Source of the DNA: Bradyrhizobium sp. 186
GTDB lineage: Bacteria; Pseudomonadota; Alphaproteobacteria; Rhizobiales; Xanthobacteraceae
NCBI RefSeq assembly: GCF_023101685.1
Contig: NZ_CP082164.1
Span: 3,906,001 to 3,970,000 of the forward strand
Length of the DNA stretch: 64,000 nucleotides
Direction: 5' to 3'
This document shows, piece by piece, positions 1-64,000 of this stretch. A program made the position numbers and the translations under genes. Under the pieces are notes generated by a model, which saw nothing but the letters and a program-made list of their open reading frames with translations, was not told the DNA's origin and made no database searches. Each line of letters opens with the position of its first letter. The stretch's first letter is position 1.

Positions 1-775
1 CGCCGCCAACCTCACCATGCTCTTCAACGAGATGCCGTTCCTCGACCGCTTCGCCGCAGCGAAGGCCGCGGGCTTCAGTGGGGTCGAATATCTCTTTCCC
101 TATGATTTCGACAAGGCGCTGCTGCGCGAGCAGCTCGACAGCCATGGCCTGACGCAGGTGCTGCACAATCTCCCCGCCGGCAACTGGGCGGCGGGCGAGC
201 GCGGCATCGCGATCCTGCCCGATCGCGTCGCCGAGTTTCGCGATGGTGTGTTCCGCGCCATCGACCATGCCAAGTCGCTCGATTGCGAGCAGCTCAACTG
301 CCTCGTCGGCATCGCGCCGGTCGATGCCGATCCGCGCGAGCTCAACGAAACGCTGGTCGGAAACCTGCGCTTCGCGGCATCGACGCTCGCACGGGAAAAC
401 ATCAAGCTGCTGGTCGAGCCGATCAATACGCTCGACATTCCCGGCTTCTACCTCAACGGCACCGAACAGGCGGTGCAGCTCGTCTCCGAGGTGCGCTCGA
501 ACAATTTGTTCATCCAGTACGACATCTATCACATGCAAATCATGGAAGGCGATCTCGCCCGCACCATGCAGGAATATCTCGATCGCATCGCCCACATCCA
601 GCTCGCTGACAATCCCGGCCGCCACGAGCCCGGCACCGGCGAGATCAACTATCCCTTCCTGTTCCGCCACCTCGATGCGATCGGCTATCGCGGCTGGGTC
701 GGCTGCGAATACAAGCCGCGCACCACGACGCTGGAAGGGCTGTCGTGGCATGCGGCGCAGACATTCGAGACGTAG
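1..775 (+). CDS. hyi: hydroxypyruvate isomerase, 5' end outside window
   Basis: Interconverts hydroxypyruvate and tartronate semialdehyde in glyoxylate metabolism, as a cytoplasmic TIM-barrel enzyme of the AP-endonuclease-2/xylose-isomerase-like fold. The reading frame is already open at base 2 (AANLTM) and 257 residues are visible. Family members begin a few residues earlier, so only a handful are missing. Typical motifs are LLVEPINTLDIPGF, with a metal-binding Glu, and the downstream segments QYDIYHMQ, HIQLADNPGRHEPGTGEI and GCEYKP. The next gene, tartronate semialdehyde reductase, lies 218 bp downstream on the same strand, which fits the gcl-hyi-glxR arrangement. A glyoxylate carboligase gene would be expected just upstream but cannot be seen. 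Identification is confident. Confidence 0.9.
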   Translation, partial: AANLTMLFNEMPFLDRFAAAKAAGFSGVEYLFPYDFDKALLREQLDSHGLTQVLHNLPAGNWAAGERGIAILPDRVAEFRDGVFRAIDHAKSLDCEQLNCLVGIAPVDADPRELNETLVGNLRFAASTLARENIKLLVEPINTLDIPGFYLNGTEQAVQLVSEVRSNNLFIQYDIYHMQIMEGDLARTMQEYLDRIAHIQLADNPGRHEPGTGEINYPFLFRHLDAIGYRGWVGCEYKPRTTTLEGLSWHAAQTFET

Positions 776-803
776 TAAGGCAATGAGCCATGGTCACCGG
801 TGC

Positions 804-940
804 GCTCCCTCTCCCGCTTGCGGGAGAGGGGTGGGGTGAGGGTGTCTCCATGATGGGACTCATTTGGAAGTCTTGAAATCCCCGAGTGGACAGAACCCTC
901 ACCCGGCGCTTCGCGCCGACCTCTCCCGCAAGCGGGAGAT
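804..940. repeat. intergenic palindromic repeat, family 1 copy 1
   Basis: The left arm CTCTCCCGCTTGCGGGAGAG is followed by GGGTGGGGTGAG; the right arm has CCTCACCCGGCGCTTCGCGC and then CTCTCCCGCAAGCGGGAGA. The arms can pair and each also forms its own hairpin. Related elements lie at about 22727-22881, 42811-42956 and 48111-48241, always between genes. This looks like a REP/MITE-like mobile intergenic element. It fills most of the hyi-glxR gap. Confidence 0.8.
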
Positions 941-993
941 GTGCACCGCGCACGTGGATGAATTTCGCTAATGCAACTGAGAGAAACGCAGAC

Positions 994-1881
994 ATGATCG
1001 ACATCGGCTTCATCGGACTTGGCACCATGGGACGGCCGATGGCCGGCCATCTCCTGGCGGCGGGGCATCGCGTTCTCCTGCATGACGTCGCGCCGGTCGC
1101 GCCTGAGCTGATTGCAGCCGGCGGCGTCGCCTGCAAGTCGGGCAAGGAGGTCGCGGAAGAGGCGGATGCCGTCATCATCATGGTGCCTGACACCCCGCAT
1201 GTGGAGGCGGTGCTGTTCGGTAAGGACGGTGTCGCAGCTGGAATCTCAAAGGGCAAGATCGTCGTCGACATGAGTTCGATCTCGCCACTGGCGACCAAAG
1301 AGTTCGCAAAGAAGATCGAGGCGTTGGGGGCGGACTATCTCGACGCGCCGGTGTCGGGTGGGGAGGTCGGGGCGAAAGCCGCGAGCCTCACCATCATGGT
1401 CGGCGGGCCCGAGCGGGCCTTTGGCACCATGAGGCCGATCTTCGACAGGATGGGCAAGAACGTCACGCATGTCGGCGCCAATGGCGATGGCCAGACGACG
1501 AAGGTCGCCAATCAGATCATTGTCGCGCTGACGATCGAGGCCGTGAGCGAAGCGCTGCTGTTCGCATCCAAGGCCGGTGCGAACCCTGCGTTGGTGCGCA
1601 AGGCGCTGATGGGCGGGTTCGCGTCCTCGCGGATTCTCGAGGTGCATGGCGAGCGCATGGTGAAGCGCAATTTCGAACCCGGCTTCCGCATCGAGCTGCA
1701 TCAGAAGGATCTCAACCTCGCGCTCGAAGGTGCGCGCGCGCTCGGCCTGTCGCTGCCGAGCACGGCGGTCGCGCAGCAACTGTTCTCGGCCTGCACCGCG
1801 CATGGCGGCAAGGGCTGGGATCACTCGGCCATGGTGCGGGCGCTGGAACTGATGGCGGGCCACGAAATCGCCGCGGCGTGA
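994..1881 (+). CDS. glxR: 2-hydroxy-3-oxopropionate (tartronate semialdehyde) reductase
   Basis: NAD(P)H-dependent reduction of tartronate semialdehyde to D-glycerate, the step after hydroxypyruvate isomerase/glyoxylate carboligase. 295 residues, the usual length for the beta-hydroxyacid dehydrogenase family. The N-terminal Rossmann motif GFIGLGTMGRPMA is at residues 5-17. The substrate-binding signature DAPVSGGEVGAKAASL lies near residue 120 and the catalytic Lys region GDGQTTKVANQI near 170. The ATG at 994 was chosen over an in-frame start at 886 because the dinucleotide fold starts directly after it and the upstream codons read through a repeat element. 3-hydroxyisobutyrate dehydrogenase is the main alternative within the family, but the hyi neighbour favours this call. 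Confidence 0.88.
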   Translation: MIDIGFIGLGTMGRPMAGHLLAAGHRVLLHDVAPVAPELIAAGGVACKSGKEVAEEADAVIIMVPDTPHVEAVLFGKDGVAAGISKGKIVVDMSSISPLATKEFAKKIEALGADYLDAPVSGGEVGAKAASLTIMVGGPERAFGTMRPIFDRMGKNVTHVGANGDGQTTKVANQIIVALTIEAVSEALLFASKAGANPALVRKALMGGFASSRILEVHGERMVKRNFEPGFRIELHQKDLNLALEGARALGLSLPSTAVAQQLFSACTAHGGKGWDHSAMVRALELMAGHEIAAA

Positions 1882-1996
1882 AGTGTTACGCGGTAACAGT
1901 TCTTCAGTGTGATGGCGTCTTTCGTCGCGGCGCAACCGGAACAATGATCCGGATCGCGCGGTTGAAGGTGCAGAACAATCACTGGAGACTGAGGAC

Positions 1997-2380
1997 ATGA
2001 AAACCCGTCTTGCGATTTCACTGGCTGCCGCGGCGCTGCTGGTGTCGAGTTCAGCCTTTGCCCAGTCAACGACCGCCGAAGGTGCCGCAACCGGCGCGCG
2101 TGCGGGCGGCGACATCGGCGGCCCGGTCGGCGCGATGGTCGGCGGCACCGTCGGTGCGGCCGTCGGGGCCGGCTTGGAAATTCCGAATGCAATTCTGGGC
2201 GGAATCCCGCGCGATCATTCGGTGGTAATCCGCGAGCGCGTCGTGGTCGGTGAACCTCTGCCGCCGACCGTGGTGCTGCGGCCGGTGCCGAACTACACCG
2301 AGTATCGCTATGCCGTCGTGAACGATCGCCGCGTGATCGTCGAGCCGCGGACCCGCCGCGTGGTCAAGATCATCGACTGA
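1997..2380 (+). CDS. DUF1236 family secreted protein
   Basis: 127 residues with a clear Sec signal peptide (MKTRLAISLAAAALLVSSSAFA, probable cleavage after AFA). A Gly/Ala-rich stretch follows (GGDIGGPVGAMVGGTVGAAVG, residues about 36-58), which may insert into or pack against membrane. The C-terminal DUF1236 block is VPNYTEYRYAVVNDRRVIVEP. The family is abundant in Bradyrhizobium and its function is unknown; export to the periplasm or envelope is inferred from the signal peptide. It is a single gene with a terminator-like hairpin just downstream. Confidence 0.8.
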   Translation: MKTRLAISLAAAALLVSSSAFAQSTTAEGAATGARAGGDIGGPVGAMVGGTVGAAVGAGLEIPNAILGGIPRDHSVVIRERVVVGEPLPPTVVLRPVPNYTEYRYAVVNDRRVIVEPRTRRVVKIID

Positions 2381-2407
2381 TCGACACGGGCACCGGCGAA
2401 AGAGATC

Positions 2408-2438
2408 AGGCCCTGCGGAGCATCACTCCGCGGGGCCT
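2408..2438. terminator. bidirectional terminator-like hairpin
   Basis: AGGCCCTGCGGAG (2408-2420) pairs with CTCCGCGGGGCCT (2426-2438) with one mismatch and a 5-nt loop. It lies between the convergent DUF1236 and VanZ-like genes and overlaps the last codons of the latter. No long T-run follows. Confidence 0.55.
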
Positions 2439-2800
2439 TCGCTTGTGATGGCTGGGCTTGCGCGAAAGCGGGTCATGACCCAATCGGCTGCGGCCGCGAG
2501 CGCAAAGCCGAAGCACGCCGTGAGTGCGTCGACCAGAAAATCCTCGAGCCGCGCGTGGCGTCCGGGCGCCCAAAACTGCATCAACTCGAGCAGGCCGATC
2601 AGGACCACCGCGACGGCTGCGGTTGCCAGGCGGCGGCGCGGATAGGCGAGACCGAAAGCCAGTCCGAGGAGGACGAAGGCGAGGGCATGCTCGCCATCCT
2701 GGCCGAGGTCGGCATGCGGCCGCAGGCCGGGCGGCCCGAGGGTAGCGAAGGTGACGGCGGCCGCGAGCAGCCAGGCAAAACAGCGAACCAAACTGGACAT
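2423..2800 (-). CDS. VanZ-like small membrane protein
   Basis: 125 residues with a VanZ-family pattern: an N-terminal hydrophobic helix (LVRCFAWLLAAAVTFATLG), then DGEHALAFVLLGLAFGLAYPRR, a third helix (AAVAVVLIGLLELMQFW) and a final helix (FLVDALTACFGFALAAAADW). The DGEHALAF, ELMQFW and RHARLEDFLVDALTA segments are the conserved polar positions of VanZ-like proteins. Molecular function is unknown. It sits convergent to the DUF1236 gene and has no evident operon partner. VanZ itself gives teicoplanin resistance in enterococci, but that role should not be transferred. Confidence 0.7.
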   Translation of the reverse strand: MSSLVRCFAWLLAAAVTFATLGPPGLRPHADLGQDGEHALAFVLLGLAFGLAYPRRRLATAAVAVVLIGLLELMQFWAPGRHARLEDFLVDALTACFGFALAAAADWVMTRFRASPAITSEGPAE

Positions 2801-2877
2801 CCGGTCCGCATAGCACGGATTTGCAACAGGCTGTTGCGGGGCCGGGATCAGATCGCCGTGTAGTTAATGACGAAACG

Positions 2878-3486
2878 TTAAAGTGGCTCGCGCACGCCGA
2901 GGCCGTGCATGAAGCGCTCCCGGATCTGCACGGGATCGCGGCGGGTGGCGCCGACTCCGGGCTTGTCGTCGATGCGGACGGCGATCAGGCTCGGCCCGGA
3001 GGCGGACATCGCCTCCTCGACCAGGCGCTCGAAATCCTCCTCGTCTGCGGCCCAGGTGCTGTTGGCAAGCCCCGAGCCGGCGGCGATGGCGACGATGTCG
3101 GCGACATCAGCCGCCGGCGTCGGCTGCGCGCCGGTGATCTGGTAGATGCCATTGTCCATCACGATCATGATGAGGTTTTTCGGCTTCAAAGTCGCAATCG
3201 TCGAGAGTGCGCCGAGCTGCATCAACAGCGAGCCGTCGCCTTCGAGCGCGAAGACGCGACGTTCGGGCTGCGCCAGCGCCACGCCGAGTGCGATCGGGAA
3301 GGCGAGGCCCATGCTGCCGAGCATGTAAAAATTCTGCGGGCGGTGGCCGGCTGCCCACAGGTCGAAATTGGTGTTGCCGATGCCGCCGATCACGGCTTCC
3401 TCGTGCTTGAGCTTCGCGATCAGGCGCGAGGTGACGTCGAACCGGTTCATCACCTTGGTGTTGTGCGTGTCCAAGTCTGTATTCAT
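2878..3486 (-). CDS. thiamine-diphosphate decarboxylase, C-terminal (cofactor-binding) subunit
   Basis: 202 residues forming the PP domain of a split TPP enzyme. The ThDP/Mg binding motif runs from EGDGSLLMQ (residues about 91-99) to VMDNGIY about 28 residues later. It resembles the beta subunit of sulfopyruvate decarboxylase (ComE) and the C-terminal half of phosphonopyruvate decarboxylase. It lies 10 bp downstream of the gene for the complementary N-terminal subunit, so the two are surely co-transcribed and form one enzyme. The substrate is a 2-oxo acid, but which one cannot be told from sequence. The divergent D-2-hydroxyacid dehydrogenase suggests a linked 2-oxo/2-hydroxyacid pathway. Confidence 0.8.
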   Translation of the reverse strand: MNTDLDTHNTKVMNRFDVTSRLIAKLKHEEAVIGGIGNTNFDLWAAGHRPQNFYMLGSMGLAFPIALGVALAQPERRVFALEGDGSLLMQLGALSTIATLKPKNLIMIVMDNGIYQITGAQPTPAADVADIVAIAAGSGLANSTWAADEEDFERLVEEAMSASGPSLIAVRIDDKPGVGATRRDPVQIRERFMHGLGVREPL

Positions 3487-3496
3487 TTGGCCGGCC

Positions 3497-4078
3497 TCAC
3501 TTGTCGAAAGCCTTGCCGCCCGTAAGCAGCGGGTTGAGGATCAGCGCCACCGGCGCTTGCGTCGTGACGGCCTGCTTGATCGAGCGGTCGACGATGAATT
3601 CGAGCTCGTCGAGCCGGGTAATGGTGTGATGTTCCAGCGCCAGCGAATCCAGCACCGGACGCATGGTGCGACAGACCAGGGACTGGCCGTAGTTGAACTC
3701 GCCGAGCGTGCCGCGCTCGGAGACGAACATGATCAGTGGAATCTGGTAGGGCACCGCAAGCGAGGCCAGCACGTTGGCGAGCGTGGCAAAGCCGGAGGTC
3801 TGCATCAGCACCGCGCCGCGCCGGCCGCCCATCCAGGCGCCCGAGACGATGCCGACGGCTTCCTCCTCGCGCGCGGTGGCAAAGGTGGTGAAGAAGGGAT
3901 CGGCGTGCAGGTTCTTGATCAGCGGCGTCAGCACCCGGTCGGGCACGTAAGGGATGAGGCTGATCTCGTTCCGCTTCAGGGTTTGCAGGACGATGCCGTG
4001 CCAGCTCTTGTCGCTGGAAGTCTTGTCATTGGACGCCTGTGTTGCCTGGGGCGAGGTATGCTGCTCCGCAATCGCCAT
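3497..4078 (-). CDS. thiamine-diphosphate decarboxylase, N-terminal (pyrimidine-binding) subunit
   Basis: 193 residues corresponding to the Pyr domain of TPP enzymes. The catalytic Glu that activates thiamine is expected in TAREEEAVGIVSGAW. The following GGRRGAVLMQTSGFATLANVLAS is typical of the sulfopyruvate/phosphonopyruvate decarboxylase branch (ComD-like). The ATG at 4078 was chosen over one 99 bp upstream because it has AGGGAGA at proper spacing and gives the family's length. It is the first gene of a two-gene operon with the PP-domain subunit. Confidence 0.8.
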   Translation of the reverse strand: MAIAEQHTSPQATQASNDKTSSDKSWHGIVLQTLKRNEISLIPYVPDRVLTPLIKNLHADPFFTTFATAREEEAVGIVSGAWMGGRRGAVLMQTSGFATLANVLASLAVPYQIPLIMFVSERGTLGEFNYGQSLVCRTMRPVLDSLALEHHTITRLDELEFIVDRSIKQAVTTQAPVALILNPLLTGGKAFDK

Positions 4079-4332
4079 TGCGTTCTCCCTTGGCGCTATT
4101 CCTTGGGCCGCGCATGCTTCTTGGTCTTTGGCCTGGCGGTCTGCCGAACTTGACGGAGCGAGCGGGATTGTCAACATGTCCCGGCCGGCACTGTGATCTG
4201 CGCCAGACGGCCTGCCGTGGCCGGCACCGCCATGTCATAAGCCGCGGCAATGAGAAAATCGGGAGGGAAGCACGGAGGGAGCGCGCGCTGCGCTGACCTT
4301 GCGATCTCCCCGAGAGAGCCGGAAGGGTCCTG

Positions 4333-5382
4333 ATGTCCGTCAACAACAAGCGCGTCTTCTACGTCAAATATCTGGCCAATCCGATCTATATCGACATCCT
4401 GAAGGCGCGGCCCGACGTCCGGCTCGATCGCATCGAGAACGAGAGCCCTGAGGACTTTTATGCGCCGATCATCACCGCGGCGCATGTCTATCAGATCGGC
4501 GCGGCCCGGGACGAGCTTGCGCCGCATTTCCATGTCGACGCCGCCTTCCTGGAGCGCACCCCGAAACTACTGCTCGTCTCAAGCAATGGCGCGGGGTTCG
4601 ACCCCGTCGACGTCGAGGCCTGCACGGATGCGGGCGTGCTGGTGGTCAACCAGTCCGGCGGCAATGCCCATTCGGTCGCCGAGCATGCGCTGGCGATGAT
4701 GCTGACGCTGTCCAAGCGCATCATCCAGTCCGACCGCCGCCTTCGCAGGGAGCGCGACGTCAACCGCAACGAGCTCGTCGGCAACGAGGTCGAGGGCAAG
4801 ACCGTCGGCATCATCGGGCTCGGCAACGTTGGCCGTCGCATCGCCGCGCTGTGCAAGGGCCTGCTCGGCATGAAGGTGCTGGCCTACGATCCGTATCTTA
4901 CGGCTGAAGTGATGGCCGAGCGGGGTGGCGAGAAGGTGGAACTCGACGAGCTGCTGCGCCGCGCCGATTTCGTCTCGATCTCATGTCCGCTCAACAAGGG
5001 CAGCCGCGGCATGATCAGCGTGCGCGAATTTGCGCTGATGCAGCCGCATGCCTATTTCATCACCACGGCGCGCGGCTTCATCCACGACGAGGACGCGCTG
5101 CTCCAGGCGCTACGCGACAAGCGCATCGCCGGTGCCGGCCTCGACGTCTGGTCCAAGGAGCCGCCGCCGCCGGAGCATCCGCTGCTCCAGTTCGACAACG
5201 TCCTGGCAAGCCCTCATACCGCAGGCGTCACGATCGAGGCGCGCCAGAACATGGGCAAAATCGCCGCCGAGCAGGTGCTGGACACGCTCGATGGCAAGCG
5301 CCCGCCGCGTATCATCAATCCCGAGGTCTGGCCGGTGTATGCCGAGCGCTTCAAGCAGGCGTTTGGCGTGATGCCGGGGTAG
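4333..5382 (+). CDS. NAD-dependent D-isomer-specific 2-hydroxyacid dehydrogenase
   Basis: 349-residue cytoplasmic oxidoreductase that would interconvert a 2-oxo acid and its D-2-hydroxyacid. The NAD-binding motif VGIIGLGNVGRRIA is near residues 157-170. The catalytic triad is visible as Arg in TTARGF, Glu in DVWSKEPPPPEHPL and His in ASPHTAG. GGAAGGG lies about 6 nt before the ATG. The 254-bp gap to the divergent TPP-decarboxylase genes probably holds both promoters. The protein is longer than typical glyoxylate/hydroxypyruvate reductases because of an N-terminal extension (VFYVKYLANPIYIDIL). Substrate unknown; phosphoglycerate, glyoxylate or a sulfo/phosphono analogue are possible. Confidence 0.82.
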   Translation: MSVNNKRVFYVKYLANPIYIDILKARPDVRLDRIENESPEDFYAPIITAAHVYQIGAARDELAPHFHVDAAFLERTPKLLLVSSNGAGFDPVDVEACTDAGVLVVNQSGGNAHSVAEHALAMMLTLSKRIIQSDRRLRRERDVNRNELVGNEVEGKTVGIIGLGNVGRRIAALCKGLLGMKVLAYDPYLTAEVMAERGGEKVELDELLRRADFVSISCPLNKGSRGMISVREFALMQPHAYFITTARGFIHDEDALLQALRDKRIAGAGLDVWSKEPPPPEHPLLQFDNVLASPHTAGVTIEARQNMGKIAAEQVLDTLDGKRPPRIINPEVWPVYAERFKQAFGVMPG

Positions 5383-5393
5383 CCCTCTCCTTC

Positions 5394-5473
5394 GTCATTC
5401 CGGGGCGATGCGGAGCATCGAACCCGGAATCTCAAGATTCCGGCTTCGGCTCTTCGAGCCGCCCCGGAATGAC
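5394..5473. repeat. intergenic inverted repeat, family 2 copy 1
   Basis: GTCATTCCGGGGC (5394-5406) is the exact reverse complement of GCCCCGGAATGAC (5461-5473), with further short hairpins between. A related element is at 27114-27215. It occupies much of the 200-bp gap after the hydroxyacid dehydrogenase gene. Confidence 0.75.
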
Positions 5474-5582
5474 GGAGCTAGGGGGAACCGCAGCTCGCCT
5501 GACCTTGATCCGCGTCAAAATCCCTCTCCCGCATCCAGGCAAAATGGGATTAGAGTGCCGCCCCGGGGGAGCAGGAGGTCCC

Positions 5583-5795
5583 ATGTCAACTTATGTCGTC
5601 AGCTTCATGAAGGATGTGCTCGGCCAGTACGGCCGGCAGATCGAGGTTTGCCAGGGTACGCTCGAGATCGACGCCTCCGACGAGGACGAAGCCAAGGAGC
5701 GGGCGAAGGCGAAGTTCTGTAAGGACCAGGCGTTGCATCACTGGTCGCTGCATGCCGATCGCATTCAGATAAGACCGGCCGATTTTCCGTCCTGA
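5583..5795 (+). CDS. small conserved-looking hypothetical protein, 70 residues
   Basis: A 70-residue ORF starting MSTYVVSFMKDVLGQYGRQ, preceded by a strong Shine-Dalgarno (AGGAGG, 5 nt before the ATG). It ends with HADRIQIRPADFPS. The centre is rich in charged residues (ASDEDEAKERAKAKFC), probably an amphipathic helix. No signal peptide or membrane segment is seen, and I cannot assign a function. Good ribosome binding and typical composition make it likely to be real. It is a single gene facing the molybdenum hydroxylase operon. Confidence 0.65.
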   Translation: MSTYVVSFMKDVLGQYGRQIEVCQGTLEIDASDEDEAKERAKAKFCKDQALHHWSLHADRIQIRPADFPS

Positions 5796-5944
5796 GGCCT
5801 AGCGGCCGGGAGCTGCGCTCCCGCCAGCGCCCATAAGGCGATGCGGGCAGATGGACCACAGCGGGAAGCGACGCAGCCTGCGAGCAGCTTGATCGGCAGG
5901 ATAGTTGATGTCCTTGAGCTGTTGCCGTCCTCCGACCCGCCGCC

Positions 5945-8146
5945 TCAGTCCAGCAGCTTGTCCAGCGTGATCGGGAAGCGGCGGATGCGTTTGCCGGTGG
6001 CGTGGTAGACGGCGTTTGCGATCGCCGCGGGGACGCCGACGATGCCGATCTCGCCCAGTCCCTTGACGCCGAGCGCGTTGATGTGCGCGTCCGGCTCGTC
6101 GACGAAGATCACGTCGATGTCGTGAACGTCGGCATTCACGGGGATGTGGTACTCGGCGATGTTCGCGTTCATGATCCTGCCGAAACGGTGGTCCATCACC
6201 GTCTCCTCGTGCAAGGCCATCCCGATTCCCCAGACCACGCCGCCCATGATCTGGCTGCGGCCAGTCTTCGTGTTCAAGATTCGCCCGGCCGCGACCGCAC
6301 TGACCATCCGGGTCACGCGGATGACGCCGAGCTGCTCGTCCACCTTCACCTCGGCGAACACCGCGGAATGGGTATTGCGCGCGTGCTTCTTGTCTTCATC
6401 GAACTGGTTGAGCTTTTCCTTCTCGATGCGTTCGACGTTGCCGTGGCGCATCGCGTCGGCGATCGAGACCGCGCGGCTGTTGTCGCTGGTCCTGGCAATG
6501 CTGCCGTCGATCAGGACCGTATCGGCCGCCTCGGCATCGCCAAGTGGCGAGCCATGCATTTTCTTCGCCAGGCGTACGAGTTCCTTGCGCACCTCCTCGG
6601 CGGCTGCGAGCACCGCATGAGCGCTCGATGCGGCCATCCAGGAGCCGCCTTCGACCGGCGCCTGCGGCAGAGTGGAATCGGCAAGCCGGACGCTAATGTT
6701 TTCGATCGGCAGGCCGAGCGCATCGGCCGCGACCTGCGCCACGATGGTGTAAGTGCCGGTGCCGATGTCGGACGCGGCGCAAGACACCTCGGCATGACCG
6801 TTCGACGTCAGCACGATACGGACCGCGACCGGCATCTGGAGCGCTTCCCACACGCCCGTGGCCATGCCCCAGCCGACCAGCTCCTTGCCGTCGCACATCG
6901 AGCGCGGCGCAGGATTGCGTCTGCTCCAGCCGAAGGCGTCCGCGCCGCGGGCATAGCATTCGCGCAGCTGCTTGCTGGTGTAGGGCAGGTTTTCGCTCTG
7001 GTCGCGATCCGAATAGCACTTCAGCCGCAGTTCGACGGGGTCCAGCTTGAGCGCGACGGCCAGCTCGTCCATGGCGCATTCGAGCGCGCAGACGCCGGAA
7101 GCCGCCCCCGGCGCGCGCATGTCGCAGGGGGTGGGGAGGTCGAGGCGGACGAGCTTGTGCGTGAAACGCGTGTTCGGGCTTCGATAGAGCTGGTCGGCCC
7201 AGCCGGCGTCGTTACGCGAAAAGTCCTCGTAGCGTGAGGTGATGGCGGTGGCCTCGTGTGTGGCGGCGTCGAGCGTGCCGTCGGGCTTCGCGCCGAGCCC
7301 GACCCGCTCGATCGTCATCGGCCGGTAGCCGAGCCCGTACATCTGCCGCCGCGTCAGCACGACGCGAACGGGCCGCTTCAGGGCGATCGCACCAAGCGTT
7401 GCCAGCACCACCTGATATTGCGGCCGCAGGCCGGAGCCGAAGGCGCCGCCGACATAGGGCGAGACCACGCGGATGTCATCCGGCTTCTTGTCGAACACAC
7501 CGCAGAGAAATTTGTGGACGTTCTGGACGCCTTGCGTCTTGTCGTAGACCGTGAGCTTGCCATTGCTGTCCCAGACCGCCGTGGTCGCATAGAGCTCCAT
7601 CGGGTTATGATGCTCGGTTGGAATGACGTAGTCCGCCTCGTGGCGCACGGCTGCTCCGGCAAGGGCTCCTGCGGCGTCGCCGCGCGGCTTGTGCGGTTTG
7701 TCCATTTCAGCGGCGCGGCCGTGCTCCGATTCAAGATCGGTTACAAATTCCTGCTGCTCATACTCGACCCGCACGAGCGTTGCGGCGAATTTCGCGGTTT
7801 CCCAGTCCTCCGCCACGACCAATGCGATCGGCTGGCCGTTGAACTTGATCGTGTCGTCGTAGAGTGGACGGAAAGGCGAACCCTCCGGGGCCACCTCGTC
7901 CTTCCAGGCCTCGTCTTTGTCGGCGAGCGGTGGGCGGTTCGCGTGCGTGAGCACGTCGAGCACGCTCTTCACCCTCAGCGCTGCGCTGGTGTCGATGCGG
8001 GCAATGCGTCCGCGAGAAATGGTGGCCTCGACGACGAAACCATGAACCAGCCCGTCGGCCGGGAATTCGCCGGCATATTTGGCGGCTCCGGTGACCTTGG
8101 CCCGTCCGTCGACGCGCGACGTTGGCGTTCCGATATAGGCGTTCAT
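5945..8146 (-). CDS. xanthine dehydrogenase-family molybdopterin-binding subunit (PaoC-like)
   Basis: 733-residue catalytic subunit of a molybdenum hydroxylase that oxidises aldehydes or N-heterocycles with water as oxygen donor. Family motifs: TGAAKYAGEFPADGLVHG near the N-terminus, YVGGAFGSGLRPQ in the first Mo-cofactor region, the cofactor stretch MRAPGAASG, and the catalytic Glu in GLGEIGIVGVPAAIANAV near residue 693. Its length and the partner subunits match periplasmic aldehyde oxidoreductase PaoABC of Escherichia coli (PaoC 732 residues). It is the third gene of a minus-strand operon, 7 bp after the FAD subunit. Substrate not predictable. Confidence 0.85.
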   Translation of the reverse strand: MNAYIGTPTSRVDGRAKVTGAAKYAGEFPADGLVHGFVVEATISRGRIARIDTSAALRVKSVLDVLTHANRPPLADKDEAWKDEVAPEGSPFRPLYDDTIKFNGQPIALVVAEDWETAKFAATLVRVEYEQQEFVTDLESEHGRAAEMDKPHKPRGDAAGALAGAAVRHEADYVIPTEHHNPMELYATTAVWDSNGKLTVYDKTQGVQNVHKFLCGVFDKKPDDIRVVSPYVGGAFGSGLRPQYQVVLATLGAIALKRPVRVVLTRRQMYGLGYRPMTIERVGLGAKPDGTLDAATHEATAITSRYEDFSRNDAGWADQLYRSPNTRFTHKLVRLDLPTPCDMRAPGAASGVCALECAMDELAVALKLDPVELRLKCYSDRDQSENLPYTSKQLRECYARGADAFGWSRRNPAPRSMCDGKELVGWGMATGVWEALQMPVAVRIVLTSNGHAEVSCAASDIGTGTYTIVAQVAADALGLPIENISVRLADSTLPQAPVEGGSWMAASSAHAVLAAAEEVRKELVRLAKKMHGSPLGDAEAADTVLIDGSIARTSDNSRAVSIADAMRHGNVERIEKEKLNQFDEDKKHARNTHSAVFAEVKVDEQLGVIRVTRMVSAVAAGRILNTKTGRSQIMGGVVWGIGMALHEETVMDHRFGRIMNANIAEYHIPVNADVHDIDVIFVDEPDAHINALGVKGLGEIGIVGVPAAIANAVYHATGKRIRRFPITLDKLLD

Positions 8147-8153
8147 CGATCCC

Positions 8154-9170
8154 TCACGCGATCTTCTTGTGGGCTTGCGATTGCGGCGTGGCGCCTGCGG
8201 CCTGCGTCAGCGCCCGCACGATGGCGCGGCGCGCGAGTTCGATCTTGAAGCCGTTATGCGAACGGGCCGTTGCTCCCTGTAGCAGCAGATCCGCAGCGCG
8301 CGAGAAATGATCCACAGTTGCCGCCTGGCCGCGCAACGCTGATTCAGCTTCGAGGCTGCGCCAGGGCTTGTGAGCCACGCCGCCGAGCGCCACGCGCGCC
8401 TCGGTGATGGTGTTGCCCTCCAGTTCGAGCGCGGCCGCGACCGAGACCAGGGCAAAGGCATAAGATAGCCGGTCGCGGATCTTCAGATAGCTGTAGTTTT
8501 GGGCAAAGCCGCGCGGCGGCAGTTCGATCGCCGTGATGATTTCGCCGGTGCCGAGATTGGTTTCGACATGAGGCGTGTCGCCGGGAAGTCGATGGAAATC
8601 GGTCAGAGCGATGGTGCGCTCGCCGGAGCGGCCCGCGATGTGCACCAGCGCGCCGAGCGCGGCAAGCGCCACGCTCATGTCGGACGGGTTGGTCGCGATG
8701 CAGGAGGCGCTCGTACCCAGGATCGCATGATTGCGGTTGAGGCCGTCGATCGCCGAGCAGCCGTTGCCCGGATCTCGCTTGTTGCAGGGCGTGGCCGTGT
8801 CATAGAAATAGGCGCAACGCGTTCGCTGCATCAGATTGCCGCCGACGGAGGCCATGTTGCGTAATTGGGCCGAGGCGCCGGCCAGGATGGCGCTGGCGAG
8901 CACGGGATAACGCTGCTCGATCAGCGGATGGTAGGCGAGGTCCGAGTTCGGCACCAAGGCACCGATGCGCAGGCCGCCGTCGGCGGTCTCCTCGACCTTG
9001 CGCAGCGGCAGGCGGGAAATGTCGATCAGCCGGGAGGGACGTTCGACATTCTCCTTCATCAGATCGATCAGATTGGTACCGCCGGCGATGAGCCTGGCGT
9101 CGGGATTGGCGGCGAGCAAGCGGATCGCGTCGGCGACGTCGGCGGCGCGCGCGTACTGGAAGTTGATCAT
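8154..9170 (-). CDS. xanthine dehydrogenase-family FAD-binding subunit with extra Fe-S loop (PaoB-like)
   Basis: 338 residues. The FAD-binding motif LIAGGTNLIDLMKENV is near residue 29. SVGGNLMQRTRC introduces a cysteine-rich insertion (CAYFYDTATPCNKRDPGNGC, then CIAT further on). In PaoB and in the beta subunit of 4-hydroxybenzoyl-CoA reductase such an insertion carries an additional [4Fe-4S] cluster. The ATG at 9170 overlaps the stop of the Fe-S subunit gene by 4 bp (ATGA), so translation is probably coupled; this start also directly precedes the FAD domain. The subunit passes electrons from the [2Fe-2S] subunit to an acceptor. Confidence 0.85.
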   Translation of the reverse strand: MINFQYARAADVADAIRLLAANPDARLIAGGTNLIDLMKENVERPSRLIDISRLPLRKVEETADGGLRIGALVPNSDLAYHPLIEQRYPVLASAILAGASAQLRNMASVGGNLMQRTRCAYFYDTATPCNKRDPGNGCSAIDGLNRNHAILGTSASCIATNPSDMSVALAALGALVHIAGRSGERTIALTDFHRLPGDTPHVETNLGTGEIITAIELPPRGFAQNYSYLKIRDRLSYAFALVSVAAALELEGNTITEARVALGGVAHKPWRSLEAESALRGQAATVDHFSRAADLLLQGATARSHNGFKIELARRAIVRALTQAAGATPQSQAHKKIA

Positions 9171-9658
9171 GGCCGCCCCATTGCCTGCTCGATGGCGGCG
9201 ACGATGTTCGGATAGGCGCCGCAGCGGCAGAGATTTCCGCTCATCAGCTCCCGGATCTCGTCGGCATCCCCGGCGCGGCCTTCGGCGAGCAGGCCGGCCG
9301 CCGAACAAATCTGTCCCGGCGTGCAATAGCCGCACTGGAAGGCATCGTGATCGATGAAGGCCTGTTGCAGGGGATGCAGCGTGCCATCCTTGGCAAGACC
9401 TTCGACCGTCGTGATCTCGGCGCCGTGCTTCATGACGGCGAGCGTCAGGCAGGAATTGACGCGCCGGCCATCCACCAGCACGGTGCAAGCGCCGCACTGA
9501 CCATGATCGCAGCCCTTCTTGGTGCCGGTCAGCCCAAGATGGTCACGCAGGGCGTCCAGGAGCGTGGTCCAGGGCACCAGGTCGAGCGTGCGCCTGACGC
9601 CATTGACGACAAGATCGATCGGAATGCGTTCGGGGATCTGATTTGTGACATCGGCCAT
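9167..9658 (-). CDS. [2Fe-2S] subunit of molybdenum hydroxylase (PaoA-like)
   Basis: 163 residues with two cluster sites: plant-ferredoxin type KKGCDHGQCGACTVLVDG with a later Cys (NSCLTL), and the C-terminal four-helix site CGYCTPGQICSA plus LCRCGAYPNI. First gene of the three-gene operon, with AGGGA about 9 nt before the ATG. Unlike E. coli PaoA it starts directly at the ferredoxin domain and has no twin-arginine signal, so the complex is probably cytoplasmic. No maturation factor (PaoD/XdhC-like) is seen next to it. Confidence 0.88.
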   Translation of the reverse strand: MADVTNQIPERIPIDLVVNGVRRTLDLVPWTTLLDALRDHLGLTGTKKGCDHGQCGACTVLVDGRRVNSCLTLAVMKHGAEITTVEGLAKDGTLHPLQQAFIDHDAFQCGYCTPGQICSAAGLLAEGRAGDADEIRELMSGNLCRCGAYPNIVAAIEQAMGRP

Positions 9659-9813
9659 ATCTTTTTCCCTGAGGGGCTCTTGTTCCCTGCGACGGAGGCC
9701 GAGCTGAGAAGTCAGGCGTGCTGACGCGAGGGCGCGTCGCCTCCGCTGGCCAATAGCGCCAACGGACGACCGGTCGCTTGGTTCCCGAGGGTTTTCCTAT
9801 CCGCTGAGAGCGG

Positions 9814-10371
9814 TCAGCGTTTCGCCTCGCCGAACACCACGGTCGGCACGGCGCGGTTGATGACATCGCGCAGCGCGAAGCTCGACTGCACCCGCGCCAC
9901 CCGCGGCAGCCGCGACAGTTCGGTGCGGTGGATGCGCTCGAAATCCTGGATGTCGCGGGCAAGCACGATCAGGATGTAGTCGTCGGTGCCCGACATCAGG
10001 AAGCAGCGCACCACGGAAGGGCATTTCACCACCTCCGCCTCGAATGCCTTCAGCGCCTCATCGCTTTGGCTTTCCAACGCGATGCGGACCAGCACCGTCG
10101 TGGTGAGGCCGAACTGCGCGAGGTCCAGCGCCGCCTGATAGGCCTGGATGTAGCCGTCGTCCTCCAGCGCCTTCTGCCGCCGCGCCAGCGCCGTGCTCGA
10201 CAGGCCGACCTTGTTGGCAAGCTCAGTGTGGCTGGCCCGCGCATTGGTCGTGAGTTCCGCGAGGATGGCGAGATCTTTCCGGTCGAGGGCCAAGGTTTCG
10301 TTTCCAGCGTGAAAGGGCGGATCGACGCCGGAAACCGGCGCCGGGAGGATGAAACTAGCGGATATTTGCAC
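9814..10371 (-). CDS. Lrp/AsnC-family transcriptional regulator
   Basis: Leucine-responsive-type regulator: an N-terminal winged HTH (LDRKDLAILAELTTNARASHTELANKVGLSSTALARRQKALED) followed by the AsnC ligand-binding (RAM) domain with CFLMSGTDDYILIVLARD. The longest form is 185 residues from ATG at 10371. A TTG at 10293 would begin right before the HTH and give 159 residues, the usual family length, so the true start is uncertain. It is divergent from alanine dehydrogenase with about 63 bp between them. By analogy with AldR/Lrp-ald pairs it probably controls ald in response to alanine or another amino acid. Confidence 0.82.
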   Translation of the reverse strand: MQISASFILPAPVSGVDPPFHAGNETLALDRKDLAILAELTTNARASHTELANKVGLSSTALARRQKALEDDGYIQAYQAALDLAQFGLTTTVLVRIALESQSDEALKAFEAEVVKCPSVVRCFLMSGTDDYILIVLARDIQDFERIHRTELSRLPRVARVQSSFALRDVINRAVPTVVFGEAKR

Positions 10372-10434
10372 GAAACCAAACCGGTCCGATCGATACGATA
10401 TCCACGTGAATCAAGGCGTCGGAAGGAGCTCGAG

Positions 10435-11550
10435 ATGCGCGTCGGTGTGCCCAGGGAGATCAAGGAGCAGGAATATCGCGTCGGGCTCACGCCGGGTGCG
10501 GTCCGCGAATATGTTGCGGCCGGGCACCAGGTGACGGTCGAGACCGGCGCCGGCAGCGGCATCGGCGCTCCGGACGAGGTCTATCGGCGGGCAGGGGCCG
10601 CGATTGCAGGCAACGCCAGCGACGTCTTCGCCGAGTCCGACATGATCGTGAAGGTGAAGGAACCGCAGAAGAGCGAATGGGCTCAACTCCGCGAAAGCCA
10701 GATTCTGTTTACTTATCTCCACCTCGCGCCGGATCCCGAACAGGCCAAGGGCTTGCTCGCTTCTGGCTGCACCGCGATCGCCTATGAAACCGTCACCGAC
10801 GCGAAAGGTCAGCTCCCCCTGCTCGCGCCAATGAGTGAAGTCGCCGGCCGCCTCGCCATCGAGGCCGCCGGCGCCGCGCTCAGGCGCTCGGCTGGCGGTC
10901 GCGGGCTGCTGCTGGGCGGCGTCCCCGGCGTGCAGCCGGCGCGCGTCGTCGTGCTCGGCGGCGGCGTGGTGGGAACGCAGGCCGCGCGCATGGCGGCAGG
11001 GCTCGGCGCGGAAGTCACCGTGATCGACCGCTCGTTGCCGAGGCTGCGCGAGCTCGATGATCTCTTCGCAGGACGGGTGCGGACACGCTTCTCAACGATA
11101 GAGGCTGTTGAAGACGAAGTGTTCACCGCCGACGTCGTGATCGGCGCGGTGCTGGTGCCGGGCGCGAGCGCACCGAAACTCGTCACGCGCGCGATGCTCA
11201 AGTCGATGCGGCCGGGCGCGGTGCTGGTCGATGTCGCGATCGACCAGGGCGGCTGCTTCGAGACCTCGCACCCGACCACGCACACTGATCCGACCTACGA
11301 GGTTGACGGCGTCGTGCATTATTGCGTCGCCAACATGCCGGGCGCGGTGCCGGTGACGTCGAGCCAGGCACTGAACAACGCGACGCTACCGTTCGGATTG
11401 ATGCTCGCGAACAAAGGTTTTGCAGCGGTGCTGGAAAATCTGCATCTGCGCAACGGGCTCAATGTTCATCGCGGCCGCATCACCAACAAAGCGGTGGCGG
11501 AAAGTCTCGGGCTCGAATTCGCGCCGGTGGAGAGCGGGCTCGCGGCCTGA
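10435..11550 (+). CDS. ald: alanine dehydrogenase
   Basis: Reversible NAD-dependent deamination of L-alanine to pyruvate and ammonium; a cytoplasmic hexamer in characterised members. 371 residues, the canonical length. Motifs: [20 protein letters not shown] with the substrate-binding Arg, VKVKEP with the substrate Lys near residue 75, YLHLAPD with the catalytic His near 96, the Rossmann motif [15 protein letters not shown] near 175, and [18 protein letters not shown] with the catalytic Asp near 270. GGAAGGAG lies 6-13 nt before the ATG at 10435. In rhizobia the enzyme is a route for alanine catabolism and ammonium exchange; the divergent Lrp-type gene is its likely regulator. Confidence 0.95.
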
Positions 11551-11558
11551 GCGCGCCG

Positions 11559-12194
11559 CTAGGCGGGCTTACGGTAGCGGCTGCCGAGCGCGGCTTCGAT
11601 GGTCTCGGGCTTCTCGATGCGCTCGATCAGCATATCGATGCGATCGCCGCCCCAGAACAGCTCGCCGTTGAACACCATGGTCGGCACGCCGAACACGCCG
11701 AGCGCCTCGGCCTCGTCGATGATGCGGTCGTGCTCGGCGCGCGCGGGGCCGTGAACGTAGGATTCGAACGCGCTGGCCGATCCGCCGCACGCGGTAATGA
11801 CGCCCGTGATCTCAGCGAGATCGTCGATCTCGAGCTCATGGCTCCAGAAGCGGCGAAACACCGTGTCGTGGTAGGGGCGGAAGAAGCCGTGGGCTTGCGC
11901 GAACAGCATGCCGACGCTCGAATAGAAGGCGTCGTAGATCCGCCGCGGTCCCTTCATGACGAGCCCTTGGACATTGGCATAGCGCCGCGCATCCATATAG
12001 GCGTAGCGCACCTTGCGCCAGAAATGCGGCGTGCGCTCCTCGACCGTGCCCATGAATTCGGCGACGCGCAGCGTGTAGGGCAGCCAATCCAGCTCGACGC
12101 CGTGCGTTTCCTCGAGCGCGAACAGGCGCTTGTTGGCAACGAACGCGTAGGGGCTCTTGTAGTCGGTGTAGACGCGGACGCGCGGCTTGGGCAT
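11559..12194 (-). CDS. DsbA-superfamily protein, 2-hydroxychromene-2-carboxylate isomerase-like
   Basis: 211 residues of the DsbA/kappa-GST-like fold. The N-terminal strand-loop VYTDYKSPYAFVANKR carries Ser-Pro where thiol oxidoreductases have CxxC. GVFGVPTMVFNGELFWGGDRI is the characteristic C-terminal cis-Pro segment of HCCA isomerases. There is no signal peptide, so it is cytoplasmic and probably glutathione-dependent. It is the last gene of the operon with acyl-CoA synthetase, TetR and Baeyer-Villiger monooxygenase (11-bp gap), suggesting an isomerisation step in catabolism of a ring compound. Exact substrate unknown. Confidence 0.8.
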   Translation of the reverse strand: MPKPRVRVYTDYKSPYAFVANKRLFALEETHGVELDWLPYTLRVAEFMGTVEERTPHFWRKVRYAYMDARRYANVQGLVMKGPRRIYDAFYSSVGMLFAQAHGFFRPYHDTVFRRFWSHELEIDDLAEITGVITACGGSASAFESYVHGPARAEHDRIIDEAEALGVFGVPTMVFNGELFWGGDRIDMLIERIEKPETIEAALGSRYRKPA

Positions 12195-12205
12195 GGCGAG
12201 CTCCC

Positions 12206-14116
12206 CTACGCCTTCGTCAGTCTGTACTGCCCCAGATCTGGGTCATGCGTCATCCGCCAGTAATCCACGAACCGCCAGGGCATTGCCGAGAACACGCGGC
12301 CGCTGCTGTTGCGATAGTACGTCGTCATGCCCGGATGGGTCCAGATCATGGTCTCGTGCTCGGCATCGACCCTTTGGACATAATCATCGAGCACATCATG
12401 GCGGACGTCGATCGCGGCGACGTCGTGCTCGATCATGTCGACCAGACAGGCGGAGATGTAGCGGCTCTGGCATTCCGACTGGAAGATGACGCTGCCGCCG
12501 TGGGCAGGCCCCGAGTTCGGACCCAGCATGCAGAAAAAGTTGGGGAAATCGGGCACGGTGAGGCCGAGGAATGCGGTCGGGTTGTCGTTGCCCCAGGCCT
12601 CGCGCAGGTCTTTGCCGTCACGACCGCTGATGTTGAGGCGCGCCGCCATCTCCGTGACCTTGAAGCCGGTCGCGATCACGATGATGTCGGCGGGACGGTG
12701 TTCGCCATCCGTGGTCACGATGCCGTCCTGGTCGAAATGGTCGATGGTGTCGGTGACGAGCTCGACATTGGGCCGCGTCAACGTCTTGAACCAGTTGTTG
12801 TCGAGCAGGATGCGCTTGCCATAGGGCGGGTAGGTCGGCACGCATTTCGCGATCAGGTCAGGCCGGTCCTTCAGTTCGGTGAGGATGAAGTCGGTCAATT
12901 CCTGGCGATGCCGGTCGTTGCCTTTGTTGACGGCGCGCTCGGGATGCGGCCAGGCCGGGTCCTTGCGCAGGAACGGCAAGAGCCCGTCGCCATAGCGCCA
13001 GAACATGTTGAAGCGATACCACTGCACATAAAACGGCAGATGCGCGAGCAGCCAGCGCGCGCCCTCGCTGATCGGATCGGCATAGCCCTGCACCGGCCGC
13101 GCCCATTGCGCACTGCGCTGGTAGACCGTGACGGAAGCGACGCGGCCTGCGATTGCCGGCACGAGCTGCATCGCGGTGGCGCCGGTGCCGATCACGACGA
13201 CATGTTTGCCGTCGAACTTGATGTCATCGGACCACGCCGCCGAATGCAGGATCATTCCCTTGTAATCCTCCTCACCCTTGAAGCGGGCGCGGGAGGGATC
13301 GTTGAGTTGGCCGATGGCGGACACTAGAGCGGTGGATTCGAAGGTCTCTTCGCCGTTCTTCGTCTTCAGTGTCGAGATCCAGCGCCGCTTGCCTTCGTCC
13401 CAGCGCGCTGAGGTCAGCTCGGTGTTGACGCGCAGATGCTTGCGGATGCCGTATTCCTCGGCGACCTTCTGCAAATATCCGAGCAGCTCTTCGCGCTGGC
13501 AGAAATATCGTGTCCATTCGTTGTGCGAGCCGAAGGAATAGGAATAGGAGTGGTTCGGCGTGTCGACGCCGCAGCCGGGATAGCGGTTGATCCACCAGGT
13601 GCCGCCGAGTTCGTCGTTCTTCTCGACGATGGTGTAGGGGATGCCGAGATGTCCGAGCGCCATGCCGAGCGCGATGGCGCAGACGCCGGCGCCGACGATC
13701 AGCACATGTTGCTGCGCGAGTTTGTCGTTCGAGGGGGGCTCGCTCCAGCGAGCCTCGCGCGGCACAAACCCCATCTCCTCGCGCATCAGCGGCGCATATT
13801 CCGGCGTGACATTCTCGCCAAGGCAGGCGCGCATCATCTTCAGAAGCAGCTCCTCGCCGGGATCGGTGATAACAGGCTTGGGTGTGCCCTTGATAAAGAG
13901 GTTGACGACAGCGGCGCGGATTTCGTCCTGCACCTCCTTCGGCACCCCGGCCTCGGGATCGGGAATGAGGCGGATGTCGCGCTTGGGCAAATAGGGCGGC
14001 TCGAGCCACCGCTCATCGCCAGTCATGTGCACCAGCACCATCAGGAGGCAGCGGATATCGCCTTCGGCGATCGTCGAGGCGAGGTCGAGCGGCTTGCGTG
14101 GAGATTCGATGTTCAT
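12206..14116 (-). CDS. Baeyer-Villiger monooxygenase, HAPMO-like
   Basis: 636-residue flavoprotein. An N-terminal extension of about 135 residues, as in 4-hydroxyacetophenone monooxygenase (about 640 residues), precedes the FAD Rossmann motif VLIVGAGVCAIALGMALGHLG. ELGGTWWINRYPGCGVDTP is the type I BVMO segment. The fingerprint FxGxxxHxxxW appears as YKGMILHSAAW, with Tyr replacing Phe. The NADPH motif is VVVIGTGATAMQLVPAIA. The enzyme would insert oxygen next to a ketone to give an ester or lactone. Its start overlaps the TetR stop by 4 bp. The acyl-CoA synthetase in the operon suggests that the acid product is activated to a CoA thioester. Confidence 0.85.
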   Translation of the reverse strand: MNIESPRKPLDLASTIAEGDIRCLLMVLVHMTGDERWLEPPYLPKRDIRLIPDPEAGVPKEVQDEIRAAVVNLFIKGTPKPVITDPGEELLLKMMRACLGENVTPEYAPLMREEMGFVPREARWSEPPSNDKLAQQHVLIVGAGVCAIALGMALGHLGIPYTIVEKNDELGGTWWINRYPGCGVDTPNHSYSYSFGSHNEWTRYFCQREELLGYLQKVAEEYGIRKHLRVNTELTSARWDEGKRRWISTLKTKNGEETFESTALVSAIGQLNDPSRARFKGEEDYKGMILHSAAWSDDIKFDGKHVVVIGTGATAMQLVPAIAGRVASVTVYQRSAQWARPVQGYADPISEGARWLLAHLPFYVQWYRFNMFWRYGDGLLPFLRKDPAWPHPERAVNKGNDRHRQELTDFILTELKDRPDLIAKCVPTYPPYGKRILLDNNWFKTLTRPNVELVTDTIDHFDQDGIVTTDGEHRPADIIVIATGFKVTEMAARLNISGRDGKDLREAWGNDNPTAFLGLTVPDFPNFFCMLGPNSGPAHGGSVIFQSECQSRYISACLVDMIEHDVAAIDVRHDVLDDYVQRVDAEHETMIWTHPGMTTYYRNSSGRVFSAMPWRFVDYWRMTHDPDLGQYRLTKA

Positions 14117-14760
14117 GGCGTTTCCTGATCTCCGGATGCGTTGAAGAGGCCGCGCGTCATCAGCTTGCGATAGGCGGAGATGACGTGGTCGGGCACGGCG
14201 GTGACGCCGTCGGCCGAATAGGAGTAGCGGCGGCTGAGATAGCCCCGCGAGCCCATCAGCATGTGGACGATCGCCTCGAACTCCTCGTCGCTGTAGTCGT
14301 CGATGTCGCCGGCAAGCCGGGCGCGGCGCAGGATGCGGACATAGGCGGTCGAGATGTTGTCCAGATGCTTCTGGTAGCCGATTGGCGCAAAGAACTCTGC
14401 CTCGTTGAGGATGCGCAAGAATTCCGGCACCTCGCGAATGAAGTCGAAGAAGGCGGAGAAGCGCTCGATTTCCTGGCGCGCCGCATTCTCGGTGCCGGTG
14501 CGGGCGCGGATGAATTCGACCATGTCGAGACCGATTTTCGGCAGAAGCTGGTCGAGCAGCTCCTGGCGGTTCTCGAAATGATTGTAGAAGGTGCCTTGGG
14601 CGACGCCGGCCTGTTCGGTGATGCGGGCGACGGAGGCTTCGGCATAGCCATACTTGCCGACGACCCTGGTCGCGGCATCAAAAATCTTCTGCTTGGTCCA
14701 GGCGTTGCGCTCGACGCGGTTGAGCTTCGTCACCTTGGCCGTGGCGTCTGCTTGCGTCAT
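14113..14760 (-). CDS. TetR-family transcriptional regulator
   Basis: 215 residues with an N-terminal TetR HTH (KIFDAATRVVGKYGYAEASVARITEQAGVAQGTFYNHFENRQELLDQLLP), followed by an alpha-helical ligand-binding domain. It lies inside the operon, overlapping both the acyl-CoA synthetase (14757-14760) and the BVMO gene (14113-14116) by ATGA junctions, so its level is tied to the enzymes. A perfect 29-bp inverted repeat upstream of the operon (16290-16318) is its likely operator, giving autorepression and possibly control of the divergent importer. The ligand may be an acyl-CoA or the growth substrate. Confidence 0.88.
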   Translation of the reverse strand: MTQADATAKVTKLNRVERNAWTKQKIFDAATRVVGKYGYAEASVARITEQAGVAQGTFYNHFENRQELLDQLLPKIGLDMVEFIRARTGTENAARQEIERFSAFFDFIREVPEFLRILNEAEFFAPIGYQKHLDNISTAYVRILRRARLAGDIDDYSDEEFEAIVHMLMGSRGYLSRRYSYSADGVTAVPDHVISAYRKLMTRGLFNASGDQETP

Positions 14761-16250
14761 TCAGAAGTCTCCAGCTCGGCGCGAAGTACGCGTTTGAGGA
14801 TCTTTCCGCTCGGGTTGCGCGGCAGGCTGTCGCGGATGACGAGCTGCTTCGGCACCTTGAAGCTCGCAAGCCGCGCGCGGCAGTGCTCGGTGAGGGCAGG
14901 GAGCTCGAGCGTAGCGCCTTCGGACAGCACGACGATCGCGACCGGTCGCTCGCCCCAGCGCGCATCGCGCAGGCCGATCACGGCGACCTCGCGCACCCCT
15001 GATAGCTCGTAGATGACGCGCTCGACCTCGGAGGAGGCGATGTTCTCACCGCCGGAGATGATCATGTCCTTCTTGCGGTCGGTCAGAAACAGAAAGCCTT
15101 CCTCGTCGAGATAGCCGACGTCGCCGCTGCGGAACCAGTCGCCGAAGAAGGCAGCCGCCGTCTTCTCCGGATCCCTCCAATAGCCGCGCGTGATTTTTGG
15201 CCCGCGCAAGCAGATCTCACCGTCGACGTTCGGAGGTAGCGTTTTGCCGGCGTCGTCGCGGATTTCAATCTCCACGTGGGCGATGGCGCGGCCGGTCGAG
15301 CCGATCTTCTCGATCTCGCGGCCGGCCTCCATGAAGGTGTCGCCGCCGACGGTTTCGGTGAGGCCATAAGCGTCGATGTAGCGCGCATTGCGGAAGAACT
15401 CCGAGAAGGCGCGGATGCGCCCCTCCGGCGTCTTCTCACCGCCGCCAATCGCCCATTTCAGGCTGGAGACATCGTAGCGGCCGCGGGTGGGGCACGTGAG
15501 CATTGCGGTGGTCATGACAGGCGCAAACCACGCCGCGTTGATTTTGTCCTCGGCGATCACGGAAAGCGCAGTCTCCGGCTCGAAATTGCGCTGGATCGAG
15601 ATGAAGCCACCATGCCAGAGCACGGCGATGCCGGGCAGGTCGAGCGCGCCGACGTGATAGAGCGGCCCGACGACGAGGAGGCGCGTCTCGGCGCTCAGGC
15701 CCAGCGCAATCGTCTGGTCGGCCGACTTCCAGTAGAAATTATCGTAAGTAAGCATCACGCCCTTGGGGCGGTCGGTCGTGCCCGAGGTGTACATCAGCCG
15801 CATCAGGTCGGACGGCCGGCGTACATGCATCGGCGCGGGCGACACGTCGCCAGCTAGGCGTGTGACGCTCTGCTGCGCGGCCTCGTCGAGCACGGCGACT
15901 TGCGCGCCTGCGGCATTCGCTGCCAATTCCTCATCGGTGATCAACAGCCGCGCGCCGGCATTGCCGGCAATGTAGCCGACCTCATCGCGCGAGAGGCGGA
16001 AGTTGATCGGCAAGAACACCGCGCCGAGATGGCTGGTGGCGAACACCAGCTCAAGGAACGCCGCGCTGTTCTTCATCAACACAGCCACGACATCGCCGGC
16101 GCCGATGCCCTGCGCGGCGAGCCAGCCGGCGACGTTTCGAATGCGCGCGTCGAAGACCGCGTAGGAGATCTCCTCGCCGCGGTATTTCAGCGCAGGCCGG
16201 TCCGGCGTGCGCCGGGCATAAAAGGCGATGAAGCTCGACAAATTGATCAT
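14757..16250 (-). CDS. AMP-dependent acyl-CoA synthetase/ligase
   Basis: 497-residue adenylate-forming enzyme that activates a carboxylic acid with ATP and CoA. Motifs: the P-loop-like MYTSGTTDRPKGVMLTYDN near residue 155, AYGLTETVGGDTF in the A5 region, the hinge GDWFRSGDVGYLDEEGFLFLTDRKKDMIISGGENI, and the C-terminal catalytic Lys in RNPSGKILKRVLR. First gene of the minus-strand operon with TetR, BVMO and DsbA-like isomerase. The substrate could be an aromatic or medium-chain acid; sequence alone does not decide. The promoter probably lies at the inverted repeat just upstream. Confidence 0.88.
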   Translation of the reverse strand: MINLSSFIAFYARRTPDRPALKYRGEEISYAVFDARIRNVAGWLAAQGIGAGDVVAVLMKNSAAFLELVFATSHLGAVFLPINFRLSRDEVGYIAGNAGARLLITDEELAANAAGAQVAVLDEAAQQSVTRLAGDVSPAPMHVRRPSDLMRLMYTSGTTDRPKGVMLTYDNFYWKSADQTIALGLSAETRLLVVGPLYHVGALDLPGIAVLWHGGFISIQRNFEPETALSVIAEDKINAAWFAPVMTTAMLTCPTRGRYDVSSLKWAIGGGEKTPEGRIRAFSEFFRNARYIDAYGLTETVGGDTFMEAGREIEKIGSTGRAIAHVEIEIRDDAGKTLPPNVDGEICLRGPKITRGYWRDPEKTAAAFFGDWFRSGDVGYLDEEGFLFLTDRKKDMIISGGENIASSEVERVIYELSGVREVAVIGLRDARWGERPVAIVVLSEGATLELPALTEHCRARLASFKVPKQLVIRDSLPRNPSGKILKRVLRAELETSE

Positions 16251-16289
16251 TGCGCAGTTTTCGGGCCGGTTGCCGGCGCCGTTTCCTCC

Positions 16290-16318
16290 AAGATGAATTA
16301 TGACTCATAATTCATCTT
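16290..16318. promoter_or_regulatory. perfect inverted repeat, candidate TetR operator
   Basis: AAGATGAATTATGA (16290-16303), one central C, then TCATAATTCATCTT (16305-16318): a perfect 14-bp inverted repeat. It is AT-rich in an otherwise GC-rich region and lies between the divergent acyl-CoA synthetase operon (start 16250) and the ABC importer (start 16422). Size and symmetry suit a TetR dimer, and a tetR gene is second in the adjacent operon. Confidence 0.7.
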
Positions 16319-16421
16319 TGGCTTGACGTCACCCCCCGCCTCTGAAATCCTCGGGAACACGGAGACGAAACGATCTCCGGCAGGAATCAGGGAACGCCGA
16401 CCCGACAGAGGGAGGGAAAAC

Positions 16422-17681
16422 ATGACGAGAACCCGCACGCCGGGCATCAGCCGCCGTTCAACGCTGGCGCTGATGGGCGCCGGTGCGATGAGTGTTGCCG
16501 CGCCATGGGTGGCGCGCGCGCAAGCCAAGACCATCAGGATCGGCATGCCGACGATTCTGTCGGGCCGTGTGGCACAGCTCGGCACGTCGTCGCGCAATGC
16601 GGTGATGCTCGAGGTCGAGAAGGTCAACGCCGCCGGCGGCCTCGCCGGCCGGCAGATCGAGATGGTGACCCGCGACTCCAAGGGCCAGCCGCAGGAAGCC
16701 GCCCGCGTCGCACGCGAGCTCGTCAACACCGACGGCTGCGAGCTCATGATCGATGCCGAAGCGTCGTCCGGCGCGTTCGCGGTGCACGAGGTCGCACGCG
16801 ACCTCGGCGTATTCTGCATCCACACCAATTCGGAAACCTCGGCGCTGACGGCCGATCCGAAGCAGCACATCCCGAACGCCTTCCGTACTGCGCGACAGGG
16901 CGTGCACGACTCCATCGTCGGCGGCAGCTATGCGGCGGCGATCGCCAAGACAAAAGGCCTGAAGAAATGGGCGACTTGCTCGCCGGACTACGCCTATGGC
17001 CGCGACACCACGGGAGAGTTCACTCTGTATCTCAAGCGCTTTGCGCCCGACGTCGAGATCATCAGCGAGTCCTGGCCAAAGCTGTTCCAGCCCGACTACA
17101 CCGAGGTCGTGACCAAGATCCTGCAGGCGAAGCCGCAGGCGCTCTACTCCTGCCTCTGGGGCGGTGATCTCACCTCCTACATCGATCAGGCCAACATCTA
17201 CGCGATGTTCGGCCAGATGGAGGTGTTCGCGGTCAACATGGCCGACTACACCGCGCTCACGGTGGTGAAGAACCTGCCGAAGGGCATTCACTCCGGCAAT
17301 CGCTACATCAAGACATTTCCGGCGACGCCGGAGAATGCTGCGTGGGGCGATGCCTACAAGGCCAAGTACAGCGAGTACCCAACCAACTGGTCGTGGGAGA
17401 ACGCCACCGCCGTGATGCTGATGGCGGAAGCCGCGAAGAAGGCCAACTCGGCCGACGGCAAGAAGCTTGCCGAAGTCATGCGCGGATTGACCATCAAATG
17501 TCCCTTCGGCGCCGACGGCACCGTGACCATGCGCGGCGAGGACCAGACCCTAATCGGGTACGCGATCGGTTGGGGCACCACGATCCCGCAAGAGCCTTAT
17601 GTGCCGGAGGTCAAGGCCGGCGACTGGAAGACCATTCTCGAGCTCGAAGCCGAGTGGAAGAAGAGCAAGGGCTACACCTGA
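16422..17681 (+). CDS. ABC transporter substrate-binding protein, branched-chain amino acid type
   Basis: 419-residue periplasmic type I binding protein. The N-terminus (MTRTRTPGISRRSTLALMGAGA ending AWVARAQA-like at PWVARAQA) has a twin-arginine motif SRRSTLAL, suggesting Tat export. The mature part begins TIRIGMPTILSGRVAQLG, typical of Peripla_BP_6/amide-urea-type proteins. The ATG at 16422 follows GGAGGGAAAA and was preferred over an upstream in-frame start at 16323. It heads a five-gene importer cluster. The real ligand may be an aromatic or other carboxylate, given the divergent degradation operon, rather than an amino acid. Confidence 0.85.
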   Translation: MTRTRTPGISRRSTLALMGAGAMSVAAPWVARAQAKTIRIGMPTILSGRVAQLGTSSRNAVMLEVEKVNAAGGLAGRQIEMVTRDSKGQPQEAARVARELVNTDGCELMIDAEASSGAFAVHEVARDLGVFCIHTNSETSALTADPKQHIPNAFRTARQGVHDSIVGGSYAAAIAKTKGLKKWATCSPDYAYGRDTTGEFTLYLKRFAPDVEIISESWPKLFQPDYTEVVTKILQAKPQALYSCLWGGDLTSYIDQANIYAMFGQMEVFAVNMADYTALTVVKNLPKGIHSGNRYIKTFPATPENAAWGDAYKAKYSEYPTNWSWENATAVMLMAEAAKKANSADGKKLAEVMRGLTIKCPFGADGTVTMRGEDQTLIGYAIGWGTTIPQEPYVPEVKAGDWKTILELEAEWKKSKGYT

Positions 17682-17691
17682 TCACGCGCAA

Positions 17692-17717
17692 GGCGGAGAC
17701 GGCTGACCGTCTCCGCC
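17692..17717 (+). terminator. intercistronic hairpin after binding-protein gene
   Basis: GGCGGAGACGG (17692-17702) pairs perfectly with CCGTCTCCGCC (17707-17717) around a CTGA tetraloop, and is followed by a T-rich stretch (GGTTTCGTTTGGTTTT). Its position between the binding-protein and permease genes suggests partial termination or 3'-end stabilisation that keeps binding protein in excess. Confidence 0.75.
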
Positions 17718-17771
17718 GGTTTCGTTTGGTTTTCCGCGCCGGGCTCGGTGCGACGCAATGAAAGTGCTCCC

Positions 17772-18674
17772 GTGGATCTCGACGCGCTTGCCGGCTGCCT
17801 CTCCAGTTCCTCCTGCCTGGTGACGCAAACCACCAGCGGGCTCATCATCGGCATGTTGCTGTTCCTGGTCGCGGTCGGGCTGACGCTGATCTTCGGCGTG
17901 CTCAAGATCGTCAATTTCAGCCACGGCGCCTTCTATATGTTCGGCGCCTATTTTGCGATGACGGCCTATCAGCTCACCGGCAGCTTTGCGCTGGCGATGG
18001 TCTGCGGTGCGGCCGGCACCGCGATTCTCGGCCTGGTGTTCGAGCGCGTGTTTATGAGCCGCGTCTATGGCGCCGACGTGCTGATGCAGCTCCTGGTCTG
18101 CTACGCCTTCGTGCTGATTTTCGACGACGTCGTGCGGCTGATCTGGGGACCGGAATTCAAGTCGATGGGCATGCCGGCGGCGTTCCAGGTGATGCCGCTG
18201 TTCATCGCCGGCGGCGTGGTGCCGCCTTATTATCTGCTGCTGATCGGCGTCGCGCTTGCGGTCGCCGTCGTGCTTGGCCTTGGCCTGTCGCGCAGCCGCA
18301 TCGGCAAGGTGATCCGCGCGGCCGCGCATAATCCGGGCATGGTGTCCGCGCTCGGCATCAACACCGGGCTGATCTATGGCGGGGTATTCGCGCTCGGCGG
18401 CATGCTGGCCGGCCTTGCCGGCGCGCTCGCGGCGCCCGTGCGGTCGCTGACCCCCGGCATGGGATTTTCGGTGCTGATCGAATCCTTCATCGTCACCGTG
18501 ATCGGCGGTATGGGCTCGATCCTCGGCGCTCTCGTCGGCGCACTGCTGATCGGCCTGATCCGTTCGTTCGGCTCGCTCGGCTTTCCCCTGTTCACGGAAG
18601 GCCTGATGTATCTGTTCATGGTGATCGTGCTGGTCTCGAAGCCCACCGGCCTGTTCGGCAAGGAGGCGGCATGA
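17772..18674 (+). CDS. branched-chain-type ABC transporter permease (LivH-like)
   Basis: About 300 residues with eight or so hydrophobic segments. LivH-type motifs are LTLIFGVLKIVNFSHGAFYMFGAY near the N-terminus and the long C-terminal helical block around VTVIGGMGSILGALVGALLIG. Only GTG starts are available: 17772 (used here, with a weak GAAAG 8-12 nt upstream) or 17748. The stop overlaps the next permease gene by 4 bp. It forms the transmembrane channel with the LivM-like subunit. Confidence 0.85.
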   Translation: MDLDALAGCLSSSSCLVTQTTSGLIIGMLLFLVAVGLTLIFGVLKIVNFSHGAFYMFGAYFAMTAYQLTGSFALAMVCGAAGTAILGLVFERVFMSRVYGADVLMQLLVCYAFVLIFDDVVRLIWGPEFKSMGMPAAFQVMPLFIAGGVVPPYYLLLIGVALAVAVVLGLGLSRSRIGKVIRAAAHNPGMVSALGINTGLIYGGVFALGGMLAGLAGALAAPVRSLTPGMGFSVLIESFIVTVIGGMGSILGALVGALLIGLIRSFGSLGFPLFTEGLMYLFMVIVLVSKPTGLFGKEAA

Positions 18675-19690
18675 CCGAGCTCGAAGCCGGACGCGCCGAG
18701 AGGCTGGCGCCGGTGCGCAACGGCGCGGTGCTGCAACGCTATCGCGACGTCCTGATCGCGCTGATCGCCTTCGTCGTGCTGGCGAGCCTGCCGATGTTCA
18801 CCGGCAGCAAGGCGCTGCTCGATTTCGTCATCCGCTGCTCGGCCTACGGCCTGTTCGCGACCTCGCTCAACCTGCTGGTCGGCTACACCGGCCTGACCTC
18901 GTTCGGCCACGGCATGTTCTTCGGCCTCGGCGCCTACGGTTTTGGTCTGATCATGCAGCGGCTCGGCTTGCCGATCCCGGTGGCCTTCGTCGCGACGCTC
19001 GCGATCACCGCGGTAATCGCCGCCGTTATCGGTGCGATCTGCGTACGGCTGAAGGACATCTACTTCGCCTTCGTCACGCTCGCCTTCCAGATGCTGATCC
19101 ACTCGACTATCCTGTCCTGGGCCTCCTTCACCGGCGGTGACCAGGGCCTGCGCGGTGGCATTCCGCGGCCGGCGTTCCTCGGCATCGATCTTGCCAACCA
19201 CGTTCATCTCTATGTTGCGAGCTGCGCGCTGCTGATCCTCGGCCTGCTCGCGATGCGCCAGATCGCGCAATCGCCGTTCGGCTACACGCTGCGCATGATC
19301 CGCGACAACGCCGCGCGCGCGAGCTTCCTCGGCATCGATGTCTGGCGCGCAAAACTCACCGTCTTCGTGCTGGCGGCGCTGTTTGCGTCGATGGGCGGCA
19401 TGGTGATGGCGTTGTTCGTCTCCGGTGCCTATCCGGAATTCGCCTACTGGACCATTTCGGGCGAGGGCATCTTCATCAACATGCTCGGTGGCGTCTCGAC
19501 CTTCCTGGGGCCGATGGTCGGCACCGTGCTGCTGCTGCTGCTCAACGACACCGTCACGCGGTACACCGAGTACCACGGCATCGTGCTCGGCGTGGTCATC
19601 CTGTTCTTCGCGCTCGGCCTGCGCAAAGGCCTGCTGGATTTCGTCGCCGAATGGTTCGCGCACCGGCGCGATGCAGGCGGGGGGCGCTAG
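18671..19690 (+). CDS. branched-chain-type ABC transporter permease (LivM-like)
   Basis: 339 residues, strongly hydrophobic, with the LivM-family motifs LNLLVGYTGLTSFGHGMFFGLGAYGFGL, AICVRLKDIYFAFVTLAF and GGVSTFLGPMVGTVLL. The cytoplasmic N-terminus is short and charged. ATG overlaps the preceding stop by 4 bp, so the two permeases are translationally coupled. It pairs with the LivH-like protein as the heterodimeric membrane domain. Confidence 0.87.
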   Translation: MTELEAGRAERLAPVRNGAVLQRYRDVLIALIAFVVLASLPMFTGSKALLDFVIRCSAYGLFATSLNLLVGYTGLTSFGHGMFFGLGAYGFGLIMQRLGLPIPVAFVATLAITAVIAAVIGAICVRLKDIYFAFVTLAFQMLIHSTILSWASFTGGDQGLRGGIPRPAFLGIDLANHVHLYVASCALLILGLLAMRQIAQSPFGYTLRMIRDNAARASFLGIDVWRAKLTVFVLAALFASMGGMVMALFVSGAYPEFAYWTISGEGIFINMLGGVSTFLGPMVGTVLLLLLNDTVTRYTEYHGIVLGVVILFFALGLRKGLLDFVAEWFAHRRDAGGGR

Positions 19691-19692
19691 CG

Positions 19693-20448
19693 ATGCTTGA
19701 GATCCGCAAGCTCGCGAAATCCTTCGGCGGCGTGAAGGCGACCAACGACGTCACGCTCGATTTCCCCGACGGCTCGCTCACCGCCGTGATCGGCCCGAAC
19801 GGTGCGGGCAAGAGCACCTTCTTCAACCTGATCACCGGCGCGCTGAAGCCGGACTCGGGCCAGGTCCTGCTCGACGGCGTCGATCTCGCCGGGTGCTCGC
19901 CGCCGGAGATCGTCCGTCATGGCATCGGCCGCGCGTTCCAGGTTGCCAGCATCTTCAAATCGCTCACGGTGCAGGAGACCATGCTTGCCGCCGTGAGCGC
20001 CGACCAGCGCTCTTCCGCGGTGCTGCACAAGCGCTTCCCCTTGCCCGAGACGCGCGACCGCGCCGAGCATGTGATGGAGCTGCTGGGCTTGGCCGGCAAG
20101 CGCAACCGCACCGCCGCAACGCTCTCGCATGGCGACCAGAAGCTGCTCGATATCGCGCTGGCGCTGGTGCTCCAACCGAAAGTTCTGCTGCTGGACGAGC
20201 CGACGGCCGGCATGGGCCCAGAAGAGCGTTGGCGCATGATCGACAAGGTGCGCGAGCTCTGGGAGGCGCAGAAAATCACGGTCGTGTTCATCGAACACGA
20301 CATGGACATCGTGTTCAAGATCGCGCCGAAGATCGTCGTGCTCTGTTATGGCCGTATCCTTGCGACCGGAACGCCGGACGAGATCCGCAACAACAGCGCC
20401 GTCATTGAGGCCTATCTCGGCACTGAACATGCGGGAGCCGCTGCATGA
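19693..20448 (+). CDS. branched-chain-type ABC transporter ATP-binding protein (LivG-like)
   Basis: 251-residue ATPase. Walker A is GPNGAGKSTFFNLITG near residue 36. The signature is degenerate as LSHGDQKLLDIALAL, common in LivG proteins. Walker B is VLLLDEPTAGMG and the switch His is in FIEHDMDIVF. The ATG at 19693 is 2 bp after the LivM-like stop; a longer in-frame start at 19651 would overlap the permease. It ends in an ATGA overlap with the LivF-like gene. Confidence 0.9.
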   Translation: MLEIRKLAKSFGGVKATNDVTLDFPDGSLTAVIGPNGAGKSTFFNLITGALKPDSGQVLLDGVDLAGCSPPEIVRHGIGRAFQVASIFKSLTVQETMLAAVSADQRSSAVLHKRFPLPETRDRAEHVMELLGLAGKRNRTAATLSHGDQKLLDIALALVLQPKVLLLDEPTAGMGPEERWRMIDKVRELWEAQKITVVFIEHDMDIVFKIAPKIVVLCYGRILATGTPDEIRNNSAVIEAYLGTEHAGAAA

Positions 20449-21158
20449 GTGCCGCAATCATCGAAGTCGCCGATCTCGACGTCTATTACGGCACCAGCCA
20501 GATCCTGTTCGGCGTCGCCCTCGCCGTGCGGCAGGGCGAAACCATGGCGCTTCTCGGGCGCAACGGCGCTGGCAAGTCCACCACCATGAAGGCGATCATG
20601 GGACTGGCACCGCCACGGCGCGGCAAGGTCAGCCTGCGCGGTGCTGTGATCTCCGGCCTCAAGCCGCATGCGATCGCGCGCGCCGGCCTCGGCTTCGTGC
20701 CGGAGGACCGCCAGATCTTTCCGGAGCACACGGTCGAGGACAATCTCGTCATCGGCAGGAAGCGCGGGCCCGACGGCCAGGACGAATGGCCGATCAAGCG
20801 CATCTACGACGTCTTCCCGCTGCTTGAGCCCTTGCGCCATCGCATTGCGGGCCGCCTCTCGGGCGGCGAGCAGCAGATGCTCGCGATCGCGCGCACGCTG
20901 ATGGGCAATCCGGCGCTGCTCCTGCTGGACGAGCCGAGCGAGGGGCTCGCGCCGATCATCGTTCAGCGGATCGGCGAACTTCTGCGGCAGCTGCGCAGCA
21001 TCGGATCGACCGTGCTGATTGCCGAGCAGAACATGCATTTCTGCCTGGGCCTTGCGAGCCACGCCACGGTGATCGACAAGGGGCAGATCGTCTATGCCGC
21101 CGGGATCGATGAGCTGAAGGCCAACGACGCGATCCGCCGCCGTTATCTGGCGCTGTAG
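20445..21158 (+). CDS. branched-chain-type ABC transporter ATP-binding protein (LivF-like)
   Basis: 237-residue second ATPase of the importer. Walker A GRNGAGKSTTMKAIMG, signature RLSGGEQQMLAIARTL, Walker B LLLDEPSEGLAP and switch His region LIAEQNMHFCLG (His replaced by Gln after Glu, as is usual in LivF). Its GLGFVPEDRQIFPEHTVEDNL block is characteristic of LivF. Last gene of the five-gene cluster, coupled to livG by a 4-bp overlap. Confidence 0.9.
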   Translation: MSAAIIEVADLDVYYGTSQILFGVALAVRQGETMALLGRNGAGKSTTMKAIMGLAPPRRGKVSLRGAVISGLKPHAIARAGLGFVPEDRQIFPEHTVEDNLVIGRKRGPDGQDEWPIKRIYDVFPLLEPLRHRIAGRLSGGEQQMLAIARTLMGNPALLLLDEPSEGLAPIIVQRIGELLRQLRSIGSTVLIAEQNMHFCLGLASHATVIDKGQIVYAAGIDELKANDAIRRRYLAL

Positions 21159-21326
21159 CCGGAGCTCCGGGCCGCCAAAGGCGGTCAAAAGAAGAAAACT
21201 ATTGCCTCGGATCGCCCCGGCGGAAGGAGTTTCCCCTCCAGGGCGAGAAAAAGCCAATCGCTTCCATTGCCGTTTGGGGCCGAAACGACGACATTTCGGT
21301 CACAGATTGATGGATTGGCTACGCAT

Positions 21327-21545
21327 ATGGAACGCACTGGATTTGAGCCCTTCGGCGAGCGCCTGGTGTCCGCGACGGACACCCAGCCGCAGTCGCGCGC
21401 GTCAAAACTCCTGCTGCGGGCCGGCACCGGCCTGTTCTGGTCGCTGGTGGCGGGGATCGTGCTGGCGCGTGCGGCCTTCTTCGAGCCCGGCGTCTATGAC
21501 GGCTTCAGCCGCGTGGCCTCGCTCGCAAAGAGCCTGATCTTCTAA
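21327..21545 (+). CDS. small single-pass membrane protein, unknown function
   Basis: 72 residues from ATG at 21327 (92 if the in-frame 21267 start is used). The N-terminal half is polar (ERTGFEPFGERLVSATDT). One membrane helix is clear (LFWSLVAGIVLARAAFF, residues about 38-54), and there is a short C-terminal tail ending SLAKSLIF. No recognisable domain. It is a lone gene between the ABC importer and the YeiH-type transporter; composition is like its neighbours. Confidence 0.55.
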   Translation: MERTGFEPFGERLVSATDTQPQSRASKLLLRAGTGLFWSLVAGIVLARAAFFEPGVYDGFSRVASLAKSLIF

Positions 21546-21653
21546 GCCCGATCTCGGCCTGAGGACAGAACTTCCCTCGGCCCTGATATGTCGAAAACTT
21601 ATTCCCCAAACGAGCGAGCCTGCGTATAAATCCTTCTCCTCCGGGAGAGATTT

Positions 21654-22712
21654 GTGTCGCAGAATCAAGCATCCAGTTCGGCCGACGCCAAGCCGACCAC
21701 CGCCGCAAGCCGCATTGCCGCGCTGATTCCGGGCATTCTCCTCTGCATCGCCGTAGCCGGCGTCTCGGCCCTGCTCGAGCGGGCGGAGCTCGGCGTGTTC
21801 GAGCATCCCTATGTCGAGGCGCTGGTGATGGCGATCCTGCTCGGCATGGCCCTGCGCAGCTTCTGGAAGCCCGCGCCGCGCTGGCAGTCCGGCATCGCCT
21901 TCAGCGCCAAGCAGCTGCTCGAAGTCGCTGTCATGCTGCTCGGCGCCTCCATCAGCTTTGCGGCGATCGCCGCCTCAGGCGTTGCGCTGCTCGCCTCCAT
22001 CGCAGCGGTCGTCATGGTCGCGCTCTGCGTTTCATTTGGGCTGAGCCGGATGCTCGGCCTGTCGACGCGGCTGTCGATCCTGATCGCCTGCGGCAACTCT
22101 ATCTGCGGCAATTCGGCGATCGCGGCGGTGGCGCCGATCATCGGTGCGAACAACGACGAGATCGCATCCTCGATCTCCTTCACCGCGATCCTCGGCGTCA
22201 TGATGGTGCTGGGGCTGCCGCTGCTGATTCCGCTGCTGCAACTGTCCGCCACGCAATACGGCATCCTCGCAGGCCTCACCGTCTACGCGGTCCCGCAAGT
22301 GCTAGCCGCAACGGTGCCGGCGGGGCTCGTCAGCACGCAGATCGGCACGCTGGTCAAGCTGATGCGCGTGCTCATGCTCGGGCCCGTCGTCGTCGGCCTC
22401 TCGCTGGTCGCCTCGCGCTGGCAAAGCGGCGCGAAGAAGGCCAATGTCGGCTTCTTCCGCCTGGTGCCCTGGTTCATCCTGGGCTTCCTCGTGCTTGCGA
22501 CATTGCGCTCGCTCGAGATTGTGCCTGCCACGGTGATCGGACCCGTGACGAAGATCACGAGTTTCCTCACGGTGGTGTCGATGGCCGCGCTAGGCTTAGG
22601 TGTCGACGTGCGCGTGCTCGCCAATGTCGGCGGCCGGGTGACGGCCGCGGTGACACTGTCGCTGATGCTGCTGCTCGGGATCAGCATCGCGTTGGTGCAC
22701 TGGTTCAAGTGA
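21654..22712 (+). CDS. YeiH/SuyZ-family putative sulfate exporter (UPF0324, PF03601-type)
   Basis: 352-residue inner-membrane protein with about ten hydrophobic segments. It matches the YeiH family: LLGMALRSFWKP, AKQLLEVAVMLLGASISF, LIACGNSICGNSAIAAVAPIIGA and VSMAALGLGVDVRVLANVGGR. The GTG start at 21654 has GGGAGA 6 nt upstream. Family members such as SuyZ are proposed to export sulfate released during organosulfonate breakdown. That role is inferred but notable, because the gene is convergent with an SsuABC/TauABC-type importer and an AprA-like redox cluster. Confidence 0.82.
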   Translation: MSQNQASSSADAKPTTAASRIAALIPGILLCIAVAGVSALLERAELGVFEHPYVEALVMAILLGMALRSFWKPAPRWQSGIAFSAKQLLEVAVMLLGASISFAAIAASGVALLASIAAVVMVALCVSFGLSRMLGLSTRLSILIACGNSICGNSAIAAVAPIIGANNDEIASSISFTAILGVMMVLGLPLLIPLLQLSATQYGILAGLTVYAVPQVLAATVPAGLVSTQIGTLVKLMRVLMLGPVVVGLSLVASRWQSGAKKANVGFFRLVPWFILGFLVLATLRSLEIVPATVIGPVTKITSFLTVVSMAALGLGVDVRVLANVGGRVTAAVTLSLMLLLGISIALVHWFK

Positions 22713-22726
22713 GGGGCGGACAGTGC

Positions 22727-22881
22727 ACCCTCTCCCGTTGTGGCCCCTTGTGGGAGAGGGTGGCTTCGCGATAAGCGAAGCCGGGTGAGGGGTTCTCTCC
22801 GCGGATGATCTGTTGCAGTGAACGTGCGGAGAGGACCCCTCATTCGGCGCTTCGCGCCTTCTCCCACAAGGGGAGAAGGAA
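22727..22881. repeat. intergenic palindromic repeat, family 1 copy 2
   Basis: Diverged copy of the element at 804-940. Left arm contains CTCTCCCGTTGTGGCCCCTTG and GGGAGAGGGTGGCTTCGCG; right arm contains CCCCTCATTCGGCGCTTCGC and CTTCTCCCACAAGGGGAGAAGG. It lies between the two convergent genes and may act as a bidirectional terminator. Confidence 0.75.
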
Positions 22882-22908
22882 AAGCACCGCGCAAGCTCGA
22901 GAGAATCG

Positions 22909-23781
22909 TTAAATCACATCCGCCAGCGAGTGCCCATGCAGCTCGATGTTCAATCCCTGCATGCCGAGATCGGTGATCTCGCCGCCCATCGCCTTGATGC
23001 TTTCCTCGCGGATCAAAGACATCAATCCACGGCGCAGCGCCAAAAACTCCGACGACATCATCATCGATTGCTGCCGCGGCCGCTCCAGCGGGATCGGGAT
23101 TTCGGCCTTGATCGAGCCGGGGCGCGCGGTCATGCAGTAGACGCGGTCGGAGAGGAAAATCGCCTCGTCGATGTCGTGGGTGACGAACAGCACCGAGATT
23201 TTTAGCCGCTGCCACATGTTGGTGAGGATCTGCTGCATGATGACACGGGTTTGCGCGTCCAGCGCGCCGAAGGGCTCGTCGAGCAGCAGCACCTTCGGCC
23301 CGGTGGCGAGTGCACGGACGATGCCGACGCGCTGCTTCATGCCGCCGGAGAGCTTTTCCGGATAATGCTTCTCGAAGGCGTCCAGCCCGGCCAGCCCAAG
23401 CAGCGTGCGTGCGGCGCGTTCGCGCTGTGAGCGCGGCATGCCGCGCATCTTCAGGCCGAACTCGACATTCTCCCGCACCGTCTTCCAGGGAAACAGTGAA
23501 TATTGCTGGAACACCATGCCGCGCTCGGCGCTCGGCCCATTGACCTTCTCGCCGTCGACGGTGACCACGCCGGTGGTCGGTTTGAGGAAGCCCGCGACGG
23601 CATTAAGCAGCGTCGATTTCCCGCAGCCGGAGGGGCCGACGATCGAGACGAACTCGCCCGGCTTCACGTGGATCTGCGTATCGGTGACGGCCTGAACCGG
23701 TCCCTCAATGCTCTCATAGCTGAGCGAGAAATTCCTGACCTCGATATGGCCCTGCGGTGCTTTGGTCAGGATCTCTTTCAT
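22909..23781 (-). CDS. ABC transporter ATP-binding protein, nitrate/sulfonate/taurine type
   Basis: 290 residues. Walker [19 protein letters not shown]-loop GMVFQQYSLFPWKTVRENV, signature KLSGGMKQRVGIVRAL, Walker B VLLLDEPFGALDA and switch FVTHDIDEAIFLSDRV are all intact. About 40 residues extend beyond the core domain. ATG at 23781 (ATGA overlap with the permease stop) was chosen over a longer in-frame opening at 24189. Last gene of the SBP-permease-ATPase operon; SsuB/TauB/NrtD-like. Confidence 0.9.
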   Translation of the reverse strand: MKEILTKAPQGHIEVRNFSLSYESIEGPVQAVTDTQIHVKPGEFVSIVGPSGCGKSTLLNAVAGFLKPTTGVVTVDGEKVNGPSAERGMVFQQYSLFPWKTVRENVEFGLKMRGMPRSQRERAARTLLGLAGLDAFEKHYPEKLSGGMKQRVGIVRALATGPKVLLLDEPFGALDAQTRVIMQQILTNMWQRLKISVLFVTHDIDEAIFLSDRVYCMTARPGSIKAEIPIPLERPRQQSMMMSSEFLALRRGLMSLIREESIKAMGGEITDLGMQGLNIELHGHSLADVI

Positions 23782-24680
23782 TTTTGTCCCCACGGCATCA
23801 CCAGTTGTCCGGCGCCCCGGATCAGCAGGCTCGATCCAAGACCGAGCACGCCGATCGCGATCATGCCGAGCGCGATATCGGCATACTGGACCAGCGAATA
23901 GGCCTCCCAGGTGAAATAGCCGATGCCGTATTGGCCCGAGATCATCTCGGCCGCGATCAGCGACACCCAGGCGACGCCCATGCCGACGGTGAGGCCCGTG
24001 AAAATGTGCGGCAGCGAGGCCGGAAAATACACCTCGCGGAAGATCGAGCGTTCGCGCGCGCCGAGACATTGCGCGGCGCGCACCAGCACGGGATCGACCA
24101 GTGACATGCCATGCAGCGTATTGATCAGGATCGGGAAGAACGAGCCGAGGAAGGTGATGAAGACGATGCTCTGCTCGTTGGTGGGCCACAGCATGATTGC
24201 CATCGGCACCCAGGCGATCGCCGGAATCGGCCGCAGCACCTCCGCCACCGGGAAGATGATCTCATGGACAAGCTTGAAGCGGCCCATGATCAGGCCGAGC
24301 GGCACGCCGACGATTGCGGCAAGCGAGAAGCCGAAGAAGATGCGCCGGCAGCTCAGCAGGATGTGCATCAGGAAATGGGGATCGTGGATCGCCTTGGTGA
24401 AGCTCGCATAGACCGCGAGCGGCGAGGGCACGTTGGTGAAACGCACGAAGAATACGACGCGATAGGTCGTGAGCAGGTGCCACACCAGCAGGAAGGCGAG
24501 TAGCGAGATGATGCCGATCGCGGTCGCGCGCAGCCCGCCGCGGTTGAGCCGGTACCAGCGCAGCGCGAGCGTGCCGAAGGAGGCCGGCGTCGCGGGCGGT
24601 GCGGCGGGCGCGGGATCCGCCTCCGCGGTTACTGCTGGCATGCTGTCCTCGCGATGTCTGAGGATGGCGGGACTGCTCAC
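23778..24680 (-). CDS. ABC transporter permease, nitrate/sulfonate/taurine type
   Basis: 300-residue SsuC/TauC-like permease with about six membrane segments. The cytoplasmic ATPase-docking loop is visible around AAQCLGARERSIFREVYFPASLPHIFTGL (EAA motif). The N-terminal ~35 residues are rich in Ala/Pro. The GTG start overlaps the binding-protein stop (GTGA); an internal ATG at 24641 is possible. Translationally coupled on both sides in the SBP-permease-ATPase operon. Confidence 0.88.
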   Translation of the reverse strand: MSSPAILRHREDSMPAVTAEADPAPAAPPATPASFGTLALRWYRLNRGGLRATAIGIISLLAFLLVWHLLTTYRVVFFVRFTNVPSPLAVYASFTKAIHDPHFLMHILLSCRRIFFGFSLAAIVGVPLGLIMGRFKLVHEIIFPVAEVLRPIPAIAWVPMAIMLWPTNEQSIVFITFLGSFFPILINTLHGMSLVDPVLVRAAQCLGARERSIFREVYFPASLPHIFTGLTVGMGVAWVSLIAAEMISGQYGIGYFTWEAYSLVQYADIALGMIAIGVLGLGSSLLIRGAGQLVMPWGQK

Positions 24681-26098
24681 GTCTTGCCTCCGCTGACCGC
24701 CGCCTTCACCGCGTCATCGAAGCCGAGCACCTTGCCGCTGATCTTGGCCGCATAGGCTTCGGCGTCCTTCTTCAGGAGAAATGGCGCGACGTCGCCATTG
24801 CCGACCGCAAAGAAGGCCTGGTCGGCAAACAGCTTGATGCCGCGCGTGGTGTCGAAGACGTAGGCGACGTTGATCTTCTTGCCCTTGGCCTTGAAGTCGG
24901 CATAGGCGCCGAGCGTGCAGCTCGCCGACGAGAAGGGCAGGATACCGGCCTCGTCGACCCAGACCTCACCCGCCTTGCGCGGATCGGTGATCGGCTTCTT
25001 GCAGAAAGAATCTTCGCCTGTGATTTCGTAGTTCTTGGTGCTCGCAAGCTGCGCGTCATAGTCGAGCTTCATCTCGGCATAGGCCTTGCGGATGTAGGAA
25101 TCGTCGACCCATTTCTTCGGGTCGAACTCCTTCATGCGGCCGAGGCTTTGCAACACCTTGACGTCGGTCGTGGCTGCATCGATCAGCGCCGGCTTGATCG
25201 TGGGATCGGTGGTCATGTTGCCGCTGGGGCCGAGGAAGATGTAGACGACCTCCTTGTTGATGCCGGTCCATTCCTGAATCTTTTCCGCAGCGAGCTTGGG
25301 ATCGTCGCGCAGCCACTGATTGGCGGCGGTGACCGCCTTCAGGTAGGCGACGACGACTTCAGGATATTTCTCCGCGAAATCGGTGCGGACCACGATGCCG
25401 TGGAAGGTCGGCAAATTGGTCTCCACGCCGTCAAAGATCTTGCGCGCGAATCCGCGGAACGGCAGCAGTTCGGCGAACGGGACGAAGTCGGCGTGCGCGT
25501 CGATCTTTTTCTCCTGGAGATTGGTCGAGCCGACTTCAGGGCTCTGGCTGACGAGCTGGAAGAAATCGGACGCGTAGCCGCGATCCTGCATCGCCTTCAG
25601 CACCATGCCGTGCGCGGCGGAGCCGAAGGGCACGCTGACCAGCTTGCCCTTGAGATCGGCGAGATCGTAATAGGGCGAGTCCTTGTGGACGACGATGCCA
25701 TTGCCTGAGCCGGAGAGGCTGTAGGCCGCGATGCCGATCAGCCGGCTCTTGCTTTCAGGATTGGTCTCGAAGGTGAAGCCGTTCACGATCAGCGGATAGT
25801 CGCCCATCATGCCGATCTGGAGCTTGTTCGCCATCATCGCATTGGTGACGGGCGGACCGGACGTGAAATTCTGCCACTCCAGCTCGAACTTGATGTTGGC
25901 GTATTTGCCGTCCTTCGGCAGGTATTTTTCGAGGAGATGCAATTGCCGGATGACGACGCCGGCGGTCACCGTGTTGGTCGTGGTGTCCTGCGTCCCGATG
26001 CCGAGCGTGACAGTTTCCGCCGAAGCCGGCTGCGCGAGGAGAAGCGCCAGCGACGTCACCGACATCGCGATCGAAAGCGTGGGAAGATGGCGGACCAT
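24677..26098 (-). CDS. ABC transporter substrate-binding protein with NosL-like C-terminal domain
   Basis: 473 residues. Signal peptide MVRHLPTLSIAMSVTSLALLLAQPASA. The next ~330 residues are an SsuA/TauA/NrtA-like type II binding protein (VIRQLHLLEKYLP, NKLQIGMMGDYPLIVNG, GKLVSVPFGSAAHGMVLKAM). After it, a ~110-residue extension contains DQAFFAVG, VAPFLLKKDAEAYAA and GKVLGFDDAV, which resembles the C-terminal half of NosL-family copper-binding lipoproteins. It also has two Cys (EDSFCKKP, SSASCTLG). SsuA proteins are near 320 residues, so this is a domain addition. ATG at 26098 has AGGATGAG upstream; starts at 26104, 26110 and 26227 are alternatives. A CAACTAATCG motif lies 87 bp upstream. 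Confidence 0.85.
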   Translation of the reverse strand: MVRHLPTLSIAMSVTSLALLLAQPASAETVTLGIGTQDTTTNTVTAGVVIRQLHLLEKYLPKDGKYANIKFELEWQNFTSGPPVTNAMMANKLQIGMMGDYPLIVNGFTFETNPESKSRLIGIAAYSLSGSGNGIVVHKDSPYYDLADLKGKLVSVPFGSAAHGMVLKAMQDRGYASDFFQLVSQSPEVGSTNLQEKKIDAHADFVPFAELLPFRGFARKIFDGVETNLPTFHGIVVRTDFAEKYPEVVVAYLKAVTAANQWLRDDPKLAAEKIQEWTGINKEVVYIFLGPSGNMTTDPTIKPALIDAATTDVKVLQSLGRMKEFDPKKWVDDSYIRKAYAEMKLDYDAQLASTKNYEITGEDSFCKKPITDPRKAGEVWVDEAGILPFSSASCTLGAYADFKAKGKKINVAYVFDTTRGIKLFADQAFFAVGNGDVAPFLLKKDAEAYAAKISGKVLGFDDAVKAAVSGGKT

Positions 26099-26184
26099 TC
26101 TCATCCTCATTCGGTTGGATGTGCTGTGGTTGCCATGATTGGGTGAGGGCGCGGACAGGGCAAATCCGGAATTACTGCCGCAGT

Positions 26185-26194
26185 CGATTAGTTG
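26185..26194 (-). promoter_or_regulatory. shared motif, site D (CAACTAATCG)
   Basis: On the minus strand this reads CAACTAATCG, 87 bp upstream of the binding-protein gene start at 26098. Near-identical motifs occur at 27695-27704, 27779-27788 and 28665-28674, each in front of a different gene of the same functional cluster. Confidence 0.5.
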
Positions 26195-26263
26195 CCGGGA
26201 AAAGCCGATTGCATACTCCTTGGGCAATCCTGCACTTTAAAGCCGCTTGCCTGTGCATCGGTC

Positions 26264-27040
26264 CTAGTCGCCCGCCTGTCCACGCATCTCCTCGAGCACG
26301 TCGGGTCGGCAGACCACGATCTGGGAGCGTCTGGTCAGGACGATTCCCTTCTCCTGCATGCGCTTCAGGCTGATTGTGACCCACTGCCTGGTGGCGCCGA
26401 CCATGTGGGCGATGTCGGCATGGGTGAAGGCGGCGGCGATCACCCGGCCGTCGGCATCCTCGACCCCGTAGAGGTCGACGAGATGCAGCAGCAGGTGCGC
26501 AAGGCGCTGTGTGATCGAGCGCGTTCCCAGCATCTGGGCCAGCGCCGAGTAGCACTTGCCCTTGAAGGTCAGGCCCTCGATCAGGCCGATCGCGAGATTC
26601 GGGATCTCCACGGCGAGCGTGCGCAGTTCTTTTCCGGGCAGGTGCACGACACTGCAATTGCTGGATGCAACACCGGACCATTGATGCACGGTGCCTTCGA
26701 ACACTTCGGGCCCGCCGACGAAGTTGCCGACATGCCAATAGGCCAGCGTGATCTCGCGCCCCAAAGGCGAAGTGTAGAACACGCGGATGCGGCCGCTCTC
26801 GATCAGCCAGATGCCGTCATGCTTGCCGCCCTGGCTGAACAGCGTCTGGCCGCGGTTGAGCACTTTTCGGCGGCCCTGCTTCAGCACCAGTCCCCGCTCG
26901 TGCTGGCTAAGCTTGTCCATCAGCGGCGGCGGTCCGCCGATCCACTGCTGGTTCTCGGTGAGCAGCAGCGAGGAGCCGCCGGCAGGCCGGACTGCTGGGG
27001 AAACGGTCCCGCGAACCGCATTGGCCGCCTGCAACATCAT
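26264..27040 (-). CDS. Crp/Fnr-family transcriptional regulator
   Basis: 258 residues. The cyclic-nucleotide-binding-type beta barrel spans about residues 50-165 (TLFSQGGKHDGIWLIESGRIRVFYTSPLGREITLAYW). The dimer helix follows, and the C-terminal winged HTH contains FTHADIAHMVGATRQWVTISLKRMQEKGIV. There is no N-terminal four-Cys motif, so it is not an oxygen-sensing [4Fe-4S] Fnr. GGAGGCGG precedes the ATG. It is directly upstream of the binding-protein gene on the same strand (165-bp gap) and next to the redox genes, so it is the best candidate regulator of this cluster. Confidence 0.88.
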   Translation of the reverse strand: MMLQAANAVRGTVSPAVRPAGGSSLLLTENQQWIGGPPPLMDKLSQHERGLVLKQGRRKVLNRGQTLFSQGGKHDGIWLIESGRIRVFYTSPLGREITLAYWHVGNFVGGPEVFEGTVHQWSGVASSNCSVVHLPGKELRTLAVEIPNLAIGLIEGLTFKGKCYSALAQMLGTRSITQRLAHLLLHLVDLYGVEDADGRVIAAAFTHADIAHMVGATRQWVTISLKRMQEKGIVLTRRSQIVVCRPDVLEEMRGQAGD

Positions 27041-27049
27041 CCGCCTCCG

Positions 27050-27066
27050 GAACGTTTAAATCGTTC
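27050..27066. promoter_or_regulatory. short inverted repeat upstream of the Crp/Fnr gene
   Basis: GAACG (27050-27054), a 7-nt AT-rich spacer, then CGTTC (27062-27066), about 10 bp before the regulator's start codon. It could be an autoregulatory site or simply a small hairpin in the leader. Confidence 0.35.
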
Positions 27067-27113
27067 TAAAGAAGAGCAATGTCCGTGCCAGATGGGAAGG
27101 CGCCAACCTTCTG

Positions 27114-27215
27114 CGTCATTCCGGGATGCGCGCAAAGCGCGCAGGGTCGGAATCCATAACCACGAGCGGGGGGTTATGGATTCCGGGCTCGCCCTTCGGG
27201 CGCCCCGGAATGACG
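27114..27215. repeat. intergenic inverted repeat, family 2 copy 2
   Basis: CGTCATTCCGGG at the left and CCCCGGAATGACG at the right end, with internal hairpins (GCGCGCAAAGCGCGC; GGAATCCATAAC pairing with GTTATGGATTCC). Same family as 5394-5473. It lies in the 300-bp gap between the Crp/Fnr gene and the convergent end of the DUF971 gene; the rest of that gap holds a fragment of repeat family 3 and no ORF. Confidence 0.75.
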
Positions 27216-27293
27216 AGGTTTGATTGGCCAGAGTGCCCCTTCAACGTCGTTCTGCGCGCCGCTTTGCCAAATCCGACTTTCGCAACGGGCTCT

Positions 27294-27327
27294 TGGGGTA
27301 GTGGGTCCTGGCCTTCGCCAGGACGAC
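27294..27327. repeat. fragment of repeat family 3 (GGTCCTGGCCTTCGCCAGGA)
   Basis: The stretch includes GGTCCTGGCCTTCGCCAGGA followed by CGAC, matching the right arm of the element at 58573-58700 (GGTTCTGGCCTTCGCCAGGA then CGAC). Only one arm is present here. Confidence 0.6.
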
Positions 27328-27340
27328 ACCGAGTATGGGA

Positions 27341-27646
27341 CTAGCGCCCGGCCAAACTCAGCAGATACGGCTTCGGATAAATCCCCCGGTTATGCCCGTC
27401 CGAGAACGAGATGTTCAGGCCGTAGCCGAGATCACCGATCTCGGTGATGGCGATTCCCGGAAACCGCTCGGGGAAGCGGCCGTCGAAGCGGGCGCGGGTG
27501 CAGTGGGCGCATTTGCAGGAGAGGCGCAGCTGCTCGGCGGGCAGGCTGAGAGCGTCGTCCTGCGTCGTGCGCACGACGAGCGAGGCGAGATCGGCGCTGG
27601 CTTCGTAATCGGTCACGGTCGGCGTCACCAATGCGGTCATGGTCAT
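27341..27646 (-). CDS. DUF971 domain protein (GBBH-like N-terminal domain)
   Basis: 101 residues of the DUF971 family, the small domain also found at the N-terminus of gamma-butyrobetaine hydroxylase. Key residues: LSLPAEQLRLSCKCAHCTRARFDGRF, with a CxCxxC motif that could bind metal, and YGLNISFSDGHNRGIYPKPYL, the conserved W/F-DGH-x-IY block. The ATG at 27646 has GGAGGT 5 nt upstream. In many proteobacteria such proteins sit near Fe-S or Mrp-like factors; here the neighbours are Fe-S redox genes, so a role in cofactor supply is possible. Divergent from ferredoxin-NADP reductase. Confidence 0.75.
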   Translation of the reverse strand: MTMTALVTPTVTDYEASADLASLVVRTTQDDALSLPAEQLRLSCKCAHCTRARFDGRFPERFPGIAITEIGDLGYGLNISFSDGHNRGIYPKPYLLSLAGR

Positions 27647-27694
27647 GACGAACCTCCGACTCCTCTCTACGCCGGCTCGGTCGAGCGCGAATAG

Positions 27695-27704
27695 CAACTA
27701 ATTG
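27695..27704. promoter_or_regulatory. shared motif, site C (CAACTAATTG)
   Basis: CAACTAATTG, 49 bp upstream of the DUF971 start on the minus strand, in the divergent DUF971-fpr intergenic region. Read on the minus strand it is CAATTAGTTGCTAT, closely matching site B (CAACTAATTGCTAT). Confidence 0.5.
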
Positions 27705-27778
27705 CCGGAGCAGGCGTGCGGCGCGGCCGGCTGTGTGGGCGTCGTTGCCTTGGTATCGATCACCGCACGCGAAATGTG

Positions 27779-27788
27779 AAACTAATCG
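27779..27788 (+). promoter_or_regulatory. shared motif, site A (AAACTAATCG)
   Basis: AAACTAATCG followed by ACCGGGAA, 82 bp upstream of the fpr start. It shares CTAATCGAC with site D upstream of the binding-protein gene. Confidence 0.45.
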
Positions 27789-27869
27789 ACCGGGAATTTC
27801 AATTCGGCGTTGCCCGATTCCTCTGTCTCCGAAACCTTGCGCCCGATCGCGAGGATGGAGAGACGACGG

Positions 27870-28643
27870 ATGAGCGCATTTCAGAAGGAAACGGTTCTGT
27901 CGGTCAGGCATTGGACCGACTCGCTGTTCAGCTTTACCGCGACGCGCGATCCCGGCTTTCGCTTCCAGAACGGCCAGTTCGCCATGATCGGGCTGGAGGT
28001 CGAGGGCAAGCCCTTGATGCGGGCCTACAGCATGGCGAGCGCCAATCACGAGGAGGAGCTCGAGTTCTTCTCGATCAAGGTTCAGGATGGCCCGCTGACC
28101 TCGCGTCTCCAGAAGATAAGAGAGGGTGATATCATCCTTGTCGGCCGCAAGGCCACGGGCACGCTGATCACCGGCAATCTCATTCCCGGCAAGCGCTTAC
28201 TTCTGCTCTCGACCGGCACCGGGCTTGCGCCGTTCGCCAGCCTGATCAAGGATCCCGATGTCTACGAAAACTACGAGACGATCGTGCTCGCCCATGGCTG
28301 CCGCCAGGTCTCCGAGCTCGCCTATGGCGAGCAGCTTGTCGACGGTCTGCGCAATCACGAGTTCTTCGGGCCGCTGATCCGCGACAAGCTCGTCTATTAC
28401 CCGACCGTCACCCGCGAGCCGTTCCGGAACCGCGGTCGCATCAGCGATCTGATCGCCTCCAACCAGCTCTTTGACGACATCGGCCAGTCCGGCCTCGATA
28501 TCGAGACGGATCGCATCATGCTGTGCGGCAGCCCGGCGATGCTGGAGGAACTCCCCGCGATGTTTTCCGCGCACGGCTTTCTCGAGGGCAACCACAGCCA
28601 GCCCGGCCATTTCGTGATCGAAAAGGCCTTCGTCGAGCGGTGA
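27870..28643 (+). CDS. fpr: ferredoxin--NADP reductase
   Basis: 257 residues, the standard Fpr length. Transfers electrons between NADP(H) and ferredoxin/flavodoxin. The FAD motif RAYSMASANHEEELEFFSIKV is near residue 55, the NADP motif LLLSTGTGLAPFASLI near 115, and LCGSPAMLEE lies before the C-terminus, which ends KAFVER. ATG at 27870 was chosen (upstream GGAGAG) over 27855 and 27810. It lies 103 bp before the AprA-like gene and close to a small ferredoxin gene, so it likely exchanges electrons with that system. Confidence 0.92.
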   Translation: MSAFQKETVLSVRHWTDSLFSFTATRDPGFRFQNGQFAMIGLEVEGKPLMRAYSMASANHEEELEFFSIKVQDGPLTSRLQKIREGDIILVGRKATGTLITGNLIPGKRLLLLSTGTGLAPFASLIKDPDVYENYETIVLAHGCRQVSELAYGEQLVDGLRNHEFFGPLIRDKLVYYPTVTREPFRNRGRISDLIASNQLFDDIGQSGLDIETDRIMLCGSPAMLEELPAMFSAHGFLEGNHSQPGHFVIEKAFVER

Positions 28644-28664
28644 GGACAAATCGCTCTGCGGCGA

Positions 28665-28674
28665 CAACTAATTG
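28665..28674 (+). promoter_or_regulatory. shared motif, site B (CAACTAATTG)
   Basis: CAACTAATTG followed by CTATCGC, 73 bp upstream of the AprA-like start. It sits within an imperfect dyad from GCGA (28661) to TCGC (28681). A separate promoter here would mean fpr and the AprA-like gene can be expressed independently. Confidence 0.5.
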
Positions 28675-28746
28675 CTATCGCCGGGAAGCCTGCTGAACAA
28701 ATCTGCTGCAAAGGCACCGGACCTGCCGGCGAACCAGGAGCAAGCG

Positions 28747-30489
28747 ATGGCACTAGATCAGATCGTCGACGGACTTTCGGAGGTTTCCTGCGATGTGCTG
28801 GTCATCGGCGGCGGCACCGCTGGCCCGATGGCGGCGCTGAAGGCGAAGCTGAAGAACCCGAAGGCCAATGTCGTCCTGCTCGAAAAGGCCAACGTCAAGC
28901 GCTCCGGGGCGATCTCGATGGGCATGGACGGCCTGAACAACGCCGTCATCCCCGGTTACGCGACGCCGGAGCAGTACACCAAGGAAATCACCATCGCCAA
29001 TGACGGCATCGTCGACCAGAAGGCAGTCTATAAATACGCGCAGAACTGCTACAAGATCATCGAGGAGCTCGACAGCTTTGGGATCCGCTTCCTGAAGAAC
29101 GAGAACGGCGACTACGCCGTGAAGAAGGTGCATCATATCGGCACCTACGTCCTGCCGATGCCGAATGGCGAGACCGTGAAGAAGGCGCTGTACCGCCAGC
29201 TCCGCCGTGCCCGCATCCTGATCTCCAACCGCTACATGGCGACACGCTTGCTGAAATCGGGGGACGGCCGCATCGCCGGGGCGATCAGTGTCAACACGCG
29301 CACCGCCGAGATCCTGGTGATCAAGGCCAAGGCGGTGATCCTGTGCATGGGCGCCGCCGGCCGGCTCGGTCTGCCGACCTCCGGCTACATGTTCGGGACC
29401 TACGAGAACGCCGCCAATTCCGGCGACGGCTATGCCATGGCCTATCACGCCGGTGCCGCGCTCGCGAACCTCGAATGCTACCAGATCAACCCGCTGATCA
29501 AGGACTACAACGGCCCGGCCTGCGCCTATGTCGCCGGTCCCTTCGGCGCCTTCACCGCCAACAACGAAGGCTCGCGCTTCATCGAATGCGACTACTGGTC
29601 GGGCCAGATGATGCTGGAGTTCTACAACGAGCTGTTGTCGGGCAAGGGGCCGGTTTTCCTCCAGCTCAAGCATCTTCACCCGGACACCATCTCCGAGATC
29701 GAATCCACGCTGCACAAGGTGGAGCGGCCGACGCGCGGTCTGTTCCAGCAGGGGCGCGGGGTCGACTACCGCAGCGAGTCGATCGAGATGCATATCTCCG
29801 AGATCGGCTTCTGCTCCGGCCACAGCGCGTCCGGCGTGTTCGTCGATGACAATGCCCGCACCACCGTGCCCGGCCTCTATGCTGCCGGCGACATGGCGAG
29901 CGTGCCGCACAACTACATGCTCGGCGCCTTCACCAACGGCTCGGTTGCCGGCATCGACGCGATGGAATTCGCGGACAGCCATGACTTCGCGGAGTTCGAT
30001 GCAACAGAGGTTGCCAAGGAGCGTGACCGCGTGCTGGCGCCGACGAAGCGCGAGGACGGCATTCCGCCGAACCAGGTCGAATACAAGACCCGCCGCCTGG
30101 TGAACGACTATCTCCAGCCGCCAAAAGTCACGCGAAAATACGAGCTCGGCATGCGTCGCCTGGCCGAGGTGCGCGAGGACATGCAGGATCACATGATCGC
30201 CCGCAACGCGCACGAACTGCTCCGCGCTCTCGAAGTGCAGTCGATCATGGACTGCGCCGACATGGCGGCCCACGCCTCGCTGTACCGCGAGGAAAGCCGC
30301 TGGGGCCTCTATCACTGGCGCACGGATTTCCCGGAGAAGGACAACGAGAACTGGTTCTGCCACACGCTGCTGAGCAAGCAGGGCGGCAAGATGACCAGCG
30401 AGAAGCGCGCCGTGGAGCCCTATGTCGTCCCGATCGCCGACGACGAGAAGGATCTCTACGACAAGCAGCGCATCCGCGTCACCGCCTGA
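28747..30489 (+). CDS. AprA-like FAD-dependent flavoprotein (fumarate reductase/APS reductase alpha superfamily)
   Basis: 580 residues. N-terminal FAD site CDVLVIGGGTAGPMAALKAK with a glutamate after strand 2 (VVLLEKANVKRSGAISMG). Central block AKAVILCMGAAGRLGLPTSGYMFGTYENAANSGDGYAMAYHAGA. Then ISEIGFCSGHSASGVFVDD and TVPGLYAAGDMASVPHNYMLGAFTNGSVAG, where adenylylsulfate reductase alpha subunits have their substrate His and the LFAAGD segment. It belongs to the succinate dehydrogenase/fumarate reductase/AprA superfamily and is closer in layout to AprA. A two-cluster ferredoxin gene follows 34 bp later, as aprB accompanies aprA. AGGAG precedes the ATG at 28747. Not a canonical AprA: the cluster lacks sat and aprM. 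Confidence 0.8.
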   Translation: MALDQIVDGLSEVSCDVLVIGGGTAGPMAALKAKLKNPKANVVLLEKANVKRSGAISMGMDGLNNAVIPGYATPEQYTKEITIANDGIVDQKAVYKYAQNCYKIIEELDSFGIRFLKNENGDYAVKKVHHIGTYVLPMPNGETVKKALYRQLRRARILISNRYMATRLLKSGDGRIAGAISVNTRTAEILVIKAKAVILCMGAAGRLGLPTSGYMFGTYENAANSGDGYAMAYHAGAALANLECYQINPLIKDYNGPACAYVAGPFGAFTANNEGSRFIECDYWSGQMMLEFYNELLSGKGPVFLQLKHLHPDTISEIESTLHKVERPTRGLFQQGRGVDYRSESIEMHISEIGFCSGHSASGVFVDDNARTTVPGLYAAGDMASVPHNYMLGAFTNGSVAGIDAMEFADSHDFAEFDATEVAKERDRVLAPTKREDGIPPNQVEYKTRRLVNDYLQPPKVTRKYELGMRRLAEVREDMQDHMIARNAHELLRALEVQSIMDCADMAAHASLYREESRWGLYHWRTDFPEKDNENWFCHTLLSKQGGKMTSEKRAVEPYVVPIADDEKDLYDKQRIRVTA

Positions 30490-30523
30490 TCCACCGCCAA
30501 CTGCAAGCAACAGGAGACCAACG

Positions 30524-30757
30524 ATGCCTCTCGCATCCTATCAGACATCGGTTCCGGTGGTCGTCGACGACGCCAAATGCATCGCGGACAAGGGCTGCAC
30601 CGTGTGCGTCGACGTCTGCCCGCTCGACGTGCTCCGCATCAGCGACATGACCGGCAAGGCCTACATGGCCTATGACGAATGCTGGTACTGCATGCCCTGC
30701 GAGGCGGACTGCCCGACCGGCGCCGTCACCGTCAACATTCCCTATCTCCTGAGGTAG
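30524..30757 (+). CDS. small two-[4Fe-4S] ferredoxin, AprB-like
   Basis: 77 residues. First cluster motif CIADKGCTVCVDVCP (C-x5-C-x2-C-x3-CP), second CWYCMPCEADCP (C-x2-C-x2-C-x3-CP), with the linking segment DMTGKAYMAYDE resembling the TGKA-x-N-x-E segment of AprB. It is half the length of sulfate-reducer AprB and lacks its C-terminal tail. ATG at 30524 has AGGAGA upstream. It sits between the AprA-like flavoprotein and the HEAT-repeat gene and is presumably the flavoprotein's electron partner, linked to NADPH through the nearby Fpr. Confidence 0.88.
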   Translation: MPLASYQTSVPVVVDDAKCIADKGCTVCVDVCPLDVLRISDMTGKAYMAYDECWYCMPCEADCPTGAVTVNIPYLLR

Positions 30758-30759
30758 TC

Positions 30760-31737
30760 ATGTCGAGCCCGTTCGAATCCTACGACGACCTCGAAGATGC
30801 GGACGAGCGGCTCCAGGCGGCCGATCCCGCCGAGCGCCGCGTCGCCATCATCGCACTCGGCCATTCCGGCGACTCAGCAGCCGTCCCGCATCTCGCCAAC
30901 ATGGTGGCTGATCCCGACGCTGGCGTGCGCCAGCAGGTCGCGATGGCGCTCGGCGAGTTCGACGGGCCGGAGGCCGCGAGCGCGCTGGTCAAGTTGCTGG
31001 TCGACCCCGAGAGGATCGTCGCGTCAGCCGCGGCCGACAGCATGGCGGAGTTCAAGGATCCCGCCTGCGCGGAAATCATCCTGCCGCTGGTCAAGCATGC
31101 CCACGCCTTCGTCCGCATGGGCGCGCTGCGCGCGCTGAAGGAGCTGCGCTGCAAGGACACGCTGAAGCCGGCGCTTGAAGCGCTCCAGGACACGGACGCC
31201 GCCGTGCGCGTGCAGGCGATCGGCGTGATCGGATTCCTGAAGCTCGAAGAATCCATCCCCGCGCTGACCGCGTTGATCAACGATCCCGACGCGCATGTGC
31301 GCCGTGCTGCGGTGAGCGCGTTGGCCTTCTCGCAGTTGAAGCCGGCGGCCGAGACGATCACCCGTGCGCTGAAGGATGCCGACTGGATGGTTCGCGAGAT
31401 GGCCGCGGAGACGCTGGGCCTCAACGTTAACGGCGCGCTTGCTGCCGACCAACTCGTCGGCTCGCTTGCCGACGAATTCTGGCAGGTGCGGCTGAAGGTG
31501 ATCCGCAGCCTTGGCAGGATGAAGATCGAGCGCGCGGTGCGCCCGATCGGCAACTGCATCAATCATGACCAGGCCAATCTGCGGAAGGAAGCCGCTGCGG
31601 CGCTCGGCGAGATTGCCCATCCCGACGGCGAGACATTCCTGGCTGTTATCGCCGACGACGCCGATCCCGACGTGCGCAAGAACGCACGTTGGGCACTCCA
31701 GCAGATCGCGGCGCGGAAGGCGCGGGCGGGGGCATAG
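30760..31737 (+). CDS. HEAT-repeat protein
   Basis: 325 residues made almost entirely of about ten ~31-residue HEAT/PBS-lyase-like repeats (examples: DPDAGVRQQVAMALGEF, DPDAHVRRAAVSALAFS, DPDVRKNARWALQQI). There is no catalytic motif or signal peptide, so it is a cytoplasmic solenoid scaffold or chaperone. ATG at 30760 lies 2 bp after the ferredoxin stop, showing a tight operon. E/Z-type HEAT proteins help attach or detach cofactors in other systems, so a role in assembling the flavoprotein-ferredoxin complex is a reasonable guess. Confidence 0.85.
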   Translation: MSSPFESYDDLEDADERLQAADPAERRVAIIALGHSGDSAAVPHLANMVADPDAGVRQQVAMALGEFDGPEAASALVKLLVDPERIVASAAADSMAEFKDPACAEIILPLVKHAHAFVRMGALRALKELRCKDTLKPALEALQDTDAAVRVQAIGVIGFLKLEESIPALTALINDPDAHVRRAAVSALAFSQLKPAAETITRALKDADWMVREMAAETLGLNVNGALAADQLVGSLADEFWQVRLKVIRSLGRMKIERAVRPIGNCINHDQANLRKEAAAALGEIAHPDGETFLAVIADDADPDVRKNARWALQQIAARKARAGA

Positions 31738-31850
31738 CCGAGGTCGCGCGGCCGCTCTGGACATCCCCTGCCAGACCTTTATTGGTCTTCGCCAACGTGA
31801 TTGGCCGCTGAGCGAACGCGGCCGATCCGAAAAAGAGCGAGGACACGGCC

Positions 31851-33023
31851 ATGACGACACTGACTGCTAAGGATCTTCTCCCCGAGGACGGAACGCGGGG
31901 AACGCTGGTCGGCCGCGTCTGGCTGCCGCAGGCGAATGGCCCGGCCGTGGTCGCGGTGCGTAGCGACGGGGTCTTCGATGTCACCGCAAAATTCCCGACC
32001 ATCAGCGCACTCTGCGAGGAAGACAATCCGGCCAAAGCGCTCGCCGCAACCAAGGGCGAGCGCATCGGCGATCTCGCCGCGATCGTGGCCAATACGGCGC
32101 CCGATCAGCGCGACCGCCAGAAGCCGTGGCTGCTTGCGCCGGTCGATCTCCAGACACTGAAGGCGGCCGGCGTCACCTTCGCCATCTCGATGCTGGAGCG
32201 CGTCATCGAGGAGCGAGCGAAGGGCAATCCGGCCTCGGCCGAAGCGATCCGCAAGGAAGTGACGCGGCTCATCGGCGATGATCTCTCCAAGCTCAAGCCG
32301 GGCTCGGACCAGGCGATGCATTTGAAGCAGGTGCTGATTGAGCAGAACGCCTGGAGCCAGTATCTCGAAGTCGGCATCGGCCCGGATGCCGAGGTCTTTA
32401 CCAAGGCACCGACATTGTCATCGGTCGGTACCGGCATGGATGCCGGGCTGCATCCGAAATCGACCTGGAACAACCCGGAACCGGAGCTGGTGCTGTTCGT
32501 CTCGAGCCGCGGCAAGATCGTCGGCGGCGCACTCGGCAATGACGTCAATCTGCGCGACTTCGAAGGGCGTTCGGCGCTGCTGCTGTCGAAGGCCAAGGAC
32601 AACAACGCCTCCTGCTCCATCGGCCCGTTGCTGCGCCTGTTCGACGACAGCTTCTCGCTCGACGACGCGCGGAAGCTGGATATCAGTCTGAACGTGAAGG
32701 GGGCGGACGGTTTTGTCCTCGACGGCCATTCCTCGATCAGCAAGATCAGCCGCGATCCCACCGATCTGGTTGAACAGACGATCGGGCCCGTGCATCAATA
32801 CCCCGATGGTTTCGTGCTGTTCCTCGGCACGATGTTCGCGCCGGTCAAGGATCGCGATGCGCCGGGGCAGGGGTTCACGCACAAGCGCGATGACATCGTC
32901 ACGATTGCAGCGCCGCAGCTCGGCAAGCTGGTCAACCGCATGCGCGGCAGCGACGAGTGCGAACCCTGGACCTTCGGCATCGGCGCGCTGATGAAGAATC
33001 TGGCGCAGCGGAAGCTGATCTAG
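31851..33023 (+). CDS. fumarylacetoacetate hydrolase (FAH)-family protein
   Basis: 390 residues with the FAH catalytic core in the C-terminal two thirds: EVGIGPDAEVFTKAPTLSSVGTG, WNNPEPELVLFVSSRGKIVGGALGNDVNLRDFEGRSALLLSKAKDNNASCSIGPLL (Glu/Asp metal ligands and the D-x-N-x-R-D segment) and GFVLFLGTMFAP. Members of this branch in sugar loci act on 2-keto-3-deoxy sugar acids, such as 2-keto-3-deoxy-arabinonate dehydratase or the GguC/AraD1 group. Given the sugar dehydrogenase and lactonase genes downstream, that role is more likely than fumarylacetoacetate cleavage. A 113-bp gap separates it from the HEAT gene. Confidence 0.78.
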   Translation: MTTLTAKDLLPEDGTRGTLVGRVWLPQANGPAVVAVRSDGVFDVTAKFPTISALCEEDNPAKALAATKGERIGDLAAIVANTAPDQRDRQKPWLLAPVDLQTLKAAGVTFAISMLERVIEERAKGNPASAEAIRKEVTRLIGDDLSKLKPGSDQAMHLKQVLIEQNAWSQYLEVGIGPDAEVFTKAPTLSSVGTGMDAGLHPKSTWNNPEPELVLFVSSRGKIVGGALGNDVNLRDFEGRSALLLSKAKDNNASCSIGPLLRLFDDSFSLDDARKLDISLNVKGADGFVLDGHSSISKISRDPTDLVEQTIGPVHQYPDGFVLFLGTMFAPVKDRDAPGQGFTHKRDDIVTIAAPQLGKLVNRMRGSDECEPWTFGIGALMKNLAQRKLI

Positions 33024-33067
33024 CCAGCTTCACTTCTCCTGACTTACGGCAGGGCGGTTGCACCGGA

Positions 33068-33152
33068 CGTCATGCCCGAGCTTGTCCCGGGCGTCCACGT
33101 TCTTCGTTCCGTGGGGTGAGGCGTGGATGGCCGGGACAAGCCCGGCCACGAC
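33068..33152. repeat. intergenic inverted repeat, family 4
   Basis: Left arm CGAGCTTGTCCCGGGCGTCC and right arm GGCCGGGACAAGCCCGGCCA are near-complementary. It lies in the 378-bp gap between the FAH gene and ytfQ; the remainder of that gap holds a hairpin GTCCGC-CTTT-GCGGAC (33243-33258), a candidate operator (33274-33292) and no credible ORF. Confidence 0.65.
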
Positions 33153-33273
33153 GGTGTGGTGGCGGAAGGCCCGAGCCGCACACATTCTTTCATCTTCGCG
33201 TTGCAACTGCGGAACAAAATCGCGATGGGTGTTCATAGGACTGTCCGCCTTTGCGGACCGCGCCTCTCGCAAA

Positions 33274-33292
33274 TAGTCAGATAATATGACTA
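33274..33292. promoter_or_regulatory. inverted repeat, candidate GntR-family operator
   Basis: TAGTCA (33274-33279), 7-nt AT-rich spacer, TGACTA (33287-33292); GACTAGTC (33288-33295) overlaps it. It is 110 bp upstream of ytfQ, first gene of an operon that includes a GntR/FCD regulator. Confidence 0.5.
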
Positions 33293-33401
33293 GTCGGAAC
33301 CCATCTTCCGTGAAATAGTGCCTCTCGCCGCCCTCAAGGGCGGTCTTCAGGTGCCATGTTACCAATCGGCGCCTGAGATAAACACTTGGGAGACACGCCT
33401 T

Positions 33402-34367
33402 ATGAACCTCAAAGCCCTTTTTGCGGCCAGCGCCACGGCCGCGTTGCTGCTCGCGCTTCCGGCCAGCGCCGGCCAGCTCACCATCGGCTTCTCGCAGATC
33501 GGATCGGAATCCGGCTGGCGCGCGGCCGAGACCTCGGTCTCCAAGCAGGAAGCCGCCAAGCGCCAGGTCAATCTCAAGATTGCCGACGCGCAGCAGAAGC
33601 AGGAGAACCAGATCAAGGCGATCCGCTCCTTCATCGCGCAAAACGTCGATGCCATCTTCCTCGCGCCCGTCGTTTCGACCGGCTGGGATTCGGTGCTGAA
33701 GGAAGCCAAGGAGGCCAAGATCCCGGTCGTGCTGCTCGACCGCGACATCGATCCCTCCGGCAAGGAGCTCTATCTCACCGCCGTGACCTCGGACAGCGTG
33801 CACGAAGGCGAAGTCGCCGGCGATTGGCTGGCGAAGACCGTCGGCGGCAAGGCCTGCAACGTCGTCGAATTGCAGGGCACCGTCGGCGCGAGCGTCGCCG
33901 CCAACCGCAAGAAGGGTTTTGACACTGCCATCGCCAAACATTCGAACCTGAAGGTCGTGCGCAGCCAGACCGGCGACTTCACCCGGGCCAAGGGCAAAGA
34001 GGTGATGGAGAGCTTCATCAAGGCGGAAGGCGGCGGCAAGTCGATCTGCGCGGTCTATGCGCACAATGACGACATGATGGTCGGCGCGATCCAGGCGATG
34101 AAGGAAGCCGGCCTCAAGCCGGGCAAGGAGATCCTCACCGTCTCGATCGACGCGGTCCCGGATATCTTCAAGGCGATGGTCGCCGGCGAAGCCAATGCTA
34201 CGGTCGAGCTGACGCCGAACATGGCAGGCCCCGCGCTCGATGCCATCGCGGCCTTCAAGGACAAGGGCGCCACTCCGCCAAAGTGGATCCAGACGGACTC
34301 GAAGCTCTTCACTGCCGCCGACGATCCGCAGAAGATTTACGACAGCAAGAAGGGCCTCGGTTACTGA
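33402..34367 (+). CDS. ytfQ: galactofuranose-type sugar ABC transporter binding protein
   Basis: 321-residue periplasmic binding protein with signal peptide MNLKALFAASATAALLLALPASA. It closely follows E. coli YtfQ across its length: LTIGFSQIGSESGWRAAETSV, QQKQENQIKAIRSFIAQ, VAPVVSTGW-type VDAIFLAPVVSTGWDSVLKEAK, NVVELQGTVGASVAANRKKGF and VYAHNDDMMVGAIQAMKEAGLKPG. The ytfR, ytfT and yjfF genes follow in the same order as in E. coli. ATG at 33402 starts the signal peptide. YtfQ binds galactofuranose and galactopyranose; this protein may serve galactose or arabinose given the downstream enzymes. Confidence 0.92.
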   Translation: MNLKALFAASATAALLLALPASAGQLTIGFSQIGSESGWRAAETSVSKQEAAKRQVNLKIADAQQKQENQIKAIRSFIAQNVDAIFLAPVVSTGWDSVLKEAKEAKIPVVLLDRDIDPSGKELYLTAVTSDSVHEGEVAGDWLAKTVGGKACNVVELQGTVGASVAANRKKGFDTAIAKHSNLKVVRSQTGDFTRAKGKEVMESFIKAEGGGKSICAVYAHNDDMMVGAIQAMKEAGLKPGKEILTVSIDAVPDIFKAMVAGEANATVELTPNMAGPALDAIAAFKDKGATPPKWIQTDSKLFTAADDPQKIYDSKKGLGY

Positions 34368-34385
34368 GGTTGGACGCACTGCTGC

Positions 34386-34404
34386 GACCGCCGCTTGGGC
34401 GGTC
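34386..34404 (+). terminator. hairpin after ytfQ
   Basis: GACCGCC (34386-34392) pairs with GGCGGTC (34398-34404) around a 5-nt loop, within the 124-bp ytfQ-ytfR gap. No T-run follows, so it may attenuate or protect the ytfQ message rather than terminate fully. Confidence 0.5.
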
Positions 34405-34491
34405 CGGCGGTGCAACCTCTTCGAAATCGCTGCGCAAACAAGTAGGCTGGGCGTCCGCTTGTGTGCGGGCGCCGGTGGGAGTGACGTCGCA

Positions 34492-36036
34492 ATGGAGAAC
34501 AGCCTCGATCCTGCTCCGCCGCTATTGGAGGTGCGCGGGATCAGCAAGAGCTTCGGCGCTGTGCGCGCGTTGCAGGAGGTCGACTTCACGCTTCGCGCCG
34601 GCGAGATCCATGCACTGCTCGGCGAGAACGGCGCCGGCAAGTCCACGCTGATCAAGGTCATCACCGGCGTATTCCCGCGCGACGCGGGCATCGTCAGGCT
34701 CGGCGGCGAAGAGGTCGCGCCGCGATCGGCCAAGGCGGCGCTTCAGGCCGGGATTGCCACCGTCTACCAGGAGGTCAATCTGCTGCCCAACCTCTCGGTT
34801 GCGCAGAACCTGTTCCTCGACCGGCAGCCGATGCGCTTCGGCATCGTGCGCGAAGGCGAGATGCGCCGCCGCGCGCAAGCGCTGCTCACGGAATTCGGTC
34901 TCGATATCGACGTGTCCGCGCCGCTTGGCAGCTATTCCGTCGCCGTGCAGCATGTCACCGCGATCGCGCGCGCCGTCGATCTCTCCGCTCGCGTGCTGAT
35001 CCTCGACGAGCCGACCGCGAGCCTCGACCGCCACGAGGTCGAGATCCTCTTCAATATCATGCGCCAGCTTGCCGGCCGCGGCATCGGCATCGTCTTCGTC
35101 AGCCACTTCCTCGACCAGGTCTACGAGATCTCCGATCGCATCACGGTGCTGCGCAACGGACGCCTGGTTGGTGAGCGCGAGACCGCATCGCTGCCGCGGC
35201 TCGAGTTGATCCGGATGATGCTCGGCCGCGAGCTTGCCGAGACTACCAGCGCCCGCGCAGCCACGCGCGAACATCAGGTGCGCGAGGTCTGCGCGAGCTT
35301 CGAGAATTACGGCAAGGCCGGCTACGTCGCGCCGTTCAATCTCGAACTACGCCAAGGCGAGGTCGTCGGTCTCGCCGGCCTGCTCGGCTCGGGCCGGACC
35401 GAGACGGCGCGGCTGGTGTTCGGGGCCGAGCGCGCCGATCGCGGCCAGGCCAAGATGGAGGGCGCGCCAATACGGCTCCAGTCGCCACGCGACGGCGTGC
35501 GCCACGGTTTTGGTTATTGCCCGGAAGAGCGCAAGACCGACGGCATCGTCGCCGAGCTGACGGTGCGCGAGAACATCGCTCTCGCGCTCCAGGCCAAGCG
35601 CGGCCTGCATAGGCCGCTGTCGCGGCGCGAGCAGGACGAGATCGCGCGCCGTTATGTCAAGATGCTCGACATCCGCCCGCCAGATCCGGAGCGCCCGGTG
35701 GGCCTGTTGTCTGGCGGCAATCAGCAAAAGGTGCTGTTGGCGCGCTGGCTTGCGACCTCGCCGCGGCTGCTGGTGCTGGACGAGCCGACCCGCGGCATCG
35801 ACGTCGGCGCGCATGCCGAGATCATCCGCCTGATCCGCGAGCTTTGCGACGATGGGCTGGCGCTGCTCGTGATCTCCTCCGAGCTCGACGAGATCGTGAC
35901 TTATTCCGACCGCGTCGTGGTGTTGCGCGATCGCGCCCATGTCGACGAGCTCACCGGCGAAGCGATCGACGTCACCAACATTCTCGCGGCCATCGCCGCC
36001 GATGGTGCCGCCGTGGCGCATGAGGGCCGGGCATGA
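34492..36036 (+). CDS. ytfR: sugar ABC transporter ATP-binding protein (two nucleotide-binding domains)
   Basis: 514 residues with tandem ATPase domains. Domain 1: Walker A GENGAGKSTLIKVITG near residue 46, the YtfR-type signature LGSYSVAVQHVTAIARAV and Walker B VLILDEPTASLD. Domain 2: degenerate Walker A LAGLLGSGRTETARL, signature LLSGGNQQKVLLARWL and Walker B LLVLDEPTRGIDVGA. As in other sugar importers, the second domain has a non-canonical P-loop. ATG at 34492 with GGTGGGAG upstream was chosen over longer openings. It overlaps ytfT by 4 bp. Confidence 0.92.
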   Translation: MENSLDPAPPLLEVRGISKSFGAVRALQEVDFTLRAGEIHALLGENGAGKSTLIKVITGVFPRDAGIVRLGGEEVAPRSAKAALQAGIATVYQEVNLLPNLSVAQNLFLDRQPMRFGIVREGEMRRRAQALLTEFGLDIDVSAPLGSYSVAVQHVTAIARAVDLSARVLILDEPTASLDRHEVEILFNIMRQLAGRGIGIVFVSHFLDQVYEISDRITVLRNGRLVGERETASLPRLELIRMMLGRELAETTSARAATREHQVREVCASFENYGKAGYVAPFNLELRQGEVVGLAGLLGSGRTETARLVFGAERADRGQAKMEGAPIRLQSPRDGVRHGFGYCPEERKTDGIVAELTVRENIALALQAKRGLHRPLSRREQDEIARRYVKMLDIRPPDPERPVGLLSGGNQQKVLLARWLATSPRLLVLDEPTRGIDVGAHAEIIRLIRELCDDGLALLVISSELDEIVTYSDRVVVLRDRAHVDELTGEAIDVTNILAAIAADGAAVAHEGRA

Positions 36037-37025
36037 CAGCGCTGTTGTCGCGCCGGGGCCTCGCCCAGATCCTTGCGCTGATCGTCATCCTGGCAGTCGA
36101 CCGCGTGGTGTCGCCGCAATTCTTCGAGCTGCGTCTCCAGGATGGCCGGCTGTTCGGTAGTCTCATCGACGTGCTCAACCGCGGCACGCCGGTGGCGCTG
36201 CTCTCGCTCGGCATGGTGCTGGTGATTGCGACGCGCGGCATCGATCTGTCGGTCGGCGCGATCATGGCGATCTCCGGCGCGATCGCGGCGAGCCTCGCCG
36301 ACAGCCACGGCCTTCCGGTGGTGCTCGCTGCGGCGCTCGGCGCGGGCCTCGTCTGCGGCCTCTGGAACGGATTTCTCGTCAGCGTGCTCGGCATGCAGCC
36401 GATCGTCGCGACGCTGATCCTGATGATCGCTGGCCGCGGCATCGCCCAGCTCATCACCGAGGGGCGCATCGTGACCTTCAGCTCGCCCGACCTGGTCTGG
36501 CTCGGCAATGGTTCCATCCTCGGCCTGCCGCTACCGGTCGCGATTGCGCTCGGCATGCTGATCCTCACCGGCGCGATGGTGCGCGGCTCGGCGCTAGGGC
36601 TGCTGATCGAGGCGACCGGCGGCAATGCAAGGGCGAGCGAGCTTGCCGGCGTCGGTACGCGCGCGATGATCTTGGCGGTCTATGTCTGGTGCGGCGTCTG
36701 CGCCGCCCTTGCCGGCGTGATCGCGGCCGCCGACATCATGGGGGCGGACGCCAACAATGCCGGCCTCTGGCTCGAGCTCGACGCGATCCTGGCCGTGGTG
36801 ATTGGCGGCACCTCGCTGTTCGGCGGCCGCTTCAGCCTCGTGCTGGCGGTGCTCGGTGCGCTGATCATCCAGACCATGAACACCGGCATTCTGCTGTCGG
36901 GCTACCCGCCGGAGTTCAACCTGCTGGTCAAGGCGGTCGTGGTGCTCGCGGTGCTGCTGCTGCAATCGCCGAAGCTGTCTGGCTTCTCCGGGATCATGGC
37001 GCGGCTGCGGAGGACGAAAGCATGA
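36033..37025 (+). CDS. ytfT: sugar ABC transporter permease
   Basis: 330-residue RbsC-type permease with about nine membrane segments. Typical segments: LSLGMVLVIATRGIDLSVGAIMAISGAIAA, GMQPIVATLILMIAGRGIAQLIT and AVVIGGTSLFGGRFSLVLAVLGALIIQTMNTGI. ATGA overlaps at both ends couple it to ytfR and yjfF. Probably heterodimerises with YjfF. Confidence 0.9.
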   Translation: MTALLSRRGLAQILALIVILAVDRVVSPQFFELRLQDGRLFGSLIDVLNRGTPVALLSLGMVLVIATRGIDLSVGAIMAISGAIAASLADSHGLPVVLAAALGAGLVCGLWNGFLVSVLGMQPIVATLILMIAGRGIAQLITEGRIVTFSSPDLVWLGNGSILGLPLPVAIALGMLILTGAMVRGSALGLLIEATGGNARASELAGVGTRAMILAVYVWCGVCAALAGVIAAADIMGADANNAGLWLELDAILAVVIGGTSLFGGRFSLVLAVLGALIIQTMNTGILLSGYPPEFNLLVKAVVVLAVLLLQSPKLSGFSGIMARLRRTKA

Positions 37026-38002
37026 AAGGCCTGTCGCCCGTCCTCATCACGGCCATCGTGCTCGTCTTGGGCTTCGCGCTCTGCGCGGTGCAATTTCCCA
37101 ACATCGCCTCGACCCGCGTGGTCGGCAATCTCCTGACCGACAACGCTTTCCTCGGCATCGTCGCGACCGGGATGACCTTTGTCATCGTTTCCGGCGGCAT
37201 CGATCTCTCGGTCGGCTCGGTGATCGGCTTCACCACCGTATTCGTCGCGCTGGCGATCGAGCGCTGGGGCATGCCGCCGCTGGTCGCCTTCGTCACTATC
37301 CTGGCGCTTTCGGCGGCCTTTGGGGCGGCGATGGGCGCCGTCATTCATGCCTTCGATCTGCCGCCCTTTATCGTGACGCTGGCCGGGATGTTCCTCGCCC
37401 GCGGCGCCAGTTTCCTGCTCTCGACGGAATCGGTGCCGATCACCGCGCCGATTTATTCGACCGTGTCGGACTTCGCATTGCGGCTACCCGGCGGTGGACG
37501 ATTGACGGCAATCGCGATCATCATGCTCGTCATCGTGATCGGCGGCGCATTGCTGTTGAATCTCACCCGTTTTGGCGCCAACGTCTACGCGCTCGGCGGC
37601 AGCCGGGTCGCTGCAAGCCTGATGGGCGTTGCCGTCGGCAAGATGACGGTGAAGATCTACATGCTGTCGAGCCTGCTCGCAGGCATTGCAGGCATCGTCT
37701 TCTCGTTCTACACCAGCGCCGGCTACTCGCTCTCCGCCGTCGGCGTCGAGCTCGACACCATCGCCGCCGTCGTGATCGGCGGCACGCTGCTGACGGGTGG
37801 GCAGGGCTCGGTGGTCGGCACGTTCCTCGGCGTGCTGATCCAGGGCCTGATCCAGACCTACATCAATTTTGACGGGACGCTGTCGAGCTGGTGGACCAAG
37901 ATCGCGACCGGGGTGCTGTTGTTCGCCTTCATCGCCTTGCAGCAGGCGCTGGTCGCGCTCGCGCGCCGGCCGATGGCGAAGAGCGCAGGAGCGGCCTCAT
38001 GA
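37022..38002 (+). CDS. yjfF: sugar ABC transporter permease
   Basis: 326-residue RbsC-type permease and the second membrane subunit of the importer. Motifs: GMTFVIVSGGIDLSVGSVIGFTTV, FIVTLAGMFLARGASFLLS and AVVIGGTLLTGGQGSVVGTFLGVLIQGLIQTYINFDGTL. The ATG at 37022 lies in the ATGA overlap with ytfT; earlier in-frame codons would run inside ytfT. Ends in a 4-bp overlap with the GntR gene. Confidence 0.9.
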   Translation: MKGLSPVLITAIVLVLGFALCAVQFPNIASTRVVGNLLTDNAFLGIVATGMTFVIVSGGIDLSVGSVIGFTTVFVALAIERWGMPPLVAFVTILALSAAFGAAMGAVIHAFDLPPFIVTLAGMFLARGASFLLSTESVPITAPIYSTVSDFALRLPGGGRLTAIAIIMLVIVIGGALLLNLTRFGANVYALGGSRVAASLMGVAVGKMTVKIYMLSSLLAGIAGIVFSFYTSAGYSLSAVGVELDTIAAVVIGGTLLTGGQGSVVGTFLGVLIQGLIQTYINFDGTLSSWWTKIATGVLLFAFIALQQALVALARRPMAKSAGAAS

Positions 38003-38775
38003 CCTCGCGCATCCTCGTCATCCCGACGCGGCGGGCTCACTCCAATCACGCGGAGGTAGCCCGCTCGATCGGCGTCGACATCATCGCCGGCCGATATGCC
38101 GAAGAGACGCGGCTGCCCGGCGATGCCGAGCTGACCGCGATGTTCGGCGTATCGCGGCCGGTGTTGCGGGAGAGCGTGAAGACGCTGGTCGCCAAGGGTC
38201 TTCTCACCACCAAGGCGCGGGTCGGCACCGTCGTGCGCGAGCGCACGGCCTGGAACATGTTCGATGCGGATGTGCTGGCCTGGCATCTGGATGCCGGCAT
38301 CGACAAGCGCTTCCTCAACGACCTCGCCGAGATCCGTCTCGCGGTCGAGCCGCGGGCGGCGGTGCTGGCGGCGGCGCGGCGGTCGGAAGAGGATCTCGCC
38401 GTGCTCCATCGTTGCATGGACCGCATGCGGCTTGAAGCGTCCGACTCGGTCGGCTTTGCCGACGCGGACCTTGCGCTTCACGTCGCGGTGGCGCGCGCGT
38501 CCGGCAATCTGTTCATGCGCTCGATCGGCCACGTGATCGAGGCCGCGCTGCGCGCTTCGTTCCTGCTGAGTGCCCCGGTCGAGCCGGAGGACCGTGACAC
38601 CGTGCTGCTCTGGCACCAGAAGATCGTCGATGCGATCGCGGCAGGTGACGCCAACACGGCGTCCGAGGCGATGGTCTATGTCATTCACAACGGTATGAGC
38701 CGCCATGAAGGCACGGTCATCGAGACCGCGCCGGCCGAGGCGCTGCCGTCGGTGGAAGCTGGAGAGAGATCGTGA
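37999..38775 (+). CDS. GntR-family (FadR/FCD subfamily) transcriptional regulator
   Basis: 258 residues. N-terminal GntR HTH (DIIAGRYAEETRLPGDAELTAMFGVSRPVLRESVKTLVAKGLL). C-terminal FCD domain with metal/ligand-binding residues spread over DLAEIRLAVEPRAA, ADLALHVAVARASGN and HQKIVDAIAAGDA (Asp/His positions). Such regulators usually respond to sugar acids or lactones. It is co-transcribed with the ytf importer (4-bp overlaps on both sides). TAGTCA-N7-TGACTA at 33274-33292 is its candidate operator. Confidence 0.88.
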   Translation: MTSRILVIPTRRAHSNHAEVARSIGVDIIAGRYAEETRLPGDAELTAMFGVSRPVLRESVKTLVAKGLLTTKARVGTVVRERTAWNMFDADVLAWHLDAGIDKRFLNDLAEIRLAVEPRAAVLAAARRSEEDLAVLHRCMDRMRLEASDSVGFADADLALHVAVARASGNLFMRSIGHVIEAALRASFLLSAPVEPEDRDTVLLWHQKIVDAIAAGDANTASEAMVYVIHNGMSRHEGTVIETAPAEALPSVEAGERS

Positions 38776-39698
38776 CCGAACTTCGTATCGCCATCGTCGG
38801 CTTCGGCAAGATCGCGCGCGACCAGCATGTCGGCGCGATCGCAGCAACACCGGGCGCGACCCTCGCGGCTGTTGCGAGCCGCAACGCCTCGCTGCCGGGG
38901 CTGCCGCATTTTGCCACGATTGAAGAACTCCTTGAGAAGGGGCCGGCGATCGACGCAGTATCGCTGTGCACGCCGCCGCAAGTGCGGCGTGCACAGGCTG
39001 CGGCAGCGCTCGCCGCCGGTAAGCATGTGATGCTGGAGAAACCGCCCGGCACCGGCGTCGCCGAGCTCGATCCGCTCATCGCGATGGCGGCAGCGGCAAA
39101 GCGGACGCTGTTTGCGACGTGGCATTCACGTTACGCGCCCGCGGTCGAGCCCGCGCGCGAATGGCTCGCGAAATGCCGGATCGCGTCTGTGCACATCAGC
39201 TGGAAGGAGGATGTCCGCGTCTGGCATCCCGGGCAGGGCTGGATCTGGGAGCCGGGCGGGCTCGGGGTGTTCGATCCCGGCATCAACGCGCTCTCGATCC
39301 TGACCCGTATCGTGCCGCAACCGGTGTTCGTCACGGCGGCCGAGCTTGCCTTTCCCGCCAATTGCCAGGCGCCGATCGCGGCGAACCTGACGCTGACCGA
39401 CATCAGCGGACTGCCGGTCACGGCCGAGTTCGATTTCCGCCAGACCGGCCCGCAGAGCTGGGATATCGTCGTGGAAACCGATCGGGGCCGGATGACATTG
39501 TCGGGTGGGGGGCGGCGCATGGCCATCGACGGCAAGGTGCTTGCCGAGGCGCCCGATGAGGAATATCGCGGGCTCTATCGCCGCTTCGTCGCGCTCGCCG
39601 CGACCGGCGCGAGCGACGTCGACCTGACACCGCTTCGTCTCGTCGCCGATGCTTTCCTGCTCGGCAGGCGCACCATCGTCGAACCGTTTATGGACTAG
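38772..39698 (+). CDS. Gfo/Idh/MocA oxidoreductase, D-galactose/L-arabinose 1-dehydrogenase-like
   Basis: 308 residues. Rossmann motif IAIVGFGKIARDQHVGAI at the N-terminus, LEKPPGTGVAEL (the EKP motif with catalytic Lys near residue 97), and DPGINALSIL with the catalytic Asp/His-equivalent region. Length and features resemble D-galactose 1-dehydrogenase of Pseudomonas and L-arabinose 1-dehydrogenase of Azospirillum, which oxidise the sugar C1 to the lactone with NAD(P). GTG start overlaps the GntR stop (GTGA). The downstream epimerase and lactonase genes support this role; galactose versus arabinose is undecided. Confidence 0.82.
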   Translation: MTELRIAIVGFGKIARDQHVGAIAATPGATLAAVASRNASLPGLPHFATIEELLEKGPAIDAVSLCTPPQVRRAQAAAALAAGKHVMLEKPPGTGVAELDPLIAMAAAAKRTLFATWHSRYAPAVEPAREWLAKCRIASVHISWKEDVRVWHPGQGWIWEPGGLGVFDPGINALSILTRIVPQPVFVTAAELAFPANCQAPIAANLTLTDISGLPVTAEFDFRQTGPQSWDIVVETDRGRMTLSGGGRRMAIDGKVLAEAPDEEYRGLYRRFVALAATGASDVDLTPLRLVADAFLLGRRTIVEPFMD

Positions 39699-39700
39699 AC

Positions 39701-40777
39701 ATGGCTGGCTCAAAACTAGAAAAAGACGTTTTCGGAACGCTGCCGGATGGCCGCGTGGTGGAGCGTATCGTGCTGCGCGGGGCGGGCGGGTTCGAAGCGA
39801 GCATCATCACCCATGGCGCGGTGTTGCAGGCGCTGATCGCGCCGGACGCGAAGGGTGGCTATGACGACGTCGTGCTCGGCCATGACGCGTTCGCCGGCTA
39901 TCTCGCAGAACGGAAGTTTTTCGGCGCCACCGTCGGCCGCTACGCCAACCGCATCGCCAACGGGCAATTTTCGCTGGACGGCGAGGCGGTGCAGCTTCTC
40001 GTCAACAACGGCCCCAATGCGCTGCATGGCGGCCTGGACGGATTTGATCGAAAGCTCTGGCAGATCGCCGAGATCGACCATGGCGCGGAGCCCGCGGTGA
40101 CGCTCACCTATACGAGCCCGCATGGCGAAGAGAATTATCCCGGCCGGCTCGACGTGCGCCTGACCTATCGCGTCACCGGCCCGACCGAGTTGTCGCTGAG
40201 CATGGAGGCGCGGACCGATCGGGCAACCATCGTCAACCTGACCAATCACAGCTTCTTCAATCTGGAAGGCGCCACGTCAGGGACGCCCATCCTCAATCAC
40301 CGGCTGACGGTCGCCGCCGAGCAGTTTCTCGCCATCGACCCGACTGCCATTCCGCTGCCGGAGCCGCCGCGCGCGGTAGCCGGCACGCCGTTCGACTTCC
40401 GGACTGCAAGGCCGGTGGGCGAACGGATCCGCGAAAGCGATCAGCAATTGCGCAACGGAAGGGGCTACGACCACACTTACTGTCTCCAGCGTAACGGCGA
40501 GCTGGCTCTCGCGGCACGGCTGGAAGCACCGCGCTCGGGACGGATCATGGAGCTGTTCACCGATCAGCCGGGCCTTCAGGTCTATTCGGGCAATTACCTC
40601 GACGGCACGGTCTCCGGGAAGGGCGGCAAGCTGATCCGGCAATCGGACGCCATGTGTCTGGAGCCGCATATCTGGCCGAACGCGCCGAACCGGCCGGACT
40701 TTCCGAGCCCGCGCCTCGCGCCCGGCGAGGTCTATCGCCATCACACGGTCTATCGGTTCGCAGTGAGGACGCCATGA
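39701..40777 (+). CDS. galM: aldose 1-epimerase (mutarotase)
   Basis: 358 residues interconverting alpha and beta anomers of aldoses. Motifs: ITHGAVLQALIAPDAKG, FFGATVGRYANRIANGQF (substrate-binding Arg), NNGPNALHGGLDGFDRKLW (His), VNLTNHSFFNLEG (catalytic His near residue 180), GRGYDHTYCL (Asp) and VYSGNYLDG with the catalytic Glu expected further on (LEPHIWPNAPNRPDFPSP). It supplies the anomer used by the neighbouring sugar 1-dehydrogenase. Overlaps the lactonase gene by 4 bp. Confidence 0.92.
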   Translation: MAGSKLEKDVFGTLPDGRVVERIVLRGAGGFEASIITHGAVLQALIAPDAKGGYDDVVLGHDAFAGYLAERKFFGATVGRYANRIANGQFSLDGEAVQLLVNNGPNALHGGLDGFDRKLWQIAEIDHGAEPAVTLTYTSPHGEENYPGRLDVRLTYRVTGPTELSLSMEARTDRATIVNLTNHSFFNLEGATSGTPILNHRLTVAAEQFLAIDPTAIPLPEPPRAVAGTPFDFRTARPVGERIRESDQQLRNGRGYDHTYCLQRNGELALAARLEAPRSGRIMELFTDQPGLQVYSGNYLDGTVSGKGGKLIRQSDAMCLEPHIWPNAPNRPDFPSPRLAPGEVYRHHTVYRFAVRTP

Positions 40778-41655
40778 CGGAAGAGGTGCGGACCTCGGTC
40801 CTCTCCGCCGAGCCTTGCCATCTCGGCGAGGGACCGACCTATGACGTGGCTACAGATACCGCCTGGTGGTTCGACATCCGCGAAGGGCGGCTGTTCGAGG
40901 CGCGCTTGGCCAGCGGCAACATCCGGGTCCACGCGCTCGGCCGGATGGCGAGCGCGCTCGGGCGTATCGACGCTAAGCGCCAGTTGATCGTGGCGGAAGA
41001 CGGTCTCTACATCCGTCAGCTCGCCGATGGCGCCATGACGCTGTTCTGCCCGCTCGAAGCCGACAATCCCGCCACCCGCTCCAACGATTGCCGCGTGCAT
41101 CAGTCCGGCACGTTCTGGATCGGCACCATGGGGCGCAAGGCTGAGCCGAATGCCGGCGCGATCTATGCGCTCCATCGCGGCAAGATCTCGATGCTGTTCC
41201 CCGGCATCAGCATTGCCAATTCGATCTGCTTCTCGCCCGATGGCGCAACCGGCTACTTCGCCGACACCGCGCGCAACGTGCTCTATGCCGTCCCGCTCAA
41301 TCCCGCGACCGGTCTGCCGCGCGGCGAGCCGGAGGTGCTGTTGCGCCACACCGGCATCGGCGGCCTCGACGGCTCGGTGGTCGACGCCGATGGGCAAATC
41401 TGGAACGCCTGCTGGGGTGCAGGCCGCATCGACATCTACAGTCCGCAGGGCGAGCGCCTGCGCTCGCTGCGTGTGCCGGCACGGCAGGCGAGCTGTCCCG
41501 CCTTCGTTGGACCCGATCTGTCGCGCCTCCTGGTCACTTCCGCCTGGCAGGACCTGGACGATGCGGCGCGCGCCGCCGATCCGCAAGCCGGCTGCACCTT
41601 TCTGTTGGAGGCCTCCGCGCGCGGTCGTGCGGAACCAGACGTCAAGCTTGGATAG
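40774..41655 (+). CDS. SMP-30/gluconolactonase-family sugar lactonase
   Basis: 293-residue six-bladed propeller of the SMP-30/regucalcin family. Metal/catalytic positions: HLGEGPTYDVATDTAWWFDI (Glu), RSNDCRVHQSGTFWIGTM (Asn/Asp) and GGLDGSVVDADGQIWNACWG (Asp). It hydrolyses the aldonolactone made by the sugar dehydrogenase to the aldonate. The ATG at 40774 overlaps the galM stop; longer in-frame openings run within galM. End of the ytfQ operon, 70 bp before chvE. Confidence 0.88.
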   Translation: MTEEVRTSVLSAEPCHLGEGPTYDVATDTAWWFDIREGRLFEARLASGNIRVHALGRMASALGRIDAKRQLIVAEDGLYIRQLADGAMTLFCPLEADNPATRSNDCRVHQSGTFWIGTMGRKAEPNAGAIYALHRGKISMLFPGISIANSICFSPDGATGYFADTARNVLYAVPLNPATGLPRGEPEVLLRHTGIGGLDGSVVDADGQIWNACWGAGRIDIYSPQGERLRSLRVPARQASCPAFVGPDLSRLLVTSAWQDLDDAARAADPQAGCTFLLEASARGRAEPDVKLG

Positions 41656-41725
41656 GAGACCAGAGCCAGCACATACCGCGTTCTCGACCAAACGAAAAAC
41701 AGTCTGACACATAAGGGAGTGAAAC

Positions 41726-42799
41726 ATGCTGAAACTGAAGACGACATTCCTCGCGCTCGCCATGGCAGGCGCCGCCGCGTTGGCCGCGGGCGTTCCCGCC
41801 TCCGCCCAGGACAAGGCGACCGTCGGCATCGCCATGCCGACCAAATCCTCGGCGCGCTGGATCGACGACGGCAACAACATGGTCAAGGTGCTGAAGGAGC
41901 GTGGCTACAACACCGATCTGCAATATGCCGAGGACGACATCCCGAACCAGCTCTCGCAGGTCGAGAACATGGTGACCAAGGGCGCGAAAGCGCTGGTGAT
42001 TGCCGCGATCGACGGTACCACGCTCTCGGACGTGCTCAAGCAGGCCAAGGCGAAGGGCATCATCATCATCGCCTATGACCGGCTGATCCGCGGCACGCCG
42101 AATGTCGACTATTATGCGACCTTCGACAACTTCCAGGTCGGCGTGCTCCAGGCGCAGTCGATCGAGCAGGGGCTCGGACTGAAGGAAGGCAAGGGGCCCT
42201 TCAACATCGAGCTGTTCGGCGGTTCGCCCGACGATAACAACGCCTACTTCTTCTACAACGGCGCGATGAGTGTGCTGAAGCCGTACATCGACAGCGGCAA
42301 GCTCGTCGTCGTCTCCGGCCAGATGGGCATGGACAAGGTCGCGACGCTGCGCTGGGACGGCGCCACCGCGCAGGCCCGCATGGACAATCTGCTCAGCGCC
42401 TACTACGGCAACAAGAAGGTCAACGCCGTGCTGTCGCCCTATGACGGCCTCTCGATCGGCATCATCTCCTCGCTGAAGGGCGTGGGCTACGGCAGCGCCG
42501 GTCAGCCGATGCCTGTCATCAGCGGCCAGGATGCCGAGGTGCCCTCGATCAAGGCGATGCTGCGTGGCGATCAGTATTCGACCATCTTCAAGGACACCCG
42601 CGACCTCGCCAAGGTGACCGCCGACATGGTCGACGCTGCGCTCGCCGGCAAGCAGGTCACCGTCAACGACGCCAAGACCTACGAGAATGGCGCCAAGACC
42701 GTGCCGTCCTATTTGCTGAAGCCGGTGGCGGTCTACAAGGACAATTGGGAGAAACTCCTGGTCGACAGCGGCTACTACAAGAAGTCGCAGTTTCAGTAG
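41726..42799 (+). CDS. chvE: multiple-sugar-binding periplasmic protein ChvE
   Basis: 357-residue periplasmic sugar-binding protein with signal peptide [19 protein letters not shown]. ChvE-type features: [67 protein letters not shown] and [15 protein letters not shown]. In Agrobacterium ChvE binds arabinose, galactose, glucose and sugar acids and signals to VirA; here only transport is implied. The gguA-gguB genes follow as in Agrobacterium. Confidence 0.92.
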
Positions 42800-42810
42800 G
42801 AATCTCTCTT

Positions 42811-42956
42811 CTCCCTCGCCCCGTTCTTACGGGGAGAGGGTTGGGGTGAGGGGCTGCTTCAGCGGGGACGGTGAAAGTTGCCCTCGCGGAAGCTCCCCCT
42901 CACCCGGATCGCATCTTGCGATGCGATCCGACCTCTCCCCGCAGGCGGGGCGAGGT
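42811..42956. repeat. intergenic palindromic repeat, family 1 copy 3
   Basis: Left arm CTCCCTCGCCCCGTTCTTAC then GGGGAGAGGGTTGGGGTGAG; right arm CCCCTCACCCGGATCGCATC and CTCTCCCCGCAGGCGGGG. It lies between chvE and gguA, so it is transcribed within the operon and could act as an intercistronic hairpin. Confidence 0.75.
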
Positions 42957-42983
42957 AAGCTCGCAGACAGGGACACGACGCCA

Positions 42984-44561
42984 ATGACCGCAATGCTGGA
43001 AATGCGCAACGTCAGCAAGAGCTTTGCAGGCGTACAGGCGCTGCGCGACGTCAACTTCTCGATTGAGGCCGGGCAGATCCACGCCCTCGTCGGCGAGAAC
43101 GGCGCCGGCAAGTCCACGCTGATGAAGGTGCTGAGCGGGGTCTATTCCTTCGGCAGCTATGAGGGCACCATCGTCTTCGACGGCGAGGAGCGCCGCTTCC
43201 GCGACATCAACGATTCCGAGGCGCTCGGCATCATCATCATCCACCAGGAGCTGGCGCTGATCCCGCTGATGTCGATCGCGGAAAACATCTTTCTGTCGCA
43301 TCCGCCGTCGAAGCTCGGCGTCATCGATCGCGACGAGGTGTACCGGCGTACGCGAGAGCTCCTGGCGCAGGTCGGCCTGAAGGAATCGCCGGATACGCTG
43401 ATCACCGATCTCGGTGTCGGCAAGCAGCAGCTTGTCGAGATTGCGAAAGCGCTGTCCAAACGGGTGCGGATGCTGATCCTGGACGAGCCGACCGCGAGCC
43501 TGAACGAGGCCGACAGCGCTGCGCTGCTCAAGCGCCTCATGAAGTTTCGCGAGCAGGGCATCGCCTCGATCCTGATCTCGCACAAGCTCAACGAAGTCGC
43601 GCGCGTCGCCGATCATATCACGGTGCTGCGCGACGGCCGCACCGTCGACGGCATCGACTGCCGCACGGAACCGGTCGAGGAGGACCGCATCATCCGCAGC
43701 ATGGTCAACCGCGATCTCGCCCACCGCTTTCCGGAGCGTCGCGCGAAGATCGGCGAACCCGTCCTCACCGTGGGGAACTGGTCGGTCTATCATCCGATCC
43801 ATTCCGAGCGGCAGGTGATCAAGAACGTCGATTTCAGCGTGAAGCGCGGCGAGGTCGTCGGCATCGCCGGGCTGATGGGCGCGGGCCGCACCGAATTCGC
43901 CATGAGCCTGTTCGGCCGCTCCTGGGGCGCCAATGTCAGCGGGTCGATCCGGCTCGAAGGTAATGAGATCGTGCTGCCGAACGTCGCAGCCGCCATCGAT
44001 GCCGGCCTTGCCTATGTCACCGAGGACCGCAAGCAGCTCGGGCTGATCCTCGCCGACGACGTCCGCAAGAACATCACGCTGGCAAGCCTCGATCAGGTCG
44101 CCCCGCGCCGGGTGATCGACGACATCGCCGAGCTCAAGGTCGCCAGCGACTATCGAAATCGCATGCGCATCCGCTGCTCCGACGTCTACCAGGAGACCGG
44201 CCAGCTCTCCGGCGGCAACCAGCAGAAGGTGGTGCTGTCGAAATGGCTGATGACCGATCCCAAGGTGCTGATCCTGGACGAGCCGACGCGGGGCATCGAC
44301 GTCGGTGCGAAATACGAGATTTACTGTATCATCAACGAGCTCGCGGAGGCCGGCCGCGGCGTCGTAGTGATTTCCTCGGAAATGCCCGAGCTGCTCGGTA
44401 TCTGCGACCGCATCTGCGTCATGAACGACGGCGCCTTCGTCGGCGAGTTTACGGGCACTGATGCGACGCAGGAAAAGATCATGCGCGCCATCATGCGCAA
44501 CGATAGAAACTTTGGTAGCGGCACGCCTGTTGCCGCGGAGATGGGAGGATCGCAGCCATGA
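42984..44561 (+). CDS. gguA: multiple-sugar ABC transporter ATP-binding protein
   Basis: 525 residues, tandem ATPase. Domain 1: Walker A GENGAGKSTLMKVLSG, signature-equivalent LGVGKQQLVEIAKAL and Walker B MLILDEPTASLNE. Domain 2: degenerate P-loop IAGLMGAGRTEFAM, signature LSGGNQQKVVLSKWL and Walker B VLILDEPTRGIDVGA. The Ser-Tyr insertion after GVYSFGSYEGTIVFDGEE is typical of XylG/GguA. ATG at 42984 used; 42993 is possible. A repeat separates it from chvE, and it overlaps gguB by 4 bp. Confidence 0.92.
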   Translation: MTAMLEMRNVSKSFAGVQALRDVNFSIEAGQIHALVGENGAGKSTLMKVLSGVYSFGSYEGTIVFDGEERRFRDINDSEALGIIIIHQELALIPLMSIAENIFLSHPPSKLGVIDRDEVYRRTRELLAQVGLKESPDTLITDLGVGKQQLVEIAKALSKRVRMLILDEPTASLNEADSAALLKRLMKFREQGIASILISHKLNEVARVADHITVLRDGRTVDGIDCRTEPVEEDRIIRSMVNRDLAHRFPERRAKIGEPVLTVGNWSVYHPIHSERQVIKNVDFSVKRGEVVGIAGLMGAGRTEFAMSLFGRSWGANVSGSIRLEGNEIVLPNVAAAIDAGLAYVTEDRKQLGLILADDVRKNITLASLDQVAPRRVIDDIAELKVASDYRNRMRIRCSDVYQETGQLSGGNQQKVVLSKWLMTDPKVLILDEPTRGIDVGAKYEIYCIINELAEAGRGVVVISSEMPELLGICDRICVMNDGAFVGEFTGTDATQEKIMRAIMRNDRNFGSGTPVAAEMGGSQP

Positions 44562-45748
44562 CCGACAAGACGGTTTCGCTGCCCGAGGAGCGCCGGCACG
44601 GCAGCTTCATCAAGAACAATCTGCGCAACTATGGCATGTTGATGTCGCTGATCGCGATCATGCTGTTCTTCCAGGTCATGACCGGCGGCACGCTGCTCCA
44701 GCCGCTCAATCTCACCAATCTGGTGCTTCAGAACAGCTATATCGTCATCATGGCGCTCGGCATGCTCTTGGTGATCGTCACAGGCCATATCGACCTCTCG
44801 GTTGGCTCGGTCGCAGGCTTCGTCGGCGCGGTGGCCGCCGTGCTGATGGTGACGTACAAGATCGACTATATGCTCGCCTTCATCGCCTGCCTCGTGCTCG
44901 GGGCAGGAATCGGCGCCGCGCAGGGCTACTGGGTCGCCTATTTCAAGATCCCATCCTTCATCGTGACGCTGGCCGGCATGCTGGTGTTCAAGGGGCTCGC
45001 GCTCGCGGTGTTGCAGGGCCAATCGCTCGGACCGTTCCCACCGACCTTCCAGAAATTGTCGTCGGGCTTTATTCCGGAAATGCTCCCTGAGGCCGGGACG
45101 CTGCATCCGACGTCGATGCTGATCGGCGCCGTGCTGGCGCTTGGGCTGGTCTACGCCAGCGCCAAGAGCCGCACGCGCGAGCAGTCGCATGGCATCGAGG
45201 TCGAGCCTTATGCGTTCTTCCTGGGCAAGAGCGTCGTGCTGGCCTGCGCGGTGCTCTACGCCACCTATCTGATCGCGACCTATCGCGGCCTGCCCAACGT
45301 GCTGGTGATCATGAGCGCGCTGATCGCGCTCTACGGCTTCGTCACCCGCCGCACCGTGATCGGCCGGCAGATCTACGCGGTGGGCGGCAACGCCAAGGCG
45401 GCAAAGCTCTCGGGCATCAAGACCGAGCGGCTGACCTTCCTGACCTTCGTCAACATGGGCGTGCTCGCAGCCCTCGCCGGCCTCGTCTTCGCCGCGCGCC
45501 TCAACACCGCGACCCCGAAGGCCGGTCTCGGTTTCGAGCTCGACGTCATCGCCGCCTGCTTCATCGGCGGCGCCTCGGCCTATGGCGGCGTCGGGCGCGT
45601 CGGCGGCGCCGTGGTCGGCGCCATGATCATGGGCGTGATGAACAACGGCATGTCGATCCTCGGCATCGGCATCGACTACCAGCAGGTGATCAAGGGCCTG
45701 GTGCTGCTCGGGGCGGTGTGCATCGACGTGTACAATCAGCGGAGATAG
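44558..45748 (+). CDS. gguB: multiple-sugar ABC transporter permease
   Basis: 396-residue XylH/GguB-type permease with more than ten hydrophobic segments. It contains IVIMALGMLLVIVTGHIDLSVGSVAGFVGAV, IPSFIVTLAGMLVFKGLALAVLQGQS and ELDVIAACFIGGASAYGGVGRVGGAVVGAMIMGVMNNGMSILG. It is larger than YtfT/YjfF because of an extra central region. With ChvE and GguA it completes one importer, presumably as a homodimer. Confidence 0.92.
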   Translation: MTDKTVSLPEERRHGSFIKNNLRNYGMLMSLIAIMLFFQVMTGGTLLQPLNLTNLVLQNSYIVIMALGMLLVIVTGHIDLSVGSVAGFVGAVAAVLMVTYKIDYMLAFIACLVLGAGIGAAQGYWVAYFKIPSFIVTLAGMLVFKGLALAVLQGQSLGPFPPTFQKLSSGFIPEMLPEAGTLHPTSMLIGAVLALGLVYASAKSRTREQSHGIEVEPYAFFLGKSVVLACAVLYATYLIATYRGLPNVLVIMSALIALYGFVTRRTVIGRQIYAVGGNAKAAKLSGIKTERLTFLTFVNMGVLAALAGLVFAARLNTATPKAGLGFELDVIAACFIGGASAYGGVGRVGGAVVGAMIMGVMNNGMSILGIGIDYQQVIKGLVLLGAVCIDVYNQRR

Positions 45749-45826
45749 GGCGGCGGCCAATTCGCCCAGCAGCTTGATCTCAAATTGGTATGGATCGCTT
45801 GTGCCGGGTCGATGTCTATCGCCCCG

Positions 45827-46234
45827 TCAACGGGAGCGCTTTGGCAGTTTCTGGAGTTTGGCTGGGTCGAATTTCGGTGTCGGCTGTTGCGCCGCCGGCG
45901 CGGGCGACTGTTCTTCACTGAGAATAAGTGTGCCCTCGAGGAGCACGCCCGGGAACTGTTCAGCCGTGCCGGTGTATCGAGCGACCTTGCCGGAGCACGT
46001 TCCTTCCAGCGTAAGCTTGAGCTCGTCGTCGGTTCCGAAAACCGTAGGCAGCCGTTCGGTATGCCTTTTGGTCAAAACGGTCGCGGTAAATCGATCGCCG
46101 CTGACGTCGATGGAGCCGCTGTAACTCATGACCCCGTCGCAGCCCCAGACAATCCCGTCCGCGACATGGGCGATGCCGGTGCCTTGACCCGTCGGTGTCT
46201 TGAACCACGCCCGGTATGTGCCGTCCTTGAGCAT
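45827..46234 (-). CDS. hypothetical protein with GrlR-like pattern
   Basis: 135 residues starting MLKDGTYRAWFKTPTGQGTG. The pattern DGxYxxxF...G.G......G...G.D....Y.G, continuing with GDRFTATVLTKRHT and ELKLTLEGT, resembles the small beta-barrel of the GrlR/negative-regulator family, but similarity is weak. The C-terminal tail is Pro/Ala-rich (SPAPAAQQPTPKFDPAK). ATG at 46234 has GGGGAG upstream; an earlier ATG at 46276 exists. No signal peptide. No link to a secretion system is visible in this window; function unknown. Confidence 0.6.
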   Translation of the reverse strand: MLKDGTYRAWFKTPTGQGTGIAHVADGIVWGCDGVMSYSGSIDVSGDRFTATVLTKRHTERLPTVFGTDDELKLTLEGTCSGKVARYTGTAEQFPGVLLEGTLILSEEQSPAPAAQQPTPKFDPAKLQKLPKRSR

Positions 46235-46460
46235 GAAATGCTCCCCGCCTCGTTGCTGGGAATAGATCATAGGCACAACCTAAAGATGGCGTTAAGCCTT
46301 CGTAGCGCCCGGCCGATCTAACAGTTTGCGGCTCGCCTCTACTGCGTCCTACTCGGCACGATTGTCCTGGTGACCAGCGGCTGTTGATGCGGAAAAGATG
46401 CGGTGTCATGGTCGCGAGTGAACTATTGCTCACGAGTTGGGTATATGATCGAATGGCTGG

Positions 46461-47123
46461 ATGCACCGAGCCCGGCTCAAGCCCGATCTGATCATTTTCG
46501 ACTGTGACGGCGTGCTCGTCGACAGCGAGCTGTTGAGTTGCCGTTGCTTGTCCGAGGTGTTGGCCGAGTTCGGGATCGCGCTCAGCGAAGACCAGGCGCT
46601 CGAGCTCTTTCTCGGACGCAGCACGAAGGCGATCGAGCAGCATTATCGTAATCTCGGACAGGTCGTGCCGGACGACTTCCTGCTGCGATTGAAGTCGCAT
46701 GTGCTGAAGACCTTCGCGGGCTCACTCCAACCGATCCCCGACATTGCCGCCGTGATGTCCGAATTGCGCGTGCCGTTTTGCGTGGCTTCGTCCAGCGACA
46801 TCGATCGCGTCTCGCTCTCGCTTGATATCACCCGCCTCCGGACGCATTTCGGCGACCGCCTCTACACCGCGCAGATGGTGAAGCACGGCAAGCCAGCGCC
46901 CGACCTCTTTCTGTACGCCGCCGCGAAGATGCAAGCCCATCCTTCGCGCACCCTCGTGATCGAGGACAGTGTCAGCGGCGTGCAGGCCGCCAAGGCTGCC
47001 GGCATGACGGTCTGGGGATTTGTCGGCGGCAGCCATTATCGGGAACGCGATGGCCACGCTATATTGACCGTCGCCGGGGCCGATCGGGTCTTCGCGCGCA
47101 TGAGTGATTTCTGGGAGGCGTGA
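46461..47123 (+). CDS. HAD-superfamily phosphatase (beta-phosphoglucomutase-like)
   Basis: 220 residues. HAD motif I IIFDCDGVLVDSE (nucleophile and acid/base Asp), motif II CVASSSDIDRV, motif III Lys in KHGKPAPDLF and motif IV VIEDSVSGVQAAKAAGM. The helical cap between motifs I and II makes it subfamily I, similar to sugar or polyol phosphate phosphatases. Its stop overlaps the GTG start of the SorC-type regulator, and the polyol importer operon lies downstream, so a sugar-phosphate detoxification or salvage role is likely. Confidence 0.87.
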   Translation: MHRARLKPDLIIFDCDGVLVDSELLSCRCLSEVLAEFGIALSEDQALELFLGRSTKAIEQHYRNLGQVVPDDFLLRLKSHVLKTFAGSLQPIPDIAAVMSELRVPFCVASSSDIDRVSLSLDITRLRTHFGDRLYTAQMVKHGKPAPDLFLYAAAKMQAHPSRTLVIEDSVSGVQAAKAAGMTVWGFVGGSHYRERDGHAILTVAGADRVFARMSDFWEA

Positions 47124-48082
47124 CTTCAGCGATGGCCGCCGAGAACGAAAAATCCAGGCTCGACGACGCCGCGCGCGCCGGCTGGCTCTATTTCATTGCC
47201 GGTCACACCCAGGACGAGATCGCCAAAATGCTCCAGGTGTCGCGAGCGTCGGCGCAGCGGTTGGTCTCGCTGTGCCTTGCCGAGCGGCTCATCACCTTCC
47301 GGCTCGAACATCCCATTGCCGCATGCATGGAACTGGCGTCGCGGCTGAAGCAGCGTTTTGATCTCGCCCATTGCGAGGTGGTGCCGGCCGATCCTGCGGC
47401 GCCGCAGGCTACCGCGGGAATTGCCGAACGCTGCGCCAACCTGCTGGACGCGACGCTGCGCTCGGAGACGCCCGTCATCGTCGCACTCGGGACGGGGCGG
47501 GCGGTCCGCGCCGCGGTCGAGCGCGTCACGCCGATCGACCGCCCCAATCATCAGATCGTCTCGCTGGTCGGCAACATCTCCGCCGACGGCTCGGCGAGCT
47601 TCTACGATACCGTCGGCAGGCTCGCCGACCGCACCGGCGCGCGGCATTATCCGATGCCGCTGCCGTTCCTGATGTCGTCGGAGGACGAGCGCAACAAGAT
47701 GGTCCGGATCGAACCGATCGCCAAGGTGAAGGCGGTTGCGGCCAAGGCGGATCTGCGCCTCGTCGGCATCGGCCAAATGGACCAGAAGGCGCAGGTGCAT
47801 GTCGACGGCTTCGTTACCCGTGACGAATTGTTCGAGATGATGCGGCAGGGGGCGATCGGTGAGATCACAGGCTGGGCCTATGACGCCAAAGGCCGCTTGC
47901 TCAAGGCCGGCACCAACAAACGCCTGACCAGCATTCCGCCGGAAGTGCCGGCGAAGACCACGACGATCGGCGCCGCGGTCGGTTCGGCCAAGGTCCCGGC
48001 GATCGCGGCCGCGTTGAACGGGCGCCTGATCAACGGCCTGATTACGGATGAGACGACCGCGCGGGCGATTCTGGAGCGGTGA
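47120..48082 (+). CDS. SorC/DeoR-type sugar-binding transcriptional regulator
   Basis: 320 residues. N-terminal HTH (AGHTQDEIAKMLQVSRASAQRLVSLCLAERLI) and a C-terminal sugar-phosphate-binding domain (IVALGTGRAVRAAVERV, IVSLVGNISADGS, LRLVGIGQMD, GEITGWAYDAKGR). GTG at 47120 overlaps the HAD stop; ATG at 47132 is an alternative. Such proteins (SmoC/SorC-like) control polyol operons and respond to phosphorylated intermediates. The importer operon starts 330 bp downstream, with repeated CATAYGCCCAA sites as likely targets. Confidence 0.87.
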   Translation: MTSAMAAENEKSRLDDAARAGWLYFIAGHTQDEIAKMLQVSRASAQRLVSLCLAERLITFRLEHPIAACMELASRLKQRFDLAHCEVVPADPAAPQATAGIAERCANLLDATLRSETPVIVALGTGRAVRAAVERVTPIDRPNHQIVSLVGNISADGSASFYDTVGRLADRTGARHYPMPLPFLMSSEDERNKMVRIEPIAKVKAVAAKADLRLVGIGQMDQKAQVHVDGFVTRDELFEMMRQGAIGEITGWAYDAKGRLLKAGTNKRLTSIPPEVPAKTTTIGAAVGSAKVPAIAAALNGRLINGLITDETTARAILER

Positions 48083-48110
48083 GGCGAAGCTAGCGCGGCA
48101 ACGGGACTCG

Positions 48111-48241
48111 GCTCCCTCTCCCGCTTGCGGGAGAGGGGTGGGGAGAGAGTGTCTCCGCGCGCGACGCTCCCCAGGAGGAAAAAGCCCTCACCCGCATCGC
48201 ATCTTCGATGCGATGCGACCTCTCCCGCAAGCGGGAGAGGT
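48111..48241. repeat. intergenic palindromic repeat, family 1 copy 4
   Basis: Left arm CTCTCCCGCTTGCGGGAGAG identical to copy 1; right arm CTCTCCCGCAAGCGGGAGAG, with CCCTCACCCGCATCGCATCTT inside. It fills the first half of the 330-bp gap between the SorC-type gene and the polyol importer; the second half carries the promoter/operator region. Confidence 0.8.
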
Positions 48242-48332
48242 AAGAACGCCCGCGGCACTCACTCGAGACCATCAACCCCACCCACTCCCGCACCGCAGCA
48301 CTCGGAAGTTGCGGGAATACGCGCACGCCTGC

Positions 48333-48388
48333 TTGACAACGGCACTCCCGAAGTTGAACATACGCCCAACGCGTGGGCATATGCCCAA
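48333..48388 (+). promoter_or_regulatory. promoter/operator region of the polyol operon
   Basis: A TTGACA (48333-48338) is followed 17 bp on by the weak -10 candidate GAACAT. Downstream, CATACGCCCAA (48359-48369) and CATATGCCCAA (48378-48388) are direct repeats 19 bp apart, and TGGGCATATGCCCA (48374-48387) is a perfect palindrome. These lie 25-54 bp before the GTG start of the binding-protein gene and are the likely site of the SorC-type regulator. Confidence 0.55.
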
Positions 48389-48412
48389 AAGCGCGAGCTT
48401 AGGGAGGTCACC

Positions 48413-49726
48413 GTGAAACACGTCCTCGGCGCCGTTTGCGGCGCGTCTGTCCTGCTGCTGGCCGTCCCCGCGATGGCCGAAACGACCCTGACGATCGCCA
48501 CCGTGAACAACGGCGACATGATCCGCATGCAGGGGCTGACCAGCGAATTCACTGCGAAAAATCCCGACATCACCGTGAAATGGGTGACGCTGGAGGAGAA
48601 CGTGCTCCGTCAGCGCGTCACCACCGACATCGCCACCAAGGGCGGCCAGTTCGACGTGCTCACCATCGGCACCTACGAGGTGCCGATCTGGGCCAAGAAG
48701 GGCTGGCTGGTGCCGCTCGCCAATCTCGGCGCCGACTACGATGTCGCCGACCTCCTGCCGAAGATCAAGGACGCGGTCTCCGTCGACGGCAAGCTGTACG
48801 CCGCGCCGTTTTACGGCGAGAGCTCGATGGTGATGTACCGCACCGACCTGTTCGAGAAGGCCGGCCTGAAGATGCCGGAAAAGCCGACATGGGACTTCGT
48901 GATCGACGCGGCCAAGAAGCTGACCGACAAGAGCGGGGGTGTCTACGGCATCTGCCTGCGCGGCAAGGCCGGCTGGGGCGAGAACATGGCGTTCCTCTCC
49001 GCCATGGCCAATTCCTATGGCGCACGCTGGTTCGACGAGAAGTGGCAGCCGCAGTTCAACACGCCGGAATGGAAGGCGACGCTGTCGACCTATGTCGACC
49101 TGATGAAGCAGGCCGGCCCTCCCGGCGCGAGCTCGAATGGTTTCAACGAGAATTTGGCGCTGTTCAACGCCGGCAAGTGTGCGATGTGGATCGACGCGAC
49201 GGTGGCGGCGTCCTTCGTCACCAACCCGAAGGACTCCAAGGTCGCCGACAAGGTCGGCTTCGCGCTGGCGCCCAATACCGGGCTCGGCAAGAACGCCAAC
49301 TGGCTGTGGGCCTGGAGTCTCGCAATCCCCGCCGGCTCGAAGAAGTCGGAAGCCGCCGAGAAGTTCGTCGCATGGGCGACCAGCAAGGACTACACCAAGC
49401 TCGTGGCGGCGAAGGAGGGCTGGGCCAACGTGCCGCCGGGCACGCGGACCTCGCTCTATCAGAACGCTGATTACCTCAAGGTCGCGCCGTTCGCCAAGCT
49501 GACGCTGGCCTCGATCGACGCGGCCGATCCGAACAAGCCGACCGTGAAGCCGGTGCCCTATGTCGGCGTGCAATACGCCGCGATCCCGGAATTTCAGGGC
49601 ATCGGCACGCAGGTGGGGCAGCAATTCTCCGCGGCGCTCGCCGGCTCGATGACGGTCGATGCTGCGCTCACCGCGGCGCAATCCGTGACCGAGCGCGAGA
49701 TGAAGCGCGCCGGCTACATCAAGTGA
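48413..49726 (+). CDS. polyol/sugar ABC transporter substrate-binding protein (SmoE/MtlE-like)
   Basis: 437-residue family 1 extracellular solute-binding protein. Signal peptide VKHVLGAVCGASVLLLAVPAMA; mature start ETTLTIATVNNGDMIRMQGL. Family features: GQFDVLTIGTYEVPIWAKKGWL, AAPFYGESSMVMYRTDLFEKAG and VYGICLRGKAGWGENMAF. GTG at 48413 is supported by AGGGAGG 5 nt upstream and the signal peptide. It resembles sorbitol/mannitol-binding proteins (SmoE) of alphaproteobacteria. First gene of a seven-gene polyol operon. Confidence 0.88.
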   Translation: MKHVLGAVCGASVLLLAVPAMAETTLTIATVNNGDMIRMQGLTSEFTAKNPDITVKWVTLEENVLRQRVTTDIATKGGQFDVLTIGTYEVPIWAKKGWLVPLANLGADYDVADLLPKIKDAVSVDGKLYAAPFYGESSMVMYRTDLFEKAGLKMPEKPTWDFVIDAAKKLTDKSGGVYGICLRGKAGWGENMAFLSAMANSYGARWFDEKWQPQFNTPEWKATLSTYVDLMKQAGPPGASSNGFNENLALFNAGKCAMWIDATVAASFVTNPKDSKVADKVGFALAPNTGLGKNANWLWAWSLAIPAGSKKSEAAEKFVAWATSKDYTKLVAAKEGWANVPPGTRTSLYQNADYLKVAPFAKLTLASIDAADPNKPTVKPVPYVGVQYAAIPEFQGIGTQVGQQFSAALAGSMTVDAALTAAQSVTEREMKRAGYIK

Positions 49727-49756
49727 ACCCGGGCTCTCCCTCCTGAGCTCAGACTA

Positions 49757-49788
49757 GCGGCCATCCACCATCGCGGATGGATGGCCGC
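49757..49788 (+). terminator. intercistronic hairpin after polyol binding-protein gene
   Basis: GCGGCCATCC (49757-49766) pairs perfectly with GGATGGCCGC (49779-49788) over a 12-nt loop and is followed by CTTCTTCCCC. Placed between binding-protein and permease genes, as at 17692-17717. Confidence 0.65.
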
Positions 49789-49813
49789 CTTCTTCCCCAG
49801 CGGAGAAGCGTGG

Positions 49814-50686
49814 ATGGCAACCCGGCAGACGCAATTACTTGCACGGTCGCTTTTGACGCCGGCCGTCGGGCTGTTGTTCATCTGGATGATCGTCCCGCTG
49901 GCGCTGACGCTCTACTTCTCGACCCTGCATTACAGCCTGCTCGATCCCGGCTCCGAAGCGTTCGTCGGGCTGGAGAACTTCCGCTACTTCCTGACCGATC
50001 CCGCCTTCCTCGCCTCACTTCAGAACACGCTGGTGCTGGTCGGCTCGGTGCTGGCGCTGACCATCCTGCTCGGCATTCCCTTGGCGCTGCTGCTCGATCA
50101 ACCCGTGATCGGCCTCAACATCGTGCGGCTGATGGTGATCGCGCCGTTCTTCGTGATGCCGACAGTGAGCGCGCTGGTCTGGAAGAACCTGCTGATGCAT
50201 CCGGTCTCCGGGCTGTTCGCCTGGATCGCCTCGCTGTTCGGGCTGACGTCGATCGACTGGTTCAACGACGTGCCGCTCTTTGCGGTGATCCTGATTGTCG
50301 CGTGGCAATGGCTGCCGTTTGCGACGCTGATCCTGCTCACCGCGCTGCAATCACTCGACGAGGAGCAGAAGGAGGCCGCCGAGATGGACGGCGCCAGCGC
50401 GCTCTCGGCGTTCATCTACATCACACTGCCGCATCTCGCGCGTCCCATCACGGTGGTGATCCTGATCGAAACCATCTTTCTGCTCACGGTGTTCGCGGAA
50501 ATCTTCGTCACCACGGGCGGCGGACCAGGCCTTCAGACCACCAACATCGCGTTCCTGATCTATTCGCAGGCACTGATCCAGTTCGATGTCGGCAGCGCGT
50601 CCGCGGGCGGCCTCGTTGCGGTCGTGATCGCCAACATCGTCGCCTTCTTCCTCGTCCGCATCGTCGGCCGGAATCTGGAGGCATAG
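49814..50686 (+). CDS. polyol/sugar ABC transporter permease (SmoF-like)
   Basis: 290-residue MalF-type permease with six membrane segments. The EAA loop DEEQKEAAEMDGASALSAFIYITLPHLARPI contacts the ATPase. ATG at 49814 follows GGAGAAG and gives the normal N-terminus (MATRQTQLLARSLLTPAVGL); an in-frame ATG at 49781 falls inside the upstream hairpin. Pairs with the SmoG-like subunit. Confidence 0.9.
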   Translation: MATRQTQLLARSLLTPAVGLLFIWMIVPLALTLYFSTLHYSLLDPGSEAFVGLENFRYFLTDPAFLASLQNTLVLVGSVLALTILLGIPLALLLDQPVIGLNIVRLMVIAPFFVMPTVSALVWKNLLMHPVSGLFAWIASLFGLTSIDWFNDVPLFAVILIVAWQWLPFATLILLTALQSLDEEQKEAAEMDGASALSAFIYITLPHLARPITVVILIETIFLLTVFAEIFVTTGGGPGLQTTNIAFLIYSQALIQFDVGSASAGGLVAVVIANIVAFFLVRIVGRNLEA

Positions 50687-50689
50687 GTC

Positions 50690-51520
50690 ATGGCGCGGAT
50701 GGCAACGACGCGGCGGGTGGCGATATCGACGGCGGCGGCCTGGCTGGTTGGCTTCCTGATCTTCTTCCCGATCCTGTGGATGGTGCTGGCGAGCTTCAAG
50801 ACCGAGCTGGAAGCCTTTTCCATTCCGCCGTCCTTCCTGTTCTTCCACTGGACCACGGAAAACTATGCGACCGTGCAGGAGCGCAGCGACTATCTGCACC
50901 ATGCGCTGAACTCGATCATCATCGCCGGCGGCTCGACGCTCATTGCGCTCTTGATAGCCATTCCCGCGGCGTGGTCGATGGCGTTCTCGCCGACCAAGCG
51001 CACCAAGGACATTCTGCTCTGGATGCTCTCGACCAAGATGATGCCGCCGGTCGGCGTGCTCGTGCCGATCTACCTGATCTACAAGAGTTTCGGCCTGCTC
51101 GACTCCCGCATCGGCCTCGTCTTTATCCTCTGCCTCGGCAATCTGCCGATCGTGATCTGGATGCTCTTCACCTATTTCAAGGAGATCCCGCGCGACATCC
51201 TGGAAGCCGCGCGGATGGATGGCGCCACCATTGGCCGCGAGCTCGTCTACGTGCTGACTCCGATGGCGATCCCGGGCCTGGCGTCGACCATGCTGCTCAA
51301 TCTGATCCTGGCTTGGAACGAGGCGTTCTGGACGCTCAATCTGTCCACTTCGTCGGCCGCGCCGCTGACGGTGTTCATCGCCTCCTATTCAAGTCCCGAA
51401 GGACTGTTCTGGGCAAAGCTGTCGGCGGCCTCGACGTTGGCGATCGCGCCCATTCTCGTCCTCGGTTGGTTCAGCCAGAAGCAGCTCGTGCGCGGGCTCA
51501 CCTTCGGCGCAGTGAAGTAA
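50690..51520 (+). CDS. polyol/sugar ABC transporter permease (SmoG-like)
   Basis: 276-residue MalG-type permease. N-terminal helix WLVGFLIFFPILWMVLASFKTE. The EAA loop is PRDILEAARMDGATIGRELVYVLTPMAIPGL. The segment TKMMPPVGVLVPIYLIYKSFGLLDSRIGL is typical of MalG-like polyol permeases. Starts 3 bp after the SmoF-like stop and ends 15 bp before the ATPase gene. Confidence 0.9.
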   Translation: MARMATTRRVAISTAAAWLVGFLIFFPILWMVLASFKTELEAFSIPPSFLFFHWTTENYATVQERSDYLHHALNSIIIAGGSTLIALLIAIPAAWSMAFSPTKRTKDILLWMLSTKMMPPVGVLVPIYLIYKSFGLLDSRIGLVFILCLGNLPIVIWMLFTYFKEIPRDILEAARMDGATIGRELVYVLTPMAIPGLASTMLLNLILAWNEAFWTLNLSTSSAAPLTVFIASYSSPEGLFWAKLSAASTLAIAPILVLGWFSQKQLVRGLTFGAVK

Positions 51521-51535
51521 AGGGGCTGCCGGATC

Positions 51536-52543
51536 ATGGGTCAGATCACACTTCAGGACGTTCAAAAATCGTTCGGCCCCGTGCACATCATCAAGGGCGC
51601 CGATCTCGACATCGCGGACGGCTCCTTCGTGGTGTTCGTAGGCCCGTCCGGCTGCGGCAAGACCACGCTGCTGCGGCTGATCGCCGGGCTCGAGGATGTC
51701 AGCGGCGGCAAGATTCTGATCGACGGCAAGAACGTCGTCGATACGCCGCCCGCCAAGCGCGGGCTGTCGATGGTGTTCCAGTCCTACGCCCTCTATCCGC
51801 ATATGAGCGTGCGCGGCAATATCGGCTTCGGCCTGAAGATGGTGGGGCTTCCAAAGGACGAGATCAACCGCAAGGTCGAGGCCGCAGCTGCGACGCTGAA
51901 CCTCACGCCCTATCTCGATCGCAAGCCGCGCGAGCTCTCCGGCGGCCAGCGCCAGCGCGTCGCGATCGGGCGTGCCATCGTCCGCGAGCCCAAGGCGTTC
52001 CTGTTCGACGAGCCGTTGTCGAACCTCGACGCGGCCTTGCGCGTGCAGATGCGGATCGAAGTGACGCGGCTCCAGAAGCAGCTTGGCACCACCGCGATCT
52101 ACGTCACCCACGACCAAGTCGAAGCCATGACCATGGCCGACAAGATCGTCGTGCTCAACGGCGGCAAGATCGAGCAATATGGCTCACCTTTGGACCTCTA
52201 CGAGAAGCCCGCCAATCTCTTCGTCGCCGGCTTCATCGGCTCGCCCAAAATGAATCTCGTCGCCGGCGAGCCCGCCAAGCAGCAAGGCGCGACCACCATG
52301 GGCGTGCGGCCGGAGCACCTCAAGATCGAGCGCGACGGCGCTGGCGGTTGGCAAGGAACGATCGCGGTCGCCGAACATCTCGGCAGCGACACCTTTCTCT
52401 ACGTCGATGCCGGCCCGCTCGGCATGCTGACGGCGCGCTACATCGGCGAATTGAGCCTGCATGCCGGCGATCGCGTGTCGCTGGTGCCGGACCCCGCGCG
52501 TATCCATCGCTTCGACCAGAGCGGCAACGCCATTCGGGGCTGA
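51536..52543 (+). CDS. polyol/sugar ABC transporter ATP-binding protein (SmoK/UgpC-like)
   Basis: 335 residues. Walker [19 protein letters not shown]-loop [14 protein letters not shown], signature [16 protein letters not shown], Walker [17 protein letters not shown], switch [17 protein letters not shown]. The C-terminal ~100 residues form the TOBE/OB regulatory region ([16 protein letters not shown]). As a MalK-type subunit it energises the SmoF/G-like permeases. Confidence 0.92.
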
Positions 52544-52574
52544 CAAGAAACGGCAAGAAACGGCAAAGAAACGG
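52544..52574 (+). repeat. short tandem repeat in the leader of the SDR gene
   Basis: CAAGAAACGG (52544-52553), CAAGAAACGG (52554-52563) and CAAAGAAACGG (52564-52574) are three adjacent copies directly after the ATPase stop and just before the SDR start at 52585. The last copy overlaps the probable ribosome-binding region (CGGAAAG). Confidence 0.8.
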
Positions 52575-52584
52575 AAAGACCAAC

Positions 52585-53358
52585 ATGTACCTGGAAAAAT
52601 TCAAGCTGAACGGCAAGACCGCGTTCATCACCGGCGGCGGGCAGGGCATTGGCCTGGCCTGCGCCGAGGCGCTCGTAGAAGCCGGCGCCAGGGTCATCAT
52701 CGGCGACCGGGACAGCAAGGTCGCCGACAGCGCGAAAGCCAGCCTGAAGGCGAAGGGCTACGACGCCGAGACCGCGATCATGGACGTCACCGACACCAAG
52801 CGCGTGGCGGAGGTCGCGAGCGACCTCGTCGCCCGCCACGGCAAGGTCGATATCCTCGTCAACAATGCCGGCATTGCGCGCAGCGAGACGCCGGCCGAGA
52901 CCGTGACCGACGAGCACTGGCTCAATGTCATCGACGTCAATCTCAACGGCACCTTCTGGTGCTGCCGCGAATTCGGCAAGCACATGCTGAAGGCCAAGAG
53001 CGGTGCCATCGTCAATGTCGGCTCGATGTCCGGCTTCATCGTCAACAAGCCGCAGGAGCAGAGCTTCTACAACGCCTCCAAGGCCGGGGTCCACCATCTC
53101 ACCAAGTCGCTCGCCGCCGAGTGGGGCGCGCGCGGCGTCCGGGTCAACGCGGTGGCGCCGACCTATATCGAGACGCCCCTCAACGCCTTCGTCAAGAGCA
53201 ACCCGAGGATGTACGACGCCTGGATCGGTGGAACCCCGATGGCGCGGATGGGGCGGGTGGACGAGATCGCCTCCGTCGTGCTGTTCCTTAGCTCCGAGGC
53301 CGCGAGCCTGATGACCGGCAGCATCGTGCTGGTGGATGGCGGCTACACTTGCTGGTAG
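52585..53358 (+). CDS. SDR-family polyol dehydrogenase
   Basis: 257-residue classical short-chain dehydrogenase. NAD motif TAFITGGGQGIGLACAEAL (TGxxxGIG), NNAGIA, catalytic Ser in VNVGSMSG and the Tyr/Lys pair in SFYNASKAGVHHL. It ends in VLVDGGYTCW. Position in the operon suggests oxidation of an imported polyol (sorbitol, arabitol or ribitol) to a ketose. Start at ATG 52585, after a tandem repeat that probably provides the ribosome-binding site. Confidence 0.87.
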   Translation: MYLEKFKLNGKTAFITGGGQGIGLACAEALVEAGARVIIGDRDSKVADSAKASLKAKGYDAETAIMDVTDTKRVAEVASDLVARHGKVDILVNNAGIARSETPAETVTDEHWLNVIDVNLNGTFWCCREFGKHMLKAKSGAIVNVGSMSGFIVNKPQEQSFYNASKAGVHHLTKSLAAEWGARGVRVNAVAPTYIETPLNAFVKSNPRMYDAWIGGTPMARMGRVDEIASVVLFLSSEAASLMTGSIVLVDGGYTCW

Positions 53359-53396
53359 GCTTGCGTCAAAATTGACGAGAGCGACCGGGAGCGACA

Positions 53397-55043
53397 ATGC
53401 CGCGAGCGTATATCGGCGTCGACGTGGGGACCACGAGCACGCGGGCAGGGGTCTTCGACGAGGCAGGCACCCTGCTTGCAACCGCCCGGTATCCGATCAG
53501 GATCTGGCACGAGGCGGGGGATATCGTCGAGCAGTCCTCCCAAAACATCTGGGATGCCTCTGCGAGATCGGTGCGGGCGGCGATGGCGGAAGCCGGCATT
53601 GCGCCCGACAGCGTCGGCGGCATCGGTTTTGACGCCACCTGTTCCCTCGTGGTGCTCGATCCCCAGGGCGAGCCAGTCACCGTCAGCGGATCCGGCGACA
53701 AGCAGCGCAACGTGATCGTCTGGATGGATCATCGCGCCACGGCCGAGGCGCGGCTGATCAACGAGACCGAGGATGCGGTGCTGCGCTATGTCGGCGGCTC
53801 GATCTCGCCCGAGATGGAGATGCCGAAGCTGTTGTGGCTGAAGCGGCACATGCGAGCGAGTTTCGATGCTGCCGGCCACTTCTTCGACCTGGCAGACTAC
53901 CTGACCTGGCGCGCGACCGGATCGCTGCAACGCTCAACTTGCACCGTCACCTGCAAATGGAACTATCTCGCCCATGACGGCGGCGGCTGGAGCGCGCAAT
54001 TCTTCCGGCGCATTGGCTTGTCGGACTTCGTCGCGGAAAAATACGCCCGCATCGGCACCGAGATCGTCGCGCCCGGCACGCGGCTCGGCGCAGGTCTCAC
54101 CCGTGCGGCGGCGGTCGACCTCGGCCTGTCACCGGGCACGCCGGTCGGCGCGTCGTTGATTGATGCCCATGCCGGCGGCATCGGCGCGATCGGTGGCCGC
54201 GACGGATCGGGCGGCGCGACTGACGTTTGCGATCGCCTTGCCTACATCATGGGAACGTCGGCCTGCATCATGGCGACGACGAGAGAGCCGTGCTTCGTGC
54301 CCGGCGTGTGGGGCCCTTATTACTCCGGCATGGTACCAAATTTCTGGCTCAACGAGGGTGGGCAGTCCGCCGCGGGCGCGGCGATCGATCATCTCCTCAA
54401 GTCGCATCCAGGCCATGCTGAGGCGAGCGCGGCGGCGCGCGCGGAAGGGCTCGACATTATCGAGTTCCTCGAACGGCGCATCATCGCGCATGCCGGTGAT
54501 GCCAGTCGTGCCGCGCTGCTGGCCCGCGACGTCCATGTCCTCCCCGAATTCATCGGCAATCGTTCGCCATACGCCGATCCCGACACGCGCGCGGTGATCG
54601 CCGGCCTCGATCTCGACACCGACATCGGCGCGATGGAACGGCTGTTCATCGCCGGCCTCTGCGGGCTCGCCTATGGGCTCGCCGAGGTGATCGAGGCCTT
54701 TGCCGCGCATGGCGTTCATTCCAGCATCATGATCATGGGCGGCGGCGCGAGCCGCAGCCCGCTGGTGCGACAGATCATGGCGGATACCACCGGTCTCACC
54801 GTCGCGCTGCCGCAGACCAAGGAGCCGGTGCTGTTGGGCGCCGCGATGCTCGGCGCGGTGGCCGGTGGCGCCTATGCCTCGATCGGGGAGACCATGGCAA
54901 AGATGTCGGCGCTGGGACGCCTGAGCGAGCCGACCGCGCCCGACATGGCCGCCTTTCACGACCGCAAGCGCGACGTCTACAAGCTGCTGCGCGAGGTCGA
55001 TCGCGGCAGCCGCGCGGCGATGCGCGAAATCGCGAGAGGCTGA
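53397..55043 (+). CDS. FGGY-family carbohydrate kinase (D-ribulokinase-like)
   Basis: 548 residues. N-terminal phosphate-binding motif YIGVDVGTTSTRAGVFD; GIGFDATCSLVVLDPQG and VIVWMDHRATAEA are characteristic of the ribulokinase-like FGGY subgroup. The second-domain ATP motif is IMIMGGGASRSPLVRQIMAD, and KEPVLLGAAMLGAVAGG is near the C-terminus. It would phosphorylate the ketopentose formed by the SDR (for example ribulose) using ATP. It is 38 bp after the SDR gene and 5 bp before the PfkB gene. Confidence 0.87.
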   Translation: MPRAYIGVDVGTTSTRAGVFDEAGTLLATARYPIRIWHEAGDIVEQSSQNIWDASARSVRAAMAEAGIAPDSVGGIGFDATCSLVVLDPQGEPVTVSGSGDKQRNVIVWMDHRATAEARLINETEDAVLRYVGGSISPEMEMPKLLWLKRHMRASFDAAGHFFDLADYLTWRATGSLQRSTCTVTCKWNYLAHDGGGWSAQFFRRIGLSDFVAEKYARIGTEIVAPGTRLGAGLTRAAAVDLGLSPGTPVGASLIDAHAGGIGAIGGRDGSGGATDVCDRLAYIMGTSACIMATTREPCFVPGVWGPYYSGMVPNFWLNEGGQSAAGAAIDHLLKSHPGHAEASAAARAEGLDIIEFLERRIIAHAGDASRAALLARDVHVLPEFIGNRSPYADPDTRAVIAGLDLDTDIGAMERLFIAGLCGLAYGLAEVIEAFAAHGVHSSIMIMGGGASRSPLVRQIMADTTGLTVALPQTKEPVLLGAAMLGAVAGGAYASIGETMAKMSALGRLSEPTAPDMAAFHDRKRDVYKLLREVDRGSRAAMREIARG

Positions 55044-55048
55044 AACCG

Positions 55049-55984
55049 ATGCTGATTGCCTGCGGCGATGCGCTGATCGATTTCGTGCCGACGCGAACGG
55101 CCGATGGTCGTGAAGCGGTGATGCCGGCCGTTGGCGGCTCCTGCCTCAACGTCGCGATCGGCCTGGCGCGCCTCGGCGCAGCGACGGGCTTCGTCGGCGG
55201 CATCTCGACCGACATGTTCGGACGGATGATCGCCGACCACGCCGCCGCCTCGCATGTCGAGCTTGGTCTCGCCACCCGCAGCGACCACCAGACCACGCTC
55301 GCCTTCGTGCGCATCGTCGCGGGCGAGTCGAGCTATGCCTTTTATGATGCCGAGACCGCGACGCGGAACTGGACTTACCGGCGCGGGTCCATTCCGTTCG
55401 CGACGGTCGAAGCGATCCATGTCGGCTCGACCACGCTGGTCAACGACCAGGGCGCGGTGGAAACCAAAGCCCTGATCACGGATGCGCGGGCATCCTCGAC
55501 GATCTCCTTTGATCCGAACTGCCGGCCCAATCTGGTCAAGGACAAGCCGGCCTATCTTGCGCGCATCGCCGAGTTCGCAGGCGGCGCCGACCTGATCAAG
55601 ATGTCCGATGTCGACTTCGCCTATCTCCATGGTGACGAGCCCTATGAACAACGGGCAAACGCGCTGCTGGGGCAGGGGACGAGCCTCGTCGTCATCACCC
55701 GTGGCAACAACGGTGCCATCGCATGGCATGCGCACGCAGGGCAGGTCGAAGTCGTAGCGCCGGAGGTCGAGGTCGCCGACACCATCGGCGCCGGCGACAG
55801 TTTTCAGGCGGCGCTGCTGTTCGCCCTGCACAAGCAGGGACGCCTCGTCCGAGACCAACTGAAGGACATCAGCGCTGAGGAGCTCCGCCGCGCGTTGTCG
55901 TTCGCGGCCAATTGTGCCGGGCTTACCTGCACCCGCCCGGGCGCCGATCCGCCCTGGAGTCACGAGATCAATTGGAGCTGGTAG
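55049..55984 (+). CDS. PfkB-family carbohydrate kinase (fructokinase-like)
   Basis: 311 residues. N-terminal GDALIDFVP and VGGSCLNVAIGLARLG (sugar-binding GG). The C-terminal PfkB signature 2 with catalytic Asp is VADTIGAGDSFQAALLFAL. Similar to fructokinases, which would handle fructose from sorbitol or mannitol. Together with the FGGY kinase it suggests the operon processes both hexitols and pentitols. Last gene of the operon, convergent with the LysR gene (12-bp gap). Confidence 0.87.
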   Translation: MLIACGDALIDFVPTRTADGREAVMPAVGGSCLNVAIGLARLGAATGFVGGISTDMFGRMIADHAAASHVELGLATRSDHQTTLAFVRIVAGESSYAFYDAETATRNWTYRRGSIPFATVEAIHVGSTTLVNDQGAVETKALITDARASSTISFDPNCRPNLVKDKPAYLARIAEFAGGADLIKMSDVDFAYLHGDEPYEQRANALLGQGTSLVVITRGNNGAIAWHAHAGQVEVVAPEVEVADTIGAGDSFQAALLFALHKQGRLVRDQLKDISAEELRRALSFAANCAGLTCTRPGADPPWSHEINWSW

Positions 55985-55996
55985 CTCCGCATCGCA

Positions 55997-56884
55997 TCAC
56001 AGCCGCGCCACGACTTTCTCGGCGCATTTGAGGAAGGTGCGGATCAGCGGGCTCTGGGAATCGCGCCGCCAGCACACCGCGATGTCGATGGAGTCGGCGG
56101 CGTCGCGCAGCGGCCTGAACACGATGCCGCGCGGCGCGCCGAGCTTGGCGCAGGCCGGCAGGATTGCGAGACCTTCACCGGCGAGAACGAGGCTCATCGC
56201 CGAATGCACCGTCTCCACCCGGCTCGCGATCGGCATCACGATTTGATGCCGCCGCAGCAGGGCCGCGACGGCGGAGGAGGCGGGGTCTTCGTCAGGCCAA
56301 GGCAGCGCAATCAGGGGACGGCCCTGCAATCGGGCCATGGGCACTGAGGTCAGGCGGGCGAGCGGCGAGCGGATCGGCATCGCCAGCATGAAAGGTTGCG
56401 CACCGATCCGCGCCACCTGGATCTCGGGATGATGGATCGCCGGCATGCACAGGGCAACCGTGACGCTGCGGTCGAGCAGCCGCGCCTCGCGCGTCGATGC
56501 GCTGAGCTCGGCGAAGTCGAGGTCGACACCGGGAACGGACCGGCGCAATTCGGGGATCAGCCGCGGCAGCACCGCGTTCGCCAGCACGAACATGTAGCCG
56601 ACCGACAGCCGGCCGCGCCGCCCCGAGGCAACTGCGCGCGCGGCTTCGGCGCCGTCGGCCGCAAGCGCGAGCGCCTCGCTGGCGCGCGCCAGCAGCGCCT
56701 GGCCCGCCTCGGTCAGATCCATGCCGCGCGTGCCGCGGCGGAACAGCGGCGTGCCGATCTCGGCCTCGAGCTTGCGGATCTGGACCGAGAGGGGAGGCTG
56801 CGCCATCCGCAGCCGCTCGGCGGCCTTGCCGACGCTGCGCGCCTCGGCCACAGCGACGAAGTAGCGAAGCCGGCGAAGATCCAT
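55997..56884 (-). CDS. LysR-family transcriptional regulator
   Basis: 295 residues from MDLRRLRYFVAVAEARSVGKAAERLRMAQPPLSVQIRKLE, the LysR HTH, followed by the effector-binding domain (VGYMFVLANAVLPRLIPELRR). A longer start at 56917 adds 11 residues. It is divergent from the amidase gene, the usual layout for a LysR regulator and its target. Repeated TGTCAATG motifs in the intergenic region are possible binding sites. Confidence 0.88.
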   Translation of the reverse strand: MDLRRLRYFVAVAEARSVGKAAERLRMAQPPLSVQIRKLEAEIGTPLFRRGTRGMDLTEAGQALLARASEALALAADGAEAARAVASGRRGRLSVGYMFVLANAVLPRLIPELRRSVPGVDLDFAELSASTREARLLDRSVTVALCMPAIHHPEIQVARIGAQPFMLAMPIRSPLARLTSVPMARLQGRPLIALPWPDEDPASSAVAALLRRHQIVMPIASRVETVHSAMSLVLAGEGLAILPACAKLGAPRGIVFRPLRDAADSIDIAVCWRRDSQSPLIRTFLKCAEKVVARL

Positions 56885-56946
56885 AGGCATACCGAAAATG
56901 TATGGGTTGATCATCAAAATCGTATTGGACGGCGAGTTAACAAAAC

Positions 56947-56977
56947 TGTCATTCTGGCTGTCAATGCCATGTCAATG
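56947..56977. promoter_or_regulatory. phased TGTCAATG-like repeats in the LysR-amidase intergenic region
   Basis: TGTCATTC (56947-56954), TGTCAATG (56959-56966) and TGTCAATG (56970-56977) occur at 11-12-bp spacing, about one helical turn, between the divergent genes. Candidate regulator contact sites, though LysR sites are usually dyads. Confidence 0.35.
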
Positions 56978-57018
56978 TCTTGGGCCAACGGCGGCCGGCT
57001 TCGGAGCGTGATTTGACG

Positions 57019-58440
57019 ATGAACGGCGATCCCTGCCTGCTGTCCGCAACCGAACTGCGCGGCCTCATTGCCGAAAAACGGATATCTCCGGTCGAAATTG
57101 TCAGCGCCGTGCTCGCCCGCGCCGAGGCGCTCCAGGGCGAATTGAACTGCTTCATCACGCTCTGTGGCGACGAGGCGATGGCGCAGGCGCGCGAGGCCGA
57201 GCGCAAGGTGATGGCGGGCGAGCCGCTCGGCCTGCTGCACGGCATCCCTGTCACCGTCAAGGACATCGTCAACACCAGGGGCGTGAAGACCACCTTCGGC
57301 GCCGTTCCCTACAAGGACAATGTGCCGGCCGAGGATGCCGTCGCGGTCGCAAAGCTGCGCGCGGAAGGCGCGATTCTGATCGGCAAGACCACCACACCCG
57401 AATTCGGCAGCAAGTGCCTGACCGACTCGCCGCTGTTCGGCCGCACCCGCAACGCGTGGAGCGCGGAGCGCTCGTCGGGCGGCTCCAGCGGCGGCGCGGC
57501 GGTGGCTGTTGCGAGCGGCATCGCGCCGCTCGCGATCGCGACCGATGGCGGCGGCTCGACGCGCATTCCCGCCGCCTGCAACGGCGTGGTCGGGCTGAAG
57601 CAGAGCAACGGCGTCATCGCGCACAGCCAGGCGCTGGATGCTTTCGGCAACCAGACCTATGTCACGCCGATGACGCGCGATGTCGCCGATACCGCGCTGA
57701 TGATGCAGGCGATGGCCGGCGAAGACGCCTGCGATCCCTGGTCGATCGGCGTTCCCGTGCCCGATTTCATCGGCACCGCCATCCCGCGCGGCGATCTGCG
57801 CGGGCAGAAAATCCTGTTCTGTGCCTCGCCGCCCGGGCGCCCGGCGTCCTCAGATGTCGCCACCGCCTTCAAGGCAAGCCTCGATCGGCTGGCCAGTCTC
57901 GGCGCCGAGCTCGCGGAATTCTCCGGCGAGGGTTTTGACGTCGAGCCGATCTGGCGCGCCATCAACCACACGGTCTGGCGCACCCGCTTTGCCAAGCTCG
58001 CAGCCGAGCACAAGGACGACCTGAGCGAGGCGTTCTTCAAGCAGCTGGCGCTCGCGACCAACGTCAGCGGCGTTGCCTATCAGGAGGCGATGTTCGCGCG
58101 CACCGCGCTGTTCCACCGTGTGCAATCCCTGCTTGCGCGCGGGCATCTTCTGGCGATGCCGACCATCACCCGTACCGCGCTGCCGATCGAGCAGGACCTG
58201 TTCGGCACCATCGAGATCGACGGCAAGCACTTTGACAGCGTCCGGCCGCACTGGTTCCCCTGGACCATGCCGTTCAACATGACCGGGCATCCTGCCGTCA
58301 GCCTGCCCTGCGGCTTCGGTCGCGACGGCCTGCCGATCGGGCTTCAGCTCGTCGGCCGCTTCCGCGCCGATGCCGACCTGCTGCGCGTGAGCGCGCTGTT
58401 CGAGGCCTCGCACGACCTTCTGTCCCGCCGGCCTGCTTGA
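57019..58440 (+). CDS. amidase signature-family hydrolase
   Basis: 473 residues. The Ser-cisSer-Lys triad is visible: Lys in HGIPVTVKDIVNTRG (near residue 80), and the Gly/Ser-rich signature ERSSGGSSGGAAVAVASG followed by TDGGGSTRIPAACNG with the cis-Ser and nucleophilic Ser. It hydrolyses an amide to acid and ammonia; it could be GatA-like in fold, but no gatB/C is adjacent. The ATG at 57019 was preferred over 56980. Upstream of a dipeptide-type importer, so it may act on an imported amide or peptide-like compound. Confidence 0.9.
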   Translation: MNGDPCLLSATELRGLIAEKRISPVEIVSAVLARAEALQGELNCFITLCGDEAMAQAREAERKVMAGEPLGLLHGIPVTVKDIVNTRGVKTTFGAVPYKDNVPAEDAVAVAKLRAEGAILIGKTTTPEFGSKCLTDSPLFGRTRNAWSAERSSGGSSGGAAVAVASGIAPLAIATDGGGSTRIPAACNGVVGLKQSNGVIAHSQALDAFGNQTYVTPMTRDVADTALMMQAMAGEDACDPWSIGVPVPDFIGTAIPRGDLRGQKILFCASPPGRPASSDVATAFKASLDRLASLGAELAEFSGEGFDVEPIWRAINHTVWRTRFAKLAAEHKDDLSEAFFKQLALATNVSGVAYQEAMFARTALFHRVQSLLARGHLLAMPTITRTALPIEQDLFGTIEIDGKHFDSVRPHWFPWTMPFNMTGHPAVSLPCGFGRDGLPIGLQLVGRFRADADLLRVSALFEASHDLLSRRPA

Positions 58441-58521
58441 GGAGATGCGCATGCGGCAAGGGGCTTGCGTCCGGCGCCCGGACATGTTGATCGTGCCACG
58501 GATGAGCCCCGAAACCGAGCG

Positions 58522-58540
58522 CGCATGAGCGTATTTGTCC
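58522..58540 (+). repeat. 19-bp direct repeat, left copy
   Basis: CGCATGAGCGTATTTGTCC, identical to 58715-58733, where it forms the start of the permease gene. It contains an ATG and the first four codons of that gene, now cut off by the inserted repeat element. Confidence 0.9.
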
Positions 58541-58572
58541 CAATGCGGCATGGCGCCCGCAATCCCCTCGGT

Positions 58573-58700
58573 GTCGTCCTGGCGAAAGCCAGGACCCATA
58601 CCGCGGAATTTATCGGTGACGGGCGGTGCCAGTACCGAACGACCAGTCTTCGCCAAACCGCTCCCTGGGGCTATGGGTTCTGGCCTTCGCCAGGACGACG
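58573..58700. repeat. intergenic inverted repeat, family 3
   Basis: Left arm TCGTCCTGGCGAAAGCCAGG (58574 on) and right arm GGTTCTGGCCTTCGCCAGGA (58676 on) are near-complementary, with about 75 bp between. A one-armed relative is at 27294-27327. It lies in the 277-bp amidase-permease gap between the two 19-bp direct repeats. Confidence 0.75.
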
Positions 58701-58714
58701 TCGGAGCTCGTGAT

Positions 58715-58733
58715 CGCATGAGCGTATTTGTCC
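58715..58733 (+). repeat. 19-bp direct repeat, right copy
   Basis: Second copy of CGCATGAGCGTATTTGTCC; its ATG at 58718 is the start codon of the permease gene. The two copies are offset by 193 bp, not a multiple of three. Confidence 0.9.
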
Positions 58734-59668
58734 TCCGACGTCTCCTGACCTTGCTGGCGACGCTGGTCGGCGCATCCTTGATCATTTTCCTGGTGCTGGA
58801 CGCTCTTCCCGGCAACGCCGCGCAGATGCTGATGGGCGCCGACGCCTCACCTGATGCGGTGCGCGCGCTCACCGTCAAGCTCGGGCTCGATCAGCCGCTG
58901 GCCATCCGCTATTTGCACTGGATCAAGGGACTCCTGATCGGCGATCTCGGCAACAGCTATGTCTACGGCACGCCGGTAGCTAGCTTGATCGCCGAGCGGC
59001 TGGTGCTGACCATCCCGCTCGCGATCATGTCCATGCTGATCACGGTGACGCTGGCGCTCTTCGCCGGCATCTATACCGCCGCCAACCACAACAAGCTCGG
59101 CGACGTCGGCGTGATGTCGCTGACGCAGGTGGGCATCGCGCTGCCGAACTTCTGGTTCGCGATCCTCCTGATCCTGCTGTTCTCGGTGCGGCTGCAATGG
59201 CTGTCCGCCGGCGGTTTTCCCGGCTGGGAGGACGGCATCTGGCTAGGGCTCAAGTCGCTGCTGTTGCCGGCAGTCTCGCTCGCGGTGGTGCAGGCCGCGA
59301 TCCTCGCGCGCGTCACGCGCTCTGCGGTGCTGGAAGTGCTGCGTGAAGACTTCGTCCGCACGGCGCGCGCGAAGGGGCTCGGCAGGCGCGAGGTGCTGTG
59401 GAGCCACGTGCTGCGCAACGCCATGATCCCGGTGATGACGGTGATGGGGCTGCAATTCGCCAATCTGCTGGCCGGCACCATCGTGATCGAGAACGTATTC
59501 TATCTGCCGGGCCTCGGCCGCCTGATCTTCCAGTCGATCGCCAACCGCGACCTCATCGTGGTGCGCAATTGCGTGATGCTGCTCGCGACCATGGTTGTCA
59601 TCGTCAATTTCGTGGTCGACGTGCTCTATGCCTTCGTCGATCCCCGCATCAAGGTGCACGACCTGTGA
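58718..59668 (+). CDS. dipeptide/nickel-type ABC transporter permease (DppB-like)
   Basis: 316-residue permease with six membrane segments. N-terminal MSVFVLRRLLTLLATLVGASLIIFLVLDALPGNAA is the DppB hallmark (ending PGNAA/PGDP). The EAA loop is EDFVRTARAKGLGRREVLWSHVLRNAMIPV and the C-terminus ends YAFVDPRIK. ATG at 58718 lies in the right-hand 19-bp repeat. The ribosome-binding site (CGGAG) appears to come from the inserted element. Its stop overlaps the DppC-like GTG start. Confidence 0.9.
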   Translation: MSVFVLRRLLTLLATLVGASLIIFLVLDALPGNAAQMLMGADASPDAVRALTVKLGLDQPLAIRYLHWIKGLLIGDLGNSYVYGTPVASLIAERLVLTIPLAIMSMLITVTLALFAGIYTAANHNKLGDVGVMSLTQVGIALPNFWFAILLILLFSVRLQWLSAGGFPGWEDGIWLGLKSLLLPAVSLAVVQAAILARVTRSAVLEVLREDFVRTARAKGLGRREVLWSHVLRNAMIPVMTVMGLQFANLLAGTIVIENVFYLPGLGRLIFQSIANRDLIVVRNCVMLLATMVVIVNFVVDVLYAFVDPRIKVHDL

Positions 59669-60558
59669 GCGCGCCGCTGACCACCCTGGTTGACGCGCCG
59701 GCCGCAACGCGTGCCCTGCCGGTCCGGACGTTCTGGCGCCGCGCGCTACGCCATCGCAGTTTTGTGCTGGGCGGCGCGCTCAGCCTTTTGGTGCTGGCCT
59801 CGGCGCTGCTGTCGCTAGTGTGGACGCCGTGGTCGCCCTACGAGATCGACATCGCCTCAAAACTCAGGCCGCCCTCGGCGGCGCACTGGCTCGGCACCGA
59901 TTCCTTCGGCCGCGACATCGTCTCGCTGCTGCTGGCGGGCGCCCGCTCCACCATCATGGTCGGCATCATCGCGGTGAGCATAGGTCTCAGTTTCGGCGTC
60001 TGCCTCGGCTTGATCGCATCGGCGCGGCGCGGTTGGACCGAAGAGATCATCATGCGCTTCACCGACTTCACCTTCGCGTTTCCGGCCGTGCTCTCCGCGA
60101 TCATGCTGGCCGCCGTCGTGGGGCCGGGCATGGTGACCTCGATCGTCGCGATCGGCATTTTTCAGATTCCGACGCTGACGCGGCTGACGCGCGGCTCGGC
60201 CAACGCGATCTGGGCGCGTGAGTTCGTGCTGGCCGCGCGTGCCGCGGGCAAGGGGACCTTTCGCATCACCATCGAGCACGTGTTGCCCAACATCCTGTCG
60301 ATCCTGATCGTGCAGGCGACCATCCAGTTTGCGCTTGCGATTCTTGCCGAAGCCGCCTTGTCCTATCTCGGCCTCGGCACGCAGCCGCCGCAGCCGTCCT
60401 GGGGCCGCATGCTGAACGATGCGCAGACGCTGCTGTTCCAGTCGCCGATGCTGGCGGTCTATCCAGGTGCGGCGATCGCGGTCGCCGTGCTCGGCCTCAA
60501 TCTCCTTGGCGACGGACTGCGTGATCTGCTCGATCCAAGACTGGCGCGGGAGCGGTGA
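59665..60558 (+). CDS. dipeptide/nickel-type ABC transporter permease (DppC-like)
   Basis: 297 residues. After a short N-terminal cytoplasmic stretch and first helix it has [28 protein letters not shown], the DppC hallmark. The EAA loop is [31 protein letters not shown], and [23 protein letters not shown] follows. GTG at 59665 overlaps the DppB-like stop by 4 bp; earlier in-frame codons lie inside that gene. Confidence 0.9.
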
Positions 60559-60560
60559 CG

Positions 60561-61574
60561 ATGGCTGATCCCGCGACCATGCCACTGATCGAGGCCGACA
60601 ATCTCGGCGTCCGCCTCAACACCAGCCGAGGGCCTGCACAGGCCGTGCGCGGCGTCAGCTTCGCCTTGAAGCGCGGCGAGACGCTCGGGCTGGTCGGCGA
60701 ATCCGGCTGCGGCAAGTCGGTCACCGCGCTGTCCCTGATGGGGCTGTTGCCGGACAGCGCCGTCGTCACCGGCAGCATCCGGCTCGACGGACGCGAGCTC
60801 GCCGGACTTTCGGATGCGGAGTATTGCGGGCTGCGCGGCAACCGCATCAGCATGATCTTCCAGGAGCCGATGACCGCGCTCAACCCGATGCACACGATCG
60901 GGCACCAGGTCTCCGAGCCCCTGCGCCGTCACAAGAAATATTCGGCGTCGCAGGCGCGGCGAGAAGCGATCGCCTTGCTCGACCGCGTCGGGCTGCCCGA
61001 TCCGGCACGGCGCATCGATGCCTATCCGCACCAGTTTTCCGGCGGTCAGCGCCAGCGCGTCACGATCGCGATGGCGCTCGCCTGCGAGCCCGACCTCCTG
61101 ATCGCGGACGAGCCGACCACCGCGCTCGACGTCACCATCCAGGGCCAGATCCTCGATCTCATCGCCGACCTCGTCGAAGAGCGGGGCATGTCGATGATCC
61201 TGATCTCGCACGATCTCGGCGTCATCGCCGAGAACGTGCAGCGCATGATGGTGATGTATGGCGGCACCGTCGTCGAGAGCGGGCCGACCGACGAGGTGTT
61301 CCGGCGCATGGGGCATCCCTACACGCAAGGCTTGTTCCGCGCCCGCCCGCGGCTCGGCGCGCGCAAGGGGACGCGGCTGACGACGATTTCAGGCACGGTG
61401 CCGGAGCTCGCCGATCTGCCTTCTGGCTGCACTTTTTCGGATCGATGTCCGCTTGTGATCGATCAATGTCGCGCCGCGCTTCCACCCGTAGTCGATGTCG
61501 GACCTGGCCATGGCGTTCGCTGCATCAGGACGGACGTATCGATGGCTGATCGCGTCGGAGCGCTGTCCGCATGA
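60561..61574 (+). CDS. dipeptide/nickel-type ABC transporter ATP-binding protein (DppD-like)
   Basis: 337 residues. Walker [19 protein letters not shown], signature [16 protein letters not shown], Walker [17 protein letters not shown] and switch [11 protein letters not shown]. The C-terminal oligopeptide-transporter extension has a Cys-rich [15 protein letters not shown], which in homologues binds an Fe-S cluster. ATG at 60561 used (GGGAG upstream); GTG at 60555 in a GTGA overlap is an alternative. Confidence 0.92.
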
Positions 61575-62581
61575 CCGCCGCAGCGGAGCCTCTCCTCGAC
61601 GTGAAGGATATCGTGCAGCGCTACATGCTGCCGCGGGAAAGCCTGTTCCGCCCGCCGGGGCAGGTGCGCGCGCTCAACGGCGTGAGCCTGCGGGTTCACG
61701 CGGGCAAGAGCCTCGGCATCGTCGGTGAGTCCGGTTCGGGCAAGTCGACCTTCGCGCGGGTGGTGATGGCGCTGGAGCGGCCGACATCGGGGCATGTCGC
61801 GCTGCTCGGGCGCGACCTCAACCATATCTCCGCCGACGAGCTGCGCCGCGCCCGCCGCGACTTCCAGATGGTTTTCCAGGACCCCTATGGCTCGCTCGAC
61901 CCGCGCCAGACCATCGCGCGTATCGTTGCCGAACCGCTGACCGTGCTGGAGGGAGCCGATCGCACCACGTTTCGCGCACGCGTCGCCGCAGTGTTGCGGC
62001 AGGTCGGCCTGCGCGATGCCGACATGGACAAGTATCCGCACGAGTTCTCCGGCGGCCAGCGCCAGCGCATCGCGATCGCGCGCGCGCTGATCACCCAGCC
62101 GAAGCTGATCGTCGCCGACGAGCCGGTCTCCGCGCTCGACGTCTCCGTGCAGGCGCAGGTGCTCAACCTGATGCAGGACCTCCAGGAGCAGTTCGGCCTG
62201 AGCTACATCCTGATCAGCCACGATCTCGCCGTCGTCGACTATCTCTGCGATGAGGTCGCGGTGATGTATCTCGGCCGGATCGTCGAGCAGGGGCGGCCTG
62301 AGGACCTGTTCGAGCACTGCGCCCATCCTTATACGCGGGCGCTGCTGGACGCCGTGCCGTGGGCGCGTGCCGGCGGCGGACGGCGGCGGCGCGGGGCCCA
62401 GGCAATCGCCTCGCAATCGGCGGCCGCGACCGGATGTCCCTACGTCTCGCGCTGTGCGCTGGCCGACCAGCATTGCCGCGAGGCCCTGCCTGAGTTACGC
62501 AAGGTGGGCGAGGCGCATCTCGCGGCCTGCCACAAGGCGGAGGCCGTGATGGCGTTGCCCACGCCGGCCGCGGAGGGTTAG
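61571..62581 (+). CDS. dipeptide/nickel-type ABC transporter ATP-binding protein (DppF-like)
   Basis: 336 residues. Walker A GESGSGKSTFARVVMAL, signature [16 protein letters not shown], Walker B LIVADEPVSALDVSVQ, switch ISHDLAVVDYLCD and the C-terminal Cys motif GCPYVSRCALADQHC. A DppF-specific N-terminal segment (YMLPRESLFRPPGQVRALNGVSL) precedes the core. ATGA overlap with the DppD-like gene. Confidence 0.92.
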   Translation: MTAAAEPLLDVKDIVQRYMLPRESLFRPPGQVRALNGVSLRVHAGKSLGIVGESGSGKSTFARVVMALERPTSGHVALLGRDLNHISADELRRARRDFQMVFQDPYGSLDPRQTIARIVAEPLTVLEGADRTTFRARVAAVLRQVGLRDADMDKYPHEFSGGQRQRIAIARALITQPKLIVADEPVSALDVSVQAQVLNLMQDLQEQFGLSYILISHDLAVVDYLCDEVAVMYLGRIVEQGRPEDLFEHCAHPYTRALLDAVPWARAGGGRRRRGAQAIASQSAAATGCPYVSRCALADQHCREALPELRKVGEAHLAACHKAEAVMALPTPAAEG

Positions 62582-62635
62582 TCTCGCGGACAGGATTGGC
62601 GTAGACTGGGACTAGAGAAGGCAGGGGAGTTACGC

Positions 62636-64000
62636 ATGTTCAGGAAACTATCCATCGTCGCACTCGCCGCCGCGTTCGCCGCGGCGCCTCTGCCGGTGCT
62701 GGCACAAGGCAAGAAGGACAGCGTCGTCATGGCGATGGCGCTGGAGCCGCCGGGGCTCGATCCCACCAATGCGGCCGCCGCCGCGATCGCCGAAGTCACG
62801 CTCTACAACATCTATGAGACGCTGACCAAGATCAACGAGGACGGCACCACCTCGCCCCTGCTGGCCGAGAGCTGGACCGCCTCGCCCGATCTGAAGACCT
62901 ATACGTTCAAGCTGCGCAAGGGCGTCAAATTCCACAATGGCGAGCCGTTCGACTCCGCCGCGGTGAAGTTCTCGTTCGAGCGCAATGCTGTGCCGACCAG
63001 CACCAACAAGGACAAGAGCCTGTTCCAGAGCTTCGAGTCCGTTGCCGCGCCCGATGCCGACACGGTCGTGATCACCCTGAAAAATTCCGAGCCGAACCTG
63101 CCGTTCCTGCTGGGGCAGGCGAGCGGATCGATTGTGGAGCCGAAGAGCGCACCGACCAATGCCACGCAGCCGGTCGGGACCGGGCCCTATCAGCTCGGCG
63201 CCTGGGCCAAGGGCTCCTCGATGACGCTGACCAAATGGGCCGACTATCGCAACGCCGCCGCGATCAAGCTCTCGAAGGTGACGATCCGCTTCATCTCCGA
63301 TCCGGCGGCGCAGACCGCGGCGCTGCTTTCGGGCGATGTCGACGCGTTTCCGCGCGTCGCGGCCCAGCGCACCATCGCGCAGTTCAAGGCCGATCCGCGC
63401 TTCAACGTCCAGGTCGGCGGCTCCCGCGCCAAGACCATCGTCGCCATCAACGAGCGCAAGAAACCGCTCGATGACGTCCGCGTGCGCCGTGCCATCCTCG
63501 CCGCGATCGATCGCAAGGCGATGATCGACGGCGCGGTCGACGGTTTCGGCACGCCGATCGGCAGCTTCTACGTGCCGAGCGCGCTCGGCTATGTCGACAC
63601 CACCGGCATCAACCCCTACGACCCCGAGAAGGCCAAGAAGCTGCTCGCGGAGGCCGGCGTCACCACGCCGCTCGAGCTGTCGCTGAAGCTGCCGCCGCCG
63701 TCCTACGCGCGGCAGGGCGGCGAGATCCTCGCGGCCCAGCTTGCCAAGGTCGGCATCATCGCCAAGATCGAGAACGTCGAATGGGCGCAATGGCTGTCGC
63801 AGGTGTTCGCCGGCAATGGTCCGCACAATTTCGACCTCACCATCGTCAGCCATGTCGAGCCGTTCGATCTCGTCAAGATCACCGAGCCGGACTACTATCT
63901 CGGCTACAACAACGAGGCGTTCAACGCGCTCTACAAGCAGATCGTGTCAACGCCGGATGAAGCTGCCCGTGCAAAGCTTCTCGGCGACGCCCAGCGCATG
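62636..64000 (+). CDS. ABC transporter substrate-binding protein, family 5 (peptide/nickel/opine type), 3' end outside window
   Basis: 455 residues are visible from ATG 62636 (GGGGAG upstream) and the frame is open to the last base. Signal peptide MFRKLSIVALAAAFAAAPLPVLA. Then SVVMAMALEPPGLDPTNAAAA, LYNIYETLTKINEDGTTSPLLAESW and TYTFKLRKGVKFHNGEPFDS, the family 5 hallmark. Full-length members are about 500-540 residues, so the missing part is short. Final gene of the importer operon; the amidase at the other end suggests an amide, peptide or opine-like substrate. Confidence 0.92.
   Translation, partial: MFRKLSIVALAAAFAAAPLPVLAQGKKDSVVMAMALEPPGLDPTNAAAAAIAEVTLYNIYETLTKINEDGTTSPLLAESWTASPDLKTYTFKLRKGVKFHNGEPFDSAAVKFSFERNAVPTSTNKDKSLFQSFESVAAPDADTVVITLKNSEPNLPFLLGQASGSIVEPKSAPTNATQPVGTGPYQLGAWAKGSSMTLTKWADYRNAAAIKLSKVTIRFISDPAAQTAALLSGDVDAFPRVAAQRTIAQFKADPRFNVQVGGSRAKTIVAINERKKPLDDVRVRRAILAAIDRKAMIDGAVDGFGTPIGSFYVPSALGYVDTTGINPYDPEKAKKLLAEAGVTTPLELSLKLPPPSYARQGGEILAAQLAKVGIIAKIENVEWAQWLSQVFAGNGPHNFDLTIVSHVEPFDLVKITEPDYYLGYNNEAFNALYKQIVSTPDEAARAKLLGDAQRM

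Follow-up and report, generated by a model that had tools for sequence, protein, structure and literature searches.

The described systems closest to the locus reported here are AprBA, the PAPS reductase of Methanothermococcus (MtPAPSR; PDB 8a8o), the importers TauABC and SsuABC, and the desulfonation enzymes SsuD/SsuE and TauD. AprBA combines an FAD subunit, which carries an active-site His (the His398 type of AprA) and Asn, with a two-[4Fe-4S] beta subunit that contains a Trp. Tyr95, Trp234 and Arg265 of AprA are APS-binding residues, and Arg265 presumably holds the sulfo group. The Arg of the HGANR-type loop is the catalytic Arg of FRD, SDH and NadB.

MtPAPSR consists of an alpha subunit and a small ferredoxin-type beta subunit. 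Like the present flavoprotein it is an AprBA relative outside dissimilation; Lys120, Arg121 and Ser122 serve the 3'-phosphate of PAPS, and the source names Gln145 of AprA as an APS-binding residue (PMC10322725). For TauA, PMC6906117 gives Gln30, Gly61, Gly79 and Thr132 as the sulfonate-coordinating positions, with Glu106 and Asp205 on the amine side. In the same source, SsuD/SsuE and TauD release sulfite inside the cell after import, which is also the logic proposed here; these enzymes are oxygenases, whereas the enzyme in the window is a flavoprotein of the AprA superfamily that is linked to ferredoxin.

Gene order of the locus

The window is the whole 64,000-nucleotide stretch of Bradyrhizobium sp. 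186 that was analysed. A preliminary description had listed a contiguous block of importer, Crp/Fnr regulator, DUF971, Fpr, AprA-like flavoprotein, ferredoxin and HEAT genes, and profile scans confirmed every gene, with its order and strand. The YeiH-type gene placed next door (21654..22712, plus strand) was also confirmed as convergent with the importer operon. It encodes a YeiH/Cons_hypoth698 putative sulfate (sulfite) exporter that scores 233.4 bits with PF03601 (cut-off 24.5) and 147.7 bits with TIGR00698, below the cut-off of 232.6.

The minus strand carries the SsuB/TauB-type ABC ATPase (22909..23781; PF00005), the SsuC/TauC-type permease (23778..24680; PF00528), the TauA/SsuA-type substrate-binding protein (SBP; 24677..26110), the Crp-type regulator (26264..27040; PF13545 and PF00027) and the DUF971 (GBBH-like_N) protein (27341..27646; PF06155). 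The plus strand carries the ferredoxin-NADP+ reductase Fpr (27870..28643; PF00175, PF00970, and NF008178 at 134 bits against a cut-off of 390), the FAD flavoprotein (28747..30489), a 77-residue two-[4Fe-4S] ferredoxin (30524..30757) and the HEAT-repeat protein (30757..31737; five PF13646 stretches). Starts were chosen by motifs common to relatives, such as MKEILTK in the ATPase. The likely true starts are 23781 for the ATPase, 26110 for the SBP, 27646 for DUF971, 27870 for Fpr and 28747 for the flavoprotein. No Rfam match was found in positions 20000-34000. Fpr is able to work in either direction.

Position of the flavoprotein beside AprA and MtPAPSR

The flavoprotein is a member of NF006131 (PRK08275), with 1059.3 bits against a cut-off of 587; its match to TIGR02061 (AprA), at 156.4 bits, lies under the cut-off of 641.75. 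The best PDB match by sequence and by fold was 8a8o, the closest solved structure. In the tree, the flavoprotein family stands beside AprA and MtPAPSR, which group together with the family outside as their sister group, and it is split from FRD, SDH and NadB with support of 100/100. This places it outside the fumarate reductases and aspartate oxidases.

The AprA-type active-site His and Asn74 are kept as H350 and N55 in 72/72 rows; four AprA rows and MtPAPSR have this His as well, the A. fulgidus chain lacking that stretch in the comparison. The AprA-type Lys-Asp is kept too. In contrast, AprA Y95, Q145, W234 and R265 are replaced by E, H, Y and L in 7/7 family rows, and E71, H121, Y210 and L241 stand at these substrate positions in 72/72 rows, so that the Arg265 position is Leu throughout. 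MtPAPSR K120, R121 and S122 are replaced by V, H and H in 7/7 family rows, and MtPAPSR itself groups with AprA. The family has an invariant His-His motif and an extra Cys. Numbered along the 605-residue ORF of the window, the paired His are residues 154 and 155 and the His398-type His is residue 384. The Arg of the HGANR-type loop falls in a gap in 7/7 family rows and is present in 5/5 rows of the FRD/SDH/NadB type.

Because the substrate residues are lost and the His-His motif is invariant, the family is predicted not to be an APS or PAPS reductase. The earlier label "AprA-like" thus stands for kinship with AprA and MtPAPSR; it implies no APS chemistry, since the APS and PAPS residues are gone. 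The tree and residues also contradict the name "fumarate reductase/succinate dehydrogenase" that NF006131 and NF010374 (PRK13800) bear. The structure model of the flavoprotein had a mean pLDDT of 71, with values below 50 at 194-216, 235-248 and 340-351. These stretches surround the active site, and the models of both the flavoprotein and the SBP are too shallow for pocket detail.

The small ferredoxin, the HEAT protein and the electron chain

The 77-residue ferredoxin is AprB-like and lacks the C-terminal tail of AprB: its TIGR02060 (AprB) match, at 32 bits, covers just positions 2-65 of the 132, and 3gyx_B is matched with an E value of 1.5e-7. Its eight Cys and Trp54 are found in 56/56 rows. 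NF010374 models a flavoprotein-HEAT fusion, in which the flavoprotein matches positions 9-566 and the HEAT protein 604-896. Because of this fusion model, the HEAT protein may help to assemble the flavoprotein complex or act as its scaffold, a role that DUF971 could share. Compared with AprBA, the system has a short beta subunit and lacks a sat of the sopT type; its partners are instead an importer, HEAT, DUF971, Fpr and FdxA.

A relay from NADPH through Fpr and the small ferredoxin to the flavoprotein had been suggested previously. The relay stands and is changed in one respect, as FdxA belongs to it too. The gene fdxA lies inside the module in 34/74 loci against 0/19 controls, and Fpr lies within 24/74. 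In Bradyrhizobium sp. 186, fdxA is encoded away from the module, with the same palindrome (see below) in its promoter. A chain of NADPH, Fpr, FdxA, AprB-like ferredoxin and FAD is well supported; its direction of flow is only proposed.

The importer and its substrate-binding protein

The importer was described as SSU/TAU-type, and the SBP is indeed nearest to TauA and SsuA in sequence and fold, with TauA first and SsuA second among PDB matches. The ATPase and permease families are also those of TauABC/SsuABC. The SBP differs in staying below the NCBIfam cut-offs (TIGR01728, 121.4 bits against 163.5; TIGR01729, 67.5 bits against 304) and in bearing a NosL-like C-terminal domain, whose PF05573 match of 24.0 bits equals the cut-off and covers about residues 419-508 of the 516-residue ORF. 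No Cys or Met is invariant across 29 rows of this domain, which leaves no conserved Cu(I) ligand of the NosL type.

Q80, N176, H245 and H276 are invariant in 66/66 SBP rows. The match of Q80 to TauA Gln30 rests on spacing, not alignment. The TauA Gly61 position is Gly in 66/66 rows and the Gly79 position is Gly in 42 and Ala in 24 of 66, while the side chain of Thr132 is not kept (Ala in the window SBP). The amine-side Glu106 and Asp205 are replaced by Asn and His in 66/66 rows, which sets the module SBPs apart from TauA. The structure model had a mean pLDDT of 77.

Conservation of the module

The six main genes, which encode the flavoprotein, the AprB-like ferredoxin, the HEAT protein and the SBP, permease and ATPase of the importer, occur together in 64/74 module loci against 0/19 control regions, and the loci are spread over the alpha-, beta- and gamma-proteobacteria. 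The block is one conserved redox-plus-import module and not a chance assembly, as had been proposed from the single window. By gene, the ATPase and the permease were each present in 67/74 loci, DUF971 in 63/74, and the small ferredoxin and the HEAT protein each in 73/74. The controls were arbitrary places in 18 sampled genomes, unmatched for gene content; none held any of the six genes above the score limits, and a looser search gave a single ATPase, 32% identical, in one of the controls. Loci L177 and L181 were dropped before counting as the same records as L123 and L126; L129 and L211 are seemingly one genome, so the 74 probably include one pair counted twice. Several loci cut by contig ends (e.g. 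L109, L179 and L188) were scored as without the missing genes. The first neighbour clustering had a floor of 130 residues and missed FdxA, and clustering was repeated for short ORFs. In four wider samples of proteobacteria, about 5-9% of the genomes carry the module.

SCO1, PCuAC and cytochrome c genes adjoin the module in 18/74, 11/74 and 16/74 loci, and SCO1 and PCuAC were not found in 56/74. These neighbours are unexplained by the best explanation given below.

Regulation

A Crp-type regulator was found in 29/74 loci (28 or 29, depending on the search used) and a GntR/UTRA-type regulator in 45/74. The palindrome GCAAYTARTTGC was present in 24/28 Crp-type loci against 9/46 others. In the window, pattern search located GCAACTAATTGC (27694..27705) between the divergent DUF971 and Fpr genes, a putative site of the Crp-type regulator, ACAACTAATTGC (28664..28675) upstream of the flavoprotein, and a weak copy with two mismatches (26184..26195, minus strand) upstream of the SBP. 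In a hand-picked set of 26 same-genus genomes, the fdxA promoter carried the palindrome, allowing a single mismatch, in 13/13 genomes with the module against 3/13 without it (p 1.1e-4). When two mismatches were allowed, the palindrome was not enriched window-wide (6 matches against 2.67 expected; 6/100 shuffles had as many), and genome-wide counts were close to those of a reversed control pattern (4 against 4 in the own genome, 14 against 8 in twelve others). Only the placing of the palindromes is telling, not their number.

In three genomes an amidase-type gene follows the same palindrome. Acesulfame or sulfamate, prompted by these amidase genes, is kept as a candidate substrate only.

Sulfur-related neighbours

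The link of YeiH to the cluster proved recurrent. With a six-seed panel, YeiH homologues were found beside or inside 13/74 module loci, 12 of the 13 no more than 140 bp away from a core gene; seedless clustering gave 11/74, and presence changed 8 times on a quick 72-row tree. Any sulfonate-linked neighbour was found in 26/74 module loci against 0/19 controls (p 0.001), a comparison that is partly circular as the panel seeds came mostly from module loci. No listed sulfur partner was present in 48/74 loci. Overall, the sulfur link of the module is fairly supported. The earlier remark that sat is lacking holds genome-wide for the sopT family (0/1 genome, the own genome), and PF01507 (CysH/CysD-type) and sulfite-reductase-domain genes lie elsewhere in this genome. 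Neither aprM nor qmo is among the genes covered by the profile scans. Cys and Met content was 5.2% in the flavoprotein, 2.4% in the SBP and 1.6% (low) in the HEAT protein, whereas eight neighbouring SBPs of SsuA type had 0.6%. Sulfate-starvation scavenging is weakened, as these values give no clear low-Cys/Met signature.

Proposed mechanism and alternatives

The best explanation of the whole, held tentatively and at somewhat below an even chance, is a system under its own regulator that takes up a small R-SO3-type compound and reduces it. A dedicated Crp-type regulator, or one of GntR/UTRA type in other lineages, would switch the module on. Judging from fold and pocket, the TauA-like SBP and ABC importer would bring the compound in. 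NADPH would reduce Fpr and Fpr would reduce FdxA; the gene sets and the AprBA and MtPAPSR structures suggest that FdxA passes the electrons to the AprB-like ferredoxin, which would hand them to FAD in the flavoprotein. N5 of the reduced FAD may then attack the sulfur of the sulfonyl group, a mechanism put forward for APS and PAPS reductases, freeing sulfite and R-XH, with N, S or O as the most plausible X. The sulfite would be assimilated, or exported through YeiH or TSUP exporters where present. More specifically, and more doubtfully still, the family could be a separate, horizontally spread branch of the AprBA superfamily for O2-free, HEAT-assisted reductive cleavage of an imported non-nucleotide R-X-SO3, driven by NADPH, Fpr and FdxA; sulfamate, thiosulfonate, a sulfate ester or a sulfonate are candidates.

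Two alternatives change the substrate or the direction. If the TauA-fold SBP brought in a carboxylate or amide, to be reduced by FAD hydride transfer, the sulfur neighbours would be incidental. The replaced Arg265 and remodelled pocket, the amidase-type genes behind the palindrome and the missing low-Cys/Met signature agree with this; however, several lineages have YeiH right next to the module, the SBP resembles sulfonate binders most and the FRD-type catalytic Arg is absent. A non-sulfur substrate is judged unlikely. Dehydrogenation of an imported organosulfur compound, with electrons leaving through the ferredoxins and Fpr to NADP+ or, in copies that have one, via cytochrome c, is considered unlikely as well. 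The SCO1, PCuAC and cytochrome c neighbours fit such an oxidation, and sulfur exporters would suit release of excess sulfur, but FdxA and Fpr also accompany the module where cytochrome c is lacking (e.g. L105, L145 and L146), and the AprB-like ferredoxin suits reduction at least equally well.

The other two alternatives would give the locus a different role. A periplasmic part in copper or metal handling is suggested by the NosL-like SBP domain, at the PF05573 cut-off, and by SCO1 and PCuAC; with no conserved ligand in that domain and 56/74 loci without such a gene, it is very unlikely and was dropped as the main reading. Sulfate assimilation by APS or PAPS reduction is hardly credible. The closest solved relative of the flavoprotein is MtPAPSR, but the AprA and MtPAPSR substrate residues listed above are all replaced, and on these residues the reading was rejected; CysH/CysD-type and sulfite-reductase-domain genes lie elsewhere with no sopT-type sat, and for APS an importer would be pointless.

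Occurrence in the literature and databases

Literature searches on the module or on its chemistry found no paper about it, and the gene set is absent from the available parts of PMC8557817, PMC12581299, PMC10256816 and PMC7661421. The gene set is widely shared and apparently unstudied. If the reductive reading is true, many proteobacteria have an O2-independent route to sulfite from organosulfur or sulfamate-type compounds, an added step in the sulfur cycle. The system is readily testable, as it comprises one regulon, one importer and one enzyme, and Bradyrhizobium and Pseudomonas can be cultured. Thousands of deposited sequences are named "fumarate reductase/succinate dehydrogenase", though the family groups with APS reductases and its gene neighbourhood is a different one; among the named matches listed are clusters with 1244, 1320 and 2794 members.

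Gene block and conserved neighbourhood

All the genes of the preliminary description were recovered by ORF analysis and family scans, in the order and on the strands it gave, within a host genome of 10.77 Mb. In NCBIfam scans, the flavoprotein matched NF006131 with 1059 bits against a cut-off of 587, and the mini-ferredoxin (77 residues, two [4Fe-4S]) matched the AprB model with 32 bits over positions 2-65 of 132. The HEAT protein matched NF010374, which models a flavoprotein-HEAT fusion, over the last third of that model, at its C-terminal end. The component families are already in databases, one of them misleadingly named. The C-terminal domain of the importer's substrate-binding protein (SBP) matched NosL with a score equal to the cut-off, and no conserved Cys or Met was found in this domain across 29 aligned rows. 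Inverted repeats lie at 27153-27180 (10-bp arms) and 27305-27324 (9-bp arms) in the Crp-DUF971 gap; they look like part of a REP-type repeat element, with no match in Rfam.

Conservation of the neighbourhood was surveyed by tblastn with set score limits in 74 module loci, picked for diversity, and 19 control regions. The flavoprotein was present in 74/74 loci, the mini-ferredoxin and HEAT protein each in 73/74, the SBP in 65/74, the permease and ATPase each in 67/74, DUF971 in 63/74, FdxA in 34/74 and Fpr in 24/74. The regulator was of Crp type in 29/74 and of GntR/UTRA type in 45/74. The neighbourhood is conserved in other genomes: 64/74 loci had the complete importer (SBP, permease and ATPase) together with the flavoprotein, the ferredoxin and the HEAT protein, and each module gene family was found in 0/19 control regions at the limits used. 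A looser search returned one ATPase, 32% identical, in one control region.

By annotation, plasmid records of Acinetobacter, Paraburkholderia and Methylobacterium carry a compact set of regulator, flavoprotein, ferredoxin, importer, HEAT and DUF971. The compact set lacks a DUF971 listing in Cupriavidus and Aquabacterium plasmids, and DUF971 and regulator listings in a Methylocystis plasmid. Only DUF971, flavoprotein, ferredoxin and HEAT are side by side on Mesorhizobium japonicum pMLa, where an IS110 transposase gene separates HEAT from a short Crp/Fnr gene (L152:13212-14852) and the nearest listed ABC importer is about 7 kb upstream. In a Hyphomicrobium copy (L113:7369-12717), HEAT directly follows the flavoprotein, an LLM monooxygenase and an SsuA-like transporter adjoin, and the mini-ferredoxin was not found.

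SCO1 (18/74), PCuAC (11/74) and cytochrome c (16/74) were also detected by tblastn. They are placed between importer and regulator in L116:18629-20460 and similar loci, including many alphaproteobacterial copies (e.g. Chelativorans, Labrenzia, Roseobacter) and some genomes in the order of G206. A membrane-type protein of about 230 residues, present in 19/74 loci, occupies the permease-ATPase gap (L116:17070-17762, L128, L131, L186, L204, L207). The L116 protein had no NCBIfam match and no meaningful Pfam match; it is perhaps an additional importer subunit.

Flavoprotein phylogeny and active-site residues

The best solved relative of the flavoprotein, by sequence and by fold, is a PAPS reductase alpha subunit. 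In a maximum-likelihood tree of 53 rows, with midpoint root and some long branches, 38 family rows formed one group (support 92/91), neighbouring AprA and the Methanothermococcus PAPS reductase (MtPAPSR, 8a8o; 100/100). The tree also set both groups apart (100/100) from succinate dehydrogenases, fumarate reductases and aspartate oxidases, so that the flavoprotein lies outside these ordinary enzymes.

Column comparison showed that a His398-type His, Asn74 and Lys267-Asp268 are common to the family, AprA and MtPAPSR, and that the fumarate reductase catalytic Arg is absent from all three alike. Relative to AprA, the family replaces Tyr95 with Glu, Trp234 with Tyr, Tyr235 with Glu and Arg265 with Leu. 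For residues described in PMC10322725, AprA Gln145 is replaced with His, and MtPAPSR Lys120, Arg121 and Ser122 with Val, His and His. A His-His pair, Leu241, Cys250, Cys347 and His350 are invariant in 72 family rows. The preliminary AprA-like label holds at superfamily level, by tree and kept residues, but does not extend to APS chemistry. Because AprA/MtPAPSR residues are replaced and the shared His/Asn kept, the flavoprotein is read from its sequence as an AprBA-superfamily member for a different substrate.

Importer and its ligand

The SBP is nearest TauA (82 bits, profile) and SsuA, which are also the top fold matches of its model. According to PMC6906117, TauA contacts the sulfonate through Gln30 and through main-chain atoms of Gly61, Gly79 and Thr132; its contacts to the amine are Glu106, Thr132 and Asp205. 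TauA numbering was placed on the SBP by manual mapping to the alignment. The Gly61 position is retained in 66/66 SBP rows, either Gly or Ala stands at the Gly79 position, and Glu106 and Asp205 correspond to Asn176 and His276 in 66/66. This unchanging pocket argues for a single ligand across all SBPs, which would carry a sulfonate-like head and lack a taurine-like amine.

Sulfur context

At least one sulfonate-linked neighbour (YeiH, TSUP exporters, TauD, LLM monooxygenases or second SsuA-like SBPs) occurred in 26/74 module loci versus 0/19 controls (p 0.001), a count biased in favour because the panel seeds came mostly from module loci. No such neighbour was present in 48/74 loci, which counts against a sulfur link. 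YeiH-family genes were found in 13/74 loci with the six-seed panel, at most 140 bp from a core gene in 12/13, and by seedless clustering in 11/74 loci versus 0/19 controls. The YeiH label requires eight changes on a quick 72-row tree; therefore the YeiH-module link was gained or lost repeatedly. In three loci from Bradyrhizobium and one from Afipia, the DUF971-Fpr interval contains a YeiH homologue; the one scanned was below the NCBIfam cut-off.

Cys/Met content also counts against a sulfur link, since the values (flavoprotein 5.2%, SBP 2.4%, HEAT 1.6%) do not clearly mark the proteins as sulfate-starvation products. PF01507 (CysH/CysD-type) and sulfite-reductase-domain genes are present in the Bradyrhizobium sp. 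186 genome and a sopT-type sat was not found there, so the genome does not need the module as a sulfate assimilation route.

Shared palindrome and proposed electron chain

In the window, the DUF971-Fpr gap contains the palindrome GCAACTAATTGC, with a near copy upstream of the flavoprotein and a weak copy upstream of the SBP; the window total at two mismatches, 6 versus 2.67 expected, is not unusual. The pattern RCAAYTARTTGY has only four sites in the whole genome: in the DUF971-Fpr gap, before the flavoprotein, before fdxA and near a MarR-type gene (L242:1501-1512, with another ORF nearby). A reversed control pattern likewise has four, and the strict palindrome has 14 sites in twelve other genomes versus 8 for the reversed control. 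The counts are therefore ordinary, and the placing alone is telling. With at most one mismatch, the palindrome occurs close to the start of a core gene in 24/28 Crp loci versus 9/46 without Crp (p 2.7e-8), and 378 kb of control regions held no site.

FdxA is inside or adjoining the module in 34/74 loci versus 0/19 controls. Among 26 same-genus genomes, hand-picked from the relatives' sample, mutually related and not fully independent, the palindrome (0-1 mismatch) stands about 140 bp before the separate fdxA in 13/13 with the module and before fdxA in 3/13 without it (p 1.1e-4). This co-location and the palindrome at fdxA link the flavoprotein with both Fpr and FdxA, which argues for NADPH-driven reduction by the module.

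An amidase-type gene is preceded by the palindrome in three genomes (L147:2459-7200, L126:4026-5537 and L250:1501-3014), two checked with NCBIfam and one by sight. Allophanate-hydrolase-like and SsuA-type genes follow it in L147. These genes hint that the pathway may draw on an amide precursor.

Proposed mechanism

Beside the established gene sets, phylogeny, residue changes and palindrome sharing, a route can be proposed. A Crp-type protein would bind the palindrome, and the importer would take up a sulfonate-like compound. Electrons would pass from NADPH through Fpr, FdxA and the AprB-like protein to FAD, whose N5 may attack the sulfur, with release of sulfite. The HEAT protein and DUF971 may serve in assembly or scaffolding of the flavoprotein complex. 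Full-text searches aimed at the system, at its regulon and at its link to FdxA turned up none of the three in an open-access library that leaves out most subscription papers. There is a fair chance that the module enzyme, of the AprBA-superfamily redox kind, carries out a new reaction.

Distribution across genomes

In genome samples that overlap one another, a flavoprotein above the NF006131 cut-off was found in 57/149 relatives, 21/398 genomes of the phylum, 26/297 of the window's own order, 18/300 of the order of G463 and 15/293 of the order of G206. At least 515 loci in the named collection encode a relative, 80 of which were retained, and 50 plasmid records matched at E 1e-100. The occurrence is sporadic, as expected of a mobile module. 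One genome of the same genus (G031) has two module copies, L147 and L148, on one contig.
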